37,485 bases of DNA from Actinomycetes bacterium. GTDB lineage: Bacteria; Actinomycetota; Acidimicrobiia; Acidimicrobiales; RAAP-2. The translations under genes and the position numbers were made by a program. The notes below the pieces were generated by a model, which saw only the letters and a list, made by a program, of their open reading frames with translations, was not told the DNA's origin and did not search any database. The number at the start of each line of letters is the position of its first letter. Position 1 is the first letter of the stretch. Positions 1 through 37,485 of the stretch are shown here, in pieces. The stretch is from the NCBI GenBank assembly GCA_021818025.1, contig JAKAFH010000013.1, positions 1-37,485 of the forward strand. The letters are read 5' to 3'.

Positions 1-11
1 AGGCCTGACGC

Positions 12-1364
12 CTAGGGCGTGCAGGGGACCGGGTCGAAATAAGGCACGACCGCCGTCGGGTTCGTGACGGTCTTGGTACCGGTCGAGGCCTTGGTCGTCG
101 AGGTGGCCGGTCGCGTCGTCGACGGCGAGACCACCGTCGTCGTCGTGGTCGTCGTCGCCACCACCGGCGGCAGCGGCGTCTGCAGCTGCGCGTTGGGCGG
201 CGGGTTGGTCGGCGTGAGCAGCGACGAGCCAAAGATGCTCACGAGCAACTGCTGGGCCTCGGGCTCTTGGGTGAACAGCACGTCGCCCACCGGTGCGACG
301 GTCGCCGCCACCGTGGGCAGGGTGTAGGTCAGCATGTTCGCCGGGTTGAAGTTGTGGAACTTGACCGCGAAGGCGATCAGCTCGTTCAGCGTGAACCCAC
401 TGTCGAGGGTGATGCCCTGAGGGATCTTGGCGAGGAACGAGTTGATCGTCAAGGGGTTGTAGAGACTCTTGGCCCGACTGATCATGGCGCGCAAGAAGGC
501 GTTCTGACGATCGATGCGGCCGAAGTCGCTCGTGCCGTCGTAGTTCCAAACGCCGTTCTGGAACCACTGGTAGTGGCGGCTGCGCGCGACCGCCAGCGCC
601 TGGAAGCCCGTGATGAGCTGACAGCCCGGGTGCGCGATGTTAAGCCCGGAGTAGGCGTCCTTGGCCGGGTAGGGGAAGTCGAGGTAGACCCCACCGATGG
701 CGTCGGCCGCGTTGATCAGGCCAGCGAAACTCACCTGGATCACGTGGTTGATCGGGATGCCGAAGTTCGCCGTGATCGTCTGGGCGAGCAGTGACGGGCC
801 GTTGCCGTAGTTCACGTTGATGCGGTTGAACTTGCCGAACAGGGCCTGGTTGGCGAGCAGCGTGACCATCGTGTCGCGCGGAATCGAGAGGATCGTGATC
901 TTGTCGGCGGCCGGATCGACGTGCATGATCTTGACCACGTCACTGCGCTGGCCGGCCACCGAGTTGGTCGATGCGCCCGTCTGACGGGCCACCTGGCCGG
1001 TCAGTCCCGCGCGGGAGTCCGAGCCGATCTCGAGGATGTTGAAGGGCCTCCCCGAGAGTTGAGGTAGCTCGCCCACGACGTTGACCTTGGGGATCTGGCC
1101 GAAGCGCCACTGGGCGTACAGGTAGCCGCCGCCGACCAGCGCGAGGAGCAGGGCGAGGACGACGACGCTCGAGATGATCGCGATCCGCCGGCCACGGTGG
1201 CGGCGGCGCGGCTTGGCGGCGCGCACTGATCGACCCGGGTTGGCACGCTGCTCGACCGCCTGTCCGAGGGCGCGAAGGCGCTCTTCGTTCGCGAGCGAGC
1301 CCTTGGTCGCCTCGGATCGTCGGTTCTCGCGGCCTCGCGAGGCGCTGTGACGTCCGTCAGCCAT
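12..1364 (-). CDS. LytR-CpsA-Psr (LCP) family cell-envelope protein
   Basis: LCP proteins are membrane-anchored enzymes that transfer undecaprenyl-pyrophosphate-linked glycopolymers onto peptidoglycan on the outer face of the membrane. The 450-aa product has a basic cytoplasmic N-terminus (about 1-60), one membrane helix (about 61-84) and an extracytoplasmic LCP core. Conserved pieces seen are SDSRAG (115-120), RSDVV (140-144), IPRDT (161-165), AVARSRHY and DFGRIDRQ, which carry the Asp and Arg residues that bind the pyrophosphate in this family. The tail (about 395-445) is a Thr/Ser/Pro-rich low-complexity stretch, probably a wall-spanning linker. It lies 25 bp behind sufC on the same strand and could be read through from it, although the functions are unrelated. 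The ATG at 1364 has only a distant GGAG upstream, so the start is moderately sure. The family call is firm; the polymer it transfers is unknown. Confidence 0.9.
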   Translation of the reverse strand: MADGRHSASRGRENRRSEATKGSLANEERLRALGQAVEQRANPGRSVRAAKPRRRHRGRRIAIISSVVVLALLLALVGGGYLYAQWRFGQIPKVNVVGELPQLSGRPFNILEIGSDSRAGLTGQVARQTGASTNSVAGQRSDVVKIMHVDPAADKITILSIPRDTMVTLLANQALFGKFNRINVNYGNGPSLLAQTITANFGIPINHVIQVSFAGLINAADAIGGVYLDFPYPAKDAYSGLNIAHPGCQLITGFQALAVARSRHYQWFQNGVWNYDGTSDFGRIDRQNAFLRAMISRAKSLYNPLTINSFLAKIPQGITLDSGFTLNELIAFAVKFHNFNPANMLTYTLPTVAATVAPVGDVLFTQEPEAQQLLVSIFGSSLLTPTNPPPNAQLQTPLPPVVATTTTTTTVVSPSTTRPATSTTKASTGTKTVTNPTAVVPYFDPVPCTP

Positions 1365-1389
1365 CGGTCAACTGTACTCCGCGACCCCG

Positions 1390-2118
1390 TTACAGCGGCG
1401 CCGACTCGCGGAACGGCTCGTAGCCGTCGCGCTCGAGCACCTCGGCGAGCTCGGGCCCGCCCGTGGCCACGACGCGGCCACCACTCACGACGTGGATCAC
1501 GTTGGGCGTCAGCTCGTGCAGCAGGCGCCGGAAGTGCGTGATCGCGAGCACGCCGCACCCCCACTCGCTGGTCGAGGCGGCCAGGCGGCGCGCGACCGCG
1601 CCGAGCGCGTCGACGTCGAGGCCCGAGTCGATCTCGTCCAGGATCGCGAAGCGCGGCTGCAAGATGCCGAATTGGACCATCTCGGCACGCTTGCGCTCGC
1701 CCCCAGACAGGTCCACGTTGACGAATCGCTCGAGCAGTTCGGGGCGCAAGTCGACCCGCCGCGACTCGTCGGCCATGCGCTCGTGCAGTCCCGCGGGATC
1801 GGCGCCGGCGGCTTCGAGTACGTCGATGAGACGCACGCCCGGCACCTCCATCGGCTGCTGCATCGCGAGGAACAGCCCGGCGCGCTCGCGATCGGTGGCC
1901 GAGAGCGAGAGCAGTTCGACGCCGTCGATCGTGGCCGATCCGCCAAGGATCTCGTAGGCGGGGTGGCCCGAGAGCGCGTGGGCGAGCGTGGACTTGCCCG
2001 AGCCGTTGGGGCCCATGATCACGTGCACCTCGCCCGAGTGCATGGTCAGGTCGAAGCCCCGCAGGACCTCCTTGCCACCAACCGCCACGCGCAGGCCCGA
2101 GATCGTCAAAGTCGTCAC
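1390..2118 (-). CDS. sufC: Fe-S cluster assembly ATPase SufC
   Basis: SufC is the cytoplasmic ABC-type ATPase of the SufBCD scaffold that builds Fe-S clusters. The 242-aa product shows Walker A GPNGSGKST (36-44), a Q-loop in AMQQP (about 85-89), the signature LSGGERKR (137-144), Walker B FAILDE (157-162) and the switch His195. An open frame continues upstream, but the start is set at GTG 2118. It has a GGAGGT ribosome-binding site about 8 bases upstream and overlaps the Rieske gene's stop as GTGA, implying translational coupling. Length is usual for SufC (about 250 aa). It ends the sufD-Rieske-sufC cluster; no sufS or sufU follows in this window. Confidence 0.96.
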   Translation of the reverse strand: MTTLTISGLRVAVGGKEVLRGFDLTMHSGEVHVIMGPNGSGKSTLAHALSGHPAYEILGGSATIDGVELLSLSATDRERAGLFLAMQQPMEVPGVRLIDVLEAAGADPAGLHERMADESRRVDLRPELLERFVNVDLSGGERKRAEMVQFGILQPRFAILDEIDSGLDVDALGAVARRLAASTSEWGCGVLAITHFRRLLHELTPNVIHVVSGGRVVATGGPELAEVLERDGYEPFRESAPL

Positions 2119-2429
2119 GGTAAGGTCACCTCCAGCCGTCCGTCGCGCACCACCACGTCGTAGCGAGCGACCGGCCGGGTCGCGGGGAACGATTGGGGTG
2201 TCCCATCGGTGAGGTCGAACATCGCACCGTGTCGGGCGCACTCGATCGTCCGGTCCTCGCAGTCGACCTCGCCCTGGGCGAGGCTGTAGTCCTCGTGGCT
2301 GCACCGGTCGTCGAGCACGTAGAAGTCGTCCTCGATGCGAACGATGACCAACGTGCGGGCCCCGATCCGGACCTGGCGGGCCTCGCCGCTCGCGAACTCG
2401 TCGGCGGCCCCGACATCCTGGGCGCTCAC
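2115..2429 (-). CDS. Rieske [2Fe-2S] ferredoxin of the suf cluster
   Basis: A 104-aa cytoplasmic Rieske-type ferredoxin. The two metal-ligand pairs are visible as C43-S-H45 and C64-A-R-H67, giving C-x-H-x18-C-x2-H. No signal peptide or membrane segment is present, so it is a soluble ferredoxin like those annotated as dioxygenase ferredoxin subunits in actinobacterial suf operons. The start is GTG 2429, overlapping the sufD stop (GTGA); the end overlaps sufC the same way. A longer frame upstream is only the shadow of sufD. The gene order sufD-Rieske-sufC is recalled from other actinobacteria such as Streptomyces. Its likely role, inferred from context, is electron supply or a client role in Fe-S assembly. 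Confidence 0.9.
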   Translation of the reverse strand: MSAQDVGAADEFASGEARQVRIGARTLVIVRIEDDFYVLDDRCSHEDYSLAQGEVDCEDRTIECARHGAMFDLTDGTPQSFPATRPVARYDVVVRDGRLEVTLP

Positions 2430-3664
2430 GCAATCACCGGAACGGACTGCAGCGCCAGCGCGACGTCGCCCTCGACCAGGCGGGCGAGCGCCGGGGGCAG
2501 GGCGTCGAGCATCTCGAGGAAGAACCCCTGGATCATCAGCCGCTCGGCGTCGCTGCGCGTCACGCCACGGGACTCGAGGTACCACCGCTGGAGGGCATTG
2601 AGCGGACCCACGCTCGAGGCGTGCGCGCACACGACGTCGTTCTCACGGATGTCGAGGTTGGGCACGCTGTCGGCATGCGCGTTGGGCGAGAGCAGCAGGT
2701 TGTGGTTGGTCTGGCGCGCGTCGGTTCGCTTGGCGCCCTTCTCGATCTCGATGAGCCCGGTGTAGACCGAGCGCGAGGTGTCCGCGACCGCGCCCTTGGA
2801 GAGCAGCGTCGAGCGCGACCGCGGCGCCCGGTGGAACTGGTGGGTGCGAAAGTCGTGCACCTGGGAGCCCGAACCGAAGAACGTCGTGCGCAGCTCGTTC
2901 TGCGCGCCCGTCGCGCGCAGGTCCGCGTCGTTGCGCGACCGGTCGTAGTGGGCGCCCATGCCGAGTACCGCCTGACTGAGTCGGCCGTCGCGCTCGAGCA
3001 GGCCCGTCGTGCGGGCCACGTGCCACGCGGTGGCGTCCAGTCGCTGGTACGTCACGAGCCGCAGCGACGCGTTGTCCTCGACGCGGTACTCGCTCACGGG
3101 AACCACCAGTGCGTCAGCGCCACCCTCGTAGTACTCCACGACGGTCGCGTTCGCGCCGCGCTCGAGCACGAGGTGCGTGCGCGGGAACGACGCCGAGGCA
3201 TTCGCCGAGTGGATGATGACGATCGGGTCGTCGACGACCGTGCCCGCCGCTACCGTCACCACGACCGTGGCCGGGCACAGGGCGGCGTTGGCCAGGGCGA
3301 AGGCGTCACTGGCGTAGCGCTCGACCGGGTCGTCGCCGCCGATCGTCGTCATCGTCGGGTTCAGGTCGACCGTGACGCCGTCGATCGGTTCACCGATGTC
3401 GACGAGGAAGCCGTCGACGACGCGAACGACGCTCGCGGCGAGCGCGCCGAGGGCCGTGGCGAACTCCGACGGCGGCACGAGCGTCGGCGTCGCCGGTACG
3501 GCGAAGTGCTCGAGGTCCAGTTCCGACAGTGGCGCGTAGCGCCAGACTTCGTCGCTGGTGGTGGGTAGTCCCACGGATTCGAAGTTCGACCAGGCCCGAC
3601 CGCGAAGCTCCGAATCCGGGCGAGTACTGATGAATGAGGTTGCGGATTCGGCGAAGGATGTCAT
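2426..3664 (-). CDS. sufD: Fe-S cluster assembly protein SufD
   Basis: SufD pairs with SufB and SufC to form the cytoplasmic Fe-S scaffold. The 412-aa product has the beta-helical core typical of the family and the conserved C-terminal block CAHASSVGPL followed by a long helix (ESRGVTRSDAERLMIQGF). The His in that block corresponds to the functionally important His of SufD. The length is normal. The ATG at 3664 has no clear Shine-Dalgarno sequence; TACACT about 20 bases upstream could serve as a -10 element, so the gene may be expressed from its own promoter, possibly with a very short leader. In most relatives sufD directly follows sufB. Here about 1.3 kb carrying two other genes separate them. 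Confidence 0.93.
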   Translation of the reverse strand: MTSFAESATSFISTRPDSELRGRAWSNFESVGLPTTSDEVWRYAPLSELDLEHFAVPATPTLVPPSEFATALGALAASVVRVVDGFLVDIGEPIDGVTVDLNPTMTTIGGDDPVERYASDAFALANAALCPATVVVTVAAGTVVDDPIVIIHSANASASFPRTHLVLERGANATVVEYYEGGADALVVPVSEYRVEDNASLRLVTYQRLDATAWHVARTTGLLERDGRLSQAVLGMGAHYDRSRNDADLRATGAQNELRTTFFGSGSQVHDFRTHQFHRAPRSRSTLLSKGAVADTSRSVYTGLIEIEKGAKRTDARQTNHNLLLSPNAHADSVPNLDIRENDVVCAHASSVGPLNALQRWYLESRGVTRSDAERLMIQGFFLEMLDALPPALARLVEGDVALALQSVPVIA

Positions 3665-3742
3665 AGGAACGAGCGTTAGCAGTGTAATGGGCCGGTCGCC
3701 GGGTCGACCCCCGTCTAGTCTTCGATCGAGCGAGGAGACGAC

Positions 3743-4558
3743 ATGGCATTCACTTCATCGGTGCTGACCCTCGAGCGCCACGGTGCGGTCGCCACCCTGT
3801 GGCTGGACCGGCCCGAGCAGCGCAACGCGATGGGTCGAGCGTTCTGGGAGGACCTGCCGCACGCCGCCGCCGCGGTGCGCGCCGAGCGAGACCTTCGCGT
3901 GCTAGTCATTGCCGCCAAGGGGCCGCACTTCACGGTGGGACTCGACCTGAAGGAGATGGCTGGGGGCCTCATGGGCAACGGCGACGCGGCGTCACCCGCT
4001 TCGCGAAACGCCGCGCGCTACGAGGCGGTGCGCACCATGCAAGACGCCGTCAACTCAATCGCCGACCTGCCGATCCCGGTGATTGCCGCGGTCCATGGGT
4101 ACTGCATCGGTGGCGGGGTCGACCTCACCACCGCCTGTGACATCCGGCTCGCCGCGCCATCGGCGACGTTCTCGGTGCGCGAGACCAAGGTCGCCATCGT
4201 CGCCGACCTCGGCACCCTCCAGCGGCTGCCGCGGATCATCGGGGCCGGTCACGTGGCCGAGCTCGCCTACACCGGCATGGACATCGACGCGGAGCGAGCG
4301 GCGGCGATCGGCCTCGTCAACCGCGTCGCCGACGACGTGCTCGCCGCCGCCTACGAACTCGCCGAGCAGATCGCGGCGAACTCGCCGCTCGCGGTACAGG
4401 GCACCAAGGCCGTCCTCGCCGCCAACGATGGCCGCACCGTCGCCGAGGGGCTCGAGTTCGTCGCCACCTGGAACACGCTCTACCTGCGCAGCGACGACCT
4501 CACCGAGGCGATGACCGCCTTCATCGAACGGCGCCCGCCCACGTTCACGGGCAGCTAG
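3743..4558 (+). CDS. Delta(3,5)-delta(2,4)-dienoyl-CoA isomerase-like crotonase
   Basis: A 271-aa enoyl-CoA hydratase/isomerase superfamily protein, normally acting in beta-oxidation of unsaturated fatty acyl-CoAs. The oxyanion-hole regions are HFTVGLDL (about 62-69) and CIGGGVDL (about 121-128). E147 and D155 in RETKVAIVADLG sit eight residues apart, matching the catalytic Glu/Asp pair of dienoyl-CoA isomerase (ECH1). The following GTLQRLP also fits ECH1 better than a hydratase. Start ATG 3743 has GAGGAG 6 bases upstream. The gene lies between sufB and sufD on the opposite strand. It is divergent from sufD and shares its stop tetranucleotide CTAG with the convergent small gene. Crotonase assignment is firm; the isomerase specificity is a residue-based inference. 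Confidence 0.88.
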   Translation: MAFTSSVLTLERHGAVATLWLDRPEQRNAMGRAFWEDLPHAAAAVRAERDLRVLVIAAKGPHFTVGLDLKEMAGGLMGNGDAASPASRNAARYEAVRTMQDAVNSIADLPIPVIAAVHGYCIGGGVDLTTACDIRLAAPSATFSVRETKVAIVADLGTLQRLPRIIGAGHVAELAYTGMDIDAERAAAIGLVNRVADDVLAAAYELAEQIAANSPLAVQGTKAVLAANDGRTVAEGLEFVATWNTLYLRSDDLTEAMTAFIERRPPTFTGS

Positions 4559-4908
4559 CGGCGCCAGAACCGCCAGTTGCGCCGGTTGCGCCGCTCCGCC
4601 TCGTCGAGCTGGCGGCGCCGCTCGTTCACGAGCTCGGGCGCGACGGCGTTGACGATCTCGCTCGCTCGATCCAGTAGCGCGCGCCGGTCATCGATGGGCA
4701 CCTCGGTCTCCGGCGGCGCCTCGACGGGGCGGTCAACGAGTGAACCGTGCGCCCACCCGACGTCAGCGAACCGCCGCTCGAAGGTCACGCACCCCTCGGG
4801 GCACGACCACGGCTGATCGGGCGCGTTGCCGAGCACGCAGAACCGCGCGACCTCGCCGGAGCGGTACGTACGGCTCTGAAAGTGCTTGCACTCCTCGCGC
4901 ATCCCCAC
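4555..4908 (-). CDS. Small four-cysteine protein downstream of sufB, unknown function
   Basis: I do not recognise a named family. The 117-aa product has four cysteines in its first 40 residues (C7, C24, C36, C40; spacing 16, 11 and 3), in a segment containing SRTYRSGEVARFC and APDQPWSCPEGC. That looks like a metal or Fe-S site. The C-terminal half is charged and helical, ending in a run rich in Arg and Trp (RRNRRNWRFWRR). It starts 35 bp after sufB on the same strand, so co-transcription with sufB is likely. GTG 4908 is preferred because GGAAGG lies 8 bases before it; ATG 4902 is the alternative. A role as a Suf accessory or client is inference from position and cysteines only. Confidence 0.7.
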   Translation of the reverse strand: MGMREECKHFQSRTYRSGEVARFCVLGNAPDQPWSCPEGCVTFERRFADVGWAHGSLVDRPVEAPPETEVPIDDRRALLDRASEIVNAVAPELVNERRRQLDEAERRNRRNWRFWRR

Positions 4909-4943
4909 CGGATCATCCTTCCACGGCCGTCGCGAGCCGGCGA

Positions 4944-6344
4944 CTAGCCGACCGAACCTTCCATCTGTAGCTCGATCAAGCGCGACCACTCGACCGCGTA
5001 CTCCATGGGCAGCGTACGCGTCACTGGCTCGATGAACCCGTTAACGATCATGCCCATGGCCTGGCTCTCGGTCAGGCCGCGGCTCATGAGATAGAACAGC
5101 TGGTCGTCACCGATCTTCGAGACGGTCGCCTCGTGACCGATCGAGGCGTCCTGCTCGCCGACCTCCATGTAGGGCTTGGTCTCAGACGTCGAGAGCTCGT
5201 CGAGGATCAGCGCGTCACAGCGCACGAAGCTCTTCGCGCCGGTCGCGCCCTCGTCGACCTTCACCAGTCCGCGGTACGTCGTGAGCCCGCCGTCCTTGGA
5301 GATCGACTTGGACACGATCGTCGAGGTCGTCTCGGGTGCGGCGTGCACCATCTTCGCCCCGGCGTCTTGGACCTGGCCCGGACCCGCGTAGGCGACCGAC
5401 AGCACCTCGCCCGAGGCCTTGGGGCCCATCAAGTACACCGACGGGTACTTCATCGTGAGCCGCGAGCCGATGTTGCCGTCGATCCACTCGACGTGGGCCT
5501 CGGCCTCGGCGCGCGCGCGCTTGGTGACCAGGTTGTAGACGTTGTTCGACCAGTTCTGGATCGTCGTGTAGGTGATGCGCGAGCCCGGCAGCGCGACGAG
5601 TTCGACGACGGCCGAGTGCAGCGAGTCCGTGGAGTACACCGGCGCCGAACAGCCCTCCACGTAGTGGACCTGTGACCCCTCGTCGGCGATGATCAGCGTG
5701 CGCTCGAACTGGCCCATGTTCTCGGTGTTGATGCGGAAGTAGGCCTGCAACGGCTGGTCGACTTTCACGCCCGGGGGCACGTAGATGAACGACCCGCCAC
5801 TCCAGACCGCCGAGTTGAGCGCGGCGAACTTGTTGTCGTTGGGCGGGATGACGGTGCCGAAGTACTTGCGCACGATGTCGGGGTACTCGCGCACCGCGGT
5901 GTCCATGTCACAGAACAGCACGCCGAGGCGCTCGAGGTCCTCGCGATTGCGGTGAAAGACCACCTCGGACTCGTACTGCGCCGTGACGCCCGCGAGGTAC
6001 TTGCGCTCGGCCTCGGGGATGCCGAGGCGCTCGTAGGTGGTCTTGATGGCGTCGGGCAGGTCTTCCCAGCGGTCGACCCGGCCCTCGGTCGGCTTGATGT
6101 AGTAGTAGATGTCGTTGAAGTCAAGGTCGGGCATGCGGTCGGCGAACCACGGCAGCATGGGCTTCTTCTCGAAGCGCTTGAGCGCGGCCAGTCGGAAGTC
6201 GCGCATCCACGGCTCTTCGCTCTTGATCCCTGACATCTCGCGCACGATCGCTTCGTTGATGCCCTTCTTGGGCTTGAAGACGGGGATCTGCTCGTCGGAC
6301 CATCCCAACTGGTACCGACTGAAATCCAAGTTGTCGATCGTCAT
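4944..6344 (-). CDS. sufB: Fe-S cluster assembly scaffold SufB
   Basis: SufB is the main scaffold subunit on which Fe-S clusters form in the SufBC2D complex. The 466-aa product has the family's length and landmarks: an N-terminal segment with DIYYYIKP, the central beta-helix with PPGVKVDQPLQAYFRIN and VHYVEGCSAPVYS, and the C-terminal GHEATVSKIGDDQLFYL block followed by helices. Start ATG 6344 has AGAGGAG about 4 bases upstream. The leader carries a perfect 7-bp inverted repeat just before the ribosome-binding site. It is divergent from the prolyl oligopeptidase gene and followed on its own strand by the four-cysteine gene, not by sufD. Confidence 0.96.
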   Translation of the reverse strand: MTIDNLDFSRYQLGWSDEQIPVFKPKKGINEAIVREMSGIKSEEPWMRDFRLAALKRFEKKPMLPWFADRMPDLDFNDIYYYIKPTEGRVDRWEDLPDAIKTTYERLGIPEAERKYLAGVTAQYESEVVFHRNREDLERLGVLFCDMDTAVREYPDIVRKYFGTVIPPNDNKFAALNSAVWSGGSFIYVPPGVKVDQPLQAYFRINTENMGQFERTLIIADEGSQVHYVEGCSAPVYSTDSLHSAVVELVALPGSRITYTTIQNWSNNVYNLVTKRARAEAEAHVEWIDGNIGSRLTMKYPSVYLMGPKASGEVLSVAYAGPGQVQDAGAKMVHAAPETTSTIVSKSISKDGGLTTYRGLVKVDEGATGAKSFVRCDALILDELSTSETKPYMEVGEQDASIGHEATVSKIGDDQLFYLMSRGLTESQAMGMIVNGFIEPVTRTLPMEYAVEWSRLIELQMEGSVG

Positions 6345-6354
6345 GTCGCTCCTC

Positions 6355-6375
6355 TGGGCATTATCCCTATGCCCA
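6355..6375. promoter_or_regulatory. Perfect 7-bp inverted repeat in the sufB leader
   Basis: TGGGCAT and ATGCCCA flank a 7-base spacer, all within the 83-bp region between sufB and the divergent oligopeptidase gene, directly upstream of the sufB ribosome-binding site. It could be an operator for a dimeric repressor or a hairpin in the sufB leader. It does not match the SufR site ACACT-N5-AGTGT known from other actinobacteria. The repeat itself is certain; its function is a guess. Confidence 0.4.
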
Positions 6376-6398
6376 TAGTACTAACTACCGTCCCCGCC

Positions 6399-6418
6399 CT
6401 GTCAGAAAATACTGGCAG
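6399..6418. promoter_or_regulatory. CTGTCAG / CTGGCAG repeat pair between sufB and the oligopeptidase gene
   Basis: Two 7-bp units, CTGTCAG and CTGGCAG, flank AAAATA. Each is nearly self-complementary, so they read as both direct and inverted repeats with one mismatch. On the minus strand CTGACA inside this region could be the -35 element of sufB, with TACTAT 19 bases further on as a poor -10. Position and symmetry suggest a regulatory site for one or both divergent genes, but it is unproven. Confidence 0.28.
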
Positions 6419-6427
6419 AGTGGGACG

Positions 6428-8584
6428 GTGCCAATCACCCCTTCGGTTCCCCAGCGACCCTTTGCCATCACCCGCCACGGCGACACCCGCGAGGACCCGT
6501 ACTACTGGCTCATGGATCGCGACAACCCCGAGGTCATTGCGCACCTGCGAGCGGAGAATGACTACCTCGCCTCGTCCTTCGAGCACCTCGCCCCGCTCGA
6601 GGCCACGCTCTTTGACGAGATCAAGCGGCGTATCGAGGAGACCGACATCTCGGTGCCGGTTCGCCGCGGCGCCTGGTGGTACTTCGAGCGAACCCGTGAG
6701 GGCCTGAACTACCCCATCAGCTGTCGCGTCCCGGTCGACGCCAACGATCCCACGCCGCCCGTGGTCGACCCGCTCACCACGTTCGCCGGCGAGCAGGTGA
6801 TCCTCGACGAGAACGACGAGGCCCAGGGCCACGACTTCTTGTCGGTCGGGGTGCTCGACGTGAGCCCCGACGACGCGTGGGTCGCGGTCGGCGTGGACTT
6901 CGAGGGCAACGAGCGACACCACGTCACGGTTCGCCCACTCACCGGCGCCGCCCCCCTCGCCGACTCCCTCGAGGACGTCTATTACGGCTTCGCCTGGTCG
7001 AGTACCAGCGACTACTTCTTCTACACCCGCGTCGACGACGCCATGCGACCGTGGCAGGTCTGGCGCCACCGGCTCGGCACTGATGCGGTCGAGGACTCGC
7101 TCATCTACCAAGAGGACGACGCGCAGTTCACGGTCTCGGTCGGTCGCTCGCGCGACGACGAGGTGATCGTGCTCTCGATCGCATCCTCCACGACGACCGA
7201 GGTCCGCTACCTCGCGGCCGACCGCCCGACCGACCCCCTGCTCGTCCTCGAGGAGCGACGGACGGGCATCGAGTACGGCGTCGAGCACCTCGTGGCCGCC
7301 GACGGCACGCACTGGTGGCTGAAGATCACCAACGAGGACGCGACCGACTTCCGCCTGCTGGGACGACCCGTCGCCGACGCCGCGTGGCGCGAGCTAATCG
7401 CGCACCGACCCGGTATTCGGATCGACGGCGTCGACGCCTTTACCAGGTGCCTGGCCATCAGCGAGCGCGAGGATGGCTGCGCGACGGTGCGCATCGTCCC
7501 CCTCGACGGCGCTGACTCGCTCAGCGAGGGGCTCATCGAACGATCCTGGCTGGTCGACGGGGTCGATCGGCCGAGCACGGTCTCGCTCGGGGTCAACCCG
7601 ACGTACGACTCGGACTCGCTGCGCGTGGCGATCACCTCGATGGTCACGCCCGTCTTCGTCGCCGACGTCGACCTCGCCACCCACGAGTTGCTCGTGCGCA
7701 AGCGCCAAATCGTCCGGGGCGGCTACGACCGCGACGCCTACGTCACCGGCCGCCACTGGGTCGAGGCCAGCGACGGCCAGCGCATCCCCGTCTCGATCGT
7801 CGCGCGCCGCGACGTCGTGCGCCAGCACGACGATGGCTCCATCAGCCCGGTCGGTCCGGCGCCCATGCTGCTCTACGGGTACGGCAGCTACGAGATCTCC
7901 ATCGACCCGGGCTTCTCGTCCATCCGGCTCTCGCTGCTCGAGCGCGGCGTCATCTTCGCCATCGCCCACGTGCGCGGTGGCGGGGAGATGGGCCGCTCGT
8001 GGTACGAGATGGGTAAACTGGCCCAGAAGCCGACCACCTTCAGCGACTTCGTCGCCGTGGCGCGCGACCTGGTCGCCGGCGGCTGGACCGAGCCACGGCG
8101 CCTCGCGATCCGTGGCGGCTCCGCCGGGGGCCTGCTCATGGGGGCGGTGATGAACCTCGCGCCCGAGTTGTTCCGATGCGTCGTGGCCGAAGTGCCCTTC
8201 GTGGACGCGTTGACCACGATGCTCGACGCGTCGCTCCCGCTCACGGTCGGCGAGTGGGAGGAGTGGGGCGATCCCGACGCGAGCGCGACGACGTACCGGA
8301 CCATGAAGTCATACTCGCCCTACGACAACGTCCGGGCGACCAATGACGATGGGAGCGCGAGGGTCTACCCCCACCTCTTCGCGGCCGGCGGACTCAACGA
8401 CTCGCGGGTCGGGTTCTGGGAGCCGGCGAAGTGGGTGTTGCGGCTGCGTGACGCCAACCCCGACAACGTCGCCTATCTCAAGACCGAGCTGGGCGCGGGC
8501 CACGGTGGACCGTCCGGCCGCTACGACTCCTGGCACGACGAGGCCCAGATCCTCGCCTTCGTCATCAGCGAGATCGACGCTTGA
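6428..8584 (+). CDS. S9A prolyl oligopeptidase / oligopeptidase B-like serine peptidase
   Basis: A 718-aa cytoplasmic serine peptidase that cleaves short peptides. The C-terminal alpha/beta-hydrolase domain shows the nucleophile Ser565 in GGSAGGLLMG, the acid Asp658 in LNDSRVGFWEP and His692 in GAGHGGPSG. The N-terminal two thirds would form the beta-propeller that restricts access to peptides. GGSAGGLLMGAV and NDSRVGFWEPAKW resemble oligopeptidase B (PtrB), which cuts after Lys/Arg, more than proline-specific members. No signal peptide is present. GTG 6428 is the first plausible start, with AGAGTGGG upstream. It is divergent from sufB and ends 1 bp from the convergent small membrane-protein gene. 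Peptidase family is firm; the specificity is tentative. Confidence 0.9.
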   Translation: MPITPSVPQRPFAITRHGDTREDPYYWLMDRDNPEVIAHLRAENDYLASSFEHLAPLEATLFDEIKRRIEETDISVPVRRGAWWYFERTREGLNYPISCRVPVDANDPTPPVVDPLTTFAGEQVILDENDEAQGHDFLSVGVLDVSPDDAWVAVGVDFEGNERHHVTVRPLTGAAPLADSLEDVYYGFAWSSTSDYFFYTRVDDAMRPWQVWRHRLGTDAVEDSLIYQEDDAQFTVSVGRSRDDEVIVLSIASSTTTEVRYLAADRPTDPLLVLEERRTGIEYGVEHLVAADGTHWWLKITNEDATDFRLLGRPVADAAWRELIAHRPGIRIDGVDAFTRCLAISEREDGCATVRIVPLDGADSLSEGLIERSWLVDGVDRPSTVSLGVNPTYDSDSLRVAITSMVTPVFVADVDLATHELLVRKRQIVRGGYDRDAYVTGRHWVEASDGQRIPVSIVARRDVVRQHDDGSISPVGPAPMLLYGYGSYEISIDPGFSSIRLSLLERGVIFAIAHVRGGGEMGRSWYEMGKLAQKPTTFSDFVAVARDLVAGGWTEPRRLAIRGGSAGGLLMGAVMNLAPELFRCVVAEVPFVDALTTMLDASLPLTVGEWEEWGDPDASATTYRTMKSYSPYDNVRATNDDGSARVYPHLFAAGGLNDSRVGFWEPAKWVLRLRDANPDNVAYLKTELGAGHGGPSGRYDSWHDEAQILAFVISEIDA

Positions 8585-8585
8585 G

Positions 8586-9125
8586 TCACCCGCGGTCCAA
8601 GCGCGTCACCGTGAGCGAGCCCGGCGTGATCGACCACGGCGGGCTGGCCAGTGCCGCGTGGGTCACCGGCGCGCCCGACTGCGACGGCGTCTTTGACCAC
8701 GGGTGACGCACCACCAGCAGCGCGCCGACGATCAGCGCGACGACGACCAGTGCCACCACGATCAGACGACGACGGTACGCGAAGGGGCTGCGATGGGCCG
8801 AACGGTTCAACGCCCACTGCACGTCGTGGCGGTGGGGTCCGATCGACGCGGGCTCCTCGGGACTGGACAGCTCCGCCTCGCCAAACACGTACTCGTGGGA
8901 CGCCTCGAGGCGCAGTGGGGCCGGCTCGTGGTGCGGTGTCGGCGTCTCGCCGTCAAGGAGTCGGAACCGCTTCGCGGGCTGGTAGGGCGACGGGGGCGGG
9001 CCGAGCAGGGTGCCCGAGGAACTGAGCCGACGCTCGTCGCGACGGTACTTGCGCCAGCGCAACGCGCCCACCGCGATCAGGCTGACGGCGACGAGCGCCA
9101 CCACCACTGCAATCGCCACGGTCAT
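8586..9125 (-). CDS. Small membrane protein with two predicted TM helices, unknown
   Basis: No family recognised. The 179-aa product has a hydrophobic helix at residues 4-22 followed by a basic patch (RWRKYRRDERR). A polar, proline-containing region of about 100 residues comes next, then a second helix at about 123-142 preceded by RRR, and a short tail. By the positive-inside rule, the central region is probably cytoplasmic with both ends outside. ATG 9125 has GGAG 4 bases upstream. It sits 69 bp behind the flavin reductase-like gene on the same strand and may be the end of that operon. Its stop is 1 bp from that of the convergent oligopeptidase. Confidence 0.6.
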   Translation of the reverse strand: MTVAIAVVVALVAVSLIAVGALRWRKYRRDERRLSSSGTLLGPPPSPYQPAKRFRLLDGETPTPHHEPAPLRLEASHEYVFGEAELSSPEEPASIGPHRHDVQWALNRSAHRSPFAYRRRLIVVALVVVALIVGALLVVRHPWSKTPSQSGAPVTHAALASPPWSITPGSLTVTRLDRG

Positions 9126-9194
9126 CGCACTCCGCTTCAGCGTCGCGGCCGGCCACGGTGGCCCACCACGAAAAAGCGTAGTGACTGGACGTCC

Positions 9195-9668
9195 CTAGGC
9201 GAGAGCGCTGAAGCCGGCGCGGTAGAAGACCAGGGGCTCGCCATCGTGGGCCGCCACGTAGTCGGCCCGCACGATCGCCACCTCGTGATCGCCGTGGGCG
9301 CGCACCGCGACGATCGGCCCTTCGACGTGCGCGATCGCGCCAACGAGCAGCGGCGAGCCGGCCGGTCCCGTCGTCCACTCGCCCGTGGCGAATCGGTCCG
9401 CACCCCTCGTGGCGAAACGACGGGCCGCCTCGATCTGGCCCTCAGCCAGGATGTTGATGCCCACGATGCCGTGCGCGCGCACCAGCGGCCACGACCGGCC
9501 GTCGACGGCCGCGGCGAAGGTCACGAGCTGGGGCTCGAGTGAGAGCGAGCCGAAGGTCTGGCAGGTGAAGCCGGCCGGTCCCTCGGGCGTCTGGGCGGTC
9601 ACGACGACGACACCGGTGGCAAAACGGCCCACCGCCTCCTTGAAGTCGCTGATCGAGGGAGTGGTCAC
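9195..9668 (-). CDS. Flavin reductase-like FMN-binding protein
   Basis: A 157-aa protein of the flavin reductase-like / HpaC group, which reduces FMN or FAD with NAD(P)H, often for a partner monooxygenase. Typical features are FATGVVVVTA near the N-terminus, the nucleotide-binding loop GFTCQTFGSLSLEPQLV, FATRGADRF and the C-terminal GDHEVAIVRADY. In other families that GDH segment marks the active site. Start GTG 9668 lies 22 bp behind mutY on the same strand. No two-component monooxygenase is present nearby, so the physiological partner is unknown. Confidence 0.85.
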   Translation of the reverse strand: MTTPSISDFKEAVGRFATGVVVVTAQTPEGPAGFTCQTFGSLSLEPQLVTFAAAVDGRSWPLVRAHGIVGINILAEGQIEAARRFATRGADRFATGEWTTGPAGSPLLVGAIAHVEGPIVAVRAHGDHEVAIVRADYVAAHDGEPLVFYRAGFSALA

Positions 9669-9690
9669 ATCGGGACACTACCGGGGCCGT

Positions 9691-10569
9691 TCACCCGATC
9701 CGTACCCTCGGGTCGCCGACCAGTCGAACGGCGTCGCCGCGATGCTCGACCAGTCCGTCGACGACCAGGGACGCAACCAACCGTTCGACGCGCTCGGGGG
9801 TCTCTGACAACCGAGCCACCACGGCCTCGAGAGGGGCCGGCCCTTGGCGCAACGCGGCGACGATGCGACCGCGCACCTGGCGATCCGAGCCCGCAAATGC
9901 GCTCTGTCGCACCGAGACGGCAGCGCTGCGCGAGGCGGGATCCACGCCGCCCTCGGTTCGCCAGCGGCATCGTCGGGCCACCGGGCACGTCTCGCAGCGT
10001 GGCGTAGCCGTGCAGAACTGGGCGCCGAGGTCGAGCATCGCCTGGTTGTGCGCGGCGCTGTTGGTGCCGCGCGCGAGATCGTCGGCCAACCCTTGGGCTT
10101 CGGCGCGCCCGAGCGGGCGATTGGCGATCGCGCGCGCAAGGATCCGCCCGACGTTGGTGTCGAGCACGCCCACCGGCGCACCGAAGGCGAACGACGCGAC
10201 GGCGTTCGCGCTGTAGTGCCCGACCCCAGGAAGCTGGCGCAACGCCGCGGGCTCGCGCGGCACGAGCCCGTCGAACTCGTCCACGATGGCGCGCGCCGCG
10301 TCCTGGAGGTACCCCGCACGCCGGTTGTACCCGAGCCCAGCCCACAACTCGATGACCGTCGACCGCGGCACCTTCGCGCACGCGTCAGGCGTGGGCAGGG
10401 TCTCGAGGAATCGGCGCCAGGGTTCGACGACGCGCCCGGCCTGGGTCTGCTGGAGCATGACCTCGCTCACGAGCACGGCCCACGGATCGCCACAGCCGAT
10501 CCAGGGCAGGTCGCGGGCGATCGACGGCGCGCACGCCCGTAGCGAGCGCGTAAAGGGGTGCGCCGTCAG
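9691..10569 (-). CDS. mutY: A/G-specific adenine glycosylase MutY (possible CTG start)
   Basis: MutY removes adenine mispaired with 8-oxoguanine. With a start at CTG 10569 the product is 292 aa. It shows RDLPW (19-23), SEVMLQQTQ with catalytic E36, the helix-hairpin-helix LPGVGHYS (113-120), catalytic D137 in VLDTNVGR and four cluster cysteines C186, C192, C195, C201. The tail (about 225-290) looks like a small winged helix, as in mycobacterial MutY, and has no NUDIX-like 8-oxoG domain. No ATG, GTG or TTG occurs between the MaoC stop and the conserved RDLPW region; CTG overlaps that stop as CTGA. The first cysteine spacing is 5 where the family norm is 6. Identity is firm and the start is inferred. 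Confidence 0.88.
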   Translation of the reverse strand: MTAHPFTRSLRACAPSIARDLPWIGCGDPWAVLVSEVMLQQTQAGRVVEPWRRFLETLPTPDACAKVPRSTVIELWAGLGYNRRAGYLQDAARAIVDEFDGLVPREPAALRQLPGVGHYSANAVASFAFGAPVGVLDTNVGRILARAIANRPLGRAEAQGLADDLARGTNSAAHNQAMLDLGAQFCTATPRCETCPVARRCRWRTEGGVDPASRSAAVSVRQSAFAGSDRQVRGRIVAALRQGPAPLEAVVARLSETPERVERLVASLVVDGLVEHRGDAVRLVGDPRVRIG

Positions 10570-11078
10570 TCCCAGACCGACTCGCCGTAGGGGCGCTGTC
10601 GCACGGGCGCGAAGTCCCGCTTCCAGACCATGACCTTGCGTCGGAAGTAGCAGACCTCGCGGCCGTCCTGATTGAAGCCCTTGGTCTCGACGCGCACGAT
10701 TCCCCGGTCGGGCTTGGAGGTCGATTCGGTGACGTCCAGCACCCGGGTCTCGGCGTAGATCGTGTCGCCGTGGAACGTCGGGAACCGGTGGATGAGGCTC
10801 TCGACCTCGAGGTTGGCGATGGCCGAACCGGACACGTCGGGCACGCTCATGCCGAGCACCAGCGAATAGACCAGATTGCCCACCACAACGTTGCGACCCT
10901 GGACGCTCTCGTGCTCGGCGAACCACGCGTTGGTGTGCAGCGGGTGGTGGTTCATCGTCATCATGCAGAACAAGTGGTCGTCGGCCTCGGTGATCGTCTT
11001 GCCCGGCCAGTGGCGCAGCACGTCACCAGGCGTGAAGTCCTCGAGGTAGCGGCCAAAGGGTCGATCAAACGTGGTCAT
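10566..11078 (-). CDS. MaoC-like hydratase, probable mesaconyl-CoA hydratase
   Basis: A 170-aa hotdog-fold MaoC-type hydratase. The active-site loop MNHHPLH places Asn43 and His48 where classical R-hydratases have Asp and His. PGKTITEADDHLFC, NVVVGNLVYSLVLGMSVPDVSG, FHGDTIYAET and FRRKVMV closely resemble, from memory, the short MaoC protein of the Streptomyces ethylmalonyl-CoA gene cluster. That enzyme hydrates mesaconyl-CoA to beta-methylmalyl-CoA. The neighbouring dehydrogenase and CitE-like lyase fit the steps before and after. ATG 11078 has AAGGAG about 9 bases upstream. The stop overlaps the proposed mutY start. Hydratase family is firm; substrate is inferred from sequence memory plus context. 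Confidence 0.82.
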   Translation of the reverse strand: MTTFDRPFGRYLEDFTPGDVLRHWPGKTITEADDHLFCMMTMNHHPLHTNAWFAEHESVQGRNVVVGNLVYSLVLGMSVPDVSGSAIANLEVESLIHRFPTFHGDTIYAETRVLDVTESTSKPDRGIVRVETKGFNQDGREVCYFRRKVMVWKRDFAPVRQRPYGESVWD

Positions 11079-11108
11079 GGCACCTATCTCCTTGGCTCGT
11101 GGGAACGA

Positions 11109-11537
11109 CTACTCACTCGGCTGGGGCCGAGTGGTGAACGACGCAGTCGCCCCGGGCAGACTCTCGCCGTCGATCACCATGCGCCAGGTGAATCGCTGGC
11201 CCGGTGCGAGCGGGATGGGCCCGAAGTTCACCGCGATCGGCACGTCCACGGGCGTGCCGTGGGGCACGCCGACGGGCTCGCTCGCTGAGAAGTCGCCGCG
11301 AACCTCGATGCCCTGCATGCCCTCGGGGGTCTCGAACTGGACGAGCCGGCCGTCGGCGTCCTCGAGGAACAGCTCCCAGTGGTGGCTGAGGTCGAACTCG
11401 TGCGCGTCGACGCTGACCTTGACCGCGACCGCCGAGGGAACGGGGTCGGGTCCGGTCACCGACCAGCCGCCGCCGAGGATGTACAACTTCCCGTCGGCCA
11501 CCTGGGCCGAGTCCGCCAAGAGCATCGTTACGTCCAT
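11109..11537 (-). CDS. Conserved hypothetical protein, DUF6941-like
   Basis: A 142-aa soluble protein of unknown function. The N-terminus (MLLADSAQVADGKLYILGGGW) resembles, from memory, a group of actinobacterial proteins labelled DUF6941. The rest is predicted all-beta, with a Pro/Gly-rich end. It has no signal peptide, membrane helix or recognisable catalytic motif. It is 30 bp upstream of the MaoC hydratase on the same strand, so the two are likely co-transcribed. It is divergent from the acyl-CoA dehydrogenase gene with only 57 bp between them. The family label is tentative. Confidence 0.72.
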   Translation of the reverse strand: MDVTMLLADSAQVADGKLYILGGGWSVTGPDPVPSAVAVKVSVDAHEFDLSHHWELFLEDADGRLVQFETPEGMQGIEVRGDFSASEPVGVPHGTPVDVPIAVNFGPIPLAPGQRFTWRMVIDGESLPGATASFTTRPQPSE

Positions 11538-11594
11538 CGGCCCAGCCTAACGTCGCCACTCGACCCGACCTTTTCCACCCGGTAGTTTGCATGT

Positions 11595-13175
11595 ATGTCA
11601 ACGCCCCCCAACCTGGACCAGCTCGCCGACCTGGTGGCAAGCGCACAGGCCGTCGTCGACGGCGCGACGACGCGACTGCGCGACCTCGGCGGTCCCGACC
11701 GTGAGCAGTCGCTCGCCTACGACCTCGCGCACGCGGCGAGCGCCATCGCGACCGCGCGAGCCAACCTCGAGTACGCGGCCTACGGGGAGACCGAGTCACG
11801 ACTCGCCACCGCCTTTCTCGGTCTCGCCCTCAACGACCTCGCCCAGCGCGTGCTGGGACGCGAGGACCGCTGGGGGGTCGCTGGTGACTGGTTCGAGCCC
11901 TTCGGCTCCTTCGTCGCCGAGCAACGCGAGCCCAGTCGTCTCGCCGCGCTCGCCGAGACCCCCGGTGACAGTCACCTCGGCGAGGACTTCGAGATGGTTC
12001 GCGACTACTTCCGGCGCTTCGCCGACGACCAGATTCGTCCCCACGCCGAGCACATCCACCGCACCAACAGCGACATCCCCGAGTCGATCATCGAGGGACT
12101 TCGCGACCTCGGGGGCTTCGGTCTCTCGATCCCGACCGCTTACGGCGGCGACGCGAGCGGCGGCGCCTCGGAGTACGTCGCGATGGTGGTCGCCACCGAG
12201 GAGCTCTCGCGAGCGAGCCTTGGCGTCGGCGGCTCGCTGATCACCCGTCCCGAGATCCTGACGCGGGCCCTGCTCGCCGGCGGCACCGAGGAACAGAAGC
12301 AGCGCTGGCTACCGCACGTGGCCAACGCCTCGGTGCTCGCCGCGATCGCGGTGACCGAACCCGACTACGGCAGTGACGTGGCCAACATCACCACGACCGC
12401 CACCAAGACCGATGGCGGGTGGCTCATCAACGGCACCAAGACCTGGTGCACCTTCGCCGCGCGCGCCGACGTGCTCGTGCTGCTCGCGCGAACCGACCCC
12501 GACCGATCCAAGGCGCACCGGGGCCTCTCGCTCTTCCTCGTCGAGAAGCAACGCGGTGACAGCCACGGTTTCGTGCTTACCCAGGACAGCGGCGGCCGCC
12601 TGGAAGGTCGACCGATCGACACCCTCGGCTATCGGGGCATGCACTCCTACGAGGTCAGCTTCTCGGGCTGGTTCGTGCCCGAGGCGAACCTCGTCGGTGG
12701 CGAAGCCGGGCTCGGCCGCGGCTTCTACTACCAGATGGCGGGTTTCGAGAACGGCCGGATCCAGACGGCCGCGCGCGCCGTGGGCGTCATGCAGGCGGCC
12801 TACGAGGCCGCGTTGGCCTACGCCCGCGAACGGCGCGTCTTTGGCGCACCCATCATCGAGTACGAGCTCACCCGGGCCAAGCTCGGCACGATGGCCACGA
12901 TCATCCAGAGCGCCCGCCAATTCGCCCTCGCGGTCGCCCGCCAGATGGGCGACGGCGGCGGCTCGATGGAAGCCTCAATGGCCAAGGCGTACGTCTGTCG
13001 GGCAGCCGAGTGGGTTACGCGCGAGGCCCTGCAGATCCACGGCGGGATGGGCTACGCCGAGGAGTACCCGGTCAGCCGCTACTTCGTCGACGCGCGGGTC
13101 CTGTCAATCTTCGAGGGAGCCGACGAGACGCTCTGTCTCAAGGTCGTCGCGCGACGATTGCTCGACCGGGACTGA
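11595..13175 (+). CDS. N-terminally extended acyl-CoA dehydrogenase, probable (2S)-methylsuccinyl-CoA dehydrogenase
   Basis: A 526-aa FAD-dependent acyl-CoA dehydrogenase with about 130 extra N-terminal residues before the usual fold. TEPDYGSD and KTWCTFAARADV mark the flavin/substrate region, and the catalytic Glu is in SIFEGADE near the C-terminus. The extra helical domain, LGYRGMHSYEV and RIQTAARAVGV are, from memory, characteristic of methylsuccinyl-CoA dehydrogenase (Mcd). Mcd forms mesaconyl-CoA in the ethylmalonyl-CoA pathway, and the Rhodobacter enzyme is also about 550 aa. The hydratase for its product lies just upstream on the other strand. It ends 1 bp from the convergent nickel/cobalt transporter gene. 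Dehydrogenase call is certain; Mcd is a good inference. Confidence 0.85.
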   Translation: MSTPPNLDQLADLVASAQAVVDGATTRLRDLGGPDREQSLAYDLAHAASAIATARANLEYAAYGETESRLATAFLGLALNDLAQRVLGREDRWGVAGDWFEPFGSFVAEQREPSRLAALAETPGDSHLGEDFEMVRDYFRRFADDQIRPHAEHIHRTNSDIPESIIEGLRDLGGFGLSIPTAYGGDASGGASEYVAMVVATEELSRASLGVGGSLITRPEILTRALLAGGTEEQKQRWLPHVANASVLAAIAVTEPDYGSDVANITTTATKTDGGWLINGTKTWCTFAARADVLVLLARTDPDRSKAHRGLSLFLVEKQRGDSHGFVLTQDSGGRLEGRPIDTLGYRGMHSYEVSFSGWFVPEANLVGGEAGLGRGFYYQMAGFENGRIQTAARAVGVMQAAYEAALAYARERRVFGAPIIEYELTRAKLGTMATIIQSARQFALAVARQMGDGGGSMEASMAKAYVCRAAEWVTREALQIHGGMGYAEEYPVSRYFVDARVLSIFEGADETLCLKVVARRLLDRD

Positions 13176-13176
13176 C

Positions 13177-14373
13177 CTAGTCGTCGATCGTGAAGGGCTG
13201 GTGCACGGCCCCGAGCGTGATGCCCGCCGAGTGCAGGTTGACCTTCTCGCCGCGTGCGCGCTGGGCGTGCATGGCCGCTCGCTCCCAGCGCTCCTCGACG
13301 CGCCCGTAGCGCCAGAACCCGAGGGCGCCGAGCCAAATGACGACGAAGAGGCCGACGATCGTGAAGCCGGCCTGGTTGATGTTGAAGGACGCGGCGAAGG
13401 ACCAGAAACCACCGGTGAGCTTCAACTCACCCACCAAGACCTGGGCTAACTCCAGGGTGCCGATGTAGAGCGCCACGAACACGCTGAGTCCCGTGATCGT
13501 GATGTTGTAGTACACCTTGCGCACCGGCTTGGAGAACGCCCAGCCGTACGCGAAGTTCATGAACGAGCCGTCGATCGTGTCGAGCAGGCTCATGCCGGCG
13601 GCGAAGAGGATGGGCAGTGACAGGATCGCCCACAGCGGCAGCCCCGCGGCGACCGAGGTTCCCGCGAGGACGAGGAACGCCACTTCGGTGGCCGTGTCAA
13701 AGCCCAGGCCGAAGAGCACGCCGAGCGGGTACATCTTCCACGGCGCGTCGATGGACCGCGCGAGCGGGCCGAAGAAGCGCATCATGAAGCCCCGCGCGTT
13801 GAGGTGCTTCTCCAGCTCGGAGTCGTCGAACCGGCCCTGGCGCATCGCGATGAAGAGCCGAACGATGCTCACGAGGATGATGAGGTTCAAGATCGCGATG
13901 AGGTACAAGAAGCTGCCCGAGACGACCGTGCCGATCAGTCCGCCGTAGTGGTGCAACGGCGAGTGGGTGTTGCGGACCTGCGAGCCCAGCGCGCGCGCGC
14001 CCAAGCCAAGCAGCACTGTGAGTGCGAAGACCACCGACGAATGGCCGAGGGAGAAGAAGAAACCAACCGAGAGTGGTCGCTTGCCGTCGGCCATGAACTT
14101 GCGCGTCGTGTTGTCGATGGCGGCGATATGGTCCGCGTCAAAGGCGTGACGCATACCCAGGGTGTAGGCGAGGACGCCCGTGCCGACGCCGAGTGTCTTG
14201 CCCGAGTCGATCCCGAAGTGCCGCGTCGCGGCCACCAGCAACAGCGCGAAGCCCACGACGTGCAAGAGCGCGACGACGCCGAACATCGACGCCATGCGAC
14301 GGCGCTCGAGTGGCGAGAACGACGCGCGCACTCGCCCCAGACGAGTGCCTTCAATGGTGGGCGCGGTCGACAC
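13177..14373 (-). CDS. NiCoT family nickel/cobalt transporter
   Basis: A 398-aa membrane permease for Ni2+ and/or Co2+ uptake with about eight hydrophobic helices. The NiCoT signature H-x4-D-H is seen as H76 to H82 in RHAFDADH, and the other family motifs SLGHSSVV and GLGFDTATEV are present. Start GTG 14373 follows AAGGTGA. A near-perfect 20-bp palindrome lies 10-29 bases upstream of the start, suggesting metal-dependent regulation. No urease or hydrogenase genes are nearby, whereas the flanking genes fit a cobalamin-dependent pathway, so cobalt is a reasonable guess. Specificity cannot be read from the sequence. Confidence 0.93.
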   Translation of the reverse strand: MSTAPTIEGTRLGRVRASFSPLERRRMASMFGVVALLHVVGFALLLVAATRHFGIDSGKTLGVGTGVLAYTLGMRHAFDADHIAAIDNTTRKFMADGKRPLSVGFFFSLGHSSVVFALTVLLGLGARALGSQVRNTHSPLHHYGGLIGTVVSGSFLYLIAILNLIILVSIVRLFIAMRQGRFDDSELEKHLNARGFMMRFFGPLARSIDAPWKMYPLGVLFGLGFDTATEVAFLVLAGTSVAAGLPLWAILSLPILFAAGMSLLDTIDGSFMNFAYGWAFSKPVRKVYYNITITGLSVFVALYIGTLELAQVLVGELKLTGGFWSFAASFNINQAGFTIVGLFVVIWLGALGFWRYGRVEERWERAAMHAQRARGEKVNLHSAGITLGAVHQPFTIDD

Positions 14374-14382
14374 GCCGTCACC

Positions 14383-14402
14383 TTAGTAGGAAGACCTCCT
14401 AA
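14383..14402. promoter_or_regulatory. 20-bp imperfect palindrome upstream of the NiCoT gene
   Basis: Arms TTAGTAGG and CCTCCTAA (7 of 8 positions complementary) flank a 4-base spacer, 10 bases before the transporter start codon. The right arm reads AGGAGG on the transporter's strand. The position suits an operator that would block transcription or translation. It does not match the NikR (GTATGA-N16-TCATAC) or Nur consensus known to me. The repeat is certain; its role is inferred. Confidence 0.4.
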
Positions 14403-14411
14403 TAAGACCGC

Positions 14412-15350
14412 TTACTTTGAGGAACGCTTCAGCCCCGCTCGTTCCCCTCTGGTCAGGAATTTCGTAGCCATCTTGCGACTCGCCTCGTCGATCATCTCGT
14501 CCCCGAACATGACGGCCCCGGTGTTGTTCTCATCGGTCGCCACGCGGTACGCCTCGAGGATGTCCCAGGCCTTGTCGAACTGCTCCTGGGTGGGCGAATA
14601 GACCTCGTTCAGCACGAGCGCCTGGTCCGGTGTCAGCGCCCACTTGCCGTCGTACCCGAGCACCCGAGTGCGCTGGGCGAACTCGCGCAGCGAATCGAGC
14701 TCGCGAATCTTGAGGAAGGGGCCGTCGATCACCTGGAGGCCATTCGCCCGGCCGGCCATCAGGATCCGCGAGAACACGTAGTTGAAGTGGTCGCCAGGGT
14801 ATTCGGGAATGGCGACACCGCCGGTCAGCACCGGCATCTCGATCGAAGCCGCGAAGTCGGCGGGGCCGAAGATGATCGTCTCGAGCCGCGGGGATGCCGC
14901 ACAGATCTCGTCGACGTTGATCAAGCCCCGCGCCGTCTCGATCTGGGCCTCGATGCCGATGTGGCCGACGGGCAGTCCGGCGTTTCGCTCGACCTGGGTC
15001 AAGAGGAGGTCCATGGCGACGACCTCAGCCGCCGTCTGCACCTTGGGCAGCATGATCTCGTCGAGTCGATCGCCGGCGTTGCCGACCACCTCGATCACGT
15101 CGCCGTAGGTCCAGGGCGTGTCCCACGCGTTGACGCGCACGCACAGCACCCGCTCGCCCCAGTCCTGGTCGCGGATGGCCGCGACGACCTTGGCGCGCGC
15201 GGCGACCTTCTCATTGGGCGCGACCGAGTCCTCCAGATCAAGGAAGGTCATGTCGGCGACCGCGGTCGGCGCCTTGGCGAGGAATCGGTCCGAGGAGCCG
15301 GGGGTGGACAGGCACGAGCGCCGCGGAAGGTTGCGTGAGCGTTGGGACAT
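14412..15350 (-). CDS. CitE-like CoA-ester lyase, probable beta-methylmalyl-CoA/malyl-CoA lyase
   Basis: A member of the HpcH/HpaI aldolase (CitE) superfamily, 312 aa from the chosen ATG 15350. RRSCLSTPGSS, FLDLEDSVAP (Mg2+/CoA site), IMLPKV, GIEAQIET (metal-binding Glu), FGPADFAAS and LGYDGKW follow the CitE/Mcl fold in order. The tail GDEMIDEASRKMA is recalled from Streptomyces lyases of the ethylmalonyl-CoA cluster, which split beta-methylmalyl-CoA into glyoxylate and propionyl-CoA. No citrate lyase alpha or gamma subunit genes are near, arguing against citrate lyase. An upstream in-frame ATG at 15416 would add 22 low-complexity residues and is rejected. Divergent from the NlpC/P60 gene. 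Confidence 0.85.
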   Translation of the reverse strand: MSQRSRNLPRRSCLSTPGSSDRFLAKAPTAVADMTFLDLEDSVAPNEKVAARAKVVAAIRDQDWGERVLCVRVNAWDTPWTYGDVIEVVGNAGDRLDEIMLPKVQTAAEVVAMDLLLTQVERNAGLPVGHIGIEAQIETARGLINVDEICAASPRLETIIFGPADFAASIEMPVLTGGVAIPEYPGDHFNYVFSRILMAGRANGLQVIDGPFLKIRELDSLREFAQRTRVLGYDGKWALTPDQALVLNEVYSPTQEQFDKAWDILEAYRVATDENNTGAVMFGDEMIDEASRKMATKFLTRGERAGLKRSSK

Positions 15351-15483
15351 GGCAGAGAGCCTATTTCTGTGCCGCAACGAGCCGCGACCACGCCCCCATC
15401 GAGGCGCAGAGGACACTACTGATCAGGTACTTTCAATCTTATTTTCGCAATGACCGGGCCAACGACCTCCTCGAGCCGGTAGC

Positions 15484-16590
15484 GTGGTGCGCGTGACTGA
15501 CGTCGAGCGCCTCGCGCGCCACTCGACGCTACGGCCGACACGAGGGCTTAAGCGACTACCGATGCGGGGACTCATTCTCGCCGCGGCGATGGTCGCGACG
15601 ACGGCGGTACCGCTCACCGCGAGTGCCTCGGGACTGACCAACGCCCGCTCCGAGGCCGCCACGCTCTACCGGCAGATTCAGACGATTGACAATCGCGTCG
15701 GCTACCTCGGCCAGAAGTACGACATGACGTTGATCACGCTGCATCACATCACCAACGTCATCGCCAACACCAAGTCGATCGTCGCCCAGATCCAGCGCGA
15801 CCTCGCCAAGGGCAACAGCCAGCTGCAGGCCGACGCGATCTTCGCCTACGTGACCAACGGGTCCGCCGCCAGCAACAACCCGCTCTTCTCGAAGAACGCC
15901 TCGAACATCGGCGCCACCAACGTCTACAACCAACTCGCCGCCGGCAACGTCTCCACGACCCTCGCGAACCTCAAGAGCTATCGCATCAAGTTGACCCAGG
16001 AACGCTCGATCCTCGCCAGTGAGGACCGCAAGGCCGCCAACGCCGCGCGCACGGCCGCGCGCGCCTTCCACGAGTCCAAGATCCTCCAGGCCACCCTGCA
16101 GAACACCTTGAGCAAGGTCAAGGGCCAGATCGCCTACTTCATCAGCCAGCAGGAGGCGGCCGCGGCCGCCCAGTCAGCCAGCGCGCTGCGTAACGCCCAG
16201 CCTCAGGCCAACTTCCCCGCCCCGCCACCCGACTCGCGCGCCAACATCGCGATCCGGGCCGCGATGTCGTTCCTCGGCGTGCCCTACGTCTGGGGCGGTG
16301 CGTCTCGCTACGGCGTCGACTGCTCGGGCCTGGTCATGCTCGCCTACGCGGCCGCGGGCATCTTCCTGCCCCACTACTCCGGCGCTCAGTTCGCCGACAC
16401 GATGCGCGTCCCGCTCATCGACATCCAGCCCGGCGACCTGTTGTTCTACGGCTACAACGGCGACCAGCACGTGGCCATGTACATCGGCCACGGTGAGATG
16501 ATCGAGGCGCCGTCGGCGGGTTACACGGTGCACATCACCCCGGTTCGCCTCGGCTACGGCTTCGCCGGTCTCGGTCGGCCGCGCGCCTAG
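15484..16590 (+). CDS. Secreted NlpC/P60 peptidoglycan hydrolase with coiled-coil N-terminus
   Basis: A 368-aa exported protein. It has a signal peptide (hydrophobic core about 29-43, cleavage likely after SASA near 49) and a long helical, coiled-coil-like region (about 50-220). A C-terminal NlpC/P60 cysteine-peptidase domain follows, with Cys280 in VDCSGL and His329 in QHVAMYIG. Such enzymes cut peptide stems in peptidoglycan, and the coiled coil usually controls or localises the activity, as in RipA/CwlO types. GTG 15484 gives a 26-residue lead-in; ATG 15562 is an equally plausible start right before the signal core. It is followed 3 bp later by the Lgt-like gene. Confidence 0.88.
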   Translation: MVRVTDVERLARHSTLRPTRGLKRLPMRGLILAAAMVATTAVPLTASASGLTNARSEAATLYRQIQTIDNRVGYLGQKYDMTLITLHHITNVIANTKSIVAQIQRDLAKGNSQLQADAIFAYVTNGSAASNNPLFSKNASNIGATNVYNQLAAGNVSTTLANLKSYRIKLTQERSILASEDRKAANAARTAARAFHESKILQATLQNTLSKVKGQIAYFISQQEAAAAAQSASALRNAQPQANFPAPPPDSRANIAIRAAMSFLGVPYVWGGASRYGVDCSGLVMLAYAAAGIFLPHYSGAQFADTMRVPLIDIQPGDLLFYGYNGDQHVAMYIGHGEMIEAPSAGYTVHITPVRLGYGFAGLGRPRA

Positions 16591-16593
16591 GGC

Positions 16594-17394
16594 GTGAGCG
16601 CCTTCCCGACGTCCTTCCACGTCGGTCCCCTCACCTTTCACGTCTACGGGTTCGGCCTGGCGATCGCGGCCTACGTCGCGTTTCTCTATAGCCGCAAGCG
16701 CCTCGAGCGCGCCGGCTTTGACGTTCGCCACTACGGCGCCTTCGCCGGGGTACTGGTCGTCGCGGCCCTGATCGGCGCCCGTGCCGCGCACATCGCGACG
16801 AACTGGGCCTACTACGCCGGGCACCCGGGTCGATGGATCGCGCTCTGGCACGGCGGCCTGGCGAGCTTTGGCGGCATCGCCACGGCCGTGCCCGTGGCCC
16901 TGGTGCTGCGACGACGCTGGTGGCCGGGCACGTCGCTCGCCCGCTTCGCCGACGCCGTCGTGCCGGCGCTCGTGGCTGGCTGGGCCCTCGGCCGACTGCT
17001 CGGTCCCCAGTTCATGGTCCAAGGCGGAGGCCACCTGACTCACCAGTGGTTCGGCATGCACTACGTCGGCCAGGTGGGCAAACGCGTCCCCGTGCCGATC
17101 ATCCAGGCACTGGAGGATGGCTTGCTGTGGCTCGCGCTGTTGTGGGCCCAGCGCCGCGGCGTCGGGCGCGTCGCCGGTGTGCTCGCGGGGATCGCCATGG
17201 TGGTGTGGGGTCTCGTGCGTGCCCTGGACGAGCGACTCCTGCTCGGCCAGCAGTCGCACAGCGGATCCATCGGCGTGCAGCTGGCAGCCGTCGCGCTCGC
17301 CGCGATCGGCGCCGTGCTCATCGTCCGTCAACTGCGCGCCGATCGGCGCGGCGCCGCCGGTCAGCCGATCGGTTCGAACCGGGCGGTGAAGTGA
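16594..17394 (+). CDS. Lgt-like membrane protein with degenerate signature motif
   Basis: Lgt transfers diacylglyceryl from phosphatidylglycerol to the lipobox Cys of prolipoproteins in the membrane. This 266-aa protein has about seven hydrophobic helices and recognisable Lgt landmarks: FHVYGFGLAIA near the N-terminus, LIGARAAHI and LWHGGLASFGG. The Lgt signature (GRxGNFxNxE) is poorly kept: G133-R134 is followed by LLGPQFMVQGGG, so the conserved Asn and Glu positions are not matched. It may be a divergent Lgt or a paralog with another role. Start GTG 16594 is 3 bp after the NlpC/P60 stop. Its last 34 bases overlap the convergent tryptophanase gene. Confidence 0.75.
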   Translation: MSAFPTSFHVGPLTFHVYGFGLAIAAYVAFLYSRKRLERAGFDVRHYGAFAGVLVVAALIGARAAHIATNWAYYAGHPGRWIALWHGGLASFGGIATAVPVALVLRRRWWPGTSLARFADAVVPALVAGWALGRLLGPQFMVQGGGHLTHQWFGMHYVGQVGKRVPVPIIQALEDGLLWLALLWAQRRGVGRVAGVLAGIAMVVWGLVRALDERLLLGQQSHSGSIGVQLAAVALAAIGAVLIVRQLRADRRGAAGQPIGSNRAVK

Positions 17395-18740
17395 CGCAGC
17401 GCGGCGGGCTCGTAGACCATGCGGTAACCCGGTAGCGACGACGCCTCCTTGGCGACCGCGGACACGACTTCGATGACGTAGTCGATGTGGCTCTGGGTGT
17501 AGGTGCGCCGCGGGATGGCGAGACGCACGAGCTCCATGGCGGCCGGTCGCTCACTGCCGTCGGGTTGGCGTCCGAACATGACCGTGCCGATCTCGACCGA
17601 ACGAATGCCGCCAACCTCGTACATCGCGACCGACAACGCCTGGCCGGGATAGTGCAGTGGGTCGATGTGCGCGAGCAGCGACTTCGCGTCGATGTAGACC
17701 GCGTGACCGCCGATCGGCTTGACCACGGGAACCCCGGCCCGATCCAGCGCGTCGCCGAGGTAGGCCGTCGAGCGGATCCGGTAGCGCAGGTAGTCCGGGT
17801 GGACTGCCTCCTTCAGGCCCTGGGCCAGCGCCTCGAGGTCACGTCCGGCCAAGCCACCGTAGGTGGGGAACCCCTCGGTGAGGATCAGCAGGTTCCGGCA
17901 CCGCTCGGCGAGCGAGTCGTCATTGAGCGCCAACCACCCGCCGATGTTGCCGAATGGGTCCTTCTTGGCGGACATGGTCATGCCGTCGGCCAGTGAGGCC
18001 ATCTCGCGCACGATGTCTGCGACCTCGCGGTCACCCTGCCCGGCCTCGCGCTCGTGGATGAACCACGCGTTCTCCGCGAAGCGGCAGGCGTCGAGGAAGA
18101 ATGGCACGTCGTAGCGACGACAGACCTCGCTCACGGCGCGAAGGTTCGCGAGCGACACGGGCTGCCCTCCGCCCGAGTTGTTGGTGATCGTCACCATGAC
18201 CACGGGCACGTCATCGCTCCGTTCGCGAAGCACGGCCTCGAGGGCCTCGACGTCCATGTTGCCCTTGAAGGGGTGGACCAGGGACGCGTCGTGCCCTTCG
18301 GCGATCACCAGGTCGAGCGCCTCGGCGCCCGTTGCCTCGACGTTGGCCCGCGTGGTGTCGAAGTGGGTGTTGTTGGGCACGACCTTGCCCGCACCGCCGA
18401 GCGCGCTGAACAGGATCTTCTCGGCCGCACGGCCCTGGTGGGTCGGGATGACGTGACGGAACGGGAAAAGCTCCTTCACGGCGGCTTCGAAGCGGAACCA
18501 CGACGGCGAGCCGGCGTAGCTCTCGTCACCGTGCTGGATCGCCGCCCACTGGTCACGCGACATCGCCCCGGTGCCCGAGTCGGTCAGGAGGTCGATCAGC
18601 ACGTCCTCGGCGCGCAGGTTGAACAGGTTGTACCCGGCGTCGCGGATGGCCACGGCCCGCTCGGCCGCCGAGGTCATGCGCAGTGGCTCAACCGAGTGGA
18701 TACGGAAGGGCTCGATGATCGTTGAAAAGGTGTGCTCCAT
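17361..18740 (-). CDS. tnaA: Tryptophanase (PLP-dependent beta-eliminating lyase)
   Basis: A 459-aa cytoplasmic PLP enzyme of the tryptophanase / tyrosine phenol-lyase family, which would split tryptophan to indole, pyruvate and ammonia. The PLP Lys is K260 in SAKKD; THQGRAAE and EGFPTYGGLAGRD are family motifs. Two positions favour tryptophanase: FDTT carries the Asp seen in TnaA, and GIRSVEIG has Ile where tyrosine phenol-lyase has its phenol-binding Arg381. The length is standard. ATG 18740 has no Shine-Dalgarno sequence. It lies 40 bp behind the MazF-like gene on the same strand. No TnaC-like leader peptide and no TnaB permease gene accompany it. Confidence 0.88.
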   Translation of the reverse strand: MEHTFSTIIEPFRIHSVEPLRMTSAAERAVAIRDAGYNLFNLRAEDVLIDLLTDSGTGAMSRDQWAAIQHGDESYAGSPSWFRFEAAVKELFPFRHVIPTHQGRAAEKILFSALGGAGKVVPNNTHFDTTRANVEATGAEALDLVIAEGHDASLVHPFKGNMDVEALEAVLRERSDDVPVVMVTITNNSGGGQPVSLANLRAVSEVCRRYDVPFFLDACRFAENAWFIHEREAGQGDREVADIVREMASLADGMTMSAKKDPFGNIGGWLALNDDSLAERCRNLLILTEGFPTYGGLAGRDLEALAQGLKEAVHPDYLRYRIRSTAYLGDALDRAGVPVVKPIGGHAVYIDAKSLLAHIDPLHYPGQALSVAMYEVGGIRSVEIGTVMFGRQPDGSERPAAMELVRLAIPRRTYTQSHIDYVIEVVSAVAKEASSLPGYRMVYEPAALRHFTARFEPIG

Positions 18741-18780
18741 GGTTTCGATCGTACGCCGGGCGCAACGCGCGCCCGATCGG

Positions 18781-19791
18781 CTACCAGAGCGAGTTCCACT
18801 CCTCGTCGGTCAACCTCGCCAGTTCTGTCGCCGGCGTCGCCGTCACGTCGATCACCTGACGCTCGTCACTGACGTACGAGACGTGGTCCAGGCCCAGCCG
18901 ACGCCACGGTCCGAAGAGCTGGCGGTTGGCGAACTGGTTCGAATAGATCCCGCGCACCAGCAGAGTCGAATCAGATGCGGCCACTACGACCGCCGGCCGC
19001 TGCTTCGCGCGAACGTCGGGCATGGCCGGATCGATGGAGTCGAAGGGGATCTCGACGCTCACCACGGTCCCCGCCTTCACGTGGTCAACGTCGACGAGCC
19101 GGGCCTCGGCGGGCGTGAGCGTGACCCGGCGACGCACGACGACCACGGAGGACATGGCGGGGCTTTCGGGCGGCTTCGGGGTATCGGGGCCAGCTGCTGC
19201 TCGGGCCTTGGTGGGACGTGGCGGTGGTGGCGACGCTGGCTTCTTCTTGTTCTTGGCCGCCTCGCGCCGTTGACGCCGGGCCTCGCGCACCGCGGGATTG
19301 ACGTCCTTGGGGGTGAGCAGCGAACCAGTCGGTTCGACGACGGCGACCTCGGGCAGCGCGAACTCCTCGCGCTCCTCGATCAGACGCCGACAGTGCTCCG
19401 CTGCGGGAAACTGCTCGCCGATCGCGAAGGCCAGCAATGCCGCGAGGTCGCCATCGGACACGCCTTCGGCTCGCATCGCGTCAACCGCGACGGCCATCTC
19501 GTCATACGTCGGCCGCTCCGAGTGCTCGCCGAGCAGTTCGATGATTCGATCGAGGCTGCGCGCGACGAGCAATTCCAGCAGGGCGCGCACCGCGACGAGC
19601 GGAGCGCTGGCAACAAATGACGCGACGTCGCGGCGCTGCTGGAGCCCGCGCAGCGGCATGCCGACGGCCGGCGAGATCTTCGTGCTCGGGCGAAGGTCGA
19701 GGGCGGCGGCGACCTCAAGCACCACTGCCTCGTCGAGGCGTGCGAGTCCTCGGCGCAGCGCATCGGCCGGTGTCAGAGCGTTGGCCGTCAT
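18781..19791 (-). CDS. Protein with C-terminal MazF/PemK-like domain, unknown role
   Basis: A 336-aa protein in three parts. Residues 1-160 form a helical, Leu/Ala-rich domain I do not recognise. About 165-215 is a basic, proline-rich linker (KNKKKPASPPPPRP). About 236-320 resembles the MazF/PemK fold: AGTVVSVEIPF, then K263-Q-R265-P with AVVV, then LLVRGIYS. The Arg-Pro followed by hydrophobic residues is typical of MazF, but the usual catalytic Thr-Ser (ITS) reads IYS, so RNase activity is doubtful. ATG 19791 has GGAGGT 5 bases upstream. The gene is divergent from the J-domain/nuclease fusion. It could be a fused toxin-antitoxin, a regulator with a MazF-type fold, or neither. Confidence 0.7.
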   Translation of the reverse strand: MTANALTPADALRRGLARLDEAVVLEVAAALDLRPSTKISPAVGMPLRGLQQRRDVASFVASAPLVAVRALLELLVARSLDRIIELLGEHSERPTYDEMAVAVDAMRAEGVSDGDLAALLAFAIGEQFPAAEHCRRLIEEREEFALPEVAVVEPTGSLLTPKDVNPAVREARRQRREAAKNKKKPASPPPPRPTKARAAAGPDTPKPPESPAMSSVVVVRRRVTLTPAEARLVDVDHVKAGTVVSVEIPFDSIDPAMPDVRAKQRPAVVVAASDSTLLVRGIYSNQFANRQLFGPWRRLGLDHVSYVSDERQVIDVTATPATELARLTDEEWNSLW

Positions 19792-19931
19792 GACCGACCT
19801 CCGTCTCTCCGCGGCGACGGGTCCTTGTGGGTGGCGAGCGTGCTCGCGGCTACGGGGGCAAAAAGTGGTGCGGCGACGTGTGGCGACTCTTGTGCCACGC
19901 GCGGAGATCGGTCCCGGAGAAGTTCGGTCAT
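19788..19931 (-). CDS. Possible 47-aa leader ORF overlapping the MazF-like gene start
   Basis: A small open frame, ATG 19931 to TGA 19788, whose stop overlaps the MazF-like start as ATGA, the arrangement expected for translational coupling. No domain is seen; the peptide is Pro/Arg/Ala-rich. Only about two thirds of its third codon positions are G or C, lower than in surrounding genes, and upstream GGTGG is a weak ribosome-binding site. It could be chance. An in-frame ATG at 19994 would make it 68 aa. Confidence 0.22.
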   Translation of the reverse strand: MTELLRDRSPRVAQESPHVAAPLFAPVAASTLATHKDPSPRRDGGRS

Positions 19932-20069
19932 GGACCACCACTCTACGGCGGGGCGCCGATTCGATTGATGGTCGCTCACGACGTCGTTGGTCACACACGA
20001 CGATTCGAGCGGTCAGGGGCGTGTTGGGGACTCTTTACTTGGCGACACTCTGCTGCAAGGCTGAACGCG
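19792..20069. other. Divergent intergenic region with palindromes
   Basis: This 278-bp stretch separates the MazF-like gene from the J-domain fusion and should contain both promoters. A 10-bp perfect palindrome ACGACGTCGT lies at 19978-19987. An 8-bp hairpin (19878-19885 with 19895-19902, one G-U pair, 9-base loop) lies inside the possible leader ORF. No convincing -35/-10 pair was found. Confidence 0.35.
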
Positions 20070-21200
20070 GTGGCGGATGCCAATTACTACGAGATCTTGG
20101 GTGTCACGCCCGGAGCGACGCCCGAGGAGATTCGTGCGGCCTACCTCGAACTCGTGAAACGAGTGCACCCCGACTCGGGCGGCAATGAGGCGCTCTTCCG
20201 ATCCGTCAATGCGGCGTACGAGACCCTGAGCGATCCAGGACGACGAGCACGATACGACCGGAACGGCTTCCTTGACGCCGACGCGCCTCCAACGGACGCG
20301 GCCGCACCAGGTTGGCGGCGCACGGATGGGCCGACCGACGGCAACGGCGCGAGCGCGACGTCAGAACCGGGGACGAGGAGCGACTCGGCGACCGGTGGCG
20401 CATCGGGTGGTCCGGCCCCGGGTCCTCCGCCCAGCGCACCGCCGGCGTCCGACACCGGGGAGGGACAGCACGGGACTGGCCCGTCATGGTCGCACATCGC
20501 CAGCGGAACAATTCTTCGTATGGCCTCTGCCAATCCCTCGATTGCCACGTTCGGCGCGGGTGTCGCGCTCGTCGTGTTCGGCACTCATTTGGGCTCGGCC
20601 GCTCCCAGCTCGCTGCTCGTCGGCTTCGCGTTAGCGGTCGTCGGCCTCCTCGGCATCGCCGGTCGCGATGCGGCCGCCAGACGCGAGACGAACGAGCGCG
20701 CCAGCATCGGCAACCTTGGCGACGCCTCGGACGCCGAATTTGAGCAGCGGCTCGTCTCCGCCTTTCGTCACGTTGGCTATACCGTCTATCAGCGGCGGGG
20801 ACGAGAGGACGATGACGTCGACCTCGTGTTGGACCTCCCGGGTAGTCGTACCGTCGTCCAGGCGCGGCGATGGTACGCCGCAGTTGATCCCGCCGTCATC
20901 AAAGAGACGATCGCGAGTCGCTCCCACTACGACGCCCAACACGCCATCGTCGTATCAACAAGCGGCTTTACGAAGACCGCCGTCGATGTGGCCACGGCGA
21001 ACCACGTCGAGACGTGGAACGCGAATCGGCTATCGGAATTCATCGCTGCCCAAGAGCTCGGCCCGACGCGAACTGGAACGTCGCTCCTCGGTCGAGAGCT
21101 GCGGTACGGCACCCCGGTGGTCCTGCGACGCAGCCTCGCGTTCCTCGCCGGCATGGCGGCCACGGGGGCGTCGACGAAGAAACGACGACGCAAGAGGTAG
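20070..21200 (+). CDS. J-domain / two-TM / Mrr-like nuclease fusion protein
   Basis: A 376-aa protein with an unusual order of parts. Residues 2-65 are a DnaJ J-domain with an intact H33-P34-D35 motif, so it can probably stimulate an Hsp70. About 70-150 is a Gly/Pro/Ser-rich linker. Two hydrophobic helices follow (about 158-172 and 178-197). The C-terminal half resembles the Mrr/restriction-endonuclease fold: FEQRLVSAFRHVGYTV, then D251 and Q264-A-R266 followed by RW. Mrr-type enzymes normally have Q-x-K there; Arg replaces the catalytic Lys, so cleavage may be lost or changed. Start GTG 20070 has AAGG upstream and removes an unsupported N-terminal extension. It is coupled to the next gene (2 bp gap). 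Confidence 0.8.
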   Translation: MADANYYEILGVTPGATPEEIRAAYLELVKRVHPDSGGNEALFRSVNAAYETLSDPGRRARYDRNGFLDADAPPTDAAAPGWRRTDGPTDGNGASATSEPGTRSDSATGGASGGPAPGPPPSAPPASDTGEGQHGTGPSWSHIASGTILRMASANPSIATFGAGVALVVFGTHLGSAAPSSLLVGFALAVVGLLGIAGRDAAARRETNERASIGNLGDASDAEFEQRLVSAFRHVGYTVYQRRGREDDDVDLVLDLPGSRTVVQARRWYAAVDPAVIKETIASRSHYDAQHAIVVSTSGFTKTAVDVATANHVETWNANRLSEFIAAQELGPTRTGTSLLGRELRYGTPVVLRRSLAFLAGMAATGASTKKRRRKR

Positions 21201-21202
21201 GG

Positions 21203-21940
21203 ATGGGTGCGCGTGACGACCTCGAAGCGGTGCGCAATGGCCAACTGGCAACACGCGGCCCCGCGATGGTTAACTTCGCGCCGGCGCAGGCCGTGGGCTT
21301 TGACATCGTGCCGAGCGTCGTTCGCAACGAACTCTTCGCTACGAGGACGATTGGCACGAGGGCCATCAGTGCGAGCGCCCACGATCTGGTCGTTCGTCGT
21401 CGACCCGACGGTGCCCTCTATCAGTCGTGTGAGGCGTGGTGGGGAGACGACTTGGGAGCAGTACTCGACACGGTTCGTCGCCCGATGGCGCATCGCGACG
21501 GGCGGTCGTACTCGCCCAGCGGGCCGTGGACGGTGAGCGGAACGCTGTACCAGTTCGGCGCCGTGGACGGCCTCGAACGGTCGGCGTGGCAGTTTGATGG
21601 GTCATCAGTGCGAGAGAGAACGCACTCGTCGCCCACCACGACCGTAGAGCCACTCGATCTACTGCCACCAGAGGTCACCGCGCCGATCCGTGGCGGCCTG
21701 AGCGACGTTTGGCGCGAACATTCCAGGGATCGGGCGACCGAGTACCTCACCGCGATCCGCATCCTCGACCATCGAGTCTTGTTGCTCGAGGCGCATCGCA
21801 CGGCGCGACGCCTCACTGCGTTAGTCAGTGCGGCGTGGGAACTCACGACGTTCGACGCGCCCATTGCCGCGCGCTCGCCAATCAGCTTCACGTGCATCGA
21901 CGACGGCCCAACACCGATGCTCGATCGGCGAGGCATTTAG
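21203..21940 (+). CDS. Hypothetical protein coupled to the J-domain/nuclease fusion
   Basis: No family recognised. The 245-aa soluble protein has no signal peptide, membrane helix or known motif. It is rich in Arg, Trp and Ser, with a central stretch that repeats short aromatic/Gly turns (YSPSGPWTVSGTLYQF) suggestive of beta structure and a helical segment near 180-220. ATG 21203 starts 2 bp after the preceding stop, with AGAGG overlapping that stop, so the two genes are almost certainly translated from one mRNA and may act together. A larger frame beginning at 21014 is only the overlap with the upstream gene. A terminator-like repeat follows immediately. Confidence 0.72.
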   Translation: MGARDDLEAVRNGQLATRGPAMVNFAPAQAVGFDIVPSVVRNELFATRTIGTRAISASAHDLVVRRRPDGALYQSCEAWWGDDLGAVLDTVRRPMAHRDGRSYSPSGPWTVSGTLYQFGAVDGLERSAWQFDGSSVRERTHSSPTTTVEPLDLLPPEVTAPIRGGLSDVWREHSRDRATEYLTAIRILDHRVLLLEAHRTARRLTALVSAAWELTTFDAPIAARSPISFTCIDDGPTPMLDRRGI

Positions 21941-21987
21941 CAAGGCCATCGTCGCCAATGCGTCGCTCGAACCCCTCGACGGCCTTG
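21941..21987 (+). terminator. Long inverted repeat directly after the 245-aa gene
   Basis: CAAGGCCATCG (21941-21951) and CGACGGCCTTG (21977-21987) are complementary at 10 of 11 positions with a 25-base loop. The left arm begins right after the TAG stop. There is no U-tract, so it would be an atypical terminator. It separates the accessory locus from the response-regulator gene. Confidence 0.45.
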
Positions 21988-22099
21988 GGTCGCGTAGAAG
22001 GTGAATTGCGCACCTGTATGGTCAGGGGATGCGGTCGAAATTCGAGCGATGGCGTCCCCGTGCGCGACGGGGCCAGTCCGACTCTCCCCGGAGCCACGC

Positions 22100-22801
22100 G
22101 TGCCACCAACGGTCCTGATCGTCGAGGACGAAACCAAGCTTCGCGATCTCATTCGCTCGTTCCTCGAGCGCGAAGGCATCACGGTACTATCGGCCGCGAC
22201 CGGCGCCGAGGCCCTGGCGCTCGCGTCGCACTCGGAGCCCGACCTCGTCGTGCTGGATCTGGGGCTGCCTGACATATCGGGTCTGGACTTGGTCACCGAG
22301 CTCCGTCGAGGCTCAGACGTGCGGGTGCTGATTCTGACCGCCATGTCGAGTGAGGAGGACCGGATCAGGGGGCTCGAGCTGGGCGCGGATGACTACGTCA
22401 CCAAGCCATTCAGTCCACGTGAACTCACGCTGCGGGTCCAGGCGATGTTGCGTCGTGGTCGGGGCCCTGACGAAGGATCCCACCAGCGCTCGTTCGGCAA
22501 CGGACTACTCGAGATCGACGACGATCAGCACGAGGTCCGGGTGCGCGGCGTCCCGATCAGCCTGTCGCGCACGGAGTGGGGGCTGTTGAACGAACTCGCG
22601 AGGACGCCCGGACGCGTCTACTCGCGCTACGAACTGGTGAACGCCGTGCGCGGCTACGAATGGGGAGGCTATGAACGGGTGATCGACTCACACGTCAAGA
22701 ACCTGCGACGCAAACTCGGTGAGGACTCTGCGCACCCCCAGATCATCGAGACGGTGCTCGGCATCGGGTATCGCCTCATGCCCCGCCGAGACGGCTCGTG
22801 A
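22100..22801 (+). CDS. OmpR-family response regulator
   Basis: A 233-aa two-component response regulator. The receiver domain has the acidic pocket (E9, D10), phospho-acceptor D53 in VVLDLGLPD, and the switch Thr and Lys in LTAMSS and DDYVTKPF. The C-terminal winged helix is OmpR/PhoB type (LSRTEWGLLNELARTPGRVYSR, then a recognition helix near RVIDSHVKNLRRKLG). Start GTG 22100 has GGAG 7 bases upstream; the open frame further upstream lacks domain content. The stop overlaps the kinase start as GTGA. The likely target is the glycan operon downstream, whose leader has 11-bp direct repeats. Confidence 0.93.
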   Translation: MPPTVLIVEDETKLRDLIRSFLEREGITVLSAATGAEALALASHSEPDLVVLDLGLPDISGLDLVTELRRGSDVRVLILTAMSSEEDRIRGLELGADDYVTKPFSPRELTLRVQAMLRRGRGPDEGSHQRSFGNGLLEIDDDQHEVRVRGVPISLSRTEWGLLNELARTPGRVYSRYELVNAVRGYEWGGYERVIDSHVKNLRRKLGEDSAHPQIIETVLGIGYRLMPRRDGS

Positions 22802-24138
22802 CCACGTCGCCGGTGGATCGACGCTCCGAGTGGCTGGGACCGGTCGGACGCAGGCTCGCCATTGGCTCGATGCTCATCGCGATGACGTCGGTCGTCGCCC
22901 TCGCCGTGGCCACGGTCTGGCTGACTGACAGCGACATCACCAGTGCGGGCAATGACAACGAGCGTACGAGTACCACCGCACTCGTCTCGTCCATTCGGAC
23001 CGCCTACGCGCGCGATCACGACTGGAAACCATCGGACTTGTCGGCCTCGACGGAACTCGCCCAGGCAATGGGACTGGGACTGACGGTGCGGGTGCACGGC
23101 AGCACCTACGTGTCGCTGGCACCACCATCGGGTGGAGGTCCGACCCGAAGCGTGCCAGTCAAGGTCAATGGCCAGACGATCGCAACCGCCACCATCTCCT
23201 TCCCCGCTTCGGGCCTGCTGCCCGAGGAGGTGCGGTTCCGTCACTCAATCGAGCAGTCGCTGGCGATCGCTTCGGGACTCGCCCTGATCATCGCACTCGC
23301 GACCGCTATCTTCGGCTCTCGGTGGCTCGTGCGTCCCCTGCGCTCACTGACCTTGGCGACACGCCGGCTGGCGAGCGGTGATCACTCCAGTCGCGCCACC
23401 AACATTCGAGGGACCGGCGAAGTGGCTGAGCTCGCCATGGCATTCAACGGGCTCGCGGAGAAGCTCGAGCACGAAGACCACCTTCGTCGAACACTGGTCG
23501 CGGACCTCGCGCACGAATTGCGGACACCGCTGTCAGTACTGAAGGCGCAGATCGAGGGCATTTCGCTCGGCGTGATCGAGCTCGACCAGCACGCGGTCAC
23601 CGCGCTCGGCGAGGAAGTCGAGCACGTCAATCGGCTCGTCGAGGACTTGAGCGTTCTCTCATCGGCCGAGGCCGCTGGACTGGCCCTCAACTTTGAGACA
23701 GTCGACCTCGCGCGCGTCACGTCCAACGCCGCGGCTCGCCTCGCGCCGCGCTACATCGCCAAGGGCGTGAACCTCGAAGTGCAGTTCAGCCCCGCCGCGG
23801 TCAAGGGCGACCCCAACCGCCTCGAACAGATTGCCGTCAACCTCCTGTCAAACGCCGTGAAGTTCACGCCTCCCGGTGGCACGGTCTGGGTCCGTGTCTG
23901 GGGCGATGATCACGAGGGAGTTCTAACGGTCACCGACACCGGGCGAGGGATTCCCGAGGACGAGCAGCGTCTCGTCTTCGACCGATTCTTCAGGGGCGCG
24001 AGCGCTCGGGACACGCCAGGTAGCGGTATCGGGCTCGCGGTGGCGTCATCGCTCGTCCACGCGCACCAGGGAACGATCTCGATCGAGAGTTCACCGGGCT
24101 CTGGAAGCACCTTTACGGTGCGCCTGCCTCGAGCCTGA
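22798..24138 (+). CDS. Sensor histidine kinase, partner of the response regulator
   Basis: A 446-aa membrane kinase. TM1 is at about 21-42 and TM2 at about 158-178, enclosing an extracytoplasmic sensor region of about 115 residues with no recognised fold. HAMP (about 180-230), HisKA with phospho-acceptor H239 in DLAHELRTPLS, and the ATPase domain with N-box NLLSNAVKF, G1 DTGRGIPEDE and G2 GSGIGLAV follow in order. Translation is coupled to the regulator by a GTGA overlap. Signal unknown; a cell-envelope cue is plausible given the glycan-export genes downstream. Confidence 0.93.
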   Translation: MTTSPVDRRSEWLGPVGRRLAIGSMLIAMTSVVALAVATVWLTDSDITSAGNDNERTSTTALVSSIRTAYARDHDWKPSDLSASTELAQAMGLGLTVRVHGSTYVSLAPPSGGGPTRSVPVKVNGQTIATATISFPASGLLPEEVRFRHSIEQSLAIASGLALIIALATAIFGSRWLVRPLRSLTLATRRLASGDHSSRATNIRGTGEVAELAMAFNGLAEKLEHEDHLRRTLVADLAHELRTPLSVLKAQIEGISLGVIELDQHAVTALGEEVEHVNRLVEDLSVLSSAEAAGLALNFETVDLARVTSNAAARLAPRYIAKGVNLEVQFSPAAVKGDPNRLEQIAVNLLSNAVKFTPPGGTVWVRVWGDDHEGVLTVTDTGRGIPEDEQRLVFDRFFRGASARDTPGSGIGLAVASSLVHAHQGTISIESSPGSGSTFTVRLPRA

Positions 24139-24155
24139 GTTCCCGCACCCAAAAT

Positions 24156-24177
24156 TCCACACAACCTCCACACCACC
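24156..24177. promoter_or_regulatory. 11-bp tandem direct repeat upstream of the glycan operon
   Basis: TCCACACAACC is followed directly by TCCACACCACC (10 of 11 identical), and a third CCCACAC lies just beyond. A perfect palindrome CACCGCGGTG sits at 24180-24189. OmpR/PhoB-family regulators bind head-to-tail repeats of 11-bp period, and such a regulator is encoded just upstream. The site is about 100 bp before the first gene of the operon. The repeat is certain; binding is inferred. Confidence 0.45.
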
Positions 24178-24273
24178 CACACCGCGGTGCCACGCCCGTC
24201 GTGTCTCATGAGGTGGCTACGCGAGCGCTCGTCGGACAAGCCGACACGGTGACTGTCGCGAAGGAGAACAGGC

Positions 24274-25233
24274 ATGAACGGAAGGTGCGTTGTTACCGGA
24301 GCCGCGGGCTTCATCGGATCGCGACTGACACGATTGCTGCTGGTCGAAGGCTGGGACGTCGTAGGCGTCGACGCGTTCACCGATTCCTACGATCCGACTG
24401 AGAAGCTCGCGCGCGCGGAGGCACTGCGCACGCATCCTCACTACCGTCACGTCACGGCTGACGTCGCCGAGTGCGACCTCGGCGCCATCGTGGACGGCGC
24501 CGAGGTCGTGTTCCACCTGGCGGGACGGCCCGGCGTGCGCGACAGCTTCGACATTCCCGTGAAGTACCACCACGACAACGTGGTCGCCACCACGTACCTC
24601 GTTGCGGCCGCTCGTCGATCGGCGTCGGTGCGCCGCCTGGTCTACGCCTCATCGTCCTCGGTCTATGGGAACGCGCCACTCCCCTTCACCGAGAATGGTC
24701 CGACGGCGCCCCTGTCGCCGTACGGCCAGACCAAGCTCGAGTCGGAACGCCTGTGCCTCGAGGCCAACGGCACAGACCTCGAGACGACCGCGTTGCGCTA
24801 CTTCACGGTCTACGGTCCTGGTCAGCGCCCCGATATGGGGCTTCGTCGCTTCGCCGAGGCCGCCCTCGACGGTCGCCCGATTCGCCTCTTCGGCGACGGC
24901 ACGCAGAGCCGGGACTTCACCTACGTCGACGACATCGTGCGCGCCACCCGCCAAGCCGCGGACGCCGACGTCGCCGGACTCGCGGTCAACGTGGGCGGTG
25001 GATCCAGGATCACGCTCAACGAGGTGTTCGAGCTGCTCGGCGAGCTAACCGGTGGCCCGGTGTCGTTGCAGCGCGAGCCCTTCGCCCGGGGCGACGCGCG
25101 CCACACCGGCGCCGACCTCACCCTCGCGCGCGAACGGCTCGAGTTTGCCGCGCGCACGGACTTCGCCGACGGCTACGCCGCGGAGGTTGACTGGCTCCGC
25201 GAGCGAAGCCTCGTGACGCTGCGGAGCGCGTGA
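24274..25233 (+). CDS. NAD-dependent sugar-nucleotide epimerase (SDR), likely UDP-hexose/uronate 4-epimerase
   Basis: A 319-aa extended short-chain dehydrogenase. The NAD-binding motif is G9-A-A-G12-F-I-G15; catalytic elements are SSSSVYG and Tyr150-x3-Lys154 (YGQTK). LRYFTVYGPGQRPDM and the late GDGTQSRDFTYVDD are typical of UDP-glucose and UDP-glucuronate 4-epimerases. With UDP-glucose dehydrogenase in the same operon, UDP-glucuronate to UDP-galacturonate is a likely reaction, but substrate cannot be read from sequence alone. ATG 24274 has AAGGAG 7 bases upstream, the best ribosome-binding site in the operon, marking it as the first gene. Confidence 0.88.
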   Translation: MNGRCVVTGAAGFIGSRLTRLLLVEGWDVVGVDAFTDSYDPTEKLARAEALRTHPHYRHVTADVAECDLGAIVDGAEVVFHLAGRPGVRDSFDIPVKYHHDNVVATTYLVAAARRSASVRRLVYASSSSVYGNAPLPFTENGPTAPLSPYGQTKLESERLCLEANGTDLETTALRYFTVYGPGQRPDMGLRRFAEAALDGRPIRLFGDGTQSRDFTYVDDIVRATRQAADADVAGLAVNVGGGSRITLNEVFELLGELTGGPVSLQREPFARGDARHTGADLTLARERLEFAARTDFADGYAAEVDWLRERSLVTLRSA

Positions 25234-26447
25234 TGAGCCAGACCGAAGCGCTGCGCCGTGTCCTGCTCTACGCCCACGACACCTACGGCCTCGGCCACTT
25301 GCGACGCAACCTGGCGATCGCCGCGCACCTGTTGGCAACACACCCGGGACTCCAGGTTGTCTTGATGACTGGCTCTCCCGTGGCTGGACACTTCGCCATC
25401 CCCGAGCGACTGACGCTGGTCCAGCTGCCACCGGTGGTCAAAGTTGGCGTCGAAGAGTACCGATCACACGATGATCGATGGGACATCGATCTCGTGAGGC
25501 GTACCCGCAGCGCGATCATGGTCGACACCGCGCTGCGGTTTCGCCCCAATGTCCTGCTGGTGGACCACGCCCCCATCGGCATGAAGGGCGAGCTCGTTCC
25601 GGTCTATGACGCGCTGAAAACCCACTCGCCGAGCACGCGAATCGTGCTCGGACTCCGCGACGTCCTCGACGACCCCGAGACCGTGCGCCAGCTCTGGCAA
25701 ACCCAGCGCGCCTACGACGCGCTCGAGGACGTGTTCGACCGGATTCTCGTCTACGGGAACCACGACCTCTTTGACGTCGTGTCCTCCTACGGCCTGTCCA
25801 CCAGTGTCGCGTCCAAGCTCACCTACTGCGGCTACGTGAGCCGCCAGCTCCCCGGCGGCGCGGCGCCGATGCGGGAAGATTTCGTTCTCGGCACCGCGGG
25901 CGGTGGCGGCGACGGCGTCGAGGCGCTGTCGGCGACGCTCGCGGCGTGCGCGGCGCTCGGCGTGGCCTGTCGAATCGTGACCGGGCCGCTCATGAGCGCC
26001 ACCGACCGAGCGAGGCTGATCCGCGAGGCGAGTGTGGACCCGCGGGCCTCGGTCACCGAATTCCTACCCGACGCCGACGCCACCATGGCCCGCGCCCGCG
26101 CCGCGGTGACCATGGGTGGTTACAACTCACTCTGCGAGCTCGTTGCGAGCGCCACGCCCACCGTCGTGGTTCCACGGATCTACCCGCGCCGCGAACAGGC
26201 CATCCGGGCCGAACTCTTCGCGGCCCGCGGTGCGGTCGCCGTCGTCTCACCGGGAGCCGATCTGGCTCGGCGCATCTATCAAGCCCTGCGCGGGGCCATC
26301 GATCAGGGACCTCGCACCGGCCCCAGTCCCATCGACCTCGGCGGCCTGGCCGAGATCGAGCGGGCGCTCGACGCCGAGGCGCGCCTGGGCCGAACGCGTG
26401 ACGCCGCGGCGCACACCAGCGTGAACTCAGTGGGGACGCCGGCGTGA
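25233..26447 (+). CDS. MurG-like (GT-B) glycosyltransferase, COG4671-type
   Basis: A 404-aa predicted glycosyltransferase of the COG4671 / GT28-like type, cytoplasmic or membrane-associated. The N-terminal domain has YGLGHLRRN, similar to the glycine-rich acceptor loop of MurG. The C-terminal donor site has AVTMGGYNSLCELVASATPTVVVPR. The start is ATG 25233 (overlapping the epimerase stop as TGATG); GTG 25230 is possible. A paralog closes the same operon (30922-32115). Neither substrate can be assigned; a uronic-acid donor would fit the neighbours. Confidence 0.82.
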   Translation: MSQTEALRRVLLYAHDTYGLGHLRRNLAIAAHLLATHPGLQVVLMTGSPVAGHFAIPERLTLVQLPPVVKVGVEEYRSHDDRWDIDLVRRTRSAIMVDTALRFRPNVLLVDHAPIGMKGELVPVYDALKTHSPSTRIVLGLRDVLDDPETVRQLWQTQRAYDALEDVFDRILVYGNHDLFDVVSSYGLSTSVASKLTYCGYVSRQLPGGAAPMREDFVLGTAGGGGDGVEALSATLAACAALGVACRIVTGPLMSATDRARLIREASVDPRASVTEFLPDADATMARARAAVTMGGYNSLCELVASATPTVVVPRIYPRREQAIRAELFAARGAVAVVSPGADLARRIYQALRGAIDQGPRTGPSPIDLGGLAEIERALDAEARLGRTRDAAAHTSVNSVGTPA

Positions 26448-27712
26448 GCACGACGGTGACCTATCTCACCAAGCGGTTCCCCCGACTCTCCGAGACGTTC
26501 ATCCTCGACGAGATCATCGGACTCGAACAGGCGGGCGTGCCGCTACGGCTCTACGCCATCGCGGATCCTCACGAGGACCTCGTCCAGCCCGACGTCGCGC
26601 GCGTGACGAGTCCCGTGACCTACCTGCGGGCCGAGGGCGGGTCGCGCGAGCGCGTGCGCGTCGCGTTCGCGACCCTGCGCGCACACGCGCGACTCCTACG
26701 TCGAAGACCACGCCGCTACCTCGGTCTGCTCGTCTACATTGCTCGAGAACGCCGACACGTCTCGACACTCGTCAACTTCGCCCAGGCGGGCCGACTGACT
26801 GTCCTGATCGAGGCCGAGGGGGCGCGCCACGTGCACGCCGCCTTCGCCCACGGCCCCGCCTCCGTCGCGCACTTCGTGCACTTACTCAGCGACTTGCCCT
26901 TCAGCTTCTCCGCGCACGCCAAGGACATCTACGTCTCCTCCCCGGACCTGCTGGCGCGCAAGATCCAAGACGCCAGCTTCGTGCTCACGTGCTCGCGCTC
27001 GGCCCACGACGCCATGGTGGGTGTCGCTGACGCCGATGCGGCCAAGGTCCTCCTCGCCCACCACGGCGTCAACACTGAGCGGTTCGCACCCTCCGAAGCG
27101 ACCGCACCGGCACACAACGGACCGATGCGGATCCTGGCGGTCGGTCGACTCGTCCCCAAGAAGGGCTACCCCGTTCTGCTCGGCGCCATCGGTGTCCTCG
27201 TGAACGAGGGTCGCGACGTCGACTGCTCGATCGTGGGCGCCGGGCCCGAGCGTGACGAGTTGGCCGCGCTGGTGGCGAGTCTCGGCATCGGCGATCGCGT
27301 GCACTTCCTCGGCGCCCTATCGGCCACCGGCGTTGCCGCCTCGTATCACGGGGCCGACGTCTTCGTCCAGGCCAGCGTGGTCATGGCCAACGGCGATCGA
27401 GACGGCATTCCCAACTCGCTACTCGAGGCGATGGCGAGCGGCCTCGCGGTCGTCGCGAGCAACGTGGCCGGGATCCCCGAAGTCGTCACCGCCGACGCCG
27501 GTCTCCTGGTCGCACCCGGGGACGCCGAGGCGCTCGCTCGCGCACTGGCGCGACTGCAGGACGAAGAAGGGCTCCGGGAAGGGTTGGGTCAGGCGGCGCG
27601 GCGCCACATGGTCGAGTCGTTCGATCGCCGAGCCTGCGCCTCGGCGATCGCCCCCCTCTTTGACGCCACTCGGTCGGTCGCCGCACCCGTGCGCGGAGGC
27701 GCCCGCTCGTGA
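26444..27712 (+). CDS. GT4-family glycosyltransferase
   Basis: A 422-aa GT-B glycosyltransferase of family 4. The start LTKRFPRLSETFILDE is typical of GT4 enzymes in exopolysaccharide pathways such as colanic-acid WcaL types. FSAHAKDIY is the acceptor-side loop. AVGRLVPKKGYP and DGIPNSLLEAMASGLAVVAS form the nucleotide-sugar site, with Asp in place of the first Glu of the E-x7-E pattern, a common variant. GTG 26444 overlaps the previous stop (GTGA), and the end overlaps the ABC exporter the same way. The probable role is extending a lipid-linked or oligosaccharide acceptor before export. Confidence 0.9.
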   Translation: MSTTVTYLTKRFPRLSETFILDEIIGLEQAGVPLRLYAIADPHEDLVQPDVARVTSPVTYLRAEGGSRERVRVAFATLRAHARLLRRRPRRYLGLLVYIARERRHVSTLVNFAQAGRLTVLIEAEGARHVHAAFAHGPASVAHFVHLLSDLPFSFSAHAKDIYVSSPDLLARKIQDASFVLTCSRSAHDAMVGVADADAAKVLLAHHGVNTERFAPSEATAPAHNGPMRILAVGRLVPKKGYPVLLGAIGVLVNEGRDVDCSIVGAGPERDELAALVASLGIGDRVHFLGALSATGVAASYHGADVFVQASVVMANGDRDGIPNSLLEAMASGLAVVASNVAGIPEVVTADAGLLVAPGDAEALARALARLQDEEGLREGLGQAARRHMVESFDRRACASAIAPLFDATRSVAAPVRGGARS

Positions 27713-29523
27713 TCGGACGTTTTCGCTCGCACATCCGACCGGTTCGCGCGATGCTCGGGGCGGGGCTCGCCGCCAGCGTGCTCGCCGCCGTCATGCAGTG
27801 GCTCATCCCCTGGCCGCTCAAGTTCATCTTCGACAGCGTCCTGGGCCACCGCACGCTCCCGTCGTGGCTGCACTGGATGCCCCATCAGCGCTCGGGACTG
27901 CTCGTTGCGATGATGCTCGCGATGATTGCAATCGCGGCCGCGCTCGCGGTCTCGGACTACTTCTCGACGCGGCTCATGGCCACGGCCGGCCAGCGCGTCG
28001 TGCTCAACATTCGCCGGGAGCTGTTCGACCACCTCGAGGCTCAGTCCCCCCAGTTCCATCAGAGCCGGCGCACCGGCGACCTCCTCGCCCGACTGGGCGG
28101 TGACGTGCAGGCGATCCAGAGCGCGGTGATCAACGCCGTGCCGACCCTCGTACGAAACGTCCTCACCCTCACCGGAATGATCGCGATCATGCTGATCGTC
28201 GACTGGCGCTTCGCGCTGCTCGCCATGACCTTGGTGCCACTGCTCTTGTGGGCGACGCATCACTACCTCGCTCGAATCAAGGCCTACCAGCGCCTGGCGC
28301 GGCGCTCCGACGGCGACGCCAACGCGGTGGCCCAGGAAGTGCTGAACGCGATGACCGTGGTGCAGGCCTTTGGCGCCGAGGCCGTCGAGGCCGCCCGCTA
28401 CGGCGAGGCGACGGAGCGAGGACTCGAGCAGAATCGCCGCGCCATCGTCGCCCAGTCGCAGTTCACGCCGTTGATGACCCTGGCGATGTCGCTGTCCACT
28501 GCGATGGTGTTGTACTTCGGCGCCCGTGACGTGATCGCCGGCAGTCTCACGGCGGGCGACCTGCTGGTGTTCACGGCCTACCTGCGCGGCATGTACAGCC
28601 CCGTGCGCCAGCTCTCGAAGTTGGCCGGCGTCGTCGGGCGCGCCCACGCGGCCGCGGAGCGTGTCGTCGAGCTGCTCGACACGCACGAAGAGGTTCCCGA
28701 AGTCCCCGAACCACGCCATCTCGCCCGCGTCCGCGGCGAGATCGTCCTGGCCGACGTGTCGGTGGCCTACCCGGGCGGCACCCCCGTAATCAGTGGCGTC
28801 TCGCTGCACCTCGACCCGGGAACGCGCCTCGCCCTCGTGGGAACCACCGGCTCGGGCAAGAGCACCCTCGTGCGCCTCCTGCCACGGTTCCTCGACCCGA
28901 CTTCTGGCGCGGTGTACCTCGACGGCGTGAAACTCACCGATCTGGCGCTCGCCGACCTTCGCCGTCAAATCGCCTACGTGCCCCAGGAGCCGTACCTGTT
29001 CCGCGCGCCGGTCTGGGAGAACATCGTCTACGGGTCCGTCGAACTCGGCCGGACGGGCGCCATCGGGGCCGCACGACGTGCTGGCCTGCACGAACTGATC
29101 GAGTCCTTTCCCCAGGGCTACGACACGCTCGCGAGCGAGCGCGGGCAGTCCCTCTCGGGCGGGCAGCGCCAGTGCATCGCGATCGCGCGCGCCATGGCGC
29201 GAAACGCGCCCATCCTGTTGCTCGACGAGCCCATGACAGGCCTCGACGCGGAACTCGAGTCGACCGTGCTCGGCGCGATTGACCTGGTCGCCGCCGGCCG
29301 AACGAGCATCATCGTGAGCCACCAGTTGTCGCGCCTCGGCGCCGTCGACCACATCGCCGTCGTGAGCGACGGACGCATCGACGAGTCTGGCACGCACGCC
29401 CAGCTGATGAACCAACGACGCCTGTACTGGCGCCTTCGCCGGCTGCAGGCCGACGAGCTCGCCAGCCCCGCCGTACCGCGCGAGACAGCACACGCCCACC
29501 AACTCGTCAAAGGAGAGGCATGA
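27709..29523 (+). CDS. ABC exporter (fused TM and ATPase half-transporter)
   Basis: A 604-aa half-transporter of the MsbA/lipid- or glycan-exporter type, expected to work as a homodimer in the membrane. About six TM helices fill residues 1-330. The ATPase domain has Walker A GTTGSGKST (about 380), PQEPYLFRAPVWENI, signature LSGGQRQ (about 482), Walker B ILLLDEP (about 505) and the switch His in IVSHQLSRL. Unusually for this class, translation is coupled on both sides to glycosylation genes (GTGA and ATGA overlaps), so the cargo is likely the glycan or glycolipid made by the operon. No separate TM subunit is needed. Confidence 0.93.
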   Translation: MIGRFRSHIRPVRAMLGAGLAASVLAAVMQWLIPWPLKFIFDSVLGHRTLPSWLHWMPHQRSGLLVAMMLAMIAIAAALAVSDYFSTRLMATAGQRVVLNIRRELFDHLEAQSPQFHQSRRTGDLLARLGGDVQAIQSAVINAVPTLVRNVLTLTGMIAIMLIVDWRFALLAMTLVPLLLWATHHYLARIKAYQRLARRSDGDANAVAQEVLNAMTVVQAFGAEAVEAARYGEATERGLEQNRRAIVAQSQFTPLMTLAMSLSTAMVLYFGARDVIAGSLTAGDLLVFTAYLRGMYSPVRQLSKLAGVVGRAHAAAERVVELLDTHEEVPEVPEPRHLARVRGEIVLADVSVAYPGGTPVISGVSLHLDPGTRLALVGTTGSGKSTLVRLLPRFLDPTSGAVYLDGVKLTDLALADLRRQIAYVPQEPYLFRAPVWENIVYGSVELGRTGAIGAARRAGLHELIESFPQGYDTLASERGQSLSGGQRQCIAIARAMARNAPILLLDEPMTGLDAELESTVLGAIDLVAAGRTSIIVSHQLSRLGAVDHIAVVSDGRIDESGTHAQLMNQRRLYWRLRRLQADELASPAVPRETAHAHQLVKGEA

Positions 29524-30932
29524 GAGACCAGACACGAGGACCGGCCACCAACCCCGTCGCGGCCACGACGGTCTGTGTCATCGGCGCCGGCTACGTCGGG
29601 CTCACCGCGGCCGCCTGCCTCGCCGAGCTCGGCCACGAGGTTCGCTGTGTCGAGTCGGACCCGCTGCGCCTGGCCGCGCTCACGCGCGGCGAGATCCCGA
29701 TCTACGAGCCCGGCATCGAGGAATTGGTCGCGCGCCACACGGGCTCGGGCCGACTCACCTTCACCGCCGACACCGCCGTCGCCATGGACGGCGTGGCGGT
29801 GGCCATGCTGTGCGTCGGAACGCCACCGCGCTCCGACGGCGAACCAGACCTGCGCCAGCTAGGCCGGGCGGCGACCGAGGTCGCCGCCTGCGCGACGACC
29901 AACGTGGCGCTCGTCGTGAAGAGCACCGTGCCCCCGGGCACGTGCGAGGCGCTCGAGCTCTTCGTGGGCGGCCAGGCTCGTGAGGGGGTCCGGGTTCGCG
30001 TGGTGTCCAACCCCGAGTTCCTTCGCGAGGGTCGGGCGGTGTGGGACTTCTTCAACCCCGACCGAGTCGTCGTCGGCGCGGACGACCCCAATCTCGGCCA
30101 ATTGGTCGCTGACCTCTACCCCTCGGACTGGCCCCTCATCGAGTGCAGTCGTCGTAGCGCCGAACTGGTGAAGTACGCGTCCAACACCTTCCTCGCCGTA
30201 AAGATCTCCTTCGCCAACGAAGTCGCTGCCCTGTGCGAGGCGCTCGGCGCCGAGACCGACAAGGTCCTGGGCGGCGTGGGACTCGACGCGCGCATCGGCC
30301 AGGCATTCCTTGCCCCGGGTCCCGGATTTGGCGGCTCGTGCCTGCCCAAGGACCTGTCGGGCTTCATCGCCGTCGCCGAGTCCGCCGGGCGTCCGGCCGA
30401 AGTCGCTCGCGCGGCCCAGCGCGCCAACGACGCCGCGCAGGTCAGTGTCATCGCCAAGGTCGAGTCCGCCCTCGGGTCGCTGCCGGGGCGCACGGTCACC
30501 GTGCTCGGACTCGCCTTCAAAGCGGGTACCGACGACACCCGCTTCTCGCCGGCACTCGCCCTCGTTCGCGGTCTGGCGCTACGCGGGGCGCGGGTGCGCG
30601 TGCACGACCCCATCGCCACGGTGTCCGATCCCGCGGTGTGCCAGCTCGACACACCCTACGACGCCGCGCAGGGATCGGACGCGCTCATCGTCGCCACGGG
30701 TTGGCCCGAGTATCACGACTTGGACCCGACGAAGTTGCGCGCGGTGATGGTGGGACACGTGATCGTGGATGCGGTCGGCGTCACCGCAATCGAACCGTTG
30801 CACGACGTGGGCTTTGACGTCTACGGGGTCGGCCGCGGGCTCGCCACGAGCTTCGCCCCCGTCCTGTGGCGACCACTCGAATGGATGCTGGACGCCGGCC
30901 AGCCGAGCACGATCGCAGCCCGTGAGCGTTGA
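29520..30932 (+). CDS. ugd: UDP-glucose 6-dehydrogenase
   Basis: A 470-aa cytoplasmic enzyme oxidising UDP-glucose to UDP-glucuronate with two NAD+. The Rossmann motif GAGYVGL follows a 15-20-residue tail, catalytic Cys274 is in GFGGSCLPKD, and AELVKYASNTFLAVKISF and LAFKAGTDDTR are conserved family blocks. The length fits. ATG 29520 overlaps the exporter stop (ATGA). Together with the epimerase it could supply UDP-glucuronate and UDP-galacturonate to the three glycosyltransferases. A GDP-mannose dehydrogenase activity is possible but less likely from the motifs. Confidence 0.93.
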   Translation: MRDQTRGPATNPVAATTVCVIGAGYVGLTAAACLAELGHEVRCVESDPLRLAALTRGEIPIYEPGIEELVARHTGSGRLTFTADTAVAMDGVAVAMLCVGTPPRSDGEPDLRQLGRAATEVAACATTNVALVVKSTVPPGTCEALELFVGGQAREGVRVRVVSNPEFLREGRAVWDFFNPDRVVVGADDPNLGQLVADLYPSDWPLIECSRRSAELVKYASNTFLAVKISFANEVAALCEALGAETDKVLGGVGLDARIGQAFLAPGPGFGGSCLPKDLSGFIAVAESAGRPAEVARAAQRANDAAQVSVIAKVESALGSLPGRTVTVLGLAFKAGTDDTRFSPALALVRGLALRGARVRVHDPIATVSDPAVCQLDTPYDAAQGSDALIVATGWPEYHDLDPTKLRAVMVGHVIVDAVGVTAIEPLHDVGFDVYGVGRGLATSFAPVLWRPLEWMLDAGQPSTIAARER

Positions 30933-32115
30933 CGTCACGGGGCGTCCCGCCCTGCTCTTCTATTCGCAGCACTCGGTCGGTCTCGGACACCTCGTTCGCT
31001 CACTCTCGGTGGCCGAGGCACTCGCGGGGCTCTTCCGAGTCGTGCTCGTCAGCGGTGGTCCAGTCCCGCCAGGCCTAATCGTTCCCCCGAGCGTCGAACT
31101 CGTCGCCTTGGACCCCATCGGCGCACGGGGCGGGGCCGACGCCACGCTCGCGAGTCTCGACCGCGAGCTGACGCTCGAGCAGGCGTGGAATCGACGACTG
31201 GACACGCTGCTCAACCTGCTCACCGCGTTGGGCCCCGCGGCACTGGTCGTGGAGCTCTTCCCCCTGGGACGTCGCAAGTTCGCCCGTGAGATCATCCCGC
31301 TCCTCGAACACGCCAGGTCGCTCGACGAGCCACCGGCGATCGTCTGCAGCGTGCGTGACATCCTGGTCGCCGGGGGCCCGGACCAGCAGGCCAAGGACGA
31401 CGATGCGGCCGAACGGCTCAATCGCCACTTCGATGCGCTCCTGGTACACGGCGATCCATCGGTTGCGCGTCTTGAGGACACCTTTAGACCCGCGGTGACA
31501 CTGCGCGTCCCGATCCACTACACCGGCTACGTGGTGCCCCGACGCGAGCGACTTCGCCACCTGCCGCACCAGCCACCGGAGATCCTGGTATCCGCGGGTG
31601 GCGGCAAAGTCGGTGCCGAGCTCCTGCGCTGCGCCGCCGACGCTCATCGCGATCACTTCGCACCTCGGGGACTGCGCACCCGCCTGGTGACCGGGCCCTT
31701 CCTCGCCGACGAGGACGTGACTGCGCTGACGGCACTGTCAGCCGAGTGCCCCGGGCTGTCGGTGGAGCGATTCATCCCCGACCTCGCCACCGCGATGGCG
31801 GCGGCGACCGCGTCGATCAGTCAGTGCGGCTACAACACGGCACTCGACATCGTTCGCTCCGGTGTGCCGTCAATCGTCGTGCCCCACGACGAGGGGCGCG
31901 AGACCGAGCAGGCCGCACGGGCGACCAGGCTCGCCGACCTCGGCGTGCTGCGAATTGTGCGTTCCGCACAGCTCTCGCCCCAGCGCCTGGCCGACGAGGT
32001 GACCTCGCTACTCGCCGCACCGCGCCGCGACGTCACGATCGACCTCGACGGGGCGCGCACCAGTGCGCGGCTGGTGGCTGAATTGGTCACTCGAATCCCC
32101 GCGCATTCGACGTGA
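30922..32115 (+). CDS. Second MurG-like (COG4671-type) glycosyltransferase
   Basis: A 397-aa paralog of the transferase at 25233-26447. It shares SVGLGHLVRSLSVAEAL at the N-terminus and, in the donor domain, SISQCGYNTALDIVRSGVPSIVVPH. The two differ strongly in the middle, so they probably use different acceptors or donors. GTG 30922 starts 11 bases inside the dehydrogenase gene; the frame further upstream is shadow. The end overlaps the phosphatase gene as GTGA. Function as for the first copy: addition of a sugar during glycan assembly, inferred. Confidence 0.82.
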   Translation: MSVDVTGRPALLFYSQHSVGLGHLVRSLSVAEALAGLFRVVLVSGGPVPPGLIVPPSVELVALDPIGARGGADATLASLDRELTLEQAWNRRLDTLLNLLTALGPAALVVELFPLGRRKFAREIIPLLEHARSLDEPPAIVCSVRDILVAGGPDQQAKDDDAAERLNRHFDALLVHGDPSVARLEDTFRPAVTLRVPIHYTGYVVPRRERLRHLPHQPPEILVSAGGGKVGAELLRCAADAHRDHFAPRGLRTRLVTGPFLADEDVTALTALSAECPGLSVERFIPDLATAMAAATASISQCGYNTALDIVRSGVPSIVVPHDEGRETEQAARATRLADLGVLRIVRSAQLSPQRLADEVTSLLAAPRRDVTIDLDGARTSARLVAELVTRIPAHST

Positions 32116-32924
32116 CGCACCACCAGCTGCCCGGCGTGGAAACGGACGAGACGCACGGCGATCTTCCGACGAGTGGCGCGCGAGCCACGACCGATCGCGG
32201 CACGCTGGTGTTGTTGCGCCATGGGCGAACCCAGTGGAACGACGAATCGCGGTTCACTGGCTGGGCCGATCCCTCGCTCAGCGAGCTCGGCACTCGTGAA
32301 GCGGCGTGGGCCGGCGAAGTCATCGCGTCATGTGGCGTCCGCGTATCCGTGGTGATAGCGAGTTTCGCCTCTCGCGCGTTGCAGACCGCTACCTTCGCCA
32401 TGCCCGTCACGTCCGCGCCGGACCGGCGTCGTGACTGGCGACTCAACGAACGACACTTCGGTCTCTTGCAAGGTCTCGATCGCTCTGCCGCCATCGACCG
32501 CTACGGCAAGGCGTCGGTCCGCCAGTGGCGACGTGACCGCGACGCGGTTCCCCCGGCCATCCCCAAGGACGACGCGCGTCACCCCCGCTACGACCCGCGC
32601 TACGCCGGCGTGGCACCAGCGGAGCTGCCGGGCGCCGAGTCGAAGGCCGACCACGAGCGCCGCATCCGAGCCTGTTGGCTCGACACGATCGACCCGCTCC
32701 TCGTCAACGGCGTCGCCGTCCTCGTCGTCGCGCACTGTCACAGCCTCCGGGCCCTGGCTCGACTGGCCGCAACCCGCGACGTCGATGAGTCGCCCACCCT
32801 GTTCGCTGCCACCGGTAGCGTGGCGATCGTCACCGGGTCCGGCGCGTTGCGCGAACTGCCAACGCTCGAGGGACCATCCGCTGAGGCGCCGCGTGGGCGG
32901 ACCGCGGCCAATCGAGTTCAGTAG
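32112..32924 (+). CDS. Histidine phosphatase, phosphoglycerate mutase-like, in the glycan operon
   Basis: A 270-aa histidine-phosphatase superfamily protein. The catalytic His37 is in LLRHGRTQWN. RLNERHFGLLQGL resembles cofactor-dependent phosphoglycerate mutase (dPGM), and the second His208 is in VAHCHSLRAL where dPGM has AHGNSLRAL. The N-terminus carries about 27 extra residues and the C-terminus is longer and variable. As the last gene of a glycan operon it more likely removes a phosphate from a sugar or lipid intermediate than serves in glycolysis; this is inference. Start GTG 32112 overlaps the preceding stop (GTGA). Confidence 0.85.
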   Translation: MTHHQLPGVETDETHGDLPTSGARATTDRGTLVLLRHGRTQWNDESRFTGWADPSLSELGTREAAWAGEVIASCGVRVSVVIASFASRALQTATFAMPVTSAPDRRRDWRLNERHFGLLQGLDRSAAIDRYGKASVRQWRRDRDAVPPAIPKDDARHPRYDPRYAGVAPAELPGAESKADHERRIRACWLDTIDPLLVNGVAVLVVAHCHSLRALARLAATRDVDESPTLFAATGSVAIVTGSGALRELPTLEGPSAEAPRGRTAANRVQ

Positions 32925-32955
32925 CGTTCCGCGCCCCTCGGTGACCCAACGTCGC

Positions 32956-32984
32956 CGTCGCTGCGACCCGACGACCCAGCGACG
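32956..32984. terminator. Hairpin between convergent operon end and dehydrogenase gene
   Basis: CGTCGCTG (32956-32963) and CAGCGACG (32977-32984) form an 8-bp perfect stem with a 13-base loop in the 96-bp gap between two converging genes. An alternative 7-bp pair ACGTCGC/GCGACGT overlaps it, and a C7-G5 run follows at about 33001-33012. It may terminate transcription from both sides; no U-tract is present. Confidence 0.4.
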
Positions 32985-33020
32985 TCGGCTGGCCCGAGGC
33001 CCCCCCGGGGGATGGAGCTG

Positions 33021-34163
33021 CTACTTCAGCAGGTGCTTGGCGACCACGACGCGCTGGACCTGGTTCGTGCCCTCGTAGATCTGGGTGATCTTCGCGTCGC
33101 GCATGAACCGCTCGACGGGGAAGTCTTTGGTGAAGCCGTAGCCGCCGAGCAGCTGCACGGCGTCGGTCGCGACGCTCATCGCCGTGTCCGAGGCGAACGA
33201 CTTCGCCGCCGCCGTCAGGTAGCTGAGGTTGTGGTCGGGGTCGCCCTCGTCGATCGCGCTGCAGGCGTGGTACACCATCGCGCGCGCCGCCTCGGTGCGA
33301 ATCGCCATGTCGGCCAGCATGAACCGCAGACCCTGCAGATCGCTGATCGGCGCGCCGAACGCGCGGCGTTGGGTCATGTACTGCGCCGCGTAGTCGATCG
33401 CCCCCTGGGCGATGCCCACCGCCTGGGCGCCGATGGTCGGGCGCGAGCGGTCCAGCGTGTGCATGGCGATCTTGAAGCCGTCACCCTCTTCCCCGATGCG
33501 GTGCGAGGCCGGCACGCGCACGTCGTTGAAGACGACCTCGCCGGTGGGCGACGCGCGTAGACCCATCTTGTCCTCGTGCTTGGGGAACTCCACGCCCCAG
33601 CCCTTCTCGACGAGGAAGCAGCTGATGCCGCGTCCCCTCGCGTCGGGGTCGGTGCTCGCGAAGACCGTGTAGGTGTCCGAGACGCCGGCGTTGGTGATCC
33701 AGTACTTCGAGCCGTTGATGATGTAGTCGTCCCCGTCGCGCACGGCGCGCGTGCGCATCGCGGCCACGTCCGAGCCCGCGTCGGCCTCGGAGAGGCAGTA
33801 GCTCGCCTGGATCTCGCCGGTGGCGATCCGGGGCAGGTAGGCCTGCTTGACCTCCTCGGAGGCGAAGTTGATGACCGGCAGCATGCCCAGCTTGGAGATC
33901 AGCATCGTCACCGACGTCGACGCGCAGGCCCGAGCGATCTCCTCGGCCATGATCGCCTGGGTCACCATGTCCGCGCCGGCCCCGCCGTAGGCGGCCGGAA
34001 CGCCGAGCGAGGGCAGATCCATCTCGACGCAGGCGTCGAAGCTCTTCTGGGGGAATACCTGGTCGCGGTCGTACTCAGCGGCGAAGGGCGCGATGCGCTC
34101 GTCCACGAAGCCGTGCATGACGTCACGAAACGCCCGTTGCTCTTCAGTAAGGGTGAAACTCAT
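33021..34163 (-). CDS. Acyl-CoA dehydrogenase (short/medium-chain type)
   Basis: A 380-aa flavin enzyme oxidising an acyl-CoA to a trans-2-enoyl-CoA, passing electrons to ETF. It has SYCLSEADAGSD (flavin site), KYWITNAG, the R/F block RRAFGAPISDLQGL and LLGGYGFTKDFPVER. The catalytic Glu is in TQIYEGTNQVQR, the position used in short- and branched-chain dehydrogenases. Length is standard, unlike the extended enzyme at 11595-13175. ATG 34163 has AGAGG 6 bases upstream. Butyryl-CoA or a branched-chain acyl-CoA is a likely substrate, but not readable with certainty. Confidence 0.92.
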   Translation of the reverse strand: MSFTLTEEQRAFRDVMHGFVDERIAPFAAEYDRDQVFPQKSFDACVEMDLPSLGVPAAYGGAGADMVTQAIMAEEIARACASTSVTMLISKLGMLPVINFASEEVKQAYLPRIATGEIQASYCLSEADAGSDVAAMRTRAVRDGDDYIINGSKYWITNAGVSDTYTVFASTDPDARGRGISCFLVEKGWGVEFPKHEDKMGLRASPTGEVVFNDVRVPASHRIGEEGDGFKIAMHTLDRSRPTIGAQAVGIAQGAIDYAAQYMTQRRAFGAPISDLQGLRFMLADMAIRTEAARAMVYHACSAIDEGDPDHNLSYLTAAAKSFASDTAMSVATDAVQLLGGYGFTKDFPVERFMRDAKITQIYEGTNQVQRVVVAKHLLK

Positions 34164-34180
34164 TGTGGTCCTCTCAACCG

Positions 34181-34642
34181 TCAGCGAAGGTCCGCGTTGA
34201 CCAATTCGTCGGTGTCCACGGCGTCCGCGAAGGCCCGCTGGGCGACGTAGCTGTGAGCGAGACCGGCGAAGGGGCTCGCAAGGTGGTGATCGACCGAGGT
34301 GGCGTCGAGCAGCCTGAAGTGATCGAGGGCGATCCGCACGTCGCTGAGCGTCGGACCGCGGCCGATCGCGCTCGCGCGCTTGGCCGCGACTACGGCGACA
34401 CCGACGACGACGTCGTGGCGGTCGTGCTCGTGGTCAAAGGCCAGTTTGGCGACCTCGCGCTCGGCGATGGTGAGCGCGTACCCGCCGCCGGGCGCCGGCG
34501 TGCCCGCGCCGCTCGTGGTCAGCGGGTGCACGCTGCGCACGAGGCCAGCCTTGGGCTTGCGCGCGAATTCGGGGGTCGGCGTGGGCATCGTCGGACGCAC
34601 CTCGCCGGCAGCGGGGACTGGAAGAAACGTCGGTTGAGTCAC
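34181..34642 (-). CDS. Hypothetical protein between ilvE and acyl-CoA dehydrogenase
   Basis: No family recognised. A 153-aa soluble protein with a Pro/Thr-rich N-terminus (about 1-50) and a mostly helical C-terminal part containing AEREVAKLAFDHEHDRHDVVVGVAVVAAKRAS. There are no signal or membrane segments, and the product contains no Cys. Start GTG 34642 has only GAG directly before it; ATG 34588 is an alternative. It lies 25 bp after ilvE and 17 bp before the dehydrogenase on the same strand, so it is probably part of that transcript. Confidence 0.65.
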   Translation of the reverse strand: MTQPTFLPVPAAGEVRPTMPTPTPEFARKPKAGLVRSVHPLTTSGAGTPAPGGGYALTIAEREVAKLAFDHEHDRHDVVVGVAVVAAKRASAIGRGPTLSDVRIALDHFRLLDATSVDHHLASPFAGLAHSYVAQRAFADAVDTDELVNADLR

Positions 34643-34667
34643 CTCACGACACTACCGCTGAACGTGA

Positions 34668-35594
34668 CTACACCTCGGTGAGCCACCCGTTGTAGCGGTC
34701 CAGTTCGCCGCGCACGGCTTGGAAGTAGGTCGACTGCAGGGTGGTCGTGACCGGACCCGGCTTGCCCGTGCCCACGACGCGGTCGTCGACCGAGGCGATC
34801 GGCACGACCTCGGCGGCCGTTCCAGTGAGGAACGCCTCGTCAGCGAGGTAGAGGTCGGTACGGATCAGCGTCTCGAAGCGAACGGTGATGCCGAGGTCGG
34901 TGGCGATGCGAACGACCGTCTCTTGGGTGATGCCCGGCAGTGCGCCCGCTTCGCTCGGCGGCGGGGTCAGCACGACCCCGTCGCGCACGACGAAGAGGTT
35001 CTCGCCCGTGCACTCCGAGATCCGCCCGTCGGGTCCGAGCATGATGGCCTCGTCGTAGCCGGCCTTGATGGCCTCGACCTTGGCGAGCCCGGAGTTGAGG
35101 TACATCCCCGTTCCCTTGGCGGCGGTGGGCATCGCGTTGGGGTTGTGGCGCTGCCACGACGAGATCTTCATGCGCACGCCGTGGGCGAGTCCCTCATCAC
35201 CGAGGTAGGCGCCCCACGGCCAGGCGGCGATCGCGACGTTCACGGGCGCGGGCAGGGGGTTCACGCCCATCTCGCCGTAACCGAGGTACACGAGGGGCCG
35301 GATGTAGCACCCGTTGGGCAGGTCGTTCACCCGAACGGTCTCCACGACGGCGTCACAGAGTTCGTCGAGGGTGAACGGCACCTCCATCATGAGGATCTTG
35401 CAACTGCGAAGCAGTCGCGCCATGTGCTCGCGCAACCGGAAGACGGCGACGCCGCGTGGCGTCTTGTAGGCCCGGATTCCCTCGAACGCACCGGTGCCGT
35501 AGTGCAGGCCGTGGCTGAGGACGTGGGTCGTCGCGTCGTTCCAGTCGACGAGCGCGCCGTCCATCCAAATTTTCTCCGTCGGCGTTATGGGCAT
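34668..35594 (-). CDS. ilvE: Branched-chain amino acid aminotransferase
   Basis: A 308-aa class IV PLP aminotransferase for the last step of leucine, isoleucine and valine synthesis. It shows HYGTGAFEGIRAY, GCYIRPLVYLGYGEMG, the PLP Lys in TAAKGTGMYLN and SECTGENLFVVRDG. The length is usual for IlvE. ATG 35594 is preferred to GTG 35597 because AGAGG is 5 bases before it; it overlaps the leuB stop by one base (TGATG), so the two are translationally coupled. Context (leuB, leuC) supports IlvE over D-amino-acid transaminase. Confidence 0.93.
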   Translation of the reverse strand: MPITPTEKIWMDGALVDWNDATTHVLSHGLHYGTGAFEGIRAYKTPRGVAVFRLREHMARLLRSCKILMMEVPFTLDELCDAVVETVRVNDLPNGCYIRPLVYLGYGEMGVNPLPAPVNVAIAAWPWGAYLGDEGLAHGVRMKISSWQRHNPNAMPTAAKGTGMYLNSGLAKVEAIKAGYDEAIMLGPDGRISECTGENLFVVRDGVVLTPPPSEAGALPGITQETVVRIATDLGITVRFETLIRTDLYLADEAFLTGTAAEVVPIASVDDRVVGTGKPGPVTTTLQSTYFQAVRGELDRYNGWLTEV

Positions 35595-36616
35595 CACAAC
35601 CTCTCTATCAATCGTTGCGTGACGGCCGCCGTTCCTCCGGTGACACCGTCGCGCTCAAAGTCTGCCACTGCCGCGGCGATGCGCCGCGCCGCGTCGAACT
35701 CCCCGAGGTGTTCGAGCATCAAGACCGCCGAGGACACCGCCGCCAAGGGATTCGCCGTTTCGGTGCCGACGATGTCGTGCGCGGCGCCGTGCACGGGCTC
35801 AAAGAGCGACGCGCCGGTGCGCGCCGGGTTGAGGTTCGCGCTCGCGGCGAAGCCGATCCCCCCGCTCACCGCCCCCGCCAGGTCCGAGAGGATGTCGCCG
35901 AACAGGTTGTCGGTGACGATGACGCCGTAGCGCGCGGGGTTCTCCACCAGGTAGATGCAGGCGGCGTCGACGTGGTTGTAGTCGACGGCGACGGTGGGGT
36001 ACTCGGACTTCACCTCGTCCACGACCCTGGACCAGAGGTTCCCCGCGAAGGTGAGCACGTTGGTCTTGTGCACGAGGGTCAGCCGCGGCCGCTCCAGCTG
36101 GGCCGCCCGTTCGAAGGCGTAGCGCACGCAGCGCTCGACCCCGAAGCGGGTGTTCACCGATCCCTGGGTCGCCACCTCGTGGGCGGTGCCGTAACGAAGG
36201 ACCCCACCCTCGCCGGCGTAGGGCCCTTCGGTGTTCTCGCGCACGATCGCGAAGTCCAGACCGTCGGCGATGGAGCCGGGCACGCCGTGGAAGGGCCGGT
36301 AGTTCACGTACAGGTCCAGGCCGAAGCGCATCCGCAGCAACAGGCCACGCTCCAGCACACCGCCGGGGATGCGCGTGTCCCCGATCGCCGGACCGACCGC
36401 GCCGAGCAGGATCGCGTCGTGACCCCGCAGCGCCTCGAGGGTCTCGTCGTCCAAGACGAAGCCGTCGCGCAAGTAGCGCGCCGCACCCAGGTCGAAGTGC
36501 GTGGTCGCCAACTCCACGCCCGCCGCCTCGACCACCGCCAGGGCGGCGCGCGTCACCTCGGGACCGATCCCGTCGCCGCCGATGACCGCCACCCGATACG
36601 GCTTGCTCGTTGCCAC
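35594..36616 (-). CDS. leuB: 3-isopropylmalate dehydrogenase
   Basis: A 340-aa NAD-dependent oxidative decarboxylase of leucine synthesis. It has GGDGIGPEV at the N-terminus, RENTEGPYAGEGG, and the metal/substrate block DNLFGDILSDLAGAVSGGIGF. The shorter actinobacterial form fits its length. GTG 36616 is chosen over GTG 36622 because GGAGG lies 5 bases before it. It heads a minus-strand unit with ilvE and is divergent from greA. Confidence 0.93.
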   Translation of the reverse strand: MATSKPYRVAVIGGDGIGPEVTRAALAVVEAAGVELATTHFDLGAARYLRDGFVLDDETLEALRGHDAILLGAVGPAIGDTRIPGGVLERGLLLRMRFGLDLYVNYRPFHGVPGSIADGLDFAIVRENTEGPYAGEGGVLRYGTAHEVATQGSVNTRFGVERCVRYAFERAAQLERPRLTLVHKTNVLTFAGNLWSRVVDEVKSEYPTVAVDYNHVDAACIYLVENPARYGVIVTDNLFGDILSDLAGAVSGGIGFAASANLNPARTGASLFEPVHGAAHDIVGTETANPLAAVSSAVLMLEHLGEFDAARRIAAAVADFERDGVTGGTAAVTQRLIERL

Positions 36617-36732
36617 GCCCACCTCCCTGATTCCCCCCAGTCTGCTTGGCCCGGCCCGAGAGGAGCAAACCCGGTCCGATACTTCAGAAGCCGACCACTA
36701 GAGTCAGTGTCCTACCCAGGAGATGACACCTC

Positions 36733-37209
36733 ATGGCTGGCGAGATCCACCGGATAACCAAAGAGACACTGGACAAGCTCCGTGCTGAATATCACCACCT
36801 GACCACGGTCGGGCGCACCGAGATCGCCCGAGTGATCGAGGCCGCCCGCCTGCTGGGCGACCTCTCGGAGAACGGCGACTACCACGCCGCCAAGGACGAG
36901 CAGGGCAAGATGGAAGCCCGGATCCGCCAGATCGACACGGTGATCAGGAACCACGAGCTGGTCGAGCGCGACGTGAGCGCCGGCATCGTCCAGCACGCCT
37001 CGATCGTCAGCGTCGTCTACGACGGTGACGGCGACGCCGACGCCCAGGAGTTCTTCATCGGCTCCATCGAGGAGAAGCCCGAGGGGGTCCTCGTCGCCTC
37101 GCCCACCTCGCCGCTCGGCTCGGCCCTGCTCGGGCACGCCCTGGGCGACGAGGTCGACTACGAGGCGCCGTCGGGCGTGCTTCGCGTGCGGATCACGGGG
37201 CTGCGCTGA
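36733..37209 (+). CDS. greA: Transcription elongation factor GreA
   Basis: A 158-aa factor that rescues backtracked RNA polymerase by stimulating transcript cleavage. The coiled-coil tip has [15 protein letters not shown] with the acidic residues needed for cleavage, followed by the C-terminal FKBP-like domain ([18 protein letters not shown]). ATG 36733 has GGAG about 9 bases upstream. The usual GreA location is elsewhere; here it sits between leuB and leuC and its stop is 1 bp from the leuC start. Confidence 0.94.
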
Positions 37210-37210
37210 C

Positions 37211-37485
37211 GTGGCCGGACAGACCCTCTTCGAGAAGATCTGGAACGAGCACGTCGTCGCCAGTCCCGATGGCGAGCCGACCATTCTGTACATCGACCTG
37301 CACCTGATCCACGAGGTCACGAGTCCCCAGGCCTTTGACGGCTTGCGGCTGAACCAGCGCGGTGTGCGCCGACCCGACCGCACCCTCGCCACCGCCGACC
37401 ACAACGTGCCCACCGACCCACTCGCAACGCCCGTGGCGGATCCGATCTCTCGGCGCCAGCTCGAGGCACTCGACGAGAACTGTCG
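37211..37485 (+). CDS. leuC: 3-isopropylmalate dehydratase large subunit, partial
   Basis: The first 91 residues of LeuC, running off the window end. LeuC binds a [4Fe-4S] cluster with LeuD and isomerises 2- to 3-isopropylmalate. [31 protein letters not shown] and TADHNVPT are the standard N-terminal blocks. Start GTG 37211 follows the greA stop by 1 bp, implying one transcript. The cluster cysteines lie beyond the window. Confidence 0.93.

Follow-up and report, generated by a model that had tools for sequence, protein, structure and literature searches.

Two closely spaced genes in the window, i.e. the whole 37,485-nucleotide stretch of acidimicrobial DNA analysed here, may form a mobile, Hsp70-coupled and membrane-tethered module that guards against phage or other foreign DNA arriving at the membrane, a reading to which we assign a probability of roughly 0.42. 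It builds on the domain order, close spacing, co-inheritance and co-divergence of the two genes, on a constant core combined with a varying C-terminus, and on the atypical composition and insertion site of the module, all of which can be read from the sequences themselves.

Gene 1 of the module (20070..21200, forward strand; 376 aa, GTG start) starts at a residue shared by its homologs (MADANYYE...) and encodes a J domain with an intact HPD motif (20082..20258, forward; Pfam PF00226, 66 bits), closely followed by GWRRTD (20310..20327, forward), the local version of a family motif GWxRxD, then a Pro-rich linker, a predicted membrane hairpin (20523..20663, forward; hydropathy), an Mrr_cat or inactive-REase-like domain (20727..21041, forward; PF04471, 72 bits against a cut-off of 21) and an Arg-rich tail. 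Gene 2 (21203..21940, forward; 245 aa), termed P3 here, begins with an ATG only 2 bp behind the stop codon of gene 1. All three open reading frames of the initial annotation—these two and a divergent one at 18781-19791—were recovered in place together with the 278-bp divergent gap, and the fusion of a J domain to a transmembrane (TM) and an Mrr-like part that it had described is borne out by the two Pfam matches with a hydrophobic stretch between them. In the window protein residues 180-198 alone exceed the hydropathy threshold; in the other J-TM-Mrr proteins two segments do so at the hairpin position (8/8 tested), and four of these eight have a further hydrophobic segment near the C-terminus. 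HPD and GWxRxD are both invariant (11/11 rows in one alignment, 10/10 in another), and GWxRxD is missing from host DnaJ at the two host DnaJ loci checked.

Like proteins with an Mrr-type restriction endonuclease fold, gene 1 matches PF04471 with its C-terminal domain, covering this Mrr_cat profile almost end to end, and more weakly PF22722 (NA-iREase1, 30.5 bits, cut-off 27); it differs from them in carrying a J domain and a TM hairpin in the same protein and in the replacement of the catalytic Lys in 3/10 copies. An intact motif of the Mrr type reads D...(E/Q)xK. This motif is not intact in the window copy, where inspection finds QAR at the expected catalytic (Q/E)xK (20859..20867, forward), so that the window is among the three copies that have lost the Lys kept by the other seven; G007, for example, has QAK. 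Because Lys is replaced by Arg, a functioning Mrr nuclease is doubtful in the window copy. Both genes are under purifying selection (dN/dS 0.18-0.35 in five pairs, several of them with saturated dS), with dN lowest in the J domain in two of the three pairs compared and lower in the C-terminal tail in the third.

The tight coupling of the two genes noted in the initial annotation is seen beyond the window as well. P3 occurs at 11 loci in 10 genomes, i.e. in 7/99 genomes of the genus and in three of other genera, and at 10 of these 11 loci it lies directly behind a J-TM-Mrr gene, with gaps of -28 to +10 bp that depend on the P3 start codons chosen by the analyst. The two proteins co-diverge (r = 0.96, 45 pairs; none of 5000 permutations as high), and both genes are present in the same 5/61 genomes and absent from the other 56, three of which (G015, G017, G042) give weak Mrr-only matches. 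Such matches, including one in G063, were too weak to be counted as members, as was a P3 match in G173 (E 9e-4, 56 residues), near which neither module protein was found; G826, whose J domain is truncated by the end of its contig, was left out of the locus counts. Across the class the range is very narrow, with five convincing genomes out of 395; a search of genome contigs with the J-TM-Mrr protein returned nothing, and a repeat scan with P3 gave five loci. One genome (G026) carries two copies of the module, 92.4% identical over 3.16 kb, which could stem from different strains mixed in one MAG.

The locus that departs from the usual pairing (G334) has a single P3 between two J proteins, neither with a recognised Mrr domain: one ends in TM segments and the other in LRV repeats, and 338 bp are common to them at 99.4% while their C-termini differ. 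Because P3 is paired here with J proteins that lack a recognised Mrr domain and are nearly identical in their N-termini, the constant core of the family is, judged by sequence, the J domain plus GWxRxD plus P3, and the C-terminus is its variable part. A J-TM gene with a degenerate Mrr domain and no P3, adjoining a gene for a NERD-domain protein (G820), was kept apart from the members; in the sole full-length copy without P3, GWSRAG replaces GWxRxD.

A J domain and HPD that are always retained, a nuclease motif that is dispensable, and the TM-only and LRV versions would also suit a membrane J protein devoted to protein quality control or to envelope stress, in which the Mrr fold is re-used as a binding domain and P3 is a substrate adaptor, with no link to phage. 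We consider this rather unlikely, since spread that is as patchy, atypical and insert-borne as that seen here would be unusual for housekeeping proteostasis, and some loci have restriction-type genes next to them.

In the window the module stands at the head of a 13.2-kb insert (20070..32924, no strand assigned), in which it is followed by response regulator, histidine kinase and glycan-type genes that we treat as its context only. It has the lowest codon score and GC3 among the 37 window genes, as scored by self-built software for gene calling and codon usage, whose training set consisted of the window plus 12 loci from relatives; this software overlooks atypical genes, P3 among them. The insertion spot is empty in 14/20 comparable relatives, a count that omits genomes of the genus without both flanking genes seen on one contig. 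In two further genomes (G010, G014) stretches containing a pSAM2-type RepSA gene occupy the same spot; this raises the question of whether the pair is cargo of an integrative element and serves the maintenance of this element or the exclusion of others rather than the host. This is quite unlikely, however: the six of the nine other insert genes that were scanned against Pfam have regulatory, glycan or transport functions and include no integrase or Rep family, the G829 module sits at a different site, and P3 was not found in collections of plasmids (72,556) and phages (50,697) or, by a pattern-limited scan, in viral contigs.

Among the chosen neighbouring genes that were scanned, a type IIG restriction-modification enzyme lies next to the module in G007, HNH_2, a DEDDh exonuclease and a type III methylase in G126, HNH_2 in G431, an SNF2 helicase in G334, a Schlafen-type helicase and a below-cut-off MazG-like protein in G829, and a patatin at one of the G026 copies; G326 offered almost no genes that could be judged, and neither G044 nor the second G026 copy showed a clear neighbour of defence type. 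In raw PADLOC matches, the neighbours (66 proteins, matching 58 families) could not be told apart from stretches taken at random in these genomes (75 proteins, 63 families). Of the 25 families listed for each set, those of HNH, type IIG and type III kind turned up with the module alone; as the random places came from already-known contigs and families rather than proteins were counted, this comparison does not establish enrichment. For the defence or stress module that the initial annotation considered possible, sporadic occurrence, atypical codon usage and restriction-type genes at some loci can be cited; a defence role as such would be a step beyond these.

P3 itself resembles no established family. 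It matches nothing in Pfam (6/6 members), in PADLOC 2023 models or, usefully, in a PDB sequence search, it has no hydrophobic or TM segment (11/11 members), and internal repeats were not found (hhalign probability 0.3%). A model built from six sequences is beta-rich (pLDDT 72.9) and finds nothing convincing in PDB and viral fold libraries (query TM <=0.21 among the matches listed; best VIA Z = 5.3). A small soluble partner, close spacing, sporadic spread and the nuclease fold in gene 1 invite the idea of a toxin–antitoxin pair, with the J-TM-Mrr protein as a DNA-cutting toxin and P3 as its antitoxin, which we judge less probable still than element cargo: P3 is retained although 3/10 copies have lost the catalytic Lys, and also at the one locus without a recognised Mrr domain, therefore P3 tracks the J core and not the nuclease. 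The immunity protein of a polymorphic toxin should likewise change along with the toxin domain, whereas P3 stays while the C-terminus changes. The exchange of C-termini behind a shared N-terminus, seen at G334, is by itself a likeness to polymorphic toxins (PMC3482391).

The divergent gene (18781-19791, opposite in orientation to the module; an ORF separated from it by the gap at 19792-20069) had been taken for a third member with a MazF-type domain; its membership is not supported, and its MazF identity was not confirmed. Its protein has no Pfam family at E<=1, a search of the window's own genome with PF02452 at E<=10 did not find it, and PemK is matched by 0/10 members of its family at E<=10. 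Profile comparison with MazF relatives aligned only the 11-residue stretch KxRPAVVVAA (hhalign probability 5%), the C-terminal part reached pLDDT 37 in a single-sequence model, and a PDB sequence search gave no useful match; a remote barrel of the MazF type would still be compatible with these results. The gene is core, being present in 33/37 in-genus genomes compared with 4/37 for the module; in most comparable relatives it adjoins an acyl-CoA dehydrogenase gene, from which the insert parts it in the window. It falls out of the module because it is core and lies apart from it elsewhere, and no match to the MazF profile exceeded the cut-off in the searches above. A divergent module of three genes that includes a MazF-like toxin, for which adjacency across the gap in one genome, the KxRPAVVVAA stretch and a lone PF02452 match far below cut-off (E 0.5) inside the G041 homolog could be cited, therefore has a negligible chance of being correct, the more so as the divergent gene and the module lie on separate contigs, some of them short, in all three other module genomes where both were found (G007, G026, G028). 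What stands of the original proposal is a predicted membrane-anchored, Hsp70-linked pair whose two genes co-occur and whose site is variable among relatives.

Several known systems share single traits with this pair. SNIPE, a membrane-bound nuclease, cleaves phage DNA while it is being injected; its most conserved part is its GIY-YIG nuclease, which is accompanied by DUF4041 (PMC13190303). Both have a membrane-held protein with a nuclease fold, a DNA-facing domain (predicted here) and diversified regions on a common core, but the module has an Mrr-like nuclease fold that is often degraded, it keeps the J domain instead, and it includes a dedicated partner; gene 1 has no GIY-YIG or DUF4041 match in Pfam at E<=1. 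Phage sensing by bNACHT25 requires DnaJ with an intact HPD (PMC12169576). A J domain with HPD is common to both, its part in phage sensing being only proposed for the module; there, however, the J protein is the host DnaJ and the receptor a NACHT protein, whereas gene 1 has a built-in J domain and no NACHT domain in Pfam. Conflict systems centred on GAP1-N2 include DnaJ-FNIII fusions, partly in actinobacteria (PMC7159879). These, too, fuse a DnaJ domain into a predicted conflict-system protein, but the module has another partner, and in the chosen neighbours Pfam found neither such a GTPase nor FNIII, HSP70 or GrpE. In PADLOC 2023, gene 1 matches over its nuclease domain only (ZorD 28.6 bits, PDC-S02, mREase_IV) and no system model is matched by both genes; a J-Mrr system was not found described in the literature searched, whose coverage leaves out most subscription papers.

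We return to a guard module at the membrane as the preferred reading, in which membrane topology, DnaK recruitment, the P3 binding site, the trigger and defence are the inferred elements. Gene 1 would encode a J protein of the inner membrane that recruits the host Hsp70 (DnaK) through its J domain, is anchored by its TM hairpin and turns its C-terminal domain, usually Mrr-like, towards cytoplasmic DNA. The soluble P3, produced through translational coupling, would most likely bind the constant N-terminal half, i.e. J domain and GWxRxD, and either hold the gene 1 protein off or sense its state. Infection might then alter Hsp70 or J-domain occupancy, P3 would be released and the C-terminal domain would act on DNA or hold it; in copies without the catalytic Lys, including that of the window, the Mrr fold would bind DNA without cutting it. 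An unlikely but more specific version sees an integrated chaperone decoy: the J domain in a membrane-tethered immune protein would expose phage proteins that hijack or overload Hsp70, P3 would be the release switch at GWxRxD, and the C-terminus (Mrr nuclease, dead Mrr, TM only or LRV) would be an exchangeable output. If true, this would be a chaperone-guard system with the guarded part built in.

If the guard reading is correct, a J-domain-based class would be added to membrane-located bacterial immunity, and the idea of guarding DnaJ, as in bNACHT25, would be linked to a self-contained gene pair, with GWxRxD as a testable motif for contact with the partner protein P3. Even without a role in defence, the pair would be a mobile module that is linked to Hsp70 and exchanges its C-termini around a protein family without a name.

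All three open reading frames of the initial annotation are present as placed, but only two of them belong together. Gene 1 (20070–21200, forward strand, GTG start) encodes a DnaJ and an Mrr_cat domain, both well over the Pfam cut-offs and separated by a hydrophobic stretch in the hydropathy profile, in the J-domain/TM/restriction-endonuclease-like order that had been proposed. Tight coupling with the gene for a 245-aa protein, here termed P3 (gene 2, 21203–21940, forward strand), is also borne out: P3 begins 2 bp past the gene 1 stop, and a J-TM-Mrr gene is found directly upstream of P3 at 10 of 11 loci, with gaps of −28 to +10 bp that depend on the start codons we picked. The MazF-type domain ascribed to the divergent gene (18781–19791) could not be confirmed. 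Its product matches no Pfam family at E ≤ 1, none of ten family members shows a PemK/MazF match, and the PF02452 profile, run against the window's own genome, does not recover the gene at E ≤ 10; the homologue in the relative G041 contains a single PF02452 match at E 0.5, far under the cut-off.

Distribution separates the genes in the same way. Both P3 and, as a strong match, the Mrr part of gene 1 occur in the same five of 61 related genomes (for P3, 4/37 in the genus and 1/24 others), with weak Mrr-only matches in three more, whereas 33 of the genus's 37 genomes possess the 18781–19791 gene. Thus, gene 1 and P3 form a co-occurring pair, and the supposed third member of the locus is a core neighbour unrelated to this module. 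Across 395 genomes of the class, P3 matches were obtained in six (the window's own, G126, G431, G326, G334 and G173, the last too weak and dropped); a TM-Mrr search of the same set at E ≤ 1e-12 gave four strong matches (the window's, G126, G431 and G326), all P3-positive, and one further weak, Mrr-only match. At the phylum level, two of 396 genomes were positive for P3, both belonging to the genus, in which P3 occurs in 7 of 99 genomes at eight loci; with G044, G326 and G334 this makes 11 loci in ten genomes. The relatives cited here are metagenome-assembled genomes that carry the label Acidimicrobiaceae or Actinomycetes bacterium. Family distances of gene 1 and P3 correlate with r = 0.96 (45 pairs), a value equalled in none of 5000 label permutations.

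How the module came to lie opposite a core gene is suggested by its surroundings. In 21 genomes of the genus (the window's included), homologues of the 18781–19791 gene and of an acyl-CoA dehydrogenase gene (33021–34163 in the window) share a contig; they are at most about 110 bp apart in 14 of these and 2.1 to 13.2 kb apart in seven, the window having the largest spacing. This gap is a recurrent insertion spot; the inserts of G010 and G014 each carry a pSAM2-type RepSA gene. Codon scores of the module genes (0.063 and 0.003) are the lowest of 37 window genes, against 0.255 ± 0.062 for 26 flanking genes, as is their GC3 (0.75 versus 0.90). With this spot and this atypical composition, the divergent arrangement seems to have arisen by chance when the module was inserted. 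The window's insert opens with the module and continues with regulatory, glycan-type and transport genes; this remainder (22100–32924: OmpR-type response regulator, histidine kinase, epimerase, glycosyltransferases, ABC exporter) has codon usage intermediate between core and module, and eight of its nine genes, sought at the spot in 26 stretches from relatives, were not found there at ≥45% identity.

A toxin with its antitoxin is one rival reading of the pair. HPD and a downstream GWxRxD motif are invariant in 11/11 and 10/10 rows of two alignments, together 12 distinct J proteins, and GWxRxD is absent from both host DnaJ loci checked. At the eleventh locus (G334), one P3 is flanked on both sides by J proteins whose initial 338 bp are 99.4% identical and whose C-termini are unlike (one, 200 aa, ending in two hydrophobic segments; the other, 274 aa, ending in LRV/HEAT-like repeats). 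This J pair around a single P3 (L060, 5037–7353) looks like the product of a recent event, either duplication or conversion, in which an end was swapped. P3 tracks the J core, not the nuclease, which speaks against P3 as a simple antitoxin. The sole full-length J-TM-Mrr-like copy without P3 among 99 genomes, that of G820, reads GWSRAG at the motif and has a ruined nuclease motif, a single case that fits a P3 contact at GWxRxD. The catalytic Lys of Mrr is kept in seven of ten copies and replaced by Arg in the window and G431 and by Thr in G829; two residues ahead, Q occurs in five, H in four and R in one. Judged from these residues, the window's gene 1 product probably cuts DNA poorly, if at all, and its Mrr fold may serve DNA binding. 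Purifying selection acts on gene 1 and on P3 (dN/dS 0.18–0.35 in five pairs for each gene, with dS saturated in several); among three pairs compared region by region, dN was lowest in the J domain in two and slightly lower in the C-terminal tail in the third. An AlphaFold2 model of P3 from six sequences is beta-rich (mean pLDDT 72.9; residues 1–34 below 50), but Foldseek against the PDB and viral models gave no convincing match, and the best VIA-align Z of 5.3 is rated by the tool as possibly just a common arrangement. None of 11 P3 proteins has a hydrophobic segment.

The search for defence genes near homologues, based on scans of selected genes, gave a mixed picture. Restriction-type or similar genes adjoin several loci: a type IIG restriction-modification enzyme (G007), HNH_2, DEDDh exonuclease and type III methylase (G126), HNH_2 (G431, and likewise G820), a BrxHI/DrmD-related SNF2 helicase (G334), a helicase of the Schlafen type together with a MazG-like gene under the cut-off (G829), patatin (one of two G026 copies) and a weak restriction match (G028). 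No clear defence-type neighbour was seen among the selected genes at the window, G044 or the second G026 copy, and G326 can hardly be judged. PADLOC families were numerous on both sides, with 58 from the 66 proteins obtained around 11 of the 12 loci versus 63 from 75 proteins of ten random stretches in seven of the same genomes; among the 25 listed of each, HNH (three proteins), IIG (one) and type III methylase (one) were confined to the module set, which is suggestive but short of proof. In three genomes, HNH_2 proteins of about 300–330 aa turn up no more than 5 kb away from a module-type locus (L058, 3323–4246; L059, 7768–8760; L128, 9612–10523). In G820 (L128, 6755–9028), the J-TM-degenerate-Mrr gene is followed by a NERD-domain gene and faces the HNH_2 gene; it adjoins what appears to be the Complex-I/hydrogenase-type operon that also borders the G829 module. 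Beside the G334 module (L060, 595–4406), the SNF2 helicase and an unnamed 697-aa protein could be a small separate defence system.

J domains with HPD call Hsp70. The J domain of gene 1 would recruit DnaK at the membrane, P3 would hold the protein via its J/GWxRxD part, and infection or entry of foreign DNA would trigger the C-terminal domain. Two precedents make this scheme reasonable: bNACHT25, whose phage sensing depends on host DnaJ and its HPD (PMC12169576); and SNIPE, which cleaves phage DNA at the membrane as it is being injected (PMC13190303). The available portions of these papers do not describe the module (PMC12169576, PMC13190303), and none of the papers listed by our literature search describes it. 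Recognizable by its architecture, close spacing, co-inheritance, constant core and atypical composition, the module is a real, narrow and mobile two-gene unit in which the C-terminus can be exchanged and the partner belongs to an unnamed family, and for which defence is the most likely role, with a tentative probability of roughly 0.4.
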